Shown: piece by piece, positions 1 through 64,000 of the stretch
Position numbering within the stretch: position 1 is the first letter of the stretch
Layout: every line of letters starts with the position of its first letter
DNA from: Carya illinoinensis
Lineage: Eukaryota > Streptophyta > Magnoliopsida > Fagales > Juglandaceae
DNA: 64,000 nucleotides
Direction of reading: 5' to 3'
NCBI RefSeq assembly: GCF_018687715.1
Contig: NC_056764.1
Location: forward strand, 5,644,501 to 5,708,500
Position numbers and translations under genes: made by a program
The notes under the pieces: model-generated
What the model saw: only the letters and a program-made list of their open reading frames with translations
Database searches by the model: none
Told to the model about the DNA's origin: nothing

Positions 1-435
1 CAGGACCTTCAGATGAAGCCTGAGGGATCCTTGCACAAGATCCACAGCCATCAAATGACCAACCATGGTATGAACACTGCAAGTTGCCACCTTCATCAAT
101 CCGCCCTTCCTACAAACCATATGAACTCATCAAGATTGCGAAAAGACATAAAGAACCCAATCCTTCCCAATTCCTCACTTCTTCATGGAAAATTTACAAG
201 ATATAAAGAAATAGAGCATGTTACAACTTTAGTTTACAGATAAGGGCGAGAGGCGGTGGGGGCATTTGTCGTCGAAAGCGACCCATTCACAAGCAAACCT
301 GTCGAACCAAAGCACGAGATCTCGACCCAAAAGCTGAAACGGGGTAGGGAGCAGAGGGTCCAAATCTTTGATCAAAGAAACCGGGTACCAGTGATCCCTC
401 CAAGCGAACTTAGCATTGGACAAGCCGTGCTCATC
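1..435 (-). CDS. Pheophorbide a oxygenase-like Rieske protein, 5' part, runs off the left edge; possibly a pseudogene
   Basis: Two exons (238-435 and 1-109, phase 0 junction with a GTAAAC donor and a GTAG acceptor) encode the Rieske [2Fe-2S] domain of a PAO/ACD1-type oxygenase. In the family this chloroplast enzyme opens the pheophorbide ring during chlorophyll breakdown. Visible marks are [24 protein letters not shown], both cluster half-sites (CPH and CSYH) and [12 protein letters not shown]. No ATG is in frame. The coding run begins right after TTTAG at 436-440, which is either a splice acceptor or an in-frame TAG. Upstream (about 440-700) lies a pyrimidine-rich, serine/phenylalanine-rich reading frame that might be a decayed transit peptide. 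I am sure of the family. I am not sure whether the gene is intact, because the mononuclear iron domain lies outside the window. Confidence 0.8.
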
Positions 436-759
436 CTAAACTCCATACCCTTTCAAATAACTAAGGGCTTGCGGAGAAGAACGACGGGCTGAAGAAAAGG
501 GCTTGTGGGTTGAAGAAGAAATGGGCGATGGAGAGAAGGGGATGAAGATAGAAAAAGGTTTCGAGAAAAAGAAAGAAAAGAAGGAGGCAGAAGCGTTTCG
601 GGAGAAAGAAAGAAAGAAAAAAGGAAAAAAAAAAAAAAAAAAAGAGAAATGAAGTGTTTTAGGGACGAAGACAACGAAAAACGGAGGGAAGGATAGAGCG
701 GCAAGTACTTGAAAATGATAAAATATCACTTTGCTCTTTGTATAGTCGCTGGCCAAACA

Positions 760-3700
760 TGGAGAGCTGCTAAGAATTACTGTATCAGTTATGTCAAGCT
801 TTTCAAGTTTAGCTAGACCAATGCAGATGAATTTACTCAGATTTGCTTTTATTTTAGACTTACATTAGACAATGGCGAGGCCATTGCCAATGCTCTAATA
901 AGTGTGAGAAGTTTATAACGTTCTTAGATTGAGATTTTCTTCATCTTTTCCTCTCAACATTTAGGTTCATTTCTTATGTATTTATGGTTTGTTAGGATTT
1001 ATATCACCAGTAATGTTATACGAATAATCTTTTTCAAATTCTTTTTAAAATTATGTTTTAAATTGAAAGTATTTATGTAAAACAATGTCACTTATATAGG
1101 TATTTTATAAAAAAAAAAATACTCATTATTTAAAACATAACTAGATAAAAAATTATGAAAATAAAATAATGTTATATACAATTATAGAATGCACAAACAC
1201 CGTACAACCACTTTAAAAAAATAAAATCAATTATTAAAAAATTAATTTTTTTCTAATATCACATTTATTTACTTTTTTTCAAAATAATTATACATAACAC
1301 TCACGCATACTTATAACTATCATTTCTATTACATCCATTGTCCATTTATAACCATTTTCCTAAAAGAAGGGGAAAACAAACAAGTAACCTCACTCAGTAT
1401 AATATCCAAACACGCCGCTATTTTCTATTTTTGGTCATCAGATGATCAACAAATGGTAATTAAAAAATGGCATAATTCACAGACCTGAACAGCCGCCAGC
1501 ACGCCAAAAGCGAAATAATTTTCTGGGAATGCATCTGGGGCCCATTTCTGCATGCACAAGCCTAGAATTTGCTACGAGGAAGCCAACTTTCAGATTTCAT
1601 TGCCAATGATGCAACATCCAATTGCAAGGATTCTTTGCCTTTTTCCCTGAGCAAATTCTAAGGGCTTGTTCAAACAGTCACATACACTAACATATTCATC
1701 GGTACATGGAAGCTAAACATAGTGCGGCGAAATATATAATGGAGAAATTAACTTTTAAAAATCACTCGTTTTGTACGAAAATATTTTCTTATTTTCCTTC
1801 TCTTACATCAAAACAAACGCAGCCAAATTTCTCGACTTTTCCTTGTTCCAAGGCAGCAAGACATTAATAAGACAGGCAAGTCAAGATTTGGGGATCATCT
1901 AGAGTATCTTGAGATTTCTGTTAAAAAAAATCCACAACTAATTATATGAAACCCAACAATCGAGTCATCCTAGTGGATAAGAAATCTTATTTAGTCCTCT
2001 TTTCCTTGTCTGAAATATGGATCTTTGCTTGAAATAGAGCTAGCCTTCCGCCTGCCAAAAAGGGTAAATTGCAATCATTAGAACACTTCTACACATCAAT
2101 GACTGATGATCAAAGTAGACAAAAGAAAGAAGACAGCAGAAGCACGTTCATTTTCCTCTCTAAGTGCCAGCGTAGTCAAGTAGCCCAAACAAATGTTTTA
2201 TGTGCCAACTGATGACCTTATTCATCAGATCAAATCCCAAAAACCCTTCATTGCTGTTGCCATTGCCAACCCCACCCCAAATAAGCTGATAGCTGGAGAA
2301 TATGTACCATTTTGCCATTAACTCCCCATCCTGGGAGACAGCTTGTAGCAACATGCCAAAAGCTCCCCAAAAATTTGGGAGAAAAAACAAATCATCTGTT
2401 TATTGAAGTAGGAAAGCAGCAGAGAAAGAACTTTAGGCCTGCTAGTATTTATTTGGCAGCAGAGACTTGCAGGGTTTTGGGATAGTTACTGCTAGGTTTC
2501 GGTGGCAAAAGGCCTAGAAGATAGTAAAACAATTCTGATTATGCAAGGAAAGTTTAAGATTTGGAAGTCAAACAAAGAGAAACTTATGGTTTGGATACCC
2601 AGTTCCTTCAGTGAGCAATAATATTTTAGTATTTTGTGATTGTATGAGCTATTTAATAGATGCATGGTTTAGAGTTTCAAATATGATAAAATATACCAGC
2701 AACACCTGTGGTTTGGGTTGATTCTGTTGGCACGCCTTGGTACTCAATTTTTCCAATCACACCTCGTGGTGAACTCGTAATCATTAACTCCGCTTCCTAC
2801 CAACATTGATCAATTTCACATCTCCGAATCATGTAAAACCTAGTTTAACTACCAACTGACAAGTATAAGGGTTCCCCTGGTACTGAGTCCACAAGAATAG
2901 ATTATAGAATGCCTTTGGCACCAGATCAGACAACGTTGCCAGGGCGTTATGAATCTCGATGAAATACTAGCCATTCACAGGTAAGCAGATTTAATACCAA
3001 TTGGATTCTTCTAGAGTTGTTGAAGGACTTGCTTGGTGGCTTAGGGGTGGTCGTGAATTGGCGGTTTTGGATACTGGGTATGCTGATTCTTTGGATTATG
3101 TGCATGGACAGGTCGCAAGCATGAGCAGCTGAGTTTTTGTTTCAGGTGTTCTTTGGGTGCAGTCAAGCACACGGTGGCGGTGCATGATCTAGCCAGATTT
3201 AAATGACCGCAGCAAATTTACGGTCTTTGGATGAAGAGGAATGCACATCTAAACTTGTGCACGTATTTTGTTTAGGTATATTTCATTTAGGTATGGACCT
3301 AAATGGGGTAACTAAAAATGTTAGCGATTTAAAGAGAGATGGAAATGGTTGATTAGAACAAAATGATACTTGGGTTTTAGGGAAATAAAATGTACAAATT
3401 CAAATCAGTCTTGAATAGCATGTGATGAGAAAATTCCTGGAAAACTCTAAAGAACAGTGAGGAGAACGGATAGATTAACATGAGAATCACATCTAAGGTT
3501 TCTTGACACCATACCTTGGATAGAAACATCTTACACAGTTCTCAAAGTGACATTATGATTAACTCTGAAATTGATTGCAAAAGTTGACAATGTCAAGGTC
3601 CCAAGATGTTGGGCTAAGGAGCAGAACATGAATCAGAGCCCACGTTATTTGCTGGAAATCTAAAAAAAAAAAAAAAAACCTACGCATCACAACAAAATGG

Positions 3701-4150
3701 ATAAAAACTGCATCCTACTGTTCTGAAACTCGAGCTCCAGGCCACTAAAAAATTCTATAAAAATTGTTCCCTTCGATTCATAGAATTATATTCATATTCA
3801 TAAGCAACCATTACTCCAACTGAAGTTGACTTGGAAAACTCGACCCAAATTAAAAGAAGCTAAAAAGAATCAAATAACAAGATACGATCAAAATAGACAC
3901 CAGCCCGTAGCTATAGTGCTCCAACTCTGCCCCCCCCCCCCCCAAAAAAAAAAAAAAAAAAAAACAAAAGGGAAAAAGACCAATTTCAAACAACCATTTG
4001 TAGATAATATCTGTGTTTAAGTTTGCTTGTCCCGAAGCTTCTCGCAAGTCACGCCGGGAAATATACTTTCTTTCTTCTTCTTCTTTTTTTTTTCCCGAGC
4101 ATCAGGAATCGTAATTCGGTCTAGCGAAAAACTAAAGATAGAGTTTACAA
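760..4150. other. Intergenic, no gene recognised
   Basis: AT-rich spacer with homopolymer runs, notably A runs near 3662 and a C-run followed by an A-run at 3930-3965. A short open stretch near 2999-3130 (+) of about 43 codons has protein-like composition but matches nothing I recognise. The other open frames are short and low-complexity, and several lack an ATG. Confidence 0.6.
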
Positions 4151-4501
4151 TCAGCTCATAAAGATGGAGTTAGACCAGTCGAAGTGAGCAATTACCTGAC
4201 CGGAATCCGATTTCGGATAAGGGATAGTTGGCTCGAGGTTCAACACTCTGGCTTCCAAAGCATCAAATTTCTGCTTCGTCTGCAAGAGAATAACGAAGCT
4301 ATTTAAAGTCACAATATACTTGAAGCTTTTGGAGTTGAGAAAATGTGAATATGCAAATATTTTCGTTTCAAAGAGGTCACAGACATCGGAAAAGAGAGCG
4401 TGTCGATCGGTCAACAAATCTCTCCAAATCAATTGGGAAATCGCAGCTCCTACCACAGAAAACCCTACGCCGAACCATAGCACTCGAGTCCTTAGCATCA
4501 T
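4151..4501 (-). CDS. Small single-pass membrane protein, conserved in plants, function unknown
   Basis: Exon 1 is 4501-4385 (39 codons, starting MM) and exon 2 is 4279-4151. The intron has GT at 4384 and a CTTGCAG acceptor at 4280, phase 0. The protein of about 81 residues begins MLRTRVLWFGVGFSV, has one hydrophobic segment (about residues 7-25), then WRDL and a short coiled-coil-like stretch KQKFDALEARVLNLE. I recall similar short plant proteins of the MLRTR..WF..GF type with the same charged heptad tail, but no known function. A second possible donor (CAG|GTAATT near 4196) lies in exon 2, so the true C terminus may use another short exon, for example the KLRDKQT reading near 4020-4045. Unspliced, the frame stays open through the intron. 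Confidence 0.6.
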   Translation of the reverse strand: MMLRTRVLWFGVGFSVVGAAISQLIWRDLLTDRHALFSDVCDLFETKIFAYSHFLNSKSFKYIVTLNSFVILLQTKQKFDALEARVLNLEPTIPYPKSDSGQVIAHFDWSNSIFMS

Positions 4502-5016
4502 CTACTCACTCTTCCCCCTCCCTCTCGTTTTTTTTTTCAGAGCCTCGAGTTCTAAAGTAATGCGATCAAATTAATAGCTTAATATATTTTAAGAGTTAGT
4601 GAGGTACACTAACTCCATTTTTATCTTTCAAACTTCATTTAAATCTGTAAACTAACTTTGGACAAAAATTCTATTTTATTTTAAAGTCGTCAGCGTTTAT
4701 ATGTATAATTTAATTTAAAAATTTAAGTCTTATTATTTTGAATAATATTTTTATATATTAATTTAATAATAAAATTTTATCTATAGATATCAGATGTTAT
4801 CATCTTAACATGTAGTTTACTGTTTTCGGGCATAGATATAATTATCATAAAATCTATTACCAAGGATCTCTCTTGTTTTTAATTTATATATATATATTTA
4901 TTGTTTATGTCAAAACATGGATGCACAAATAAAAATCACATCAATTCTTTACAATAGAAAATCCCATTCCACCCACACGGAATTGTTACATACTCCACTC
5001 CTAATATTATCTAAGT

Positions 5017-5193
5017 GCAGTTTAAATAATGAGTTAAGATGAAATGAATTAATATGAAAGTTAAAAATTAAATAAAATATTATTATTATTTTAAAATTTG
5101 AAAAAATTAAATTATTTATTATATTTTATATAAAAATTTTAAAAAATTATAATGATGAGATGAGACGAAATATTTTTACTATTTAAACAGAGT
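5017..5193. repeat. MITE-like element, family A
   Basis: About 177 bp, AT-rich, bounded by imperfect inverted ends (AGTTTAAATAATGAG at left; ATTTAAACAGAG at right). The inside shares the order of motifs seen in the copies at 6866, 13715 and 31050: AAAATATTATTATTATT, AATTTGAAAAA, TTATTATATTTTAT, AAATTATAATGATGAGATGAG. Confidence 0.6.
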
Positions 5194-6865
5194 AGTAATT
5201 CATAAAAAAATTAATATTATTAAAAACAAAAGAATCATAATCAAATATATAGAGGTGGGGGATGGGGCCGTTTGGCCCCACCTGGCCGGAGCGGGGGCTT
5301 AGCCCGCCAGATGTGGGTTGCAAGGCATCCATCTAGATGTTAAATACATGCGATAATAGAGTCCGAATAGCCCACTCAGGATATATCATGTTCAACCCGC
5401 ATCTGTAATATATATAATAGACTTGTAATAAAAGAAACCACTTTATTTTGGATATCCCAAAAACGGCATCGTATCAAAACATAATTTTATCTGTAAATAA
5501 AAATCTTCTCTCACCTCTTATTTCTCTCATTCCCAGCACTAGCATTTGACTCATTAAATTTATCTTTAAAATTTGATTAAAAATACATATTTTTTATAAA
5601 TAAAAAACCTTCATATTTATAATTCTACATTGGATTAGCCATTAGATTTATCAAAATAATAATATAATATTATTTTTTTAATAATAATATTTTTAATTTT
5701 TTTCTTCATATTTTGTAATTATACTAACCATATGGACATTAACTATTTAATTTAGTACTTAAATAATTGATTTCCAACTAATTTAAAATAAAATAAAATA
5801 AAATCATTATCTATTAAAATTAGAATAAAATATTAGTTTGAATGTGAAATAGTAGATCTTCAAATTTAAAGAAGAGCAATAATTATTATAACTCAAAATT
5901 TTCCAAATACTTATTTGATAAATCTAATATAGGTTTATTTTAAATAAATTCATTAAAATTTGAAAATGTATTAGCTTTTGATGAAGCCAATACTAATGCT
6001 CTTAGAGGCCACTCCTTTTGCTCCCATTCCCCTATTCTCTTATTCCCCCTCTATTCCCCTGTTTTATTCTCTTAATGACCACCATCCTCTCATCTCTCTC
6101 ATTTATTTTCTCATCTCTCTTCCTTTCTCTTCCTTCTCTCGGCCAACAAAGAACTTCTTTCCATTGTCATGGGTCATGCTAGAGTTAGAACTCCAAGAGC
6201 TGGGAGTTATGACTTTTATGGTTATCAGTTGCAATTGTGGATGACGTTGTGACGGATCTGTGAATTTAATGGCCCACGACCATGATCACTGGCCATATAG
6301 ATCAGCTCATAGATCTATGAAGATTTGTTCACATATCTATAATTCTATATGACTCATGATCGTGGTCGTGCCTTGTGTATCTATGCATTTTTCAAGGTTT
6401 GTTTTTTTTATCTATAAGTTTCTTTGGTTTTTGTTTGGATTTGTAATACTTTCTACGATTTTTTAGAAGTTTTTTTTGTAAACTTTGTACTATGTAAGAT
6501 TTGAATTATAGAATCTATAATGCAGTGTTGGACGGAGGGATAGACAAATTAGGGTCTAATTCACTTATTGACATCAAAACAGAGGCACTCACCCATTGGG
6601 GTGTTGCGGGGGTTTGGGGGCCCAAACCGTTCCCCCTTTCCCTGCCCATGTGGCGGTTGGGGGGCAAGATAGGGGCACCGTATGAATGTGTGTGGGTAGC
6701 ACCTATACTAAATAAAATCTTAGAGTATGTAGGTCTCATACATTCTATTTTTAAAAAAAAGTGAAATTCATCAATGAAAAAATAAAAATTTTATGTGAAT
6801 CACATATTTACTTATTTTTTTCAAAAGGATATGTGAAATTCACACATTTTAAAAACTGAATATAA

Positions 6866-7028
6866 GGTCTCGTTTAATTATGAAATTCAGATTAGATGAG
6901 ATGATATATTTTGTTGAAAGTGGAATAAAATATTATTATAATATTACTTTTTAATATTATATTTTACGTAAAAAATTTAAAAAATTATACTGATTACATA
7001 AGATCGCATGGTAACCAAACAATTCCTA
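6866..7028. repeat. MITE-like element, family A
   Basis: Starts GGTCTCGTTTAATTATG and ends GTAACCAAACAATTCC, so the ends form an imperfect inverted repeat. Internal motifs GATGAGATGATATATTTTG, AATAAAATATTATTATAAT and TTATATTTTACGTAAAAAA are shared with the other family A copies. Non-coding and non-autonomous. Confidence 0.6.
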
Positions 7029-7752
7029 AATATCAATTTTCTTTTTTAAGTCCAAACATGGAATAAAAAAAGAGTAAAAACTCCAAGAAGTCGTTGCCAA
7101 AATGAACAAGCTGGCACGCAACTGGATTGAAAAGGACAGCTGTTTTCTAGATCCTTCATTTCTAGTTTGAACGCTGACTATAAAGATGGGTTTGTGAGAG
7201 TAAAGAACTTTATATGGATAGGTCGTAATTATGCTTTATCGTAAGATTTAATTTATGGTACAATATTATTTTATGATAGAAAGCCTTATCCACCTTATTA
7301 TAATTTGCAAGTATTTAACGAATCTTCTAAATTAGTCTCCCAGTGTCATAATGGCATAAGCATTCGCCCTCACCCATCTCACGAAGATGGGCTGATTGGG
7401 TTGGCAATTCTGCCCCTCTCCATAATAAAATGGTCAACAATTATTTAAATAATTATAAATAATTATTTAAATGATTTTAAAATTATTTCATCTGTCTCTA
7501 TTTCTCCTCTAAAATATCTGATAGATATGGAAAAAAACAGAGGAGAGAAAATAACAAATCTCACGTATCTCTGTCTCTCTCTCTACTGTACAAATATATT
7601 AAAAAATAATATTTATTGTACAAAGTGACTCTATCGTCTCATCCGCTTCCTCGCTTCCCCATCGCCTCTCCTTTTCTTCACTTGTGAAAGCTTCGCCGGA
7701 AACCACCTGTCACCCGGCGGAGCAACTCAATCGACCTCAGAAACCACCACCC

Positions 7753-10700
7753 ATGTCCACTTCTTCAGTGTCCTCAATTCCCTTACTCTCGCTCCCTTGC
7801 AAGCCAAAACTGCCACTCGCTGTTTCGGTAAGACCAGCCTTTTCATCTTCTGCTTTTACTTCGTTTTGTTGCTCTTCGATTCCCAAGGCTCCCAATGGGT
7901 TCAGAAACAGGACGGCGAAGCTTTCTATATTCGCGTGCTCGACGTCGCCTTTTATAGGAAGAGTGGGGCTGCAGTGGCGAGAGGGGAACGTGTCGTTGCT
8001 GTCGTTTGGGATAAACCCGAATGCAATATCGGAAGTTGGGAAGAAGAGCGATTCGTCGCAGGCTCTGTCCGCAATGCTTCCCTTTGTGGTTGCTGCCACT
8101 GCGATTGCCGCTCTTGCTCAGCCTTCCACTTTTACTTGGTGGGTCTTTTGGGTTTATGAAGTTTCCAAATTCTGCATGTGGCTTTCTTTGATGTATGAAA
8201 GTTTGCTTTCGGCATGAACTACTTAATTAATTGCATTGAATATTTCTGACACGTATTTAATTATTAGTTATGTCCTTGTAGTACCTCATAAGTCATTTAA
8301 TAAAGAAAAAGGTATTACTTCATAATATTTTCTCCTGATCTTCTTATTATCAGCCTTTTGACTTTTTCTGATCTTTTTTTTGGAAAAAGAAAGAGGTGGC
8401 GATTGCTTCTCAAAGCTGAAAATACCAATTAGTTGTAATCTTGTAGATAGAAGACCGTGGAAACTGCATACCAGAATTTGGGATTGCATATGTTTGATTT
8501 AAGGTTTATTAGGAGTACTCTTACTTCCCAAATCTTCTAGTTTCTTGTCAGCACATGTTATGGCCAAACAAGCCGTGCTTTGGTCAAGATTTCCATGAAG
8601 AATGTGTAATCCTTCCCAAATTATAATTGTATTTAGATGCCTTTTGACAACTAAAGGAACTCGGAACTCTGAACTTCTGCAGGGTATCTAAGGAACTCTA
8701 TGCTCCTGCTCTTGGTGGGATCATGTTATCTATTGGAATCCGACTTTCCATCAATGATTTTGCTCTTGCATTTAAAAGGTACAATCTTGTTTTAACGTTC
8801 TTATACACACACACACACACGCGTATCTGAAATTAAGGTATTCCAATCCTTTTTGAGATTTTGAATTTGCTTCCAATTTCCTTCAGTTTTATTCTGTTGC
8901 AGGCCTATACCATTGTCTATTGGGTTCATTGCACAGTATGTGCTGAAGCCGGCCCTTGGAGTGTTAATTGCAAGAGCCTTTGGCATGTCTCGGATATTCT
9001 ATGCAGGTTTTGTCCTCATGTCTTGTGTTGCAGGGGCTCAGCTGTCTAGCTATGCCAGTTTTTTGAGCAAAGGGGATGTGGCCTTGAGCATTCTCCTAAC
9101 CAGCTCTACCACCATTGCATCAGTGCTTGTTACACCTTTACTAACCGGCCTTCTACTTGGATCTGTTGTTCCGGTTGATGCTGTAGCCATGTCGAAGTCA
9201 ATATTGCAGGTAAGAAGAACACTGCATTAAGTGAGCAAAAGTGGATTCACAGACATAATAACCCATTTGATTCTAGTAATAATTTTGTTTTGGCAATTTT
9301 CATCAGGTCGTTCTTGTTCCTGTCACTCTTGGCCTTCTGCTCAATACTTATGCAAAACCAGTTGTGAATGTCCTTGGACCATTGATGCCATTTGTTGCGA
9401 TGATTTGCACTTCCATATGCATCGGCAGCCCCCTTGCTATAAACCGTAGCCAAATTCTGTCAACAGAGGGTCTCCGATTGGTTTTACCAGTATTGACATT
9501 TCATGTCGTCGCCTTTACTGTGGGATATTTGGTTTCTAAAATTCCGGCTTTGAGGTAAAGTCATCCTACCTCAAAGATCTTCTTGCTTTGATGCTGATGC
9601 ATCCCCAAAGTTCATTCTTGAATTGTTTACTTTCATAGGAGCAAACATCACAAGAGTTAACGTTGAAAGGGCAATGTCGTGAATATTGGAGATGTAAAGA
9701 GCCAACCCCCTTCCTTGCTCTTGTATTTGTGCTTGTGCATCTCCATCATTGAATATTTTTTCATAAGCAATTAACATGATCACATAGAGAATCGATTGGT
9801 TAGAATCAAATATCTGAGTAACTAAAGAATATATCCACACTAAAACCCATTGCAAGCACCTACTAAAGAACACACATATTGGCCGTGCACAGTCACAGAA
9901 ACAAGGCTTGCGTTAAGCATGTGGAGAATATTATAGGAACATATTTGAAGTTCCCCTCCTCCTGATCATGCTTTTTTTAGCACTTCATAACACAAATTGT
10001 TGTCTGATTCATTGGAGTATAATAGTGTATAAGTTCTGGGGTTTGATTTTCTGAGTTTGAAAAGTGATAATCCTTGTTCTTTCTATCTTTGCTAGTTGTG
10101 ATGTCCATTACTCACTTTTCGTCATATTTTCTTTCAAATTACTTCCCTATCTCCCTTTCTCATTTTTCTTACCTGTTGTTTCTTTCTTTTTTTCCTTTTT
10201 TGTAAACTTCCCATACCGCTAAAAGTCATTATCTTTGAAAGATTTTTAGGTTTGTAATCATAGCCTCAGCTTTTAGAACCTTGCATGCATTCGTAATTCT
10301 TTAATGTGATATTTGTGGTTCCTGAGCCTCCACTCTGTTACTTGCGTGCTTTTGTAGTTATTTAATGTCTTGCATTTATGGCCCATCTAAGTTTTCAGTC
10401 ATTTAAAAAGCAATCCAAAATTGTTTTATTATTGTTTTTGTAATGAAGTACGATGCCAAAGCCAGTTGTTAACAGATAGCAAGTATTGATATTATACTAT
10501 GAAATCTTCTTATATTTCTAAGATATATTGTGGAACTCTTCCTCATTTCAAGGAGATGCTGATCTCAAAACATTTCTGGCTGTTGGGCTTGGAACCCTTC
10601 TGGAAACTTCTATTCATGTTGATCTTGCATCGGTTTACAGCGTAGTTGTAGAAGTTAAGTTGGACAATAGCATTTATACTACCTTTTGAAAGCTAATTCA

Positions 10701-11373
10701 ACGAGGAACCCTTATCCTCATTAGCTGTCACCGCCTCTCTCACCTTTCATGACTTTGAAACACCCTCCAAAAGGGTGGACGTACTAGATATAACCCCATG
10801 TCAAATTCGGTGGAGAGACCAACTGTGCTAACATCTCCTAAATGCCACTGCAGCCCCCCGCCCCCCCTTCTTTTTTTTTTCACTTTTTGCTTGTCCAATC
10901 AAAAGAACTGCTGTTGTTGTTTTTATTTTTATTTTTTATTTTAACTCTTGGCAAACTATTCTATTCCTCCAACTTTCCTTGCTCCTTTCTCATTGACATG
11001 AGATAAAACCCTTACTCCCATATCACATCTGACTTTTGTAAATGCTTGAATGGAAAGTGACCTGGCACACAGGCTTGCATTTTGACTTTAGGACTATTTC
11101 ACTTGCAGACAATAACATGACGTTTTTTGTCACAGGCAAGAAGAAGAAGTCAGCAGGACGATTTCATTATGCACTGGAATGCAAAGTTCCACCCTGGCAG
11201 GGCTCCTTGCAACCCAATTCCTTGGGAGCAGTCAAGCAGTTCCACCGGCATGTTCGGTAGTTGCCATGGCTATAATGGGCCTTTTTCTTGCCTCTTTCTG
11301 GGGCAGTGGATCTCGAATCAGAGACCTGCCTTCCAAGCTAATGCCACAAGGTGGTTCTACCGTTGAGGTGTAA
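7753..11373 (+). CDS. BASS3: Chloroplast sodium/metabolite cotransporter, BASS3-type
   Basis: Five exons join in frame: 7753-8138, 8683-8778, 8903-9209, 9307-9554 and 11136-11373 (phases 2, 2, 0, 2), giving 424 residues, normal for plant BASS proteins. The first about 85 residues are Ser/Pro-rich and transit-peptide-like, followed by CSTSPFIGRVGLQW, which I recall as typical of BASS3. The membrane domain carries ELYAPALGGIMLSIGI, CVAGAQLSSYASFLSKGDVA, LTSSTTIASVLVTPLLTG, VVLVPVTLGLLLNTYAKPVV and TGMQSSTLAGLLATQFLGSS. These are the glycine/polar motifs of the bile-acid:sodium symporter fold. The protein should sit in the plastid inner envelope and move an organic anion with Na+; its exact substrate is not settled. 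Start is the ATG at 7753. A frame extends upstream only from GTG. Intron 4 is long (1.6 kb) and contains no other gene. BASS1 or BASS2 are less likely alternatives. Confidence 0.9.
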
Positions 11374-11728
11374 TGACACAACCGGTCAGAGCAAGTTCGA
11401 GGTATAGATGGAACTAACCTCAAAACATGCAGGTGGTCAGGGGTACTGATGGATGGTTCTTCAACAATCCAAAGTGCAAAAGAAGGGCTTGTGATGTCAT
11501 GTTTGAACATCAGAAGCAGGTTGTGTGGCAATATTCTATGGAGAGGATAGGAGCTATACGTTTTCATCTCAATAGCGGGGGAACCATGGTGGCGTATAGT
11601 TGTAAAGTTAGAAGAGCTCTTTCTACTAGCTCCAACTAATAGATGTTGCTGTACATAAACCCTATAAAATATAATTGAGAAAAGAAAATATATAATTGAT
11701 GCAAATGGTCAAATGAAGTATCCTACAG

Positions 11729-11771
<43 letters not shown>

Positions 11772-12482
11772 AGCGCACACATAAGCGCGCATGGTTGAGC
11801 TCGATGAGACTCGCCGGTGCGTCACCATGTGTGTATGCGTGCATGCTCGTTTAAGGTTAACTTGTACTTCAATACCAAGAGCATAAAAGGAAGAGATCTC
11901 TCTATTTTAATTGAGGAGGGGTTCACGTCTAAGATTTTAAAAGATTATGCAATCAAGTTTATAAATGAAAAAGTCATAAATCAGCTCCTTCCATCAATTT
12001 ATAGGTGGTCAGTCGGTGGAAATCTCAAATCGCCATGGAACACGAAGTCGCGAGTTTGACTGGATAGGCAACCAAAAATTATATAAAAATGTGTAAAACT
12101 AAAATATTAAAAGGACCATGGCAAACATTCCTCTATTCCTTTGTTTTCGCATTTCAGAAAATGCCTTTATTATAAAAAAAGAAAAAAATGAAATTAAAAA
12201 AATGTAAAATATTAATTTTTTTCTTTGTAGAATTCATTTTTATATTGAAACATGGACTGCCTAGATTTGCTTTAAACAAAACGAAAGTATTCCCCTGTAA
12301 AACAACCACAAAAGCAGAACTATTTCGCTTTGTCCACCCGTCTCTGTCAGACTTTTTTCTCCCTTTCTTCCTTCCAACAAATCCTAAATAAACAACAGCA
12401 AACTTAACCCAACAATCTCTCTCTGAAAAACATAAACCCTAACAAGCAACGTTAATAACAACAGCATTTCCAAGATTTACCC
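11374..12482. other. Intergenic: BASS 3' flank and promoter of the MEE60-like gene
   Basis: Contains a (CT)n microsatellite at about 11731-11768. Pyrimidine-rich sequence from about 12340 to 12470, with an AAACCCTAA telo-box-like motif near 12434, probably belongs to the 5' UTR or promoter of the next gene. No other coding signal. Confidence 0.5.
11731..11768. repeat. (CT)n microsatellite
   Basis: Uninterrupted TC dinucleotide run of roughly 38 bp in the 3' flank of the BASS gene. Confidence 0.95.
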
Positions 12483-13215
12483 ATGGACGAGTATTTCTCT
12501 ATTTCTTTCTTCCTCTTAAGTTAGATTCTGTTTAGACCCATATCTGCAATTTCGTTCTGATTTAAACCCATTATAGAATTTCATCTCTAAAATTAAAACC
12601 CACCAAACCCATATTTTCAAATATGTTTTGATTTTCCTGAATTCGTTTTGCAGATCTGAGTGGTCAGTCCAGAGAGCAGCATCAGCCTCTACGGCAACGG
12701 CGACGACGACGACTACGAGCGTGCACGTGACCGCCCTGGACGGCCTTGTCAACGTGAACTCCCTCTTCACCATCGCTGTCTTCGTGGGGCTCTCCCTCAC
12801 CACCCCTGGCCAGCGCAGCCTCGAGAACAAACAGGCCTGTGACGCCGATCCCGACGTTGCCAGGAAGCTCCTCGTCTTCGAGGTCGTCTCCTTCAGCTTC
12901 TTCCTCTTCTCTTCCCTCGTCGCCCAGGGCCTCAAGCTTGCCATCAACCTGCTCAACAGCAAGGACGTCAACGAGGCTTTCCGCGCCCACATCAACTTCA
13001 AGATCCTCAGGCTTGGAATGATGGCCTCCGCCGTGGGCTCCGTCATGGGCTGCTTGTTCCTCATGCTCTCCATGGTCAATGTTATCGAGATCCGACTGGG
13101 GATGTTGTCGTGCGGGAGTAAATCCACTGTCCATGCCGTCGCCGCATTGCTTATCTTGGTTTCCTCTGCCCTTTTGGTTTATATTTCTACTGCCATATAT
13201 GCCTTTATGCAGTAA
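12483..13215 (+). CDS. MEE60-like four-helix membrane protein
   Basis: Exon 1 is only 8 nt (12483-12490, ATGGACGA|GTATTT). Exon 2 is 12654-13215 after a TTTTGCAG acceptor. Together they encode 189 residues starting MDESEWSVQRAAS. A Thr/Ala-rich linker is followed by VHVTALDGLVNVNSLFTIAVFVGLSL, which I associate with the plant family of maternal effect embryo arrest 60 (At5g05950). Four hydrophobic segments are visible (about residues 36-52, 82-100, 128-147 and 162-186), with conserved EIRLGMLSCGSKSTV before the last. The molecular role is not known. Codon use in exon 2 is unusually GC-rich at third positions compared with every neighbour. A damaged paralog with the same tiny first exon lies 3 kb downstream. 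Confidence 0.85.
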
Positions 13216-13511
13216 TTTTGGTTGTAAAAAAAAAAAAAAAACTATCCGTAAGAGTTGTACTTTTCTTTTCATCAATCTCCATAATGCAACCTTGTTCGAT
13301 GTTAAAGAGTAATTCCTCATTGATTAATCAATGGAGTACGTTTTGTCTAATACAGAAGAATGTTTGCCTGAGCTGGATTCTTAATTGGGTAATGAGTTGT
13401 GGTTTGGAATTTTCATCTAATTGAGATTCTTTCGAAATTCCCATTATCTTGATTTGGTGCAATTAACTAACTGATCAATGTTTGTTGTCACCCATGGCCA
13501 ATTTGAGATTT

Positions 13512-14195
13512 TGTTGAATTCTGAATTAATGTGAGAAGTTCGTACGAAAATCAGCTGAAATCAATTCGTCTTTCCCTCATCAATTTGAGAGGGATTGGTT
13601 TTAGATGAAATTATTTTTATTTTTATTTTTTTGTCTCTAGTGTAGGATTTAGGAATCTCTTGGTTGAATTCTGAATCACTGTGAGAAGTTCAGAGGAAAG
13701 TCAGCTGAAATCAATAATGCCTCGTTTGGTTACGCAAATGAAATGAGATGAGAAATTTGTGAATAACAATAAGATAATTTATGAATAGTAGTGAAATAAT
13801 TTGAGTTAAGATATTTTATGAGATTTTAGAAAAGAAGAGAGAAAAAGTTGATTAAAAAAATTATAAAATTAAAAGAGGGTTAGAATATAATTTTTTAATA
13901 TTATTCTTGTTTTGAAATTTGAAAAGGTTGAATTATTTTTTATATTTTGTTTGGAATTTTAGGAAATTGTAATAATTAGATGAAAAAATTGAAAAGTTAA
14001 AAATGAAAAATGTGTGTTTAAATAATGTTTGGATGTTGAGGTGAGGTGAGGTGAGGTGAGGTGAGATGAGATGGTTTCAAGGGTTTGTGAAACAAAACCA
14101 GAGCTTAGAGTTTCCCTCATCAATTTGAGAGGGATTGGTTTTAGATGAATTTTTTTTTTTTGTCTCTAGTGTAGGATTTAGGAATCTCTTGGTTT
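13512..14195. repeat. Tandem duplication, second copy split by a MITE
   Basis: Unit 1 (about 13512-13663) runs from TGAATTCTGAATTAATGTG through CAGCTGAAATCAAT and CCCTCATCAATTTGAGAGGG to GGATTTAGGAATCTCTTGG. Unit 2 begins again at 13664 (TGAATTCTGAATCACTGTG), is interrupted after CAGCTGAAATCAAT, and resumes at about 14105 with TTTCCCTCATCAATTTGAG through GGAATCTCTTGG at 14195. The roughly 390 bp between is MITE sequence. The insertion therefore came after the duplication. Confidence 0.8.
13715..14104. mobile_element. MITE, family A, longest copy, inserted in a duplicated unit
   Basis: Ends form imperfect inverted repeats: GCCTCGTTTGGTTACGCAAA on the left, and a right end whose reverse complement reads GCTCTGGTTTTGTTTCACAAA. 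Internal motifs match the shorter copies: GAATAGTAGTGA, TTTTGAAATTTGAAAAGG, GGAAATTGTAATAATTAGATG and a GAGGT run near the right end. No coding capacity, so it would depend on a transposase from elsewhere. An hAT-like origin is my guess. Confidence 0.75.
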
Positions 14196-16392
14196 ATTTG
14201 GATATCAGCCGACTTCCTTATGTTTAGAGCTGCCTTGTGGTTTGGACCATAACAATGTAGGCTTTGCTCAATCATCGTGTGCTTAACCCAATGGGTGAGG
14301 TTAAGTTCAAGTTTTGCTGTAAGTTGGGGATAAATGCTGCAGCTAGAGCCAAAATATTAGGAATTTAGGCCATTGGATAGTTGGCTGACAAAATTTGGTT
14401 GAAACTTCTAATCTTTCTACAAATCTTATGGTTAGCACCTTGAAGTAGTGAAAGACTAGATAGTTAGTTTGCACTTTGAAGTAGTCATTGAACATGAACC
14501 ATGTAACACCACATTTTCGTCTGGTGTCCCTTTCAACCTCAAGCTATTGGACACATAGTTGAGCTCCCGAAGTAGACCAGATAGATGGTACAGATTAATT
14601 TCTCTGCAAAATCGTTCCTGTTTTCAATTGAAGCAAGGGGAGGTTTTCCTTAACCCTTAATTCGTTACAGATTCACGAGATTGCTGGAATTGGTGACACT
14701 GCATTCTTGCCAGGTAGAAGAGTTGTTTTGTTTGCTTTTATTGTCCACTATATAATAATTTTATGGAATTCACTTATACCAGGACATGGGTGATGTGGCA
14801 GTAGCTGTGGGTTGAAAGAAGCCGTTTCAATGCGAGGGCATGAAGCCTGGAAGCGAAGAATGAGGTGGTTTACAATTGGATCCAAAGTGAAAAAACAAGC
14901 TACAGAAGGGTCAAGGCAACTCCAGGAGACCAGGGATGGTGTTTTTGTGGATAGAATTCAATGGCTTTGGGTAATAGAAGGGCGCGTCCCTTAACCTAAG
15001 ACAAACCAGTCGGTAGGATCAAGGTCCTCCCCACCAAGCCTTTAAACAAGGATCTATGAAGGGTTATATAAATCTGAAAGTTAAAAAGGGACCAAAAATA
15101 ATCTCCAAGTTGTAATTTCTACATGACTACAAAGTTTTATAAACCTCACACTCATGTTGCTTTGGACAGGAGAATTCCTCTTTGAATTATTCGAAATGCA
15201 CTTGTGAAAAATTCTTTATTGAAAGCCTATACATCTCAAAATTAGTCAAGACTTTGCTTGAACTCACTGCCAATAAAAAAAAAAAGCTGATTTCTTAGAT
15301 TTAACGCTTGCTTCCCTTCGTCGGGTTTTGATTACTTATATGCATCGCTATGCCATATATAATATATATGTTCAAGAGGATGGATATGGCTGGTAAGTAC
15401 CCATCGCACAAGAACCATGAGGCCCTTCTTTCCTCACTTAAATGAGCAATCAAGAAATGGATAGCATTAGTTGGAGCAGAGAGTCATGTACAGCAGAAAC
15501 TAGAAAGCAGATAAAAGCTAGTAACATCTCTCTTCCAGAAAATAAGGATATATAGCTTAGCAGCTGAAGACTGCCAGCAATAATTCCATCATCGAAAATA
15601 TCTACATTGTCTCATATATAGAAAGGACTCCCAAGAAATTTCAAACCAGCTTTTCTTGAAAGGTAAGCCGAATACAGCATTTATAACATCTCTAATTTCC
15701 ATACGACAAAACACACATCTCATACTCACAGCCCTTTTCTTTGCTCGGCTCCACACTTATCCCAACAGCATGGATGCTTTTAATTTACTATGATCTATGC
15801 CTTCTGCTTTGCACCAGGGAATTACAATAATTTTTCTTTGGAGAACAAAGAATAATTATATTCCTTAGCATAACATGACATGGCTATAGTATGTCTTTTA
15901 ATCACAAATCATGAGTCCCTTTCCTAGTTAATGTATAAAAAGGAAGACATGGACTGCCTGAATTGGAGAAGAAAGTTGCGCCATACAATACAATTAAATG
16001 GATAGATCATCCAAAAAAAGGAGAATATAGCTTACATATGAAGACTGCCGCCACAAAATATCTGGCTTGTCTCATATATTGACTTAAAAAAATATCAGTC
16101 CCTTTAGCATTTTTATAGCCCCAGAGACATGTTCCAATTTTCCAGATACAAACAGACTTTGTTTATCTCCCTAAAACCTAAAAACCTTAATTGCCAGGGG
16201 CAAAAAGAAGAAGAAGCTAAGATCCCTTTGGTAGCATGTGAAACGTTATCATGTGGTCAAGATAGAACTCAGCTTTGCTTATAAAACAGAGGCAACCAGT
16301 GCAGTAAGTGTAAGCATAAACTCTCTGAGGGAAAGAAGTACAATATAGTTAAGAGCAATTTACTTATCAGCAACTAGTGCTCATGGCTACGG

Positions 16393-16394
<2 letters not shown>

Positions 16395-16442
<48 letters not shown>
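16395..16442. repeat. (TC)n microsatellite immediately after the exon 1 donor
   Basis: About 24 TC units start at the T of the GT donor of the damaged MEE60-like copy, inside its intron. Confidence 0.9.
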
Positions 16443-16448
<6 letters not shown>

Positions 16449-16750
16449 AAGCTATGTATTTTATTTCAATGGCATTTGACATGGATGTTATTTCTCTGAA
16501 TTTGTTCTAGAAAGGGCGAGAAAGTTGACACAATAGAGATTCACCTCAGAGCATTGGCCGACCTTGTAAACGTAAACTCACTGTTCACAGTAGCGGTGTT
16601 CGTGGGTTTATCATTCGCCAACTCCGAAGTTCAAAGCCTGGAGGTTCGACCAGAATGCAATGCAGATTTCAAGATGTCCGAGAGACTGGTTGTGTACGAG
16701 GCTTTATCTTCAGTTTCTTCCTTCTGTCAAGCCTCGTAGCCACCACACTC

Positions 16751-16769
16751 AAGGTTCATCTCAACATCT
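16751..16769. repeat. Target-site duplication, left copy
   Basis: AAGGTTCATCTCAACATCT is repeated exactly at 17528-17546, flanking the LINE. Such 15-20 bp duplications are characteristic of L1-type target-primed insertion. Confidence 0.95.
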
Positions 16770-17527
16770 TTTTTTTTTTGAGAAAAGTAAGAAGATATAT
16801 TCAAAAGAATAGGCAAAATGCCACGTTCAGTACAAAGAATGTCCTACACTACGTAGGATCAAAAGAAGTAAGAAACTCATGTAAATTCTGGCCATTAAAA
16901 CTAACAGCAATAGCCCAAGTACAGAGAGTTCTAAAAAAGAAGACTTTCAGCTCCTCCCTTGATCTCTCTTTGTCCTCGAATGTCCGCTCATTGCGTTCTT
17001 GCCACACACACCACATAATGCATATCGGGATCATCTTCCAAATTGCCTTAATCTGGGTGTTGCCCCTCAAACCTGTCCAGCTAGCAAGAACCGCCACAAC
17101 TGATTCCGGCATAACCCAACCCAAGTCTAATCTACAGAAAACCTCGTTCCATAGCCCTCGAGCTACCTCACAGTGTAATAAAAGATGGTCAACAGATTCT
17201 CCCCCCTTCTTGCACATACAACACCAATCTGCGATGATCACCCTTCGTTTTCTCAAGTTATCCGTTGTGAGGATCTTGCCCAATGAAGCGGACCACACAA
17301 AGAATGCCGCTTTGAGAGGCGCCTTGTGTCTCCAAAGCTTTTTCCAAGGAAACTGTGAGGGTTGCCCTTGTGTTAGAGCCTTATAGAAAATACGGACTGA
17401 AAACATACCTTTTCCCGACGGTACCCACCACAACGAATCTAGAAGCTGAGCACTTGGTTTGGTTGAGTACAAAAGGCTGAAAAAGGCTTCAAAAGTATCC
17501 ACTTCCCAATCTTGGGCAGCCCTGCTA
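16770..17527 (-). mobile_element. 5'-truncated L1-type LINE in the MEE60-like copy
   Basis: 758 bp on the minus strand. The poly-A tail reads as the T run at 16769-16779. The minus-strand frame 17502-16849 encodes the end of ORF2: a zf-RVT zinc-binding region (WKKLWRHKAPLKAAFFVW, then WCCMCKKGGESVDHLLLHC), followed by WKMIPICIMWCVWQERNERTF. Reverse transcriptase and endonuclease are absent, so it is dead on arrival. Two other tails of the same type lie at 39040 and 49813. The frame is still open over 200 codons, so the insertion may be fairly recent. Confidence 0.92.
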
Positions 17528-17546
17528 AAGGTTCATCTCAACATCT
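17528..17546. repeat. Target-site duplication, right copy
   Basis: Exact 19-bp match to 16751-16769. Confidence 0.95.
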
Positions 17547-17818
17547 ATGGAAAGGAAGACTTCAAGAAACCCGTTTTGAAGACATACGGAAGCGTGATGT
17601 TGCTGTTGGCGGCGTGGGGATCGATTCTGGGATGGGTCTTTTTGGTGCTGTCGATGATTGATGTCATCCAGATTCGGATTGGGAAGTTGTCTTGTGGGAG
17701 CCGGAGCACGGTCCGCTCAGTGGCGTCTCTGGTTTCGATTGTTGGGCTTGCTTTCATAATCTACGTGCCTGCACTGATGCATGCCAATTTTGTTTCTATG
17801 ACTCTTGAATCTGCTTGA

Positions 17819-19022
17819 ACTTGAAGAAGACTAATGCGCAAATTCTGTTCTTATTTTTCTTCCCTTACATAAATTAGTAAGCTATGGCAACAACTTGTCA
17901 ATGACGTTAAAAGAAATTGGAACTTGTGATAAGGTCGGGTTCCCTTTGGTTAGCCACTCCCCTTGTTCTTACCATCGACTTTCAACTTTGTATTTACTTT
18001 TCGATACATTAAAATGAAAAAAACATTTCCTCAAGTTCTTGTCTGTTCTTACCTGAACTTGAATGTCTCGGATGAGAGGTGGAATATGAAGTGTCCCATA
18101 AATAAAAGAAAAGAATAAACATATAAAATGCGTTCTACAACATTTATTGCTCTCAATGTGATTTTTCCAGATAGTATCAGATATTTAAAAAATATTATAG
18201 ACCTATTTCTTCTGTTGATCTCTTCCCCCAGTTAAGATTCTCAAGTTTGTTTAAGAATTTAAAGAAATCTTAATCCTGCCATTTGAACATGTCAAGGTCA
18301 ATAAATCCTAGAGGATAGATAAGATATGATGGCAGTTGATCGACATGTGCCATGGATTGTCTAAATAGTCAGAACATGGAAGAATATCCAGAAAGGCTGC
18401 TGATTCCATATCTGCTCCGAGAATAAACAGTTTTAATTCTTCCAATAGCGCTTAAAATGAAAATTAAAATTGGAGTTCTGGCTCTGAATTTCTTTTCTTT
18501 TTTGATCAGTGATCAAGAATTTTATTAATGATATAGATAAGTATGGCCCAAGTAGATGAGTGTCCAGTGATACAAGAAAATCATGGATATTCAATCCATT
18601 AAAATCTATTACAAACTCTCCTGGCTTTCATCTCCATGTTTGCTGAAGAATAAATCTCCTGGTTCTATCCTCTATGTTACAGGAATTGTGGAAATACAAA
18701 TGGAAACTCAATAAAAGCTCACACTAGTTAGCACACTTAATTGGTTTGCTCCGGTTCAAATCTTCCCTATTTAAATAATAAAAGAAAAACCAACAAAAGA
18801 AATCAAAACAAACCTACACAAACTCATCAGTTAAATATGCTCAAAACACCTAACTAATTTTAAACATCTCATCCATACAAATACAAGATAATCCAGCTCA
18901 ACCTCCATCACCAGGCCAAAAAGAAAAACCTACAACTACAAGTTATATCTGAAAATAAACATAGACGTTCAAACAAATTGTACAAAGACAAATCAAACTG
19001 GACAATCTTCTGCAGCCGCTAG
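17819..19022. other. Intergenic, with a LINE 3'-tail remnant
   Basis: Around 18495-18620 a T-run followed by GATCAGTGATCAAGAATTTTATTAATG and CCCAAGTA resembles the reversed 3' UTR and tail of the local LINE type. A similar tail (T-run, GATCGGTAGACAAGATTTAAT, AAGTACATGGGACATATA) lies at 19380-19465, inside the intron of the next gene. Nothing else recognised. Confidence 0.45.
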
Positions 19023-22000
19023 CTAAGTGAAATTGCCTAACCTCTTCGATTCAATTTCCCTCACACTTTGAACTATGTCATCAATGTTTCTTGATAGGTG
19101 ATGGGAATGGTCCTCCATATCCCTTAGAACCATATCAAGCTGTTCCTGAAAAGCAGCAGATCGCTTTCGCTCACGCTGTAACTCAGCAGTCAATTCTCGA
19201 ATCTTTACATCTTTCTCATCCTGGAACATATGTAAAACCACTAATACATAAATTACCTTTATAGAAGAAATTTAACCTTCCAATGACAGATCAATTCTCA
19301 TTCTTTAATCTCTTTCATCTCTTTAAGATGCAAAGCAAATGCACACAATCTAATTGCTCCATCAAATGCATGCTTAGGATTTTTTTTTTGATCGGTAGAC
19401 AAGATTTAATTGATCATAAGAATATTCAAGAGCGCAAGTACATGGGACATATATAAGAGCAATGCCTATGCAGGATGTTCTAGTGAAAATGCATGCTTGG
19501 GAAAAATCATGGGCTTGAAAAAAAAGGGTATACTGGAATATTGGAGAACTAGGATTACTAAGCCTAAGACATCATAGATTTTCACCCTGATGACGACTAT
19601 AAGGGCTTCCAGACACATCTGAAGATGCCAAATCAGTGAAACGATAAGAGGATGCACAACTAATGCAGCTGCAGTTCATGTTTCCTCTACACAAATTCCA
19701 TTTAAAAACAAATTGAACGTAACACTTAAAGAAGATAAAGAAGTAACATAATAAGATCTAATTCGCTCTGCAACGGATGGCTTTTTATATAAAACAGTTC
19801 AACAAACAGGTTTTCCAGATCTCCTCAGAGTCCTGCCTATTTTTTTGCTAATTCTGAGAACAATACCAACCTCCCACAACTCAAAAATAAGAACCAAGTA
19901 TTGTAAGAAAAGTTTATGTAACGCTAGATTGGAAAGCATTGCTTAATCATAGTTTGAATTCAAGAAGGAAAAAAAAGACTAAATTCAGTTGCAAAGTTGG
20001 AACATAAGTTGAGCATTGGAAGTAAAGAAACATGGTCCTTTCCTTTTTCTTCTTCTTCCCCTTAGATGGGCATTTCCTCTTTTCTCTTTCCTGTGTACTT
20101 GGAAATTGGAATGTGCCCCATTGCACTTCAAATATGATTGCTTTACTCAAAAAAATAAAAAATAAAAATAAAGAAACATGAGCAGGTAAGAAAGATGTTT
20201 TACCACAGGATATCAAGAGCTTTTTTTTTTTTTTTTTTCAATTTCAGAATGGGGAGATTAAGATTCTAAAGAACCATGGAGAAATGTGGATTTACCAATG
20301 ACTAACAAAAAATAAGACTGCAGCAGAATAATCTTTCTGAACACAAACAATCTGGCAATTTCATCTTAGAGATCTGGTTCTCCACCTATATAGTTTCACG
20401 TTGTAAGCTTTCCAACAATTAAAAGCTTCAAATAATCTAAAACTATCTCAAGTTTTTATGCATGACTACAATGTATGACGCATTTTACAGGGGAAATATC
20501 ACAAATGCATCCAAAGAACTTCTTTGACCAGATCATAAATCCAGATGTTAATGAAGAATTCCATCCACAAAATGGGCGAGTAACAGATTTGAATTTAATG
20601 GAAATATAGACATACCCAAAAGCAGCACTTTTATGGGAAGCTACTTATTTTTTTAATTCTTTAGGACCAATAAAAAAATCTTTTTCTTTCTCTAGGATGT
20701 CCATAAATTACTACAGTTAGGAGCTAGATCACAACACTTTTTAACGTTTGGAAGTAGAAAAGATAAGGTCACTAGTAGGATTGTTTGTTAGAGAAACTGA
20801 CAAAAAAAAAAAAGGATTGTTTGTCAGAGGAGAAATTCTAATGCAATAAACTAGAATGGAATGCAACCTTTCTATGCATAGAATATTTGGTAACTCCTTT
20901 TCCTTAATGTGATTCACCTTTTACATTATAACAGAACTTAAGTAACATTCTTGCCAGAAAGTATAGAATTTTACTTTATACCATTTATTTTTATTTTTAT
21001 AAGTAATATAACTTTATACCGATTCTTAACGAGACTATACATCCAGATGACCAAAATTTGGTAACAGAAAAGGAAATTCTGACAACTACTACTTTTGTGC
21101 AAGCTAATTGAGCACTCACTGGTGTTTGAGATAGAAGCACACTTCTTCTCCCATTAGCAGGTGTAGCTACCAGTGGATGATTATGCTCCTTTACAAATCT
21201 CGTTACAAGCCATTTTCCAGTTTTCTCTTTCTTCACCACTATCATTGCCTTACACCCTTCCCTTGTGATTGCCCGAGGCTTTCTATTTTCACTTCTTTTA
21301 GGCCTCAACTTACGGAAACCCTCTTTATTACACACAAGTCGACGCCAAACAACCTTTCCATCACGCATTGATCGGCGAAATGCGTCAACACGCATGATGA
21401 ATCCCAATCGCGTGGCATATGCATCATAAAACACCTTAGCTGCTTCTTCAGATTCGAATTCCATACCCACATATGGTTCAATATCAGAACTTTCTTCAGT
21501 TGTAAGCAACTCTTTTCCATTAGAACTCTCCATCATATCCCCATCCTCACTCATAGACGGGTGTTCATCCACTGCCAGGAAACATTGTGCACCTCTCATA
21601 ACAGTCAATCTCCAAATAAAATGCAATAACAGAACTCAGGTCGAGGCCACCACCGACTAATCATTCTATAGCAACTGCAAGCTCATTTCTTAAAAGACCA
21701 CCACAATACACACAAAAAAAAAAAAAAAAAAACAGATTATCAAAGTTAATGGTTACAGAATCTCGATTAAGGGGATTGGAATCTCGATTAAGCGGATTTA
21801 GAGGAATGGTTAGTTTATAGAATATCTATGAAGACAACCCCGAAAGATGTAGTGAATATGTTATTGGAAGAAGAATGACCCAAATATTCCCACGACAAGT
21901 AGCAATTGGAGTTGCCATTGAAAACTTTTTCCCACTTCCAATTTCTTGACATTCCCAAAATTTTCCGGGAAACCAAACATAAAGCATGTAAGCTCGCCAA

Positions 22001-22080
22001 CTCGTCAATTATCCACAAATGCACGTACAAATTTAAATCCCAATTTACTGCAAAACGAGACAAGAAAAAAGTGACTCACT
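19023..22080 (-). CDS. FRF-type single FAR1-domain protein (copy 1)
   Basis: Coding exons are 22080 (one base, A), 21571-21120 and 19220-19023, giving 216 residues. Exon 2 starts with TG after TCCTGGCAG. An upstream CCA|GTGAGT donor at 22080/22079 supplies the A, so the ATG is built by splicing. The FAR1 DNA-binding domain begins EPYVGMEFESEEAAKVFY (about residue 32) and has the zinc ligand set C81, C107, H130, H132 (RRLVCNKEGF, REGCKAM, KEHNHPL). The last exon, DEKDVKIRELTAELQRERKR, is a coiled coil. There is no MULE transposase or SWIM domain, as in Arabidopsis FRF proteins, which are thought to compete with or partner FHY3/FAR1 in the nucleus. The 1.9-kb second intron holds a LINE tail. 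A less likely alternative start is the ATG at 21599. Confidence 0.88.
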
Positions 22081-22299
22081 GGATTGAGAGATCCAAATCC
22101 GAAGAAGAGACAGAGAATTTGGGCCCAAAAGATCGTCTTCTGTTGTGGGCACGCAGACTTTTTTACCTTCGGATACTCAAACGATGCTTGCTTGCTTGGT
22201 ACCGTATCGCGGGTGTTGAAGTCATGCCACCCCTGTTTTTGAAGGGTTTGGACTTTGTACTTTGAACTTTGAAGTACCTCCTCACCTGAGAGAGGACGC

Positions 22300-22940
22300 C
22301 CACGTTCATTTTATCTTGGGAACCACGTTCTATTTAATTTAGAATAGAAAATGGTGACATTTGGCAATTGCGTCCAGAAATTAATGGAAACTGAAGTTGA
22401 AATCTTAAAAAAGAAAAATTCTATTTTGAAAAATGATATTTGTAATTATGATTGTGTAAGTGTCGTGTAAATTTTTTAAAAATATTAAATTAATATAAAA
22501 TTTATATAAATAAATTAATTTTTTTAATTATAGATTTTATTTTTTTTAAAAAATAATTTTGTAGTATTTACACATTACTGTATATAATATTATTTTTTTA
22601 TTTTTAAGTTATTATGTATAATACATATAATAAAGTGTATAAATTTTATAAATTATACAATTAAAAGAAAATATTATTAAAGCTCCCTTAAATGTAACAT
22701 TTTTATTTTCCAAATTTTTAAAATTTAATAATTTTAATTGAAATTATCTTTATTTATAAAAGAGAAGGAAAGGACAAATTTTGTTCATCAGGCGTTATTG
22801 AAATCATAAAATTTAAGATGTGAATAAAAATAAATAAATATCAAATCCACGTAAACCCGCCCGGCCCGGATCGAGCCTGCCCCACCCGTGAGCCAAGCCG
22901 CCGAAGCTTAGGATCCGAGTAGTTTCCTCAGAAAACTGTC
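22300..22940. other. Divergent intergenic region between FRF copies 1 and 2
   Basis: AT-rich DNA separating two genes transcribed away from each other. It probably holds both promoters. A GC-rich patch at 22855-22910 lies just upstream of the first exon of the plus-strand gene. I see no specific regulatory site that I could defend. Confidence 0.4.
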
Positions 22941-23132
22941 CCATCTAATTCCTTCAGAAATTTTGGTTCTCTTCCGAACCCCCAAACCCAGGCCGCGCCA
23001 CAACACTCTGAATCTACTTTCCTTCAATTCGACCCTTTGTAGTAGTTTTAGTTGCGCTTACTCAGTCCATGAGAGCCGAAGCTTGTCTCTCTCAGGCTCT
23101 GGACCCTCGCATACAGATCTCCGTTTTCATAC

Positions 23133-25492
23133 AGTAAGTCCCTCTTTCTTTCTTCCCACTCCTTTTCTAAATTTTCACGCTTTTATCGTTCTTTCATTTC
23201 CAGATTATGTTGTCGTTCGTTTCGAATATCTATAGTTACAAGCCCTATTCTTAATTTTTCTGCTGATGAGAAATGTGGGAAAGTAACTATATGGCTTTAG
23301 TGAGTGGGAATTGTTCAATCTTAACCATAAAAAGTAATTTACTGATTGTCTCTATTTTTGATGAACCAAACAAAGTATATGGGGCCGTCTGTCTTGTTCT
23401 ACCATTAGTTTTTCGTTTGAAGTTTCCTTTGTGAGCCTATATTCCGATGATATTCTGCTGAAAAGACAAGTAAGGAAAGCTTACTATGATTTATTCGGTT
23501 CAATTTTTGCTATTTATATTTCTTTACCTATTGAATTAATTTGTTTCTCAGGAAAATGTTTTTTTTTTTTTAAGCGTAGGATGTGTACACTACATCCGTC
23601 CAAGAAATTACAAACGAAAATTAATTGAACAATGACATCCAAAAATAATCAAAACGAACAGTTCCCAAAGCGGGCAACCAGTCAAAGAAAGACTATGAGA
23701 GGATGGTTTTGAGCCCTTCGGATTCATCTAGGGTGTGCTTTGTTATTCACACCCGCACGGTGGGTTCTGGGTTTTGCTTGGGTTCTCTCTCTTCCGTTGT
23801 GCCCTGTCTACTGGAGTTTTTGTTGGCATCTTTTGCTATTGCGCAAGATTCATTTATTTTCTACCTTAAAAACAGGCCCTGCCTACAATGCAGTTTGATT
23901 AATACTTTTATTTATGTTCTGAAACTGTGTTATCAAGCTTGGCACGCATCTGAGTTTAATTAGTGTGCAATAATACTTTGCAATTGAGCTTGAAAAGATG
24001 ACCTTACTTCTCAGATTCACACCGTATTGCCTCATATTGCTACTTTGCATTGAAGTCATTCTAACAATTTTCATAATAACTTTGAATGAAAAATAAAATA
24101 AAACGATTTGCTGGGTGGATACTGCCCCCCTTTCCCCAGCATGCTGGGTGGATAATGCCATTAATCATAGAATAAAGAAAGTAGATTCTCTTCACTTCGG
24201 ATATCTCAACAACATATTTGAGGATATATTTATGGAAATCTTTGGCAGTGGATTTGGAGAAGGGAGTTGAAGCAGTAAACAACTCCCTTGTAGTGAACAC
24301 AGGCTCATTAGAAGGAGGTGCAGTTCTAGAACCATATGTGGGTATGGAATTCGATTCCGAAGATGATGCAAGGAAATTCTATGTTGAATATGCTAGACGG
24401 GTGGGATTTATTGTGCGAATAATGCAACGTCGCCGCTCCGGCATTGATGGCAGAACTCTTGCCCGTCGACTTGGGTGTAACAAACAAGGTTTCTCTCCTA
24501 ATCACAGAGGCACAATTGGACAGGAGAAAAAGCCAAGACCAAGTGCACGGGAAGGATGCAAGGCTACTATTTTGGTGAAGATGGAAAAGACTGGGAAATG
24601 GGTTGTTACAAGATTCGAAAAGGATCATAATCATCCCCTGGTTGTTACTGCCAATGGATTCAGCACAGCGGTGAGTTCCCACTTGAGTAACGAGTTTAAT
24701 TAACTTCAAACTCGTTCAATATACCTTAGCTCAAATTTTCAGATATTTTGCTGATTGAGATTTTCCTGTTTTCGCAAGGTTGTTAAAAGTCAAAGAGAAG
24801 CTTGTTTCATTCTATATCATTAACTTTGTCACAGAACCTGACATATTTTGTGCTTGCTAAATTTAGGTCAACATTTTTTGTTTACATGGCACCGGTTTAG
24901 ATCAAATATATGATTGTCATTTACTCTTGGTCCATTCTTAATCTTTACATGCCAATGCAGTACCTATTAATTGCATGAGTAACATACCAATAAAATAATA
25001 TTTTAAAAGAAAAGACCTTCATTATGGTACTTATCAAAGGGAACAAAGGTCAAAGAAAATGAGGGGAAGAAAGATCAAACGAATGATAGCCAACCAACAA
25101 TTGTCCTAGTGGATGCGAAGAATACTTTGAATCTAGGGACTGTAGTGTGATATGCTGGATGCATAACCATCAACTCATGTTGTATGACCAACAATTGTTT
25201 TGTTTTTTTTTTCAGTTACTTCCTATCTGGTGTGTGAATTAGTTCAGATTCAGTCAATAAATAAAATAGTACTTATTCATACTTGCAGGGTGATAAGGAT
25301 AAGAAAATTGAAGAGCTTACGGTGGAGTTGGAGCGACAGGAGCAGTTGTGTGCTGCATACCGAGAAAAATTACTTTGTTTTATGAATAATGTTGAAGAGC
25401 AAACAGAAGAACTATCCTCCAAAATCCAAGTTATAGTTGACAATGTGAGGAAAGTTGAATCAGAAGTGCAAAAACTTTCCAGCCATAGATAG
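23133..25492 (+). CDS. FRF-type single FAR1-domain protein (copy 2)
   Basis: Coding exons are 23133 (the A of the ATG), 24249-24670 and 25289-25492, giving 208 residues. The 5' exon ends TTCATACA|GTAAGT and exon 2 opens CTTTGGCAG|TGGATTTGG, so splicing creates ATG GAT TTG (MDLEKGVEAVNN). No useful ATG exists in exon 2 in this frame before the domain. FAR1 domain: EPYVGMEFDSEDDARKFY, with the Cys/His set in LGCNKQGF, REGCKATI and KDHNHPL. After the second intron (GCG|GTGAGT to TTGCAG|GGT) comes the coiled-coil tail GDKDKKIEELTVELERQEQL. Exons before 23133 (from about 22950) are untranslated. Probably a nuclear DNA-binding protein of light signalling. Transcribed away from copy 1. Confidence 0.87.
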
Positions 25493-26245
25493 TCTTGGCT
25501 TCTAGTTCTAACCCGAGTATATATTTGATGAGAGACCATGTATCATTATCCATATCGAATGCATGAATCATTTCGGCATTGTATAGGGCTTACTAAGATC
25601 ATTTTTGTTTTTCAAAGACCGGATCTTAACATTCAAAATTATGCTACGGGCTTTTTATCGTTTCCCTAGACTCTTAAGAAAATAAGAGTTTTATTTTTAG
25701 TTTAGGAGAAACGCAGCGTTGGAAATTTCAACATCTGTATGACAACTTTAGGAATAGAACGAGAAATGTACACCTTGAACGATTACAATATAAATGTTGT
25801 TTATCATCAATGTCTAGTGTTAATAAAATAATTTCATGTTACCATTTTTCATCATATATTTTGTACAATAAAAATGGTTATCCAAAGCCATTATGTCTCC
25901 TCTGAATCCTGACTCATGCAATTATAGTAAAATGAAAATGTTGGTACTTTCTCGTTTTAATAAAACCTATTTACCATCTATCTCAACCATCTATGTATAC
26001 AGGTACTGTATCTTAAATAACATTATTTCACAAGAACTACAAGATGAAGCCTGCTCCTGAAGCATTCCTGTACATTGACTTGACACGAGGCTTTTTCGAA
26101 TTTTAAAGACTGTTTATTGGGCAGACGAACAAATCAAGACTATTCGATGAAGCACATCAGACATTTGAATTAAGCACTTGTAGAGTTTATCCAGCCAAGC
26201 ATACATTCACGAAGAGATACAGCATACATACTCACTCCTTCCAGG
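25493..26245. other. 3' flanks between convergent FRF copies 2 and 3
   Basis: AT-rich sequence between two converging genes, probably both 3' UTRs and termination regions. No further coding signal. Confidence 0.5.
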
Positions 26246-27191
26246 TTATTCACTTTGTGAAAGCTTTTGGACTTCGGTCTCAAGTTCTCTTACGTCATTG
26301 ACTACAACCTCTACTTTTCTTGACAAAAGTTCTGTTTGCTCCTCGACATTTTCCAAAAATGAAAGTAGCAGCTCCCTATATAGTTCACATAGTCGATCTT
26401 GATGATGCAGCTCCATGGTGAGTTCTTGAATCCTCCTTTCTCTTGAATCCTGAGAATGTAAATTCATAAAAGAATCAACTTTAAATACTTGCAAGGGATG
26501 CACACATGGCTAAAAATATCTATAGAAGTTCAGAATCATGTTTCCTAGACCAGCGAGACACGTTATGTTCTCTCCTCCTTTCACCCAATAACCTCATTTT
26601 TCCTCTCTTTGAACCTATTTATCTTTCTGTATCTTAGTTTTCCCTAGTCATTTATCTTTCTACTGATGCTTAATAAGTAACGAAAACGTCTTGTTAAACC
26701 AAAAAGAAACTATAATCAGATACAGTGGCTAGCTAAAATTCTGTGATTGATTAAGATAAAACTCACCAGAGAACCCCGTGAAAGATGACCAGAAACAACC
26801 AAAGGATGACCATGATCCTTTACAATACTCGTAACAATCCATTTTCCAGATTTATCAACTTCCACTAACATCGTTGCCTTGCAACCTTCTCCCATGCTAG
26901 GCTGTGGTTTCTGAATCCGCCTCAATTCATCTCTAGCTTTTACATAAAATCCATGCTTATTACAAGAGAATCGACGGGAAATAATTCTTTTGTCAACCCC
27001 TGAACGACAGCACTCATCAACCCGCATAATGAACCCAATGCATCTCGCATAGTCATCATAAAACTCCTTGGCAGCCTCTTCTGACTCGAACTCCATCCCA
27101 ACATATGGTTCTACAGCTGGACCCTTTCCGTGTGCAACCAAGTCCCCCTCATCAGAACTTCCAACTGAGTCCACTCCCATGCCCAAGTTCA
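26246..27191 (-). CDS. FRF-type single FAR1-domain protein (copy 3)
   Basis: Exons are 27191-26767 and 26449-26246, with a CTG|GTGAGT donor and a TTCTCAG|GAT acceptor, phase 0. Exon 2 opens ATCTGACAG|TGAACTTGGGC, exactly the phase seen in copies 1 and 2, so one base (expected A, giving MNLGMGVDSVG) must come from an upstream exon that I could not place with confidence. With it the product is 209 residues. FAR1 domain: EPYVGMEFESEEAAKEFYDDY, with ligands in FSCNKHGF, GEGCKATM and KDHGHPL (HGH instead of the usual HNH). Coiled-coil tail: DSRERRIQELTMELHHQDRL. Its tail resembles copy 2 (VEEQTE, VQKLS) more than copy 1. It could also be the 3' part of the two-domain gene just upstream. Confidence 0.83.
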
Positions 27192-27889
27192 CTGTCAGAT
27201 GCCATCACGTTCTATCATTAAAGATTTACTTGTGCTTTAACACACAAAATGTATCAGATATTGAGCAAGAAAATGAATTAAATGACTAGTTTGAAGCACA
27301 AAGAATACACTCTTTCTTCAGTGTATTTCACAGAGGTCGGAAGAAGTAACAACCATGTTCAGAATCACATCTTTTCACCATGTTAGTCTTGAGTCCACAA
27401 GGGAAGGTTGAATTTAGTTGTCTATTTGTGATAATAAAAACTGCCACGCCACCTCATAAACAGATGCAAAAGAGAAATAAAACCACCCCAGAAACAGATT
27501 TACACTCCATGGGACCCAAATCACAAGGGTGTGATTTAGGAAAATTCATAACAAGGTGTAGCTGAAATACTTTCAGCATGCATATCTGAGATTACTCATA
27601 ACTGAAGACTGTCATTCAACAACTTAATCTGTAGATGCTGAAACCAACTATAGAATCAGAAGATATATATAATTGCTCCAAATTCTAATTCAAATCCAAC
27701 TCCTTTTTCTTCCAAAACCTGCACTTCATTTGGTTACCAGAGAAAAAAAATGAAAAAGTTCTGTGAACTTAAAACCTGGGGTTGACAAAATATTTGCATT
27801 ACAGTTCTGAAATCTGTGTACCATATTCAGAAATGATGTTTAATAATTGGTAATATATGCAGAAATGATGTTAACCAAATTTAATATCT
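27192..27889. other. Spacer between FRF copy 3 and the two-domain FAR1 gene
   Basis: Both flanking genes are on the minus strand. This 700-bp gap should hold the untranslated first exon or promoter of copy 3 unless the two are co-transcribed. I cannot fix a donor; GAAA|GTATTTC near 27570 is one weak possibility. Confidence 0.4.
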
Positions 27890-28945
27890 TTACAGACCAA
27901 TTCTGTGATTGAGGTCAATGTATCCAAGATTGGCCTTCCCATCAGCCTCTCTACACATCAACTCAGGTGCTGCCTTAGGCTTGATTCCAGAAGTATGTGT
28001 TAAATCAATTGTAAAATCTTGGACACCAGACATATTTTGATCCAATTGCATCATATGTGTTAAATCAATTGTAAAATCTTGGACACCAGACATATTTTGA
28101 TCCAATTGCATCATATTTTCTGGAGGGCGAAGAATATGATTATGTTCAAGGACAAAATCATACACTTTGTACTTTCTGGTTTCTCGATCTAAATTAACAG
28201 ACAACCGTACAGGACAGTTGGTCCTTGTTTCCTCTCGATGGGTCTGATAGTTCCGTTTATCTGTTTGGCGAACACCCTCTTTAGAACATACAAATCCTCT
28301 TGACGTTATTTCTCCATCTATCTTACTTTTATTGGCAAAATGCTTCCTAACATTGAAACCCATTTGCTTTCCATATTTTTCCCAATGTTTCCATGCCTCT
28401 TCCAATTTATTAAACTCCATACCCATTTTCGGTATCCAATCAATTCTAGTATCCATGTTTTGAGAAGTATCACCCAACATAGACTTATGTGTTTCCTTAG
28501 GCCTGATTCTAGAAGCATATGCTAAATTTCTCGGAAAAGCTTGGACACTTGACAGTTTTTGTTCCGATTGCATCCTATAAGTAGTTTCTGGAAGATGAAG
28601 AATATGGTTATGTTCACAGACAAAATCATACACTCCATACTTTCCGGTCTCACGATCTAAATTAATGCACAACCGTACAGGACAATTTGTCCTTGTTTCC
28701 TCCCGATGCGTCCGAACATTCCGTTTGTCTATTTGACGGACACCCTCTTTGGAGCATACAAATCCTCTGGACGTTATTTCTCCGTCTAACTTACTTTTAT
28801 TTGCAAAATGCTTCCTAACACCAAAACCCATTTGCTTTCCATAGTTTACCCAATGCTTCCATGCCTCTTCTAATGTATTAAATTCCATACCAATCTCAGG
28901 TGTCCAATTAATTCCAGTATCCATGTTATGGAAAGTCTTTTCCAT
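27890..28945 (-). CDS. FRS5-like protein with two FAR1 domains, no transposase domain
   Basis: A single open frame of 351 residues starts at the ATG at 28945 (MEKTFHNMDTGINWTPEIG). Two FAR1 domains follow in tandem. The first is about residues 14-115 (GMEFNTLEEAWKHWVNYGKQ, FVCSKEGVRQ, RTNCPVRL, CEHNHIL). The second is about 170-275 with the same motifs (GMEFNKLEEAWKHWEKYGKQ, FVCSKEGVRQ, RTNCPVRL, LEHNHIL). Then come two identical 20-residue units and EADGKANLGYIDLNH, which in full-length FRS5-type proteins leads into the MULE transposase domain. Here TAA follows within a few codons, so the transposase and SWIM parts are missing. The stop overlaps a possible donor (CT|GTAAAG, or G|GTCTGT just before it), so the gene may continue by splicing. 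5' UTR exons appear to lie at 29697-29749 and upstream. Confidence 0.8.
   Translation of the reverse strand: MEKTFHNMDTGINWTPEIGMEFNTLEEAWKHWVNYGKQMGFGVRKHFANKSKLDGEITSRGFVCSKEGVRQIDKRNVRTHREETRTNCPVRLCINLDRETGKYGVYDFVCEHNHILHLPETTYRMQSEQKLSSVQAFPRNLAYASRIRPKETHKSMLGDTSQNMDTRIDWIPKMGMEFNKLEEAWKHWEKYGKQMGFNVRKHFANKSKIDGEITSRGFVCSKEGVRQTDKRNYQTHREETRTNCPVRLSVNLDRETRKYKVYDFVLEHNHILRPPENMMQLDQNMSGVQDFTIDLTHMMQLDQNMSGVQDFTIDLTHTSGIKPKAAPELMCREADGKANLGYIDLNHRIGL
27995..28114. repeat. Exact 60-bp tandem duplication in the two-domain FAR1 gene
   Basis: Two identical adjacent 60-bp units (27995-28054 and 28055-28114) encode a duplicated MMQLDQNMSGVQDFTIDLTH on the minus strand. The frame is preserved, and the lack of divergence means the event is recent or homogenised. 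Confidence 0.95.
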
Positions 28946-31900
28946 CACATCCCTTGAACTTTACATTAAGAACCCAATTCAGAAAGCTCGGAATATCCAA
29001 CCTACACCGAAGAATTTGAAAGAAATAAGCCATAAAAATTGCCACTATCATTAAAGGAACAATAAAAGGCAAAATTGACATATATAGTTTTTTTTTTTGG
29101 ATAAGTACATATATAGGTATTTGATTGAATAACTCCACACAAGTAGACAAATGAAGACAATATGTTGTTTACTTATCAAAAAATGAAGACAATATGTTGT
29201 TGGATGACCGCTTCAATGGTCCAAGTTGCTCACATGTAAGGTGCAAATTTGATTATATTTTTTAAGGAAAAAGCAGAAGGGAAAAAAACTCTTAAGACTT
29301 AAAAAGAGGATCAAATTGCATTTTTTGATAATTACGAACCAACACACATTGAATTACCAACTCTAAGTAAAATAGAGGTAGAAAGATCATAAAGTTATCT
29401 TTTCACAACACCACGAATCCTCTGTCACGAGGACAAATATGTAAAAAGAAAAGCTTAATGACATAATAAGAAAAAAAAAAATTAAAACTTTGGAACATCC
29501 ATCGGGAAAATTCTTTAGAAAGATATCTCGGCATTATATTGCCAATCATCACCTATAAGGTGTGGTGGAACATTGAGTTTGTCTTATTTTTCCCCCAAAG
29601 CAAATTAGCAAACTACAAGTATCAGTTAGCAGTGAAACAAACATGTGAAAGCAAAACCTATAAGCCACTTGAAATCTAAAAAAATCACATACCGAGAGAA
29701 CATTTTGAAGCAACTCCCGAAACCATCGGCATACTTCCCTGTCCTCTGCGAATATCAAATTCTACCACCATAAAAGCCACGCAAAAAAAGTGTTCGACCA
29801 TTCTGGGAAGTTCTGTTTGTATGAGTATAAAGAGCAATAGAGGGGGTTCAAGGTCGTAGAAACTTCAAATTCTCCATTGTTAAAAAGGAGAATGCTAACC
29901 AGAAATCCATGTGGGTGGGCTCGGTGCGGATGAATTGAAACATAATAACTGCGATTGATTGAATGAGAAGAGGAAGGGCGTCACTTTGTCCAAGCAGCAG
30001 AAACGAAAGAGAAACCGGCGACGGCAAGCAGAGGGCAGCCGGCGACGGTCGTGAGCTAAATCTTTTTGCTTAGGGCTGAGTGATTATGTTTCCGGTTTCT
30101 GCGGATAAATCGATCGCTGAGCGGCAAAATTTTTGTAGTCCGACAGCACGAAAGTACTACAATGGGGTTGCTTACGAGGCAATATCTCCACCGTCCATTT
30201 CGAGTTGAAGGGTCAGGGTTAAAACAATCTTGCACCATAAAATTCCTCGATAGTTCCAGGAGATGTCGACGTTGATTTTCAATGATCTTGTCCCTTTTAA
30301 ATTTCCCTTTTTAGAATTTGTCGTAAAAAATGTTTAATTTTTATTTCTGAATTTCCCTTTTTAGAATTTCCCTTATCATTCATAAAGACTTATTTTTTTT
30401 GTTAATTAAATTTATTAAAATTATAAAATTTATTTTATGTCTCTATCTTTTTTTCAATTTTCATTAGTGACTTGGTGAATGGGACCTCGGTGATTTTCAT
30501 TTTTTGAGAATATTTTTACAATATGATCATAATTATAGTTTTTCTACTATTTTACTGAAATTTATCTTACTAAGAACTTGATATTATTGTAGAATGGATG
30601 TTGACTAATGATATTTTCTTATGAGTAATGTTACATATAGTTATAAAATGTATAAATATCATACAGTTATTTAAAAAATAAATAAAATTTATGATTAAAA
30701 AATTAACATAAATTTCATATTTATTTATTTATTTAAAATGATTATGTCGCGTTTCTGCAATTACGATTTTAATAATTATATCTCTTCTCCCCTTTCATAA
30801 TTCAACCCAACTTCTTTAAAGAGAGAGAGAGAGAGACTAAGAGAAGAAGAGGACAATTAATTAAATTTAAGAAAATTATAATATTTATTTCATGTATCTA
30901 CATTTATTTTCAATCTTAAATAATAATTTGAAAAAAATATTAATAATAATCTTCAATGCCTGTAACAAGTCTTTTTTTATATAGTATAGAAAGATTAATT
31001 AATAGCTTCACGAAATTCCATGTACTAGACTTAAGCAAAGACAATACTAAAATTGTATTTGGATGTTGAGTCGAGTTGAGATGAAAGTTAAAAGTTGAAT
31101 AGAATATTATTAAAATATTATTATTATTCTAATATTTGAAAAATTTAGATTGATTATTATATTTTATGTTGGACTTTAAGAAATTGTAATAATTAGATGA
31201 AATAAGTTGAGATAAATTGAGAAGAGTTGAGTAACCAAACTGGCTAAAAGATAAATGATAATTTGCAGATTCATGGCTAGCACACACTCTGTAATTTAAT
31301 TTAGAGTTTTGTTATATATAAGTAAAATCACGTATTAATCTGTGATCAAATATTGATTTATTTATATTTAAAATTTAAATTAATACTGTTTTCAATAAAA
31401 TTTATTTTTTGACCAATACCATTAGATTTATGCATATATTAATGCATAATTATGTTTATAATTAGATTTTTTCTTTAATTCATGCTTCATTTCTAAGATC
31501 GAGTAGATATTTTCTTTTAAAAATTAAAATAAAAAACAAAAAGTTAATTACTATTCCATAATCTTGAGTTTAGAGTTTAGATTACATGGCCGCCCACTGC
31601 ACGGGCACAAAGCAAGCTAAACCCAGCTTCAGTTTTTATTTTTTTCAGCTTCTTGTCATCACCGTCAGAAGCAAATAATTGTTTAAGAACACCGATTATA
31701 ACCCAATTTTCATTGTCTTTTTATATATTTCGACCCTCCGTTTGTTTGCCTGGAAAACCTGGGAAAACATAAAAGTTTCAATATTTGTTTTGTTCTGGGT
31801 TAGAAATTTCCTGACTCTTTTTTTAAAGAACAGGATTATAACAACGGCTTCTGATAGGCTCTGATTTATTGTTGTTTACCTTCGCTTTACTCAGCTAGAA

Positions 31901-32979
31901 TGATTCGAACGACATGGTTCGACAAAATCAGGTACGGACCCAATGCTCTTCAGTGTACATTTTTATTGGATTTTGGGAATTATGACGGAGATTTGAGATT
32001 TCTACTGTTCTCAGAATGTGGGCTCAAACTTTATCTAGAAAAATTGGTTCTTTGGCATTCCATAAGTTGTTCTTGAATCCCTCAGATTTTCAATTTTGGA
32101 ATTCGAATGTAATTAGAAGCTTCTCAAAGACCTGAGCCCTGAGTCTGAAATTATGCCAAAATGTTGGCAGCTAACAGTACGAGCCAGGCGTGTTTAAATA
32201 GGATCTTATGTCCATGTCATATCATCAATTTCCGTTCTCGAAAAAAGTTTCTGTATCTCAAGTTTAGATTTTGGTGGTGAAATCGATTTAATTGAATTTT
32301 AAAGATCGCAAGGACCGTGAGTTTGTTACAAAATAAGAACGCTATAGCCTTTAATATGTTATATAATTGTTCATAAGCATTATGCATCGATATGCTCGTG
32401 TTTAAAACATTAGAAGACTCGCTGAACACTCGTTTTCTAGAGCTGATATGCTGTGCAGATAGGAAATAGTTTTCGCTAGCAGACTGAGCCCAAGCATTCA
32501 TGTTGCAGGATGTAAAGCGAACCCAAGATTGATCTCTGACAGAGTATTTTGAAGTAAAATTTGAGCATGATCCTTATGTTTTAAGCACTTAGCATGGGAC
32601 AATTTAGGTCAAACAGTGGTCCGCAGTCTTTTAAAAAAAAAAAAAAAATGCATTCTTATCTGCCATAGGGGAGATGTTTTAACACTGGTTCACCATAGTT
32701 TGTCTATTCTCAAATGCAGGGTGCTGCTTCTTTTACGTTTATGCTGCCATTCATCATGTGCTTGTACCATCTTTGCCTTTTAGTTTTAGGCTACTTTGCC
32801 CTTTCCAAAAAAGAAAAAAAAAAAAAAACAAAAAACAAAAAACAAAAAACAAAAAACAAGGAACAAAACAATACAAAACAAAGTTTTAACCTATTTTTCA
32901 TGATCTTTGTGAAGTATCGCCTCCTGCTTGCAGCTTCATGATGGATTAGCAGCAAGTCTAAACCTGTTCTAGGAGGATA
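28946..32979. other. 5' exons and promoter of the two-domain FAR1 gene, spacer, 5' region of FAR1 copy 5
   Basis: On the minus strand, 29749-29697 is bounded by ATTCGCAG and CTCTCG|GTATGT and looks like a 5' exon of the FAR1 gene. Sequence around 29900-30240 may hold the first exon and promoter. From 30250 to 31650 the DNA is AT-rich and carries a MITE at 31050. On the plus strand, around 31880-31932, a short exon ending AAATCAG|GTACGG and acceptors at about 32719 (AAATGCAG) and 32971 (GTTCTAG) suggest spliced 5' UTR exons of the gene starting at 32980. An imperfect CAAAAAA repeat lies at 32810-32880. Confidence 0.5.
31050..31245. repeat. MITE-like element, family A
   Basis: About 195 bp from TTGTATTTGGATGTTGAG to GAGTAACCAAACTGG. 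The ends are imperfect inverted repeats. Internal AATAGAATATTATTAAAATA, TAATATTTGAAAAATTTAG and GAAATTGTAATAATTAGATG match the other family A copies. Confidence 0.65.
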
Positions 32980-34496
32980 ATGGAAAACCGCTGTGGCCAA
33001 GCATTTGATTCAGATGAGAGCGAAAAGTGTCTGCAAATTGAAAGTTATGTCGAGCATGAATTTGGCGATGATGACCTTTCCAAAAATGCTGATCTATGTA
33101 TGGGTAAAGTTGATAAAATTATAGAACAGCCGCATGAAAGCTCATCCTTAATAGACAATGTCTTAGAACCATATGTTGGCATGGAGTTCGATTCCAGAGA
33201 TGATGCTCGAGAATTTTATATAGCTTATGGCAGGCGTACTGGGTTTACTGTACGCATTCATCATAATCGGAGGTCACGAATAAATAACATGGTTATTGGT
33301 CAAGATTTTGTTTGTTCAAAAGAAGGTTTTCGTGAAAAGAAGTATGTGTACAGGAAAGATAGAGTTCTTCCTCCACCGCCTATCACCAGAGAAGGCTGTG
33401 CCGCGATGCTGAGGCTAGCTTTAAGGGATGGAGAAAAGTGGGTCGTCACAAAATTTGTAAAGGAACACAATCACACATTATTATCTCCAAGTAAAGTTCC
33501 GTGGCGAGGATCTGGAAAAAATATGATAAGTGAGGTATGTCTTTTTTGAAATTCTTTATGATAATGACAGGATTGTAGGAATAAATATGGATTTAATAGA
33601 TTTTGGAAAGCCTTGTGTTGCTGGGTGGCAACCTGCTTGGCTCAAGTCAGCTTACTTTATCCTGTAAAGAGCAGTGCAATTCAGCGGCAAATTTGCCACA
33701 AGACCTTGTGCACTGTTAGATCTTGGATTTGAAGTTAAAGCTGCTGCCCTGTGGAGCTCTTCCAAATATATCAATTGAAAAAAAAAAAAGAGCCTCTGTA
33801 AAATTGATTGAATGTAGAGATTTGATGGCATCCCAAAAACATATCTGAAGCCTTAGTAATATAGGTCCCACTTGCATTTGTATGTATAAGCAAAGAAAAA
33901 AATACTTTTTCCAATGCCAAAGGTTAATTCGTCTGACTGCAACCCTGCAAGTGGTAATATTCTTTCTGAGAAGGTACTCATTAAGGAGGAATAGAGAACT
34001 AAATTATGGCACTCAGAAATATATTCATTTTGCTGTAGAAGTTATAGCTGAAAGTTTCAAGTCCATTGGCAAAGTGATATTTTTCACCTACCTGTTATGA
34101 CAATGTGAATGTAGAATTGTATGAGCGAGATACCAAATTTCAGCTATTATCCATACGAAGAGGTAGTGCAAATATTTGTTATTTATAATAGAGACATGAA
34201 AAAATCTAAATGCTTTCCTTTATGGTGAAGTTGTCTCTATAATCTTTTCATTTCTTTTATGTTGTGGTTGTTACTTGCAGGATGAGAAGGATCAAAGAAT
34301 TCGAGAGCTGACACTTGAACTTAGCAATGAGAGGCAACGATGTAAACGTTTGTGTGCGGCTTATCAGGAACAATTACATATGGTGTTGAAATATATTGAG
34401 GAGCACACCGACCACATGGAAAGAAGAGTGCAAGATATAGTTCAGAACGTGAGGGAAATTGAGAATGAGCAGCAGGGGGAATCTACATTTTTATAG
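32980..34496 (+). CDS. FRF3-like FAR1-domain protein with a longer N terminus
   Basis: Exons 32980-33534 and 34281-34496 (GAG|GTATGT donor, TTGCAG|GATGAG acceptor, phase 0) give 256 residues. About 60 acidic residues (MENRCGQAFDSDESEK...) precede the FAR1 domain EPYVGMEFDSRDDAREFYIAYGRR. Zinc ligands are in FVCSKEGF, REGCAAML and KEHNHTL. The tail DEKDQRIRELTLELSNERQR is a coiled coil close to that of copy 1. There is no transposase domain. The start is a complete ATG in the exon, unlike copies 1-3. An Arabidopsis FRF gene (At3g07500) sits next to CML3 and C1-FDX, and homologues of both lie downstream here, so this is the best candidate for the ancestral locus. Role by family: nuclear DNA binding in FHY3/FAR1 light signalling. 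Confidence 0.88.
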
Positions 34497-36001
34497 AATT
34501 TAGAATTTGTACATGTGTCCTTTTGATTTCGATTGACCCCGATATCACCAATTTCAAGTACATTTACTTTGGGCTATTCCATGTAGACTTTGATGAACAC
34601 TCGAGGATGAATGATGTCCATCCGGTGATGGTTTTTATCTCCTGTTTATGATGATCACACTGCACACATGTCAAGGTATGGGGATTTCTTTCTTATGACA
34701 TGATGCTGCAGTTTTACTTTCCCAAAAATGGGGGAAAAAAAGGAAACATGGTGCTGCAGTTAGCTACTGATTGTATTGTGGAAAATACAACTGCTGTCTC
34801 AAGTGCAGATTCCATGGCACTTTTGGTTTTGGGGGGAGCGAGATTTGGACGTATCCATTCTTATGAACAGGAAGTCTTTTGGTTACCTAAAGGATTCATT
34901 TACCTACTTCCAACACCTATATTGGTTCCCCCATAAAAAAACGTGTAATTCTAACAGAGATGAGTCAATCGCCATATGTACCCTTGCACTCTCATACCTC
35001 TGGGGCTGTGTTGAAACAAATCGTATGCTTTATTTGGTCATGGATATAAATGAAAGTAGCACCTCTCTTTTACCACAAGTGGCCAACGCAACAGGCAAAT
35101 TGTCTTTAGTCCATATTTCCGGCAAGAATAGATTCAAGAGAAATCTTTGCTAGGAGCCTGTGGCTCTTCTAAATTGGAGAGAGCAATATAAGTCTCGGCT
35201 CCATTCCAGGGTGTTTGGAAGAGAAAATTTATCTCAAGCTAAAGAGATTAAGGTTGGGTTTGGGTGTTGAGAAGTATTGAGATATATTGTGAATAGTAGT
35301 GAAAAAGTAGATGAAAAGTAATAATAAAATGTTAAATAGTGGTAAAAAATATGTAAAAAGTAATAATAAAATAATAAATAGTAGTGAAGCATGTTGAGAT
35401 ATCCAAAAATTTGAATTTGTGGGGAATGGAAGGGTTCTTTCCTACCCATTTCTTTCCTTCCCAAGAGACATCAGAACAACAGAAAATAAAATTACCTCCT
35501 TTAAATATCATTTGTTTCTACATCATTAGCTCAGTACATCTTATACCCCTGCTTCTTCTTTCACCAATTAGTCTATTTTCTTAGCCGCCGCCTCTTCAAT
35601 TTGCCGTATTAACTGATCCACACCATCTATAAAAGTAGAAGATATTGCACGGAATGTTACTATTGCGGGGAGAATGAACCCTCAAGAAGCTGCCAAGAAA
35701 GTAGTTGTCCAAAGACATAAGGACCTTCCTAAAATGAAAAGACAAAGCCAAGCTAGAGTTTTTTCGATGAATATATTCTTCGATTTCTGAAAACCAATTA
35801 CAAAGCCCAAACAAACCCAACAAGCGTGAGCGTGCACGAGCATCTTAGAATTCCCAAGTGCATTATCTGCCTTCATATAATTGGTTTTGAATGCCCAAGA
35901 AAGCACCAAAGAAAATTTTCCTTGCAACCGTCACCTTTAAGGAGGAGATAAACATCTAATCAACCACATCAGTATCAATGTGTAACTATTTTGTTAACAT
36001 C
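34497..36001. other. 3' flanks between the FAR1 gene and the convergent CRM gene
   Basis: No gene. A family B MITE-like element lies at 35250-35400. The short open frames here show no domain. Confidence 0.5.
35250..35400. repeat. MITE-like element, family B
   Basis: Begins GGTTTGGGTGTTGAGAAG. The inside is dominated by GTGAATAGTAGTGAAAAAGT and GTAATAATAAAAT repeats and it ends near GTAGTGAAGCATGTTGAGAT. The same arrangement recurs at 42905-43086. The right inverted end is worn here. Confidence 0.6.
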
Positions 36002-36757
36002 CTACCGTCTCTTTTTCTTCAAAAGTGAAGCAGCATGCATAAATATCCGATCAACCTCATCAAAATTTGTCAAGTCCGATTCTTTTTTCACTGATTTGGC
36101 GCTTTTAGATTCCATAGATATTTGACGAAGGTGCATCCCAAAATCTTCTGGTTCTCTATCATTTTCAACTGGAAACTTTTCGAATGCATCCAAATAAAGA
36201 GGTCGTTCCACCTTTTCCTCAGTCTCTGTTTCAGATTCAGTCTCAAAAATATCCGACAGATCTTCAGAATCTGATGCCATTATTGGATCATCCCCAGAGC
36301 ATTCCTTGTTTCCATCCAGAATTTCTCTCAGCTTATCAGAAATCTTTGATTTGAACTTTGAACTGCCTTTCAAGTCAATAATTCCAATTTCAGTTCCTTC
36401 AATCCCCTCAACAGCATCAGTTTTATTTTCAGCGACACTTTTACCTTGTGTTTGAAGCAACTTAAGGTCCTGTTCGAGTTTTGGAATATATTTTCTTACA
36501 GCTCGAAGGCCATCCCTATATATAGATTTGTCCAAAGCCTGCATGGGAGATAAGAGGTTGGAGAGCTTTAAACTGCAGATATGTGAAATCAATAAACACA
36601 AGACAGTAGAATTACCAATGCAAATGTAACATAATGAGGTGCAAAAATGGGGTTTGACCCTGCACATATGCGGTGTAAATAAACTTGCCAAAAATAAAAA
36701 GAAAGAGAAAAGAAATGTGGGTAAAGTTAATAATTTAATCAATTATTTTGTTTTTTT

Positions 36758-36788
<31 letters not shown>

Positions 36789-39700
36789 GTGTTGACAATA
36801 TTTCATCATATAACGAAAACCACACTGCCGATTTTGAGATGTCAAAACTCTACATAACGAGGAACACCCATTCAAGCATGTAATAAATAACAAGATCAGA
36901 TAATTACATGAATTTTGGGAAGAAAGTAAAAAGCACTTCATTATTATTCAATTAATTATTATTATTCATGATGTGGATCCTCACTAAGACAGGGCCCTTT
37001 GGACCCACCCTTGAGAGTAAACTTGACCACACAACCCCACCCACCAGAAGCCTGTATCAGGTAATGCAGGGGAAGACCTACCCCGTCACTAGTTTGAAAT
37101 CCCTTTCATGGTACAGAGTGCCCATATGAGATTGGGCATGAAGGATGCTTTGACCTCAGAATTGACTCCATTTACTAACTGAAATAAATGATTCCATATT
37201 GTTCTCCATAAGAAGCTTTCTATACCAGTTCACTTCCAGTTGCAGTTAAAGAGCATGAAACTTATCCTTTAAAAAAAAGGAGACTTGTGAAGAGGATAAA
37301 GAAAAACCGTTGCTTACAGAACTCCAAGATATATAGAGAAACAGAATGCTACAATAGTGGACACACTTAACTCCAATGCTCATATGCAATATACTAGAAG
37401 GATAAAAGAAAGAGATAATAACCTTCTTCCTAGAGAGGGTGACCCTGGGTGACATTATCTCTGTTGGCGGCTGAGAATAGTTCTTCCCTCTGTACATAAT
37501 AATTGTGTCATCTTCTTGAATATCGAGCACGATGCCTCCAGATAGTCTTGCCAGTTCGGCAGCAATCTCCTTGACCTCCTCTGGTGAAAATGTCTTGACC
37601 ACCACCTTCAGAGTCTGATGTTTTTTCCAATGCAGGTGCATGTTCAGGATCACACCCTGGTAGATTCCCCGTCTTCCTACAGGCACATAATTCTTACACT
37701 TGAGACCCATCTTTAAAAAGAAGAAATGTTCTTCTGGTGTCAATATTTCTGGATCATGGATTGTTTCTGATGTCTCTTTAGGTTCAATCTTCTTCAGAGC
37801 TTCAACAAGTTTTTCCTCTTTCTTTTGGGCCTGGAAAAAAAAAAAAAAAGAGAAGAAAAAGAAAAAGAAAAAGCAAGCAGTATAAACACACAAAAACTAG
37901 ATAGGGAAGGACTTAAGAGTAATTAGTTCAAAACAAAAAGCAATCGAGAGGTTACACATTTTGCACAGAATGTCATAGGTTACTTAAATCACTAAAATTA
38001 AGTAAAAAAATGGAAAATTCATAAAAGCTCGTAGACTTGACCAAATGAGCAACCCAAACACATATCCCCCCTTTTTCCTTTCCCAATCATTTGTTGTTTT
38101 GTATCAATTAGAGAAAAAAAGACCAAGAAAAAAAACTTGGATAAAGGGATTACAAAGAGAATTACAAAATGGAAGTTTACAAATTAACGTGACTTGATGT
38201 GATGCATTAGATCTACATCACAATAAAAAGAGCTTTACATTTGATGTACCACATCACATCAAGCCACAAAAGCTTGTAAAGTAAATTGTTGTAATTCTCT
38301 TTGTATGCTTAGTATTTCTTGACTAATATATATATGCGCACAAGCATACACACAGCATGACAATCAAGAGTATATAACATATTAATAATTGCCTTATTAC
38401 CCAAGCCAAAGGCATGGATCTCCCTCCCCTCCCCTCCTGCATTTTGTGATAGGCAAACCAAGCTTTACTCATTTCAATAAAAGTAATCTAACAAAATAAT
38501 TATAGAGCTTCCATCACCTGGTTAAGGGATTTTGATAGGTTACATATATTGTCTACTCTTTACCTTTCTCAATTTGTAGAGAATTTTTTCATCTGCAGTC
38601 ATTCTTCCATAATCTTTCTTCTTCTTCCACCTGAAGAATTTCAACCACCTTACAACTGCTCTTTTTCCCTTGAGCTTTTTCCTCTTCACTTTAGCATCAC
38701 TAGCACTGCCAACAGTTGCGTTCTTTACTGACTGCTTCAATGGTTCCAAATCTTCATCAGCAGATTTTAACGATGGTTCTGAATGAATCCATCGATGCCC
38801 CACAAGGGAAAATATTTTTACATCATAGAGTTGAGCAGAAGCAGATTGTTCCTGGCCAAAGACCTTGCATATAACATCACCCATGCTACTGCACAGTAAG
38901 GTAATCTTCTAGCAATGTTTTGTAGTCTAAATAACTATGAACTAAAGAATACACTAAAAATGAGAAAAAAATTTACCGTTCACTAATTAATTTAATAGAT
39001 ATACAAGTGTGTATCAGTTCAAAAGTTCAAATTAACCAACCAGTTGGACAAACTTGGGTGGTATTCCACAAATCACAGTTGTGTGGAAGATAGTTCCTAT
39101 TTGTATTCTTTGATGCCTATGGCAGGAATGAAATGATTGGACGTTTGAAGACAAGGAGCGTTCATTGGAGGAGATTAGATTACTTTTTGTGGGAACTTTA
39201 TTTCTACGGGCCAAAGCTGTAGATTTCAATGACCTTGATTTTCTTGTTTCCATTTCTTCTTCCTAAATAGGTGTTACCTCCTGTAAACCCCCTTTCCGTA
39301 CTTGGGCTATGCCTATTCTTATTCATACAAACGTTTACTTATAAAAAAAAAAAAAAAACCGATCAAGCCTTTATATGAGATGCTTGATCTGATTTGTTTT
39401 AAATCAGGCCAGATACGTAGAATTTTGTGTAAGATTAACAATTCACACTTGAATTCTAACACATTTTGTCTTTCAAACCCAAACTCCAAATCGAGGAAAA
39501 AGTAAAACCATCAATTTACAGATTGAGCAGTGTTCCTAAAAATTTACAAACAGTGCAGTCTCCTCAAAACTCCATATCCTCGAAACACAATGTCAATCCT
39601 CTTCGTCGACAGAGAGAAAGGACGAAGACCCATTACGAGATTTATATATCTATTGGAAAAGAAAAGGGAAGAATTTTCTCAGTGTAACTACTGGAAAGTC

Positions 39701-40109
39701 TTCAACTTTATATTTATTTCCTCAGAGCTAGAACAATAACCATAACGACTCGGAAATTCATATCAAATCATATCTACCTGTGAAGCCTCTTAATTTCAAC
39801 TTGCCGAATACCTTGCAACTACTTTTGTACATGAGCTAGTTTAGTTCTTAGTCTAGCTTCTTTCATGGAATTCACATGGAAATGAAATATTTTTTCATTA
39901 TATGGGACCTAAGAAAATATAAAATTCCACCCAACCAAGCAAAAGACCCGTTATACCCTCAAGAGTCGCAGACAGAGAAGAGAAAGATACCTGATTCTGT
40001 GAAGTGGGTATTTGGAGAATAAGGGAGTTAAGACGAAAGCATTGGAAAACCGATTCTTAAAGGGATGAGATTTGGAGAGAGCCACCGAAGCTAAAACCCT
40101 AACCACCAT
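36002..40109 (-). CDS. CRM-domain RNA-binding protein (At3g25440-like)
   Basis: Four exons: 40109-39991, 38888-38564, 37830-37423 and 36538-36002. All junctions are GT-AG, phases 2, 0, 0, giving 462 residues. Exon 1 (MVVRVLASVALSKSHPFKNR) looks like an organelle targeting peptide. A basic region follows (KRKKLKGKRAVVRWLKFFRW). The CRM (CRS1/YhbY) domain spans about residues 178-266: LTPEEHFFFLKMGLKCKN, the GRRG loop in VPVGRRGIYQG, KVVVKTFSPEEVKEIA and IIMYRGKNY. CRM proteins bind group II intron or ribosomal RNA in plastids or mitochondria. The C-terminal exon (ALDKSIYRDGLRAVRKYIP, then an acidic stretch DSEDLSDIFETESETETEEK) is outside the domain. Intron 1 contains an opposite-strand LINE tail; intron 3 carries a T-run joined to a G-run. 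Confidence 0.9.
36749..36789. repeat. Homopolymer junction: T-run followed by G-run
   Basis: About 18 T then about 22 G inside an intron of the CRM gene. Such junctions are prone to sequencing and assembly error, so the exact length should not be trusted. Confidence 0.85.
39040..39357 (+). mobile_element. 5'-truncated LINE tail in intron 1 of the CRM gene
   Basis: Plus-strand frame SWTNLGGIPQITVVWKIVPI, then CLWQE, TFEDKERSLEEIRLLF, aligns with the ORF2 tail of the LINE at 16770 (SWTGLRGNTQIKAIWKMIPI). At least two in-frame stops are present. It is followed by a short 3' UTR with CTTGGGCTATGCCTATTC and a poly-A run at 39342-39357. Antisense to the host gene. No convincing target duplication was seen. 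Confidence 0.8.
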
Positions 40110-40761
40110 TTTTTTTTCCTTTATTTTTTTTCAGTGCCCCTAGAGTTCTTGACCTGGCTCTGGCGGCGGTGGAGCTGGACTACCCTACAAGGCTAAAAAT
40201 TTTCAAATCCTCGCGTTCAGATTTCGAACCCTTCGGGATTGTTTGGTTTGGCTTTGCCCGCAAAAAGCCTGTCTCTTCATCTCTGAATGTCCCTTTTTCA
40301 GATTTCACATGTAATGCCTATTATCGGTACAGTATTGGCATTTAATTATGTTGAATTTACAAATATTTTTTAGATTATGAAAAATATTTAAATTAAGAAA
40401 TTATAGAACATTCCAATCTCTAGTTAACCCGATTTTCATGACGAAATAAATATAAGATTCCACTTGTTTACTTTTAACCGAATTATCCTTTTTTGTACCT
40501 TTATATTAATTTGCTTTGCATGATTTTCAAAAAACATCAAAATCACACCAAAGTTTGTATCTTTTTTTTTCTATATAATCTGGTTAAATGACACCCACGA
40601 AGAAAGAAGAAGCATGTTGTATTCTTTCAGAAAAATAATACAAGAGGACTCCCAATAGAATAATAACGAAGGTTCCTCCTCTTCGTACGTAGTACTACTT
40701 CAAACGCTGTATATTTCTCAAATCAAAAGGAAAAAAGGAAAGCCTCTACATGATGATCTTT
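40110..40761. other. Intergenic: CRM gene promoter and CML 3' flank
   Basis: The CRM gene's upstream region starts at 40110 and reads away from the CML stop. No additional coding signal. AT-rich from 40330. Confidence 0.5.
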
Positions 40762-41220
40762 TTAAGTAAGGGCAGCAAAGCCACCACCTTTCATCATCTG
40801 CTTAAACTCCTTGAAGTTGACCATCCCATCTCCATCAATATCCACCTTCTCGATCATCTTCCTGCATTCTTCTATGGTTCTCCCTTGCTTCAGCCCCAAC
40901 GATGCCAGCACCGATCTCAGCTCTTCCTCCGTTATATACCCGTCTCCGTTCTGGTCGAACACGTTGAATGCTTCCTTCATGTCATCATCCTCATCCTCGT
41001 CCCTGTCGCCCATTATCGTCTCGTACAATGCTCCGAACTCATCGATATCCACGTACCCGTCGCCGTTCACGTCTATCTTCTCGATCATTTGGATCATATC
41101 TGTTTCTGCAATGAAGATGCCCAAGTTCTCTAACGAGTCTTTCAGCTCCTTCTTCGTGATCCGTCCATCGCCATTGCGGTCAAACATTTGAAAAATACGT
41201 CGAAGTTCTGAGGGATCCAT
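40762..41220 (-). CDS. CML3: Calmodulin-like protein, CML3-type
   Basis: An intronless frame of 152 residues from the ATG at 41220 ([20 protein letters not shown]). Four complete EF-hand loops are visible: [36 protein letters not shown] and [12 protein letters not shown]. The C terminus [14 protein letters not shown] is the family signature. All four loops keep Asp/Asn at positions 1, 3 and 5 and Glu at 12, so each should bind Ca2+. The protein should act as a cytosolic or organellar calcium sensor. The frame extends upstream without an ATG (hydrophobic, ending YLVIIM), so 41220 is the only supportable start unless an upstream exon exists. CML5 or CML7-like naming is also possible. Confidence 0.93.
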
Positions 41221-42058
41221 GATGATCACTAAATATCTGGGACTGGTAATATAAACTGATTGAAGAACAAAAGATAAGGGAGTAATGAAACCAAAAAAGA
41301 AGATATAAACTTGGGGTGGTGAAACAAACTCAGAGAGGAAGATCGAAAATAATGGGTTCAACAAGGTTGCAAAAATGGAAAATCCTCAGCAAGACGGTTG
41401 GCTTAGGTGGTTGGGTGTCAATAGTTTGACAACCTGCGGTGGACGCTCATTTAGGCGGTTGAGTGAGTAAAAAGGAAAATGACAATTTTTTTTATAAATC
41501 CTTTAATATTTTAATTTTCAAAAACGCCATATTATTTTTCACCCTACAACTCTTTTTTTTTTTTTTATTATTATTGTTAGAAACAACATTCCAAACCTCC
41601 CACCCCAAAGTAAAAATCGGTTACTTATGGGAAGACTGTTAACGGCAGAAGAGTAAAAAATTGACAATGGATGATGGATTAACTTTCTTCACATTCTAAA
41701 GAATACATGCTTGCGCTGATAAACATAAATTCCTTCATACATTTCATATTACATTGCACATAATGCACTAAAAAGTCATTTTAGCTCCATATATAGTTGC
41801 ATCACTTCATTGCTGATTAACCGGTGCCAAACGCTATTTCCTCGAAAAATTTAAATTTAAGTAATTCCATAACTTTCAACCCACAAAGAAAGCGATATCT
41901 AATGATATTCTCAATGATTCATTGTAAAAGTTCATGGTTTGATCCCACATATTGACACTGTTGCCGAAGTCCGGCATTTTTTCTCCATGAAATGGTCACA
42001 AAGGAGCCAACAGAAGAAATATATTTTCACACGAGCACCAGATATTGCAAAAATCTAG
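41221..42058. other. Intergenic: CML promoter and GPN3 3' flank
   Basis: Pyrimidine/AT-rich with a T-run at 41551-41566. No coding signal. Confidence 0.5.
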
Positions 42059-42422
42059 TCAATCATCATCCTCAGGATCGTAATCTTTAATCTTCACATC
42101 GGCATCTTCTCCATACTGAATGCAGTTGTCAATTTGACCCAATACATATCGTATGCTGTAAAAGGAAGCCAATATTACAATACTTATACCAGGAACCATT
42201 GAAAAAAGAAGTCGCAGCTCATCTTTGCCATCTCTGTGACTAACTTTGTCAAAATATATGTTGTGGCTAAAAAATAAACAAACAAGCTAAAATGAATTTC
42301 AAAGCTGACAGCTGATTTACTGGTAGCAGATCTACATTAGCATTAGCAATCAAATTCCAAAGATTACCTTTAAAGAAAAAAAGCCATGATATCTAGAATA
42401 GGAAGCACAACACAATACAGTC

Positions 42423-42460
<38 letters not shown>

Positions 42461-44891
42461 CTGCTCTCCTTCCTCAGGTCAAGTGGCACAAAGCTCACCA
42501 TGCTATACTCATCGACCTAACACAACAAAAATTATTTTTTAGCTATCCAAAACCGAACCAATTGTCATTGTGCTCAAACATTGGGATAGAAGATAGAAAG
42601 TAATTCTGTTTCTTGAGAAATGAAATGTCTTTATACAACCTGTGAAGGCCAATAATCACTACAAATTGTCTAACCACAAACACAAGGCTAGGACAAACAG
42701 GCATCCTGAATCCTTCCCAGTTAAGTGTACAATCTAGCATGCCAGCTTATCTTGTGTCTATTTGGTTCCTCCAGTGAGGGAAAGATATTGATAGATATCA
42801 TACAACCATGATGAAATCAATCCATCTTCAATAACCATACAGAAGAACCCAGGGGAAATTTACCGCTCATGTACGAGCTACTCTTCCAGGAAACTCAATT
42901 GTGCGTGTCTAGGGTTTGGGTGTTGAAAAATGTCGAGGTATGTTGTGAATAGTAGTGAAAAAGTATGTGAAAAGTAATAATATAATATTGAATAGTAGTG
43001 AAAAGTAGGTGAAAAGTAATAATAAAGTAATGAATAGTAGTGGAGTATGTTGAGAAATGTTGAGGTACGTTCAGTACCCAAACACTAAATAATAAAGATG
43101 CTTTAAATGGAAATTTTTAATACAATTTAGGAAAAGTGGCCGAGGACAGAAATAAAGAAGACAGATACTTGTTATTAAAAAAATCACTTGAATGTATCCA
43201 AATAATCTTTCAGGGCACTGATAACAAAAGCATGCCAAAAAGAAATGTGGATTCATATGAATAATGTAGACTCAAACTCCCGGCATGTAATTTTGTGCAG
43301 AACTATTATCCACAGGTTTACAAGGAAATATATCTTAAAGAAACTCAATTACTCACCAGTTCAATCAAAGCTTTATTCAGCTTGGCAAACTGAGGAGCCA
43401 TGCGTTGATTCAGCTCTGATAACAAAAATCGAGGCTCTGGATTCAGAAAGCTGAGACCAGTAAAAGTACAAAACATGTTAGTTCAAATAAATTCAAATGG
43501 GGACCCATGATGTAAAGCAGCAAATGGTAAAATAGCCCACTCTTCAATGTCCTTTTTGTTGGAAACGAGGTCCATTTTGGAGAGGATATTAATATGGGGC
43601 AGCTCAAGTTGGATCATTGCAGAAAGTGATGCCATGCACCCACTAATGAACTTGGTCACATCCGTCATAAACTAGAAAAACGAAACACTAAAATGATTAG
43701 TTTTAATAAAATGTAAGTACTGATCAATATTGAAATGAAAAGAGTTTTCCAAGGCAAGAAAAGATAAATGTCAAAAAGCAAAAAAAGTAATGGATTTCGT
43801 GAGACCTGTGAATCAAGCAAGTATACAGCACAAACATTGAAATTTTTACGTTTCAAATGGTCCACAAAATTCCGCAGCACTGGCACATGAGAAAACAGTT
43901 CTATTTGGCCTGCATAAATATTTAAAGGTTAGGATTACTCAGCACATGGTTTTCAACCAATGAAACAGGAATGCCAAAGTTAGAAGCTTCAACATATAGA
44001 CTCTGTTCAAATCATATGCTATGAGTGGTAATCTGAAATAGGGAGGATATACTTTCTGAACTCATGAAGTTCTTTCAGAATACTTCAGATTAAATGCTCA
44101 TGTTGCTCTTCATAATCATCTTCCGCAACAATCAAATTCAAAACACACAATACATACAAATAAAATATAGGGACAAGCACACAACTCAACAAGTGGGGAT
44201 ACCTGGACAGTCAAAAATCAAGTAGTCATCATCTGAGTAATTGTCTAATTCTTCCGTCAACCAATCATCCAGATTATCTTCAAGGTGTCTAAACATGGAC
44301 TTAAGGCATTCATTTTGCAACAGGATAATCATTCAAGGTATCCAGTAGTAGAAACATTCAAGGTCTTTCAGCTCTTTAACACAGACGACTATCAAACATA
44401 AATGCAATCATAAAAAACATACAGGAAAGGCGATTAAAAAGTTTCTGAAATTGAAAAAGGATACTCCATGCAGTATATAAGGCCTCCATTGGGACCCAGT
44501 CCAAGTTCATCCATAACATCATCCAAGTTGATGAGTTCCCTTATATCTGGAAAAAAAAAAAACACACGGCTTTCCCAAATTAATAGAATCAGATAAAACT
44601 AACAAACGATCGAGCAAGCATTCAAGGGGCCCCACTCACCCATTGCCACGGGATAATCAAAGTTCTCTGCAGCAGGATCCAAGTTTACAATATGTATAGA
44701 TCGCCCCACGGTCTCACAGTGTTGGTATAAACTAGAACAATAAGTTGACTGACATAAAAAAGAAACAAATGAGAATATAGTTATACCCAGCATTTTCACC
44801 GCAAGAACCGACAGCATATGCATAATGTTCAGTGAAAGATTTTTACCTTGCCACTGCCAGCAGGGCCAATAACGAGTTGTGCAAACCCCAT
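42059..44891 (-). CDS. GPN3: GPN-loop GTPase 3
   Basis: Nine exons: 44891-44847, 44748-44640, 44546-44465, 44288-44203, 43909-43806, 43671-43541, 43450-43357, 42516-42461 and 42155-42059. All have GT-AG borders and sum to 804 nt, 267 residues, the usual length. Motifs in order: P-loop GPAGSGKST (residues 9-17), [13 protein letters not shown], the diagnostic GPN loop in [25 protein letters not shown] (G3), [11 protein letters not shown] (G4), and an acidic end [12 protein letters not shown] proteins form dimers that help RNA polymerase II assemble and enter the nucleus. Intron 7 carries a family B MITE. A (GA)n run abuts the donor of exon 8. The upstream flank contains another (GA)n at 45257-45296, probably in the 5' UTR or promoter. 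Confidence 0.95.
42424..42458. repeat. (GA)n microsatellite beside the GPN3 exon 8 donor
   Basis: On the gene's strand the donor reads AGCAG|GTACTCTCTCTC and runs straight into CT repeats. Confidence 0.9.
42905..43086. repeat. MITE-like element, family B, in GPN3 intron 7
   Basis: Starts GGGTTTGGGTGTTGAAAAATG and ends CGTTCAGTACCCAAACAC, giving inverted ends GTTTGGGT/ACCCAAAC. The interior repeats GAATAGTAGTGAAAAGTA and AAAGTAATAATAAAGTAATG. Same family as 35250-35400. Confidence 0.75.
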
Positions 44892-45251
44892 GATGATATA
44901 TTTGGCGGGTGTTCTGTGTATTCGGTTTTGGGTTTTGAATAATTACCAGTAAAGATTTGGGCGAAGGAAGTTGAAGAAGCGTAAAGAAGTGAGAACTGCA
45001 ACAGTGAGATAAGCAGTGCACCAAACACCAGCCGCGAACAACAATTTCAGCACATCGCAATATGCCATATAACGAATAAATAAACCTAAACCCAATCCGA
45101 AAATGTAAATAATAATTTGAAAGGAAAAAAAAAAGACAAACTTAAAGAGGAAAGAATATATTATCGACTGAGCTAACCGAGTTCGCAGACTTCAAAAATC
45201 GATGAGTTCTTTACGCTCGAGGTGAACCAAGAAATCCTCCTTCGAGGGTTT

Positions 45252-45299
<48 letters not shown>

Positions 45300-47116
45300 T
45301 TGGATGGGGATATGGGAGGACTTTGAAAACCTGGATGCAGAAAGGGGTAAAGGGTCTAACTTTATTCGTTTCCCTCTCGCTTGGGTCCATTGCATAGGTT
45401 GGAAACATGGATCGTTACCCATTACCCATTCCTTTGCTAGGATTTGACCCAAATGTTCTGTTTACAAACGCTTTAAAAAGGAAAGAAAAATATTCTAACC
45501 CAAAGAATATGATAAATTTTAATAATTTTTAACAATGTAAAATAATGTTTTACATTAGAATAATCTTTAATAATTATTATTATGATTTTAATAAATAATA
45601 ATAATTATAAAATAACACGACATTTTGTAATTTGTATTAGGATAACAATACGATTCCATTCGAATTACAGAGTAACAAAGAACTTTTAATGGAATAAGTT
45701 TCAGGTTAATGAAAATCTTCTTGTCAATTAAAATAACTCAAATCGCCAAATTTTTTTTTTTTTTTTAAATTTTTGTCCCAATAAGAAGATTATTCCGTAG
45801 GACGAATAAATACTTTTTGTTTTGAGAGATGGACGGATAAGTTCTTGATTTAATGCAGCAAATTAATGTTCAACTGATTTTAACAAAACTTAACTTAAGA
45901 GACCTTATAATATACATAAATACTAAATCTACTGAATCTGTATCCCGAATGTATGTCCCCATTTTTTTTTCTTTTTCTTTTTGTACTTCATGATTAAGAA
46001 AACATTTTTTAATAATATTGTGAATTTTTTTATTTCTTAAAAATATTTAAGAATATAAAAAAAATCAATGAAAAAAAAAATCAATAAAAAAAAACAAAAA
46101 TTCTAAAGCTCCCAAATTCGAGAGTTAAAAAATCTACCAAGTCCTTTTAATTTATTATTATTATTATTATTTATTTAGTGATTAAATAAATTTTTCTACG
46201 TGATGTTGTGAATTTTTTTTTTTTTTAAATATTTAAGAATATAAAAAAATGAATGAAAAAAAAAATTGCTGTATTTAGGAATTCGGGTTACATTCTTTGG
46301 TAGGTGCTGCTCAAAAATAAATAATTGCTCGTCTTTAGACCAAGCTCGTGGCTCTATAATACATCTCCGTCTTTTTCCTTTAAATTTGCAGGACAATAAA
46401 ATATAACTTTTTCTTAACAAGACATTCAGTCACATGTCTATTCATGCTTTTAACGTTGTTAAAATAATTGAGTTGTAAATAATAATATTTTATAAATTTA
46501 ATTTAGATGAATTTTTCATTTAAGATAAATTAAACTTTTTAGGTAAAAATATATAAAATTGATATGAGATTAAATTTTTTATAAAAAAATAAAAAAATAT
46601 TAATTCTCATTAATATTTTTTTTTTGAAAGGAAATTCTCATTAATAATTAAGTTAAGATAAGTTAAATTGATCCATCAACCAAACACAACCTTAAGTGAA
46701 CACGCCAAGGATGTTCAGTACATGTTTCATACTCTAATCTCAACGAAGCATTGAGTTCTCAAATGAATAGTGATGATCTTTTAAGAAGGCTGTCAAATTG
46801 TCTATTCCTTCACACTGGAATTACCCAAGGTATTATTTAGATAGACAAATCTTTCCAAGCAACGTCCATTTCTAGTAACATATGTGGCTGTCCAGATGTA
46901 ATTGGGAGAAAATTCTCCATAGTAAAGGGATTTCATTCCATAGAGCCCTAGATCAATTTTAGCCCTGTTTTAATGAATGAAGTCAATTCAATGAATCAAG
47001 ATACATAATGTTCGGATCCAAATGAAATGGAAGCATTTTTCGAAGAAAAAAAAAATGCAGAACTGGTTTTCTTGGCATCCTCGAACAAGACATCCCAGCT
47101 TTCCTGTTACCATTCA
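44892..47116. other. Intergenic: GPN3 upstream region and AT-rich spacer
   Basis: Contains a (GA)n at 45257-45296 near the GPN3 5' end, then AT-rich DNA with many A/T runs (45500-46660). A minus-strand hairpin (AGCTGG...CCAGTT with inner TCTTG...CAAGA, about 47061-47100) followed by a T-run lies at the 3' side of the snoRNA-like locus. No protein gene recognised. Confidence 0.5.
45257..45296. repeat. (GA)n microsatellite
   Basis: About 20 GA units upstream of GPN3, likely within its 5' UTR or promoter. Confidence 0.95.
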
Positions 47117-47284
47117 TATATTTATCCCAACCATGTGATGTGCCTATTCGAACAACAGACTGAACAATAGACAACCATTTTAAGTCGAGCGAAGTTGGGA
47201 GATTCATTAATATCGCAAACGAAGAAATTGCCTCAAAACATTCGTCAAGAATCTCGACGGTTTCGGGACAGAGTGCGTTTGCTG
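47117..47284 (-). ncRNA. Second putative H/ACA snoRNA in the same transcript
   Basis: The 5' hairpin is convincing. An outer stem GCAAACG (47282-47276) pairs with CGTTTGC (47221-47215), and an inner stem CGAAAC/GTTTTG plus CGTC/GACG leaves two single-stranded pocket strands. It is followed directly by ATATTA (47213-47208), a perfect ANANNA H box. The 3' hairpin is weaker: TCCCAAC (47200-47194) can pair with GTTGGGA (47131-47125), but the sequence after it has no exact ACA. An ACA lies only inside this arm (GGCACATCA). No rRNA target was assigned. Confidence 0.5.
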
Positions 47285-47350
47285 ATTGATTTTCTAATCT
47301 CAAAAGTACTAAGATCTGAAACATATTCCTAAAAAGCAAAAGAGACAAAC

Positions 47351-47504
47351 AGATGTGCCAGCATTAAAAAGGGCCTGAGAAATCAAACGAGAGATTAGGA
47401 TGAAGTTCAGGCGAGTGATACTGGCGAATTCAATCTCGCAAGGTTGTATAAGAACAATTTGACTGGAACCGTAGATGGTACCAGTCAAGAAGCTGACCTT
47501 GCTT
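47351..47504 (-). ncRNA. Putative H/ACA-box snoRNA
   Basis: About 154 nt that fold on paper as hairpin-hinge-hairpin-tail. Hairpin 1: outer stem GCAAGGT/ACCTTGC (47502-47496 with 47444-47438), inner stem TTGACTGGTACC/GGTTCCAGTCAA (11 of 12 pairs) with a 6-nt loop, and unpaired strands between them as in a pseudouridylation pocket. Hinge: GAGATTGAATTC, close to but not an exact ANANNA. Hairpin 2: GCCAGTAT/ATGCTGGC (8 pairs, one G-U), inner GCCTGA/TCAGGC. The 3' end is ACA plus three bases (ACATCT, 47356-47351). Such RNAs guide pseudouridylation in rRNA or snRNA. I could not assign a target. A promoter of the plant snoRNA type lies upstream. Confidence 0.7.
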
Positions 47505-47660
47505 TTCCTTTTTCCTTTCTGTCACTAACAAAAACTTGCAGAAGAATTATAAAAAAAAAAAAAAGAAGAAGATGGATGCACCAAAATACAGAGTGAAAAA
47601 CATAGAGGGCAGCAGAGGCGGATTGGGAGCAAGACAGATATATCTCTAATATCTGCGAGG

Positions 47661-47751
47661 TATTTATAGGAGGAGAAAATGAAGGATTAGGGTTTTTGCA
47701 GAGGAAGTGGTATCTTTGTCGTTTCAGCCCAAAGATTGGGAGGGCTGGGCT
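47661..47751 (-). promoter_or_regulatory. Telo-box, site II and TATA promoter of the snoRNA-like locus
   Basis: On the minus strand in order: site II elements (TGGGCT, 47731-47726, with another in opposite orientation at 47746-47751), telo-box AAACCCTAA (47695-47687) and TATAAATA (47668-47661). This combination is typical of plant snoRNA clusters and ribosomal protein genes. The TATA box lies about 155 bp upstream of the first predicted snoRNA. Confidence 0.7.
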
Positions 47752-47759
47752 AGGACATG

Positions 47760-48309
47760 CAGGTTCTTTAAAATCCCATGCCATTGAAAAATAAATACTC
47801 AAAGCCCAGTAGCATCTACCCAGGTTTATTTTCTTCTATAAAGCTTAATTTCTCTATAATGAAGCTTTTGTCCAACATAAGCTCAAACACCCCATCCTCC
47901 TGTCCCACCAAAGGAAGGAACAGAAATAACCCTAATAGATGGCATGAACTATGATGCAGTGGCAATCCCCAAACAAGGAAACTATATGCCCGTCAATCCA
48001 TCTTTACAAAATCCAAATCTCTATTGGTTTGAAAAGAACCTCACTAAAGCAGATTAATCGTTCTTAGATCCTGTTTGCATGCATCATTTTGCTTGTTCGT
48101 CGTTTTCTTTTGGGCCTGTGGGGTATTTTGTGGCAACTGGACTTCATACTTTTTGTCTGCTAAACTTCCTCTCAAGGACTGACCTCAAGTAGTTCAAACA
48201 TTTTAGTATCAATAACGAAAGCCAAAACCAAAATTTCCAATTTTTTGTGACAAATAAAATGAGGTACTAAGATTTTCCATGCTTTCTTGGGTCCAAGTCT
48301 TTATACATA
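47760..48309. other. Intergenic, nothing recognised
   Basis: Plain AT-rich sequence between the snoRNA-like promoter and the first LTR. Confidence 0.5.
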
Positions 48310-49338
48310 TGTAACACACGGATTCTAGATTAGGGTTTAAAATTATTTTTTACCGCAATTATTATTATTATTATTATTATTAGCATTAGCAGTAGTAATA
48401 TTGGTCATTTTAATAAAATCTGTTTTTATCTTGAGGTAGTGATTTTATTTGAGTAGGATTCTCCCACCCTCTTCACGCCTGTATACCTATCGGTTTTGGT
48501 TTCTTAGTTTGAAAAAACTTACTAATTGGTAACCATTCACGCTTCAAAAAGCACCCTCCGATATATCCTCTACATTTCCCTCACAATATTCCCTTAATCA
48601 AACCCACAATACTCTTGCGGCCAGAACCCCCGGTGAAATCGAATTTTCTTCTACACAGCAAAACCTCGCAGTCTTCCTCACTACAAAACAAGACAAACAC
48701 CTCAATTGGAAACCACAGAACACACAAATACCACTTGGCAACTCAAAAACTGCCAACCAACACTTTCTGACGGACTTACACTCTTCCGGAGGAATCTCCA
48801 ATTGCGCCATTGTTGACCTCAGCCAACCACCAGCCCACCATCACTTTTAATCTCCACTTGTACCTCATATAGGTAACGAGCTACGAAGTAGAATTTAGGA
48901 AGCAATGCAACAAGGTAAGTAGTATAATTATAAGTTCATAACTTCTATGTGTGCTGTAATTATTATATTCTACATGAAAAAGTGCCGTTCATCTATGCTA
49001 TGCTATGTACAATGCAAGGTTCACCCCTCTTTACGAACCCTCAATGAATTATGATCATATGTTTATAATGCAATTCTGTATGCAATGATGAATGGCATTT
49101 CTATTACGTTATGTTATGAATGCTTATGCTATGCCATGTAACACTCATGTCATGTCATGTTGCCTATGTTATGATTATGTAATGCTCATTCAATATGCCA
49201 TGATCAATGTTATGCCATGCATCTAAGTAAGACGCCATGAAGTCAATGTGTTTATATGCATCATGATAAGATAAGTAAGAATTCATGTCAAATATAAGTA
49301 AGTTAAGACTGGCCTTATGTTATGGGTGAATGTGTAAG

Positions 49339-49540
49339 CCACGGACCTAAACGTGGTCCACCATAAGTATGCTATGACATATTTGGTGACACGGACCTAA
49401 GCATGCTTCACCATATACTATGTTATGATGTATGTGGTGACATAGACCAAAGCATGCTTCACCATATGTATACTATGATGTATGAGATGCCACGGACCTA
49501 AGCGTAATTCACCATATGTTATGCTATGATTTATGCGATC
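49339..49540. repeat. 50-bp minisatellite, about four units
   Basis: Units begin near 49340, 49390, 49441 and 49491 with variants of CACGGACCTAAGCATG, followed by CTTCACCATAT and a TATG-rich segment. Spacing is 50-51 bp. It lies inside the probable solo LTR. Confidence 0.9.
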
Positions 49541-49812
49541 AACGACAATTGGACCAATGCACGTATGTTATGAAGACTACTAAGTAAATGAAAGACAAGA
49601 TGAATAAGTTATGTGCGAATGATAGGAAATACGTGGAGTCAGTTATTCATGCATCCATGTTACATGTATTGCCATAATTATGTTTGATTCCGCTTATATT
49701 ATTAATGAATGATCTATATGTTATGTGTATGTATGACGATGTACATAAGTTTTCAAAATTGAGCCTAATGCCCTCTGATGTTAAGCTAAGTTTAGTTTAC
49801 ATTATGATGTGT

Positions 49813-50115
49813 TTTTTTTATAGGTACGAAGTTTTATTTGTAGAAGTAAGCAAAACCCAAGTACACAGGGAGTATACATGAGAATAACCTAATTAGAGTT
49901 TACAATCGAAAGTAGAAGATCATGTAAATTTAGCCCATTACAAATAATAGCCCTTGCCCATAAAAACAAAGTTTCATAAAAGAAAACTTTAAGCTCATCC
50001 ATTGTTCTCTCACGATCTTTGAAGCTTCTATCATTTCTCTCCAGCCAAATGCACCAACACATACCTAAAAGAACCATTCTCCAAATCATTGCCACTTCTG
50101 AGTTGCCTCAGAGGC
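49813..50115 (-). mobile_element. 5'-truncated LINE tail nested in the LTR
   Basis: T-run at 49813-49820 (poly-A on the minus strand), then a 3' UTR with CCCAAGTACACAGGGAGTAT. The minus-strand frame reads WRMVLLGMCWCIWLERNDRSF and DELKVFFYETLFLWARAI, aligning with the ORF2 tail at 16849. Upstream the frame continues GNSEVAM with a TGA just before it. GCTAAGTTTAGTTT on the left and GCTAAGTTAGTTT at about 50148-50160 may be a worn target duplication, in which case the element extends to about 50147. Confidence 0.78.
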
Positions 50116-50266
50116 CTCTTCAGCTTGCAAGGAAACTCTATTATGCTAAGTTAGTTTGATAATTCAATAATGAGGTATTTTTTTATGATGTCGAATCTCT
50201 TTACCGGGCATTACGCTACGAATGTACATAACATTCCATACCTACGGGAAGGGGTGTTACATCATA

Positions 50267-51390
50267 TCATCCCACATTTCACTTGGACTACCCAATAAGA
50301 TAAGTTACGAACTTAGTTGGAGTTCAACACCATTCTTTGAGAATGCAATCTGAACAAAATTTCTTTGGGCAAAATTCTCTAACTTCCATCTATTGCACAG
50401 TTATCTCCAGCAGGAAATGAAACAAAACGGGTTTACACATGAAAAAACAATTACACTTAAATACAAAGAGAGCAGAATGAGCATCTAGTTCTGGGGGAAC
50501 TTAACTTGTTCAAGGCTGTGCGTTTTTCTGTGGAAAGATGTCTGTAAAATTAGTTAGTACAAGCTTTTTTTTTTTTATAAGGGATCTGAACTGCCTAGTG
50601 TGTGCAAAGGGGTCAAAGTTTACCAACTGCGAGATCTAGGGAGAAGAAAACACCACTCAGTTGATCACCCTATCATCACCAACGTGTCATATACAACTAT
50701 ATAAATTTTGCTCAGCACTCACCAAGTTGTGTCAAATACATCGACTGACTCCTTCTGCTTGGTGGGTTGATGAGGATTGTTATCAACATAGAGCAAAGCA
50801 CCAACTCTTCATCTCAACATTTAGGTTTTAAGCAACAAACTATTCTCATTCTACCTTTTTGTTTTTTTTTAGCCTTCCACATAAACCAGATACAATTATG
50901 ACTAGTATTATTGCCTCCTCAAGGACTACCTCAACAAAACCCCGAACAGCAATTAGAATCACTATCACAAGTGTATCAATTTATCATTATCAGTATTACC
51001 ATTAGTTAGTAACATCCACAATGATCACTGCTATCACAAACCTGGAGCCCTTATACGGCTCAGCAAACTTACACAAAATTCCACTCTATTCAACAATCAC
51101 GATTCCCAGCAACCACATGATTAATCCGCATTCCCAAACACATGACCAGTAGAAGCGAAAAGACAGTATAAAGGCATTACAAGAGAAGAAGAAATAAGAA
51201 CTTCAACATACCTACTATAATAATTCTTGAACGGGCAGATTTTTCCTTACAGCAAAAACAAAGAGCCCATATGGAAACAAAACAATACTAGTCTCTCACC
51301 ACCAAAGATCGGTGCAGATTTATTGAATCGAAAGCCAAGAAGAAGTAGCAGCAATGTAAGTTTATAACAATACGGTGAAAGGGGTGGGAA
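50267..51390. other. Intergenic, C1-FDX 3' flank
   Basis: No coding signal beyond the 3' flank of the next gene. T-rich runs at 50563 and 50860. Confidence 0.5.
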
Positions 51391-51867
51391 TTAGGGGATG
51401 TCCCAGGGTTTGGGCTCGGGGACGGCGACGACCATTCCTTGGAGGTCGGGGGTGAGGACAACCTGGCAGCCGAGGCGAGAGTGCCTGTTGAGAACGCGAG
51501 CACGCGAGTTGCGCTTCAGCACGTACTCCTCGTCATAGGAGCGAGGAGGAAGCTTTTCGAGCCATTCCTGGGCGATGCTGACTTCGCACTCCGCCGAGCA
51601 GGCGTCGATCTCCTCCAGTCGATGGGAGGCCGGCTCAATCAAGCCGACATTTGTCAGCGCTTTGAGGAGGGTCTGCCCCGATAGTCCCACCACCTCCCGC
51701 TTCTTGCCCTCAGGGTCCACCGCGAACAGCTTCACGATGCGGTCCGACACTTTCTTCGAGGTGGCGGTGGCGGTGTCGGTTGCGGTTGCGGAGGAGCGCG
51801 AGATCAGGGATTTGGAGTGGATTCGGGAGGAGAGTCTCTTTATGCCGAGCCTTGACATCAACGCCAT
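51391..51867 (-). CDS. C1-FDX: Mitochondrial complex I ferredoxin-like subunit (C1-FDX)
   Basis: An intronless frame of 158 residues from the ATG at 51867 (MALMSRLGIKRLSSRIHSKS), which begins with a basic, Ser-rich mitochondrial presequence. The body is a [2Fe-2S] ferredoxin fold: IVKLFAVDPEGKKREVVGLSG, EEIDACSAECEVSIAQEWLE, LNRHSRLGCQVVLTP, ending EPKPWDIP. It matches my memory of Arabidopsis At3g07480, a plant complex I subunit that bridges the membrane arm and the carbonic-anhydrase domain. Only three of the four canonical cluster cysteines remain (C90, C94, C134), with CxxxC instead of CxxC spacing, so a normal Fe2S2 cluster is unlikely. The frame stays open upstream to 51918, but only from a TTG. 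Confidence 0.9.
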   Translation of the reverse strand: MALMSRLGIKRLSSRIHSKSLISRSSATATDTATATSKKVSDRIVKLFAVDPEGKKREVVGLSGQTLLKALTNVGLIEPASHRLEEIDACSAECEVSIAQEWLEKLPPRSYDEEYVLKRNSRARVLNRHSRLGCQVVLTPDLQGMVVAVPEPKPWDIP

Positions 51868-53659
51868 TGCCACCAATATGTTAGGTGCACCGTATTTTGG
51901 GAAATCAGATGCAGGCAACGTGAAACTAGGCTGTATATCCAGGGCTACGTCAGCGTGGGCATTGTTAAATTCGAAAGGGTCTTTTTCGTCTTTTTGCTGT
52001 TAAGTGTAGAACCGAGTCAGAGGAGCATATGAACCATGTTGGTCATAAATTAGAGAGCAGCTGAGTTTACAGTTATAGTGCTGAATTTAACCTTTAAACG
52101 CTTCAGTAATGAATATCAGAAATTGGCAAGAGCTTAATAATATGATGATATATAACTCGATTTTCTAAATACAGAATTTGGGTCTGAAAACCCTCCAACC
52201 TTGTATAAAAAAAAAGTATATATATATATATATCAGAAATCCTTACACTATTCAAAGAGGTAAATAAGTGAAATGGAACTTCGTGATGCACTTTAGATTT
52301 TATTACTAATTACTGTTATCCCGAGGTTTATCCCAAATAAGAACAATGCTACTCTATATTTTGAGTTTATCGGTTTATGATCATACAAATTAATGTGAAT
52401 TAATTTAATTGACTTTTTATATCAATTACTTAAATAAAAAGTCACTTACAATGAACTATATAAACTACCATGATTTAACAGAGTAAATTTCGAATGAAGA
52501 ACAACATTTTTCGTTTCAAAAAAATTTTATACAGCTACTAGAAACAAATTCTTATGGCAAAGAAATGAAAACTCCCCTACATTTCATTCCTCATTACACA
52601 TGGAGCACTAGGATTGTTTACCCAACTCAACCCAAAAAATACTATTCCGACCCAATCTAGGGTCATTCTTATTGGCCAATTAATTGATTAGCCAACCCTA
52701 AAAATCTTTCAAAAGAAACAAGTATTCTGACCTGACGTCATTTTCTTCTTTTTTCTTTTTCTTTTCCCCCCACCCCTAATGGTTTGCAAATTGCTTTTAC
52801 GTATTCATATATTCATGGTGATTAAGCCATTGAAAAGTTTTTTTTTTTGGATAGGGGAGGGAAAGCCAAAGAAACCAACCCATGCATAACAAGATACACA
52901 CACGGTTAAGTGCATGTATAAACCATGCATGGCAACACAATGGGTGCATGTCATGTGCACCAGTGATCCCCTTGGACCCATTGCGTGGGACCGCTGAAGG
53001 AAACCCCCGGCCACCATGAAGGCTGCCGGCGTTCTCTGTCGCGACCTTGGTGTTTGCCGGGGATAGTGGCCTTGCACGGCGTGCAACTTCTAAACGTTGC
53101 CCAATGCCCTTGAAAGGCTCACGACAGCCAATCATAAGCCCATCTGATCAGGCAGCCACCACTTGGGCCATTAGAAGTTTTTGTTCCCAACCAGGCAACC
53201 CTCGGGCACTCTGTCGTGAGAGAGGTTGTGTAGCTTATACGCTAGACTCGCCTCTTTGAACCCCCATGGAGAGGTAACTAGTCGAGTAGTTTATGACTAA
53301 GTCCACAATTGCTTGTTGACACTATAGGGAAGATAAGTGTCGTGCAGGCTAGAGCTAGACACCCACCTCGCCGTGAGGGAGGTCAAGCCACCAAAGGCGT
53401 TGGACTGGCTTATTAACGCTCATAGGGAGGGTAAGTAGTCAAGGCACTTATCTGTGTGCATGTGAATGACGAACAATTAATTTTGATGGAGACATACTGA
53501 GACGTTCAAGTATTGTTGTTTAGCTGTGTTTAGCGCTACAAGAATTAATTATATTAGTACAAATGAAATCCACATAAGTTTATAGGGAGACAAACTTGGA
53601 TGTTTTAGCCATTGTAGCTTATTTTTGCTTGACAGAAATTGGCTATAGTTGATTGTTAT

Positions 53660-53684
53660 TTCTTCTTCTTCTTCTTCTTCTTCT

Positions 53685-53769
<85 letters not shown>
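53660..53769. repeat. Compound microsatellite (TTC)n-(CT)n
   Basis: TTC units at 53660-53686 pass into an uninterrupted CT run of about 80 bp ending at 53769, the longest simple repeat in the window. Confidence 0.97.
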
Positions 53770-53772
<3 letters not shown>

Positions 53773-54619
53773 TCTTGTTCAGCAAACACTACACAGCTTT
53801 GACCTCTTTGGTTGACTATTGCATGGGATGTGTGACCATCATTGCATCCCTCTTGGTCGTGTAACTTCATGGGCAGTTAGTCTTGATAGCGATGTTGAGG
53901 GTCTTTGTCTCTCAGCCTTGTCACTATGGAGTAGCAATCAGAGGATTACCAAGGCCGAGGAGATTGTGCCCAATCAATGCGTGAGAAGCTGTGAGTCTGA
54001 GGAAATTTTGGTCGAGATGTACATGGGCGAGATGCTTTGGGCTAGGCATTGGAGGCCAAGATGTGTCTATCTGAGATGTATGTAGGCTTTTATGACTCAG
54101 CTATGTGCATGGCCAAGATGGGGTGGTTATTATCATGCATGGCCGAGACGGGTTGATGCTTGCTAGTACATTAGCGGGCAGTTTATGCCCGAGATTTTTG
54201 TGGCTGTGAGAGGAGGCACCAAATAACTTGGCTGAGTTGTTGACAGTGGCCAAGATGTATACATCGATCGTGCATGTGATGGCCTGGATGTTGCAGCCAG
54301 GATGCAAGGTAGCTGGGATACGTGCATGCGACATGCAAGGTGGCATTGACCGAGATGCATGGCTGATGAAACACTAAAACTACATGATTAAGTTACTTAA
54401 GTGAATAAATTGTTTAACAACAAAATGATTTAAGTACTTAATTATGCAATAGATCACAATACTTGAGTCAATTAATAATTCTGATATTCTTAGTGCTTTT
54501 GAAGATTTATAATACAATTATTTCACATGAAAATAAATATTTCATTTTTATTCCTCTCATAACAGGGGTAGTTTGGGCAATACACAGCAAAGACATCATT
54601 CAAAAAAAATGAAGTGTAA

Positions 54620-54860
54620 ATGCACACATGCAGACCAGCAGAACACTCACTCGGACAGCACTCATTCAGACTCACACATACAGACCAGCAGAACACTCAC
54701 TTGGACAACACTCATTAGGACAGCACACAGCAACTCACACATGCAATAAACCTGCAGCAAGGAAATGCACACATGCAGAAAACGTGGGACCAGCTCACAC
54801 ATGCATCAAAACAGCAACTCACAGCCAGCACTCACACATGCAATAAACCTGCAACAACAA
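54620..54860. repeat. Degenerate tandem repeat, CACACATGCAG / CAGAACACTCACT type
   Basis: CAGACCAGCAGAACACTCACT occurs at about 54631 and 54681. CTCACACATGCAATAAACCTG occurs at about 54734 and 54832. The blocks alternate with GGACAGCACTCATT-like segments. Confidence 0.8.
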
Positions 54861-55043
54861 ATACAGCAGACAGCACACTCGGAAAGCAGGAGCAATACAG
54901 CTCATGCATCATTTCGTTGGAAAGCAGCACGTTGCAGGAGAAGAATGGGAGGCAGCAGAAGATCACGCTGGCATCTATGAGGCAGCACGTTGCAGACACT
55001 CGGACAACAGCAGAATTATTTCTCTCTTTCTTTCCGGAAGTTG

Positions 55044-58000
55044 TGTAACGCCCCCAAATTCCGTTTGGGATCGGACAGACATTTGAAGCGTCGAGACATG
55101 CAACACAAGGTTACCTACCCCCGTTCATAACATATAAGATGCAATAATCCTAACATGCATCTAACATTATGCAATATTCGCAGCGGATACTTTTTTTCTT
55201 TAGCAATACTATGCACCAAACTGAAAATATCTCAATACTTAAAACATACTTCATACATAAAGATCCATTGAATAACTAAGATCACAGCACTATTCCAAAA
55301 TAGTTATGATCCAAAAGTACTGGAGATGCAACTCCATCGTACAAGTAGTAATTTAACTACTATATTAACATTAACGACGCACCGTCGTTCAGTCGACTGT
55401 GTCTAGTTGGTCAGCTCCTGATCCTCCTTCAGGTCCTGTAACAAGATCTACCATTCGGGGGGAATGGTAGTTGGGACTACCACAGTGAGATTTGATTACA
55501 AATCTCAGCAAGTTAACAAAAAACTTCCATACAGACTAATGATGCATGTATGACAGTAAAAGCATAAATGCATAATCAAATTTATAAGTAATTAAAGAAT
55601 AACTTAGCGTACAATATAGCATAATTGACATAACTTAAATTGAATCATGAACTGAACTTGACTTGACATGAACTTGCTCTGAAACTTGACTTAGCATGAA
55701 CTTGCTCTGAAACTTGAATTAACATGAAAAATACATACTCCACAGTTGTTGTGGCCCCATGTATTCTACGTGTAAATACATACTCCACAGTTGTTGTGGC
55801 CCCATGTATTCTACGTGTAAATACATACTCCACAGTTGTTGTGGCCCCATGTATTCTACACAAACTTGACTTAACATTAAAAATACATACTCCACAGTTG
55901 TTGTGGCCCCATGTATTCTATACATCACTATGCAGTTAAATACATACTCCACAGTTGTTGTGGACCCATGTATTCTACATAAACTGAATATACTCAAGAT
56001 GAAACGTGACTGGAATATGAAAGGACTGAAGCCCTGACGTAACATAATGTGACTTGAACATAATTTGAAATACATAACCAACTTAAGATAGTAACATTTC
56101 GTAACATGGCATAACATATAACAAACAACATATTTAGCATGACATATTTGTAATGTATAGTAATACATGACAGAATATATTGTGTAACAGATAAAAATTG
56201 ATGACAGAATAAATTCTGTATAATAGAAAATTACATGATAACTTGGCATGGCATGACATATATGATAACATACATACATACACTGTAATTCTTTTACTTA
56301 GCACACATACACAGTAGACTGCTAGTAAGTTAAAAGCTAACTTACCTCGATCTCCGCATTTCTTATAAAACTTCAAGTGCGATCACGAGGAACTGTAATT
56401 AGTGATTCTAAAAGTTAGAACTAAATCACTAATAATTTGAAATATGGAAAATACTAACTTAAAGAGTAAAATTTTCATTTTACTCTCTATATGTGGGAAA
56501 ATGACCGTTTTACCCATAACTTAAGGATTTTGCATACTAACTCCAAAAATTTCCAAAATTTACATTCCTCATGTAAATCTTGTCCTAAACTTAAATATCA
56601 ACTCAGAAAAATTTAAAACAAAACACAACTATGAAGAACACACTATGGTCGAAACATCCATAGGCCATTTCCCTTTATTTTTGTTGCAATTCCTTCCAAC
56701 TTCAAAACTCATGCTTAAACCAAAATTTTGCAACAAACATCTTCCAATCCTAAGTTCAAAACCATACTTACAACATCCATTTAGAAAAAGCTAATAATCA
56801 ACACCAAACTTTTTTGTAAAAAGATCCAAGCACTTGAATCACAAGTGTTGACCTTAAATCAAAACATCTCCAAGAATTTCAAAAAATCAAATCTTACTTC
56901 TAACATATTCATAATATCATCCTAACATCAACCATGCTTTAAATCATCAAACTAAAGTCACCAAAATCACAAAATAACATTTGGAGTTTTTGGTTTTACA
57001 CTTAGTCCAAAAACATAAACTTTTCCCTCAACTAGTTTTGATAAATCTCTTGATCTATGACTTATAAATATATGATCTTCAAACCAAACCATCACATGGT
57101 ATAAAAAGATGTCCTAAAACATATATAAGCTTCTAATTCAATATCATATGGTTAGAAATTAACCAAAATATAAATTTAGCCAAGAATATCCACACTTTGA
57201 CTTATTTGAATATCTCTTTGCATAAAATTTCATATCTTTGAAACTAATATCAAATATCTTCAAAATAATAATATAACATGTATATAAGATGTTTAGGATC
57301 CTCCAATAAAATTATCAAAGTCATTAGAATAGGTTTAGACCACCAAAGAGTTAAACTTTCTCAAAACAGAAACTGTTTTTCCTCTTCCAGTTTCTAAGTT
57401 TCTAAATCTAAGAACATCTTTCATCAAAACCTTTAATCATGCAAAAATCCTCAACCAATAGTCACATATACATGTTAACAATACTCCATAAAAATTTCGG
57501 ACCAATATCTATCCATTAGCTTGGTCAAAAACTCCAAACTATAACATATTCTCCAGTTTATCTCCCAGAATGACCTTTCTATAGTTTACACAATATTTGA
57601 CTGACCAAATGATCTTCAAATGGGGCAAATAAGATATCCATGTAAACTAGACTCAAAAAGGAACAACTTATATGAAGGAGACGTTATGATAAAACACTTA
57701 CAACAGCTTCGAAATGGGCATGCAAAAGATCTCCTAAAATCTGTTCGAGAGAGAGTGTTTGATAATCTTTTATTAGAAGGAGTTATTGAAGATAAGTTCA
57801 TGGGTGCTGGCTGGACACATTTATGGACGAGATAAGGGAGGTGATAAGGCTGGAGTTGAGAGTTAAGTGTGGTTTTCTCCTACCCAAAATATCTATAAAA
57901 GATTATCTCATAATATTCTATCTAATAATATCTACAAAAATCAACTTAAGATATTTTTATCTAATAATATCTATAAAAATCAACTCAAAATATTTTTACC

Positions 58001-58342
58001 CAATAATATTCACGAAAATTACCTCAAGATATTTCTTTTTATCCAATAATATCTACAGTTTTGAACAGACGTTTTGTCCGAAAATATGAAAAAATGTTAT
58101 TGCGCCATAAGACTTTAAATAACCCTCCGAGTCTAATGGCACAAACCATAATACATTTTGACACTTCTAACTATCTCCAATAATCAAAAATACACTTCTG
58201 ATACCATAGTAAATAATAACACTAACTATGTAGTTAGACAAAAACCTATACGATTAATGGATTCGTGAAAACTTATGGGTTTTTCACGAGATTCCTAAAG
58301 TTAATAGAAATTTCACAATTGAATTTCTAGCGGGCTGTTACA
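55044..58342 (-). mobile_element. Solo LTR of about 3.3 kb, Ty3/Gypsy-like
   Basis: Starts TGTAACGCCC and ends GGGCTGTTACA; TG...CA termini with a TGTAAC/GTTACA inverted end. Perfect 5-bp target duplication AGTTG on both sides (55039-55043 and 58343-58347). No gag, protease or polymerase frame inside and no second LTR, so a solo LTR is the simplest reading. Length and ends resemble the long LTRs of Tekay/Del-type Gypsy elements (inference). Orientation is inferred from the end ...GGGCGTTACA on the minus strand. It carries a 45-bp minisatellite at 55729-55980. Confidence 0.78.
55729..55980. repeat. 45-bp minisatellite inside the solo LTR, five units
   Basis: ATACATACTCCACAGTTGTT followed by GTGGCCCCATGTATTCTA starts at 55731, 55776 and 55821 (exact 45-bp spacing), then at 55883 and 55940 with longer spacers. 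The last unit has GGACCC in place of GGCCCC. Confidence 0.95.
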
Positions 58343-58347
58343 AGTTG

Positions 58348-61300
58348 AATGTGCCGCAGCAGAGAGTTTATTACTTTCTTTCTTTTGTTTAAGCTGGAGC
58401 AACAGGAGATCACATGGGATCATGGAAGGCAAGCTGTTCATTTCAGCTTTCTTGCTTCTGCACATGGAAGGTCACCACGGCATCACATGTACAGCTCACA
58501 AACACATAGCTATAAAATGAAAGAAGGCTGAAATGCTACGGGGGTGGAGTAGCTTAGCTTGTATTTTTATTTTTTATTTTTTTATTTTTGTTTTAGACGC
58601 TGGGCTGCCAGTTTATCTTTCTTGCTGTTTCTTTTGATTTTTCATTTGGCTACAGCAGTAGCTTAGCTTGGATTTACTTTTCTTTCATTTTCATTCGGCT
58701 ATAGCAGTAGCTTAGCTTGGATTTACTTTTCTTTCATTTTCATTCGATGCAGTAGCTTAGCTTGGATTTTCTTTTCTTTTCATTTTCATTCGATGTAGCA
58801 GCAGTTTTATTTTTATTTCATTTTTGTTACAGACGGTGAGAATTTTTGGTAGCCTTTTGGCATGTTATTTGTCTTTCACACATTAGTTTTATTACTTTAC
58901 TTTTCGTTTAGACCTTGCGGTAGAATAGCTTGAATTTTATTCTTCTTTTCCTTTGAGACAGCTACTGGTCGGTAGCAATTTTATTTCATTTGAAGTTTCT
59001 TTCAGTTCAGACTTTAGGCAGTCCATTTCATTTACTTGTTTTTAGTTTAGATTTTCTGGATTTATTGGGTGGTGGAGTCAGCGTGGTGCTGCTTGTCGGC
59101 ATTGGATTATTTTTCTGCAGTTTACATTTTCGTTTGGCAGTTCGACGTCTTTGTTATTCTTCTTTACGTTTTTCTTTCGTCTAGCATCTTGGAGGTGGCT
59201 TTCTTCTTGGTTAATTTTTGGCTTTAGGCTTATTTTTATTTTAGATTTCTTTTGCTTTCAGATTTTGTCATGACTCATCTTAGACTTATTTTTGTTATTA
59301 GAAATATCATGTGTAGCTAATTTCTAAAATTTGGGTTGTGGAATGAGACTTAATTTATTTTAGGTTCTAGTTTAATGCAATATTTTGTGATTGAACGTTG
59401 ATTTCACTATATTATTAGTCAGATGTAAATTGAAAATAGATTTCAGCTCTTACTCTTGTTTTGTTGTTGACATAAGGCACAACAAACGTTTGAAAATTAT
59501 CAAAGCTTGTCTCGATTGTTTGTTAATGTGTGTTTGGCTAGTAAAATAGAAAATCCCTTAGAAAAAAATATTGCAAAAACTTGAGTATAACTTTTTATCT
59601 TCCGTTTATCAATGCCTTGACTGGATTGTTAATCGAGAATTATCTAGAATCTGAAATAAAGAGAATCTCATACCCAACCCAAGTGTTCGTTAATTTATTT
59701 TTTTTAGAAACTCTAATTTCAACTTCGATTATCTTTTTGTATTGCATTTGAATTTTATTTTCATCTCTCATACTTGATTCATTTGTTACTCACAATTCTC
59801 TTATACACTTTGATAACCCATTGTCCTTGTGGAATATGATCCTAGACTTATCCTTGATACAACTTGACACTTCTACACTTGGAAGCACATTCGAAACCGA
59901 GTCAATAGCCGTCTTCAACTCTTCGTGTGCATGGTGCGGGACCACCAAGGAGGAGATAGACGATGTCAGTGGTCCACGTGGTGGCTATTGACGCCCCTAT
60001 CATGCAATGGTGGGGCTAAGCCGAGTACCCTTGACCACATGCACTCCTATGCATGTGCTGCTTACAACGAGGCAGCTATTGGCTGGGGTGATCTTAAGGC
60101 AAACAACTCTTGTGGTCCACAAGGTAGCCACTGGCAGCCCTGTCATGCCACAATGAGGTTGGCTCCACACCAGCAGATATAGATGACCCTAACAGGCCAA
60201 GTGGTGGATGTCGGTGTCCTTCCCCACGGCTAGTCCTAGTGGTTCTCTTGTGTGCATGGCAAGATGCACACAATGTGCACTGTTCACGAACCTAGTGGAC
60301 AAGGGCCATCATGATGGAGCTAAAAACCAATGGTAGTCCATAAGGAGACCATTGACGGGTCAACAAGACTCGTAGTGAGACACCATGGGTCTTTGGGTGC
60401 ATGTTGTCATGCACCCATAGGGCACTATACATGTTGTTGTGCATGGCACTGTGCACCTAAATGCACAGTGCTTTGCTTGAATTGTGTGGGTGCACAATGC
60501 CAGTGACTTGAGAGGTGCATGTGCATGCACAAAGTGCATTTAAGTCCACAGTACTCACCCATTCACTCTTCCTTCTTTTTGCACAATGCATCCAAAGTGC
60601 ACTGAGCATTTGCAGCTCAAGTGGCAAGTAACTTGGGTCTCCACTTGAGAAAAAATGGGTTTAGTCACCCAGTTTCTACAGCAATGTTTTTTATAAAAAT
60701 AAAAATCGAAAGATTGAGGGCACTTATCTAGGAGGATGTCATCTGCTTGTTCAGTGATTATTTAGCATGCCAAAAAATTGTCATTCTCCTACGTCTATTG
60801 TAGAAAGTAAATCAAATCCTATAGAAAGTACTAATTGTTAACGCCTAAAAATAACACAATAAGCCAGAAGAGGAGAAAGAGTCAATCTGGGCCCATTATG
60901 GCCATTCGTGGCTCGATCAGTGTGGTGTGAAGCCCCCAACGATGGTCTAGTGTGGTTGTACAGTGTTCGTGCTTACATTCATGGTAGTGAATAGAAAATA
61001 AATGGAGAGAAAATAAAAAAAATGGAGACGTACAAACTTACGTGGTTTGACATAATGTCTACTTTCACGGGTCGTTTAGGGGAGTGGAATCCACAATAAT
61101 ATGATTGTTTGACAAGTTATCATGGTCACTCATCTTTGCTGTACAATGGAGATCAGAGATCTATTTTCTGAAGGTGAGCCTGTCGTTAGTGCTCTGGTTC
61201 CCAAGTTGAAGATGAAGGAGAGGCTGAATTCAAAGTCTGGAAGAAGAAGGCTCTAAAATCATCTGGCTTCCTTCTTTTTTATCTTATGTCTCTTGTTCCT

Positions 61301-62572
61301 TTATGCCACATCCCCTCTCCTTTATGTCACACCTCATCTTTTTCTCTTGACACCATGTGCTTCTTCAACTTTTTGTCATCTCCTTCCTTCTTTCTTTCTT
61401 TCCTCCTGATGAGACTCTCAACCTTGGGTTGAGGCTGGGATTAGAAAACTACATTAGGCCTGGTATATTTTGTCCCCTCTCAAATGTATTTTTTTTCCTA
61501 AAAGGATCAATGTATTTGTTTATATCTATTATATCTTAGTGTATTTAACTGTTTTCTTTTTCTTTATTAAGATCTTAATTTCTCCATAGAAGAGAGAAAA
61601 TCATACTTTATTATTCATGATCTGTTATTACTACCATGACATGGGTGAAAACGTTAAACAACTTGAATTCTTGTAGTTTCCTTTTTGTATTGTAATACAA
61701 ACCAATATCCATCACATTCAAAAACTTATTATTACCTTACAACTCTAAAATGGGCAATGCCACATCCCTCAAGGCACCCTAGATTCACAAAGTGAGTGCA
61801 AAATCCGGTAAGGAGACTTATCCAAGCTGCCAAAACAAGGATTGCCGAGATTCCTGACTTCAATCCGTTGCTTCTCTCCTGTAATGTTGGGAGCATAGAA
61901 ATGTTGGGATCATTATTGATTTTTTTATTATCGTATCTAAACTCATTATGGCTTGTATAAACTCGTACAACTTCAAATTTATTATTTTATAGATATTATA
62001 TTAAACTTTATGCCAAGCATTCGCAAGTGTTTAAAAGTGTAGAGAGAATCATGTTGTTAGCACGATGATACAATGGATATCATGATTTGAGTCAATATGA
62101 ATATTATAAATCATTGTACTGATATGTATTTATAATAGCTATATTATTTATATTAATTCAAATTTGTTTTGCCAAATTTTGTGGATATACGTAAGATATT
62201 TTGTGTGTGTTCGCGCGCCTATACACATTCAATTTGTTTTCTTGTAGAACTCATATACATATAGCTTGTGCAATTGGAAAGATTTTTTAGTTTATTAACT
62301 ATTATATATAGTTTACAAATTACATTGCCAATTTAATTAATATAACCTTGACATAATTAAGTAATTATCTATATGAATTCATGTATAAGATTTTTTTAAT
62401 GAATCTTATTTGTCTAAGAAAATAATAATTAATCAAACAGTTCATGAACAAGTTTGAATATGCGTGGTAGATAAATAACATACCGATTGTAGATTATACT
62501 GTAGCTTGGTGATAAACTCTACTTGACTAGGCTTGATTGTGGCCTTAGCTATAAAGAAACTTGATATTCAAA
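58348..62572. other. Repeat-rich intergenic region
   Basis: A tandem repeat lies at 58648-58840. Sequence from 59930 to 60650 is rich in GTGCAC/TGCATG words and GC-richer than its surroundings, perhaps old transposon DNA. The rest to 62570 is AT-rich. No gene recognised. Confidence 0.45.
58648..58840. repeat. About 48-bp tandem repeat, three to four units
   Basis: Units start near 58648, 58697, 58746 and 58791 and share CAGTAGCTTAGCTTGGATTT plus CTTTTCTTTCATTTTCATTC. The fourth is truncated. Confidence 0.85.
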
Positions 62573-64000
62573 TTACCCTCCTCTATGATCATGTAGATAC
62601 TTTAATTTGATCTTGTTAAGTCTTGCTAAAACATTTTTCATATTGATTCTCTGTTCAGGCAAATCTGCACAATAATGTAAAGCCAAGCCCATAGTTGTTG
62701 ATAAGCAGGTCTCCATAGCAGCATAGTCATTTTCATTGCTCAACAAATTGGCATCAATAACTTCAAGTATCGAAAGCGAAAATGATTCTTCTACTAAACA
62801 CTTTAAGCTTATTTCGCTGGTAAACATATCATCAACGGGCTTCTTTCTTGTGAAAGTTTCTATCAATAAGATTCTATAATTATACACATCACCTCTTGTA
62901 GAAACAATTCCTCCAAATCCATACTCTACACATGTTAAAACATATCATTTCACATATGATAACTAGGGATGACTTAATACAAATTAGGGCCTAAGGTAAA
63001 ATGTAAGTGAGTTATTCGTGATTATAATATAATAAAATATAAAATATTATATAGAACATTTTTAAAATTTTCAAAAAAAATGAGATTTTATTAAAACTCT
63101 TTAAATAAAATTTTTTGAATTTGTATTTAATACAACTTTGTGGCCTCAATTTAGCAAGATCTTAAAAAAGTTATTTAAAAATATAAATAATTCATTGTAT
63201 TAAATATTAAATTTAGTAGTATGGAGCCTTGCACAAAAAATATAAAAATTATTTAAAATTTTATTTAATGAAATGGTTTTTATTTTTTATTTTTTATTTT
63301 TAAAGAAAACACCTCACTTTTACTTTTGGAGGTATTGCATGGGGTGGGGGCCTTAAGCAATGGCTTAAATGACCTTACCATTGAGCCGACCTGATGATAA
63401 TCCAAATAAATTAAGTGCAATGGTCCATATATATGTTACCAAAGTAGAACATTTATGTATCAATGCAAGACTAGAATGATAAAAATAGTAATTGACATTA
63501 CCTAGTGCCATATACCCAATTGTAGCCATGGTCATTGTTTGCGTGAGAGAAATTCCATCACTTAGGAGTTTGGCAATGCCAAAATCAGCAACATGTCCAA
63601 CCATATCTTCATCTAATAAGACATTGCTCAGCTTCAAATCACAATAAACAATAGGTGTTGAATAACCAAGATGAAGGTATTCAAGCACCGCTGCCACATC
63701 AATCATTATATTAAGCCTTTGTAGCATATTCAAACAATGGGTGTTAGAACACAACCACATCTCTAGGTTCCGTTTAGGCATGTATTCCAAAACAAGTGCT
63801 TTGAAGTCAATGTTATTACAAATGCTAATGATTTTGACAAGATTTCGATGACAAATGTGTCGTAATATCTTGCATTCTATGTCAAAACTTTTGAATGCAC
63901 CTTCTACTTCCAAGTTTAGAACTTTTATTGCAACTTATATACCATCTAAGAGTGTCCCTTTTTAAATTGAGCCGAAACTCCCTTCTCCAAGTAAGTTGTT
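62573..64000 (-). pseudogene. LRR receptor-like kinase (EFR/FLS2 group type), decayed, runs off the right edge
   Basis: Kinase exons 64000-63502 and 62925-62573 join across a GTAATG...TGTAG intron in the position usual for this group (ATIGYMAL|EYGFGGIVSTRGDVY). Visible: P-loop LGEGSFGS, VAIKVLNLEVEGAFKSF, ECKILRHICHRNLVKIISIC, YCDLKLSNVLLDED (usually HCDLKPSN), DFGIAKL and ETFTRKKPVDDMF. The catalytic loop has Cys in place of Arg, the non-RD form common in immune receptors, and its His is changed to Tyr. Two in-frame TAA codons break the P-loop region (after GSI near 63963 and after LLDGI near 63939). The LRR and transmembrane parts would lie to the right. Some stops could be sequencing errors, but the H-to-Y change and Y/N substitutions suggest real decay. 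Confidence 0.82.

What the first reader, a model, noticed from the sequence alone, without database searches (positions are those of the whole stretch)
47117..47760. Apparent polycistronic H/ACA snoRNA locus behind a telo-box/site II/TATA promoter
Two adjacent minus-strand stretches fold on paper as H/ACA RNAs. The first has both hairpins with compensating stems, unpaired pocket strands and ACA exactly three bases from the end. The second has a clean 5' hairpin followed by an exact H box (ATATTA). Upstream are site II, telo-box and TATAAATA in the order known for plant snoRNA genes. A protein-style open frame over this stretch (47348-46983) has no domain and is better explained this way. I could not match a known snoRNA, so these may be undescribed guides.
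Basis: partly seen in the sequence, partly recalled or inferred. Interest (0 to 1): 0.75.

Follow-up and report, generated by a model that had tools for sequence, protein, structure and literature searches.

The report
Two-snoRNA gene in a pecan-like genome
This stretch of a pecan-like genome, annotated in one pecan assembly as a small protein gene, is very probably a gene for two small guide RNAs, one of which matches a known chemically modified site of the plant ribosome almost perfectly; it is a new member of a well known kind.

Summary
Minus strand 47502-47351 (RNA1) and 47283-47120 (RNA2) fold as box H/ACA RNAs behind the window's only site II + telo-box + TATA arrangement. RNA2 is not an unknown guide: its 5' pocket (GCACUC / AUUUCUUCG) makes 15 unbroken pairs around one uridine of plant 18S rRNA, GAAGAAAU-Psi-A-GAGUGC (Arabidopsis Psi762, human Psi815, mapped), 15 nt before an exact H box. 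The same stretch is the region's best, sub-threshold Rfam match (RF00545, snopsi18S-841/snoR66). RNA2 ends in AUA, not ACA. RNA1 has two good hairpins and ACA three bases from its end, but its hinge misses the H-box consensus by one base and no convincing target was found. Five partial RNA1 copies lie on other contigs; two have target-site duplications of 16-21 bp, so an RNA1 transcript was once reverse-transcribed. The overlapping ORF, a pecan hypothetical protein, has no domain and no other relative found. Not shown: present transcription, RNA lengths, covariation.

The parts
47661..47808 (-). promoter: site II TGGGCT 47808-47803, AGCCCA 47751-47746, TGGGCT 47731-47726; telo-box AAACCCTAA 47695-47687; TATAAATA 47668-47661
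   Evidence: only such arrangement in the 64 kb at the distances tested
47351..47502 (-). RNA1, H/ACA-like RNA of about 152 nt: 5' hairpin, hinge GAGAUUGAA, 3' hairpin with pocket CACUC / CCUUUUUA, ACAUCU end; right pocket starts 16 nt before ACA
   Evidence: five partial copies elsewhere in the genome
47120..47283 (-). RNA2, H/ACA-like RNA of about 164 nt: 5' guide hairpin, H box, 3' stem UCCCAACU/GGUUGGGA, AUA+AAU end
   Evidence: copies on contigs C14 (47283-47116) and C4 (47275-47203 and a shorter piece)
47271..47276 (-). RNA2 left guide strand GCACUC, pairs with 18S GAGUGC; reads GCACUU in the C14 copy and is changed in the C4 copy
47220..47228 (-). RNA2 right guide strand AUUUCUUCG, pairs with 18S (U)GAAGAAAU, starts 15 nt before the H box; invariant in the three aligned copies
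   Evidence: the second C4 half-copy has one change in it
47208..47213 (-). H box AUAUUA
   Evidence: AUAUUA in the C14 copy, AUAUUG in the aligned C4 copy
47120..47125 (-). proposed 3' box AUA + 3 nt (variant of ACA)
   Evidence: GGUUGGGAUA identical in the three aligned copies, following bases vary
46983..47348 (-). ORF over RNA2, annotated from its inner ATG (47324) in pecan as I3760_13G056700, hypothetical protein; judged not a real protein

Best explanation
A pol II gene (telo-box/site II/TATA promoter, transcription along the minus strand) makes a precursor that carries two box H/ACA snoRNAs, cut and trimmed to about 152 and 164 nt. Each would bind dyskerin and the other H/ACA core proteins. 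The 5' pocket of RNA2 opens around 18S rRNA GAAGAAAU-U-A-GAGUGC and positions that uridine (Arabidopsis Psi762, human Psi815) for isomerisation to pseudouridine. RNA1 is a second H/ACA RNA whose target is not settled. Shown by computation: folds, boxes, promoter motifs, the 15-bp guide match and its position, the diverged copies. Inferred: transcription today, one common precursor, protein binding, modification.
For: Guide: 6 + 9 contiguous pairs (14 Watson-Crick, 1 GU), best of the 1304 U positions of recalled 18S, 25S, 5.8S and parts of U1, U2, U4, U6; next best 20.8 against 34.7; 0 of 1000 shuffled guides reach it, though the best shuffle scores 34.3. With mismatches allowed the next site scores 26.1, and 0 of 300 shuffles reach the score (best 34.4). 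At least 6+8 pairs in 18S+25S are reached by 31 of 20000 shuffled guides and in 1 of 2000 shuffled rRNA sets. The uridine is a mapped Psi conserved to human (PMC8351944, section 10 read). Pocket-to-H-box distance is 15 nt. Rfam's top hit for the region is RF00545 on the same strand with the same pocket. Hairpin z-scores -3.5 to -4.9. Promoter arrangement unique in the window and of the kind described for plant snoRNA genes (PMC4660826, passages read). The C14 copy (76%) matches 47283-47116, that is from the predicted 5' end to just past the predicted 3' end; the C4 copy (84%) matches 47275-47203. The right guide strand and GGUUGGGAUA are invariant in the three aligned copies.
Against: RF00545 scores 23.7 bits against a gathering cut-off of 50, E 0.22 for 2 kb, and no Rfam family reaches its cut-off in the window. 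cmscan of six of the seven copy loci, the C14 and C4 RNA2 copies included, gave 0 matches at E up to 2. RNA1's H box is off by one base and RNA2 ends in AUA; the strict scan misses both RNAs. The 5' hairpins of the C14 copy and the two C4 half-copies do not fold better than mononucleotide shuffles (z +0.6, -0.4, -0.8), and the left guide strand is changed in C4, so these copies look decayed and give no covariation test. No RNA1 pocket tested against shuffles finds a target better than they do.
Confidence: 0.85

Rival explanations
1. A small protein gene: the annotated pecan hypothetical protein of 113 aa is real and the RNA folds are accidental.
For: An open frame of 121 codons and a pecan annotation with 99% identity over 93% of the query.
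Against: No Pfam domain; 1 match at E up to 10 in a search of 5.8 billion proteins, the pecan entry itself (that search sees only relatives sharing short exact words); the frame runs over the right guide strand, H box and 3' stem, which are what the copies conserve. The annotation may rest on a non-coding transcript (inference).
Confidence: 0.04
2. One real snoRNA only: RNA2 is a guide, while RNA1 is a spacer or a decayed H/ACA RNA.
For: RNA1's hinge lacks an exact H box, its 5' hairpin has a 14-nt right side, and its pockets find no target beyond chance where shuffles were run.
Against: Both hairpins z -4.4 and -4.9, ACA three bases from the end, 16-nt pocket-to-ACA spacing. Five partial copies elsewhere, two of them retrocopies, show that an RNA1-containing transcript existed.
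Confidence: 0.15
3. The whole locus is a decayed snoRNA gene; a functional copy lies elsewhere in the genome.
For: Several copies exist; RNA2's 3' part is atypical.
Against: None of the seven other places found holds both RNAs; the RNA1 copies are partial and the RNA2 copies' 5' hairpins fold poorly, while this locus has a complete promoter. The promoter was not sought at the copies. Only 3 other RNA2 matches, on 2 contigs, at E up to 1; that search reports lower bounds.
Confidence: 0.06

Closest known systems
Rfam RF00545 snopsi18S-841/snoR66 (H/ACA)
   Same: 5' hairpin: lower stem GCAA.., left pocket GCACUC(UGU), right pocket CAAUUU.UU; same strand and position.
   Different: Score 23.7, below the cut-off of 50; 3' half not alike; the right guide strand differs from the family consensus and fits the plant 18S sequence (as recalled) instead.
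Human and yeast H/ACA guides for the same 18S position (SNORA28 / snR80, names recalled, not from a call)
   Same: Proposed target uridine, human Psi815 (equivalence from PMC8351944).
   Different: No sequence comparison was made.
Plant polycistronic TeloSII snoRNA genes (PMC4660826, passages read)
   Same: Telo-box, site II, TATA, then two clustered snoRNAs.
   Different: Precursor not shown here; no comparison with that paper's Arabidopsis RNAs was made beyond the Rfam search, where TeloSII_ncR30 scored 14.5 against a cut-off of 86.
snoRNA retrocopies known from mammals (PMC8178906, listing and start of abstract seen)
   Same: Copies of RNA1 with target-site duplication and A-rich end.
   Different: Plant; 5'-truncated; few copies.

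Membership tests
box H/ACA snoRNA (RNA2) | hairpin with bipartite pocket 14-16 nt before the box | tested here: met
   15 nt to H box, 6+9 pairs with recalled 18S
box H/ACA snoRNA (RNA2) | H box ANANNA after the 5' hairpin | tested here: met
   AUAUUA 47213-47208
box H/ACA snoRNA (RNA2) | ACA three bases from the 3' end after a second hairpin | tested here: inconclusive
   stem followed by AUA+3 nt; AUA kept in the three aligned copies; AUA as an accepted variant is recalled
box H/ACA snoRNA (RNA1) | two hairpins, second followed by ACA+3 nt | tested here: met
box H/ACA snoRNA (RNA1) | H box ANANNA | tested here: not met
   AGAUUG(A), one base off
box H/ACA snoRNA (RNA1) | guide match to rRNA or snRNA | tested here: inconclusive
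   best matches no better than shuffled guides where shuffles were run
box H/ACA snoRNA | association with dyskerin/NHP2/NOP10/GAR1 | not testable with these tools
   needs experiment
Rfam RF00545 | score at or above gathering cut-off 50 | tested here: not met
   23.7 bits; so works like it, not filed as a member
TeloSII polycistronic snoRNA gene | telo-box, site II and TATA upstream | tested here: met
TeloSII polycistronic snoRNA gene | one precursor for both RNAs | not testable with these tools
   no RNA data
LINE-type retrocopy (RNA1 copies) | target-site duplication and A-rich 3' end | tested here: met
   2 of 5 copies: L010 21 bp exact, L015 16 bp with 1 mismatch; no clear one for L009, L011, L012

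The most novel reading that the evidence does not exclude
The two RNAs of one precursor may divide the adjacent pair Psi761/Psi762 of 18S rRNA: both have the left pocket strand CACUC, RNA2 fits Psi762, and RNA1's 3' pocket could place the neighbouring uridine or serve as a backup; alternatively RNA1 guides one of the mapped plant Psi sites for which no snoRNA is known. The pairing of RNA1 found at this place (5+5 pairs, one skipped base, score 17.7) ranks third for that pocket and is not better than chance.
Probability: 0.1. Interest if true: 0.55.

Novelty: new member of a known kind. Interest (0 to 1): 0.33.

Why it matters
It turns an anonymous annotated protein of a crop tree into a guide-RNA gene with a named, testable modification site, and gives a two-RNA example of the plant snoRNA promoter grammar. 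A 2021 review counts 13 of 31 mapped Psi sites in 25S domains IV and V without a known snoRNA (PMC8351944, section 9 part 1 read), so target-less H/ACA RNAs such as RNA1 are candidates. RNA1's retrocopies also suggest that plant H/ACA precursors can be reverse-transcribed. None of this changes a general view.

Tried and rejected
Rejected or empty: (1) Other Rfam hits in the region (mir-1282, MIR6438, MIR5298, Phe_leader, TeloSII_ncR30, SNORA31 and more): all below cut-off, several over the T tract, judged chance. (2) A strict H/ACA scan, 0 full matches, does not recognise this locus. (3) RNA1 targets: the best candidates of the registers tried score about 18-25; where the control was run, 241, 527 and 547 of 1000 and 184 and 185 of 300 shuffled guides did as well. 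One register of the RNA1 5' hairpin that meets the 16-nt rule points to 25S GGAUAAG-U-GGGAGCUUC (6+5 pairs, score 24.7), and another scores 24.8 on 18S; leads only, no shuffle control was run for these. (4) RNA2 3' pocket: best 23.7 on 25S over three guessed registers, no control run, no claim. (5) Searches for plant-like rRNA in viral and genome contigs: 0 stretches for one 18S pattern, 0 for the 5.8S and second 18S pattern, 1 and 6 stretches for the 25S pattern; four of those seven were scanned and are LSU 3' fragments of unidentified eukaryotes; L004 was used as a partial check of the typed 25S (834 of 1050 aligned bases equal). (6) Literature: 9 answered searches; psi18S-841 / snopsi18S-841 / RF00545 gave 1 paper, on another subject by its title; walnut/pecan + snoRNA gave none on snoRNA genes among the titles of the 10 rows listed of 1521; snoRNA retroposition gave nothing on plant snoRNA among the 12 and 4 rows listed. 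(7) Folding RNA2's 3' part gives several near-equal folds, so its upper part is open.

Full report
What is there. The window lies in a 674-Mb genome held in 17 contigs, at C13:5644501-5708500. The ORF over the locus is 99% identical over 93% of the query to a pecan (Carya illinoinensis) hypothetical protein, so the plant is pecan or a close relative. On the minus strand, between the promoter motifs at 47808-47661 and position 47120, lie two foldable RNAs: RNA1 47502-47351 and RNA2 47283-47120.

More than chance? RNA1's two hairpins have z-scores of -4.4 and -4.9 and RNA2's 5' hairpin -3.5, with 0 of 200 dinucleotide shuffles as good in each case. A 3' hairpin with ACA alone is common: 19 distinct ACA positions on both strands of the window pass a simple scan, this one among them. 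The strict two-hairpin scan finds none, because RNA1's hinge (AGAUUG) misses ANANNA by one base and RNA2 ends in AUA. The promoter is unusual: telo-box, site II within 200 bp and TATA within 100 bp downstream occur together only here in 64 kb. This trio is described for plant snoRNA genes in PMC4660826 (passages read).

Guide of RNA2. The 5' hairpin has the lower stem GCAAACG/CGUUUGC, the left pocket CACUC and the right pocket AUUUCUU, and the right pocket begins 15 nt before the exact H box AUAUUA. Scanned against recalled plant 18S, 25S and 5.8S rRNA and parts of U1, U2, U4 and U6 (1304 uridines), one site stands out: 18S GAAGAAAU-[U A]-GAGUGC with 6 + 9 contiguous pairs, score 34.7 against 20.8 for the next; if mismatches are allowed the next site reaches 26.1. 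0 of 1000 shuffled guides reach the score, but the best of them comes to 34.3; with a looser rule of at least 6+8 pairs, 31 of 20000 shuffled guides and 1 of 2000 shuffled rRNA sets pass. The uridine is the second of the pair that PMC8351944 gives as Arabidopsis Psi761 and Psi762, mapped and conserved with human Psi814 and Psi815 (section read). In my typed 18S the pair is at 762/763, one off, so the identification rests on sequence context and not on an exact number. No pecan rRNA could be fetched: the genome search did not answer those requests.

Rfam. No family reaches its cut-off in the window. The best match in the region is RF00545, snopsi18S-841/snoR66, 23.7 bits at 47283-47180 minus, E 0.22 for 2 kb and 0.056 for 511 bases. 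Its consensus pocket GCACUCUGU...CAAUUUGUU is close to the one found here. RNA2 works like that family; it fails the score test of membership.

Copies in the genome. A DNA search with the locus found itself and seven other places. Five carry parts of RNA1: C4 98%, C8 90%, C7 88%, C11 87%, C3 91%. C8 (L010) is bounded by an exact 21-bp direct repeat with an A-rich end before it, and C3 (L015) by a 16-bp repeat with one mismatch; no clear repeat was found for the C4, C7 and C11 copies. So at least two are retrocopies, 5'-truncated, and the copied RNA ran past RNA1's predicted 3' end (alignments). That is indirect evidence of past transcription. Two places carry RNA2: C14 over 47283-47116 (76%) and C4 over 47275-47203 (84%), with a second half-copy beside it and a 3' part beyond. 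In the alignment of C13, C14 and one C4 copy, AAUUUCUUCGUUUG and GGUUGGGAUA are invariant and the H box reads AUAUUA, AUAUUA and AUAUUG; the left guide strand is GCACUU in C14 and lost in C4. The second C4 half-copy has one change in the right guide strand. In the fold of the C14 copy two C-G pairs of the 3' stem read as U-G (my reading). But the 5' hairpins of these copies fold no better than mononucleotide shuffles and cmscan finds nothing at E up to 2 in six of the seven copy loci. They are probably decayed, and true covariation remains untested.

The protein reading. No Pfam domain and no relative found except the pecan entry in a word-based search of 5.8 billion proteins. The window and the pecan protein differ at one residue in 113. 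The frame overlies what the RNA copies conserve. A misannotated non-coding transcript is the likely explanation.

RNA1. Its 3' pocket (CACUC / CCUUUUUA) stands 16 nt before ACA, as it should, but no searched rRNA or snRNA site scores better than shuffled guides. Its 5' hairpin has an overlong right side; two registers of it give scores of 24.7 and 24.8 without a control. It may guide a site in RNA not searched, or one of the plant Psi sites for which no guide is known (PMC8351944), or have lost its guide function.

Verdict. A two-RNA plant H/ACA snoRNA gene, one guide matched to a known 18S site, the other open: a new member of a known kind.

Noticed in passing
about 44890-42060, minus strand: GPN-loop GTPase-like gene (ATP_bind_1 domain in ORF 44599-45060); the snoRNA locus is about 2.2 kb upstream of its apparent ATG and looks independent of it (by eye).
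   Followed up: partly
L016 4024-4178, minus strand (C14:11676023-11676177): The whole-length RNA2 copy lies, in sense, between exon-like frames that resemble a NOT2/VIP2 gene (recognised by eye, not tested), that is in an intron.
   Followed up: partly
L014 (C4:14018854-14019008), minus strand: Two RNA2 5' half-copies in tandem followed by one 3' part with a longer extra hairpin.
   Followed up: partly
L010 and L015: 5'-truncated RNA1 retrocopies with target-site duplications of 21 and 16 bp: snoRNA retroposition in a plant.
   Followed up: partly
20997-33549, both strands: Several ORFs share the motif EPYVGMEF..., resembling FAR1-like proteins (by eye only).
   Followed up: no
55719-56279, minus strand: ORF whose translation repeats the unit EYMGPQQLWSMYL (by eye; no repeat search run).
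   Followed up: no
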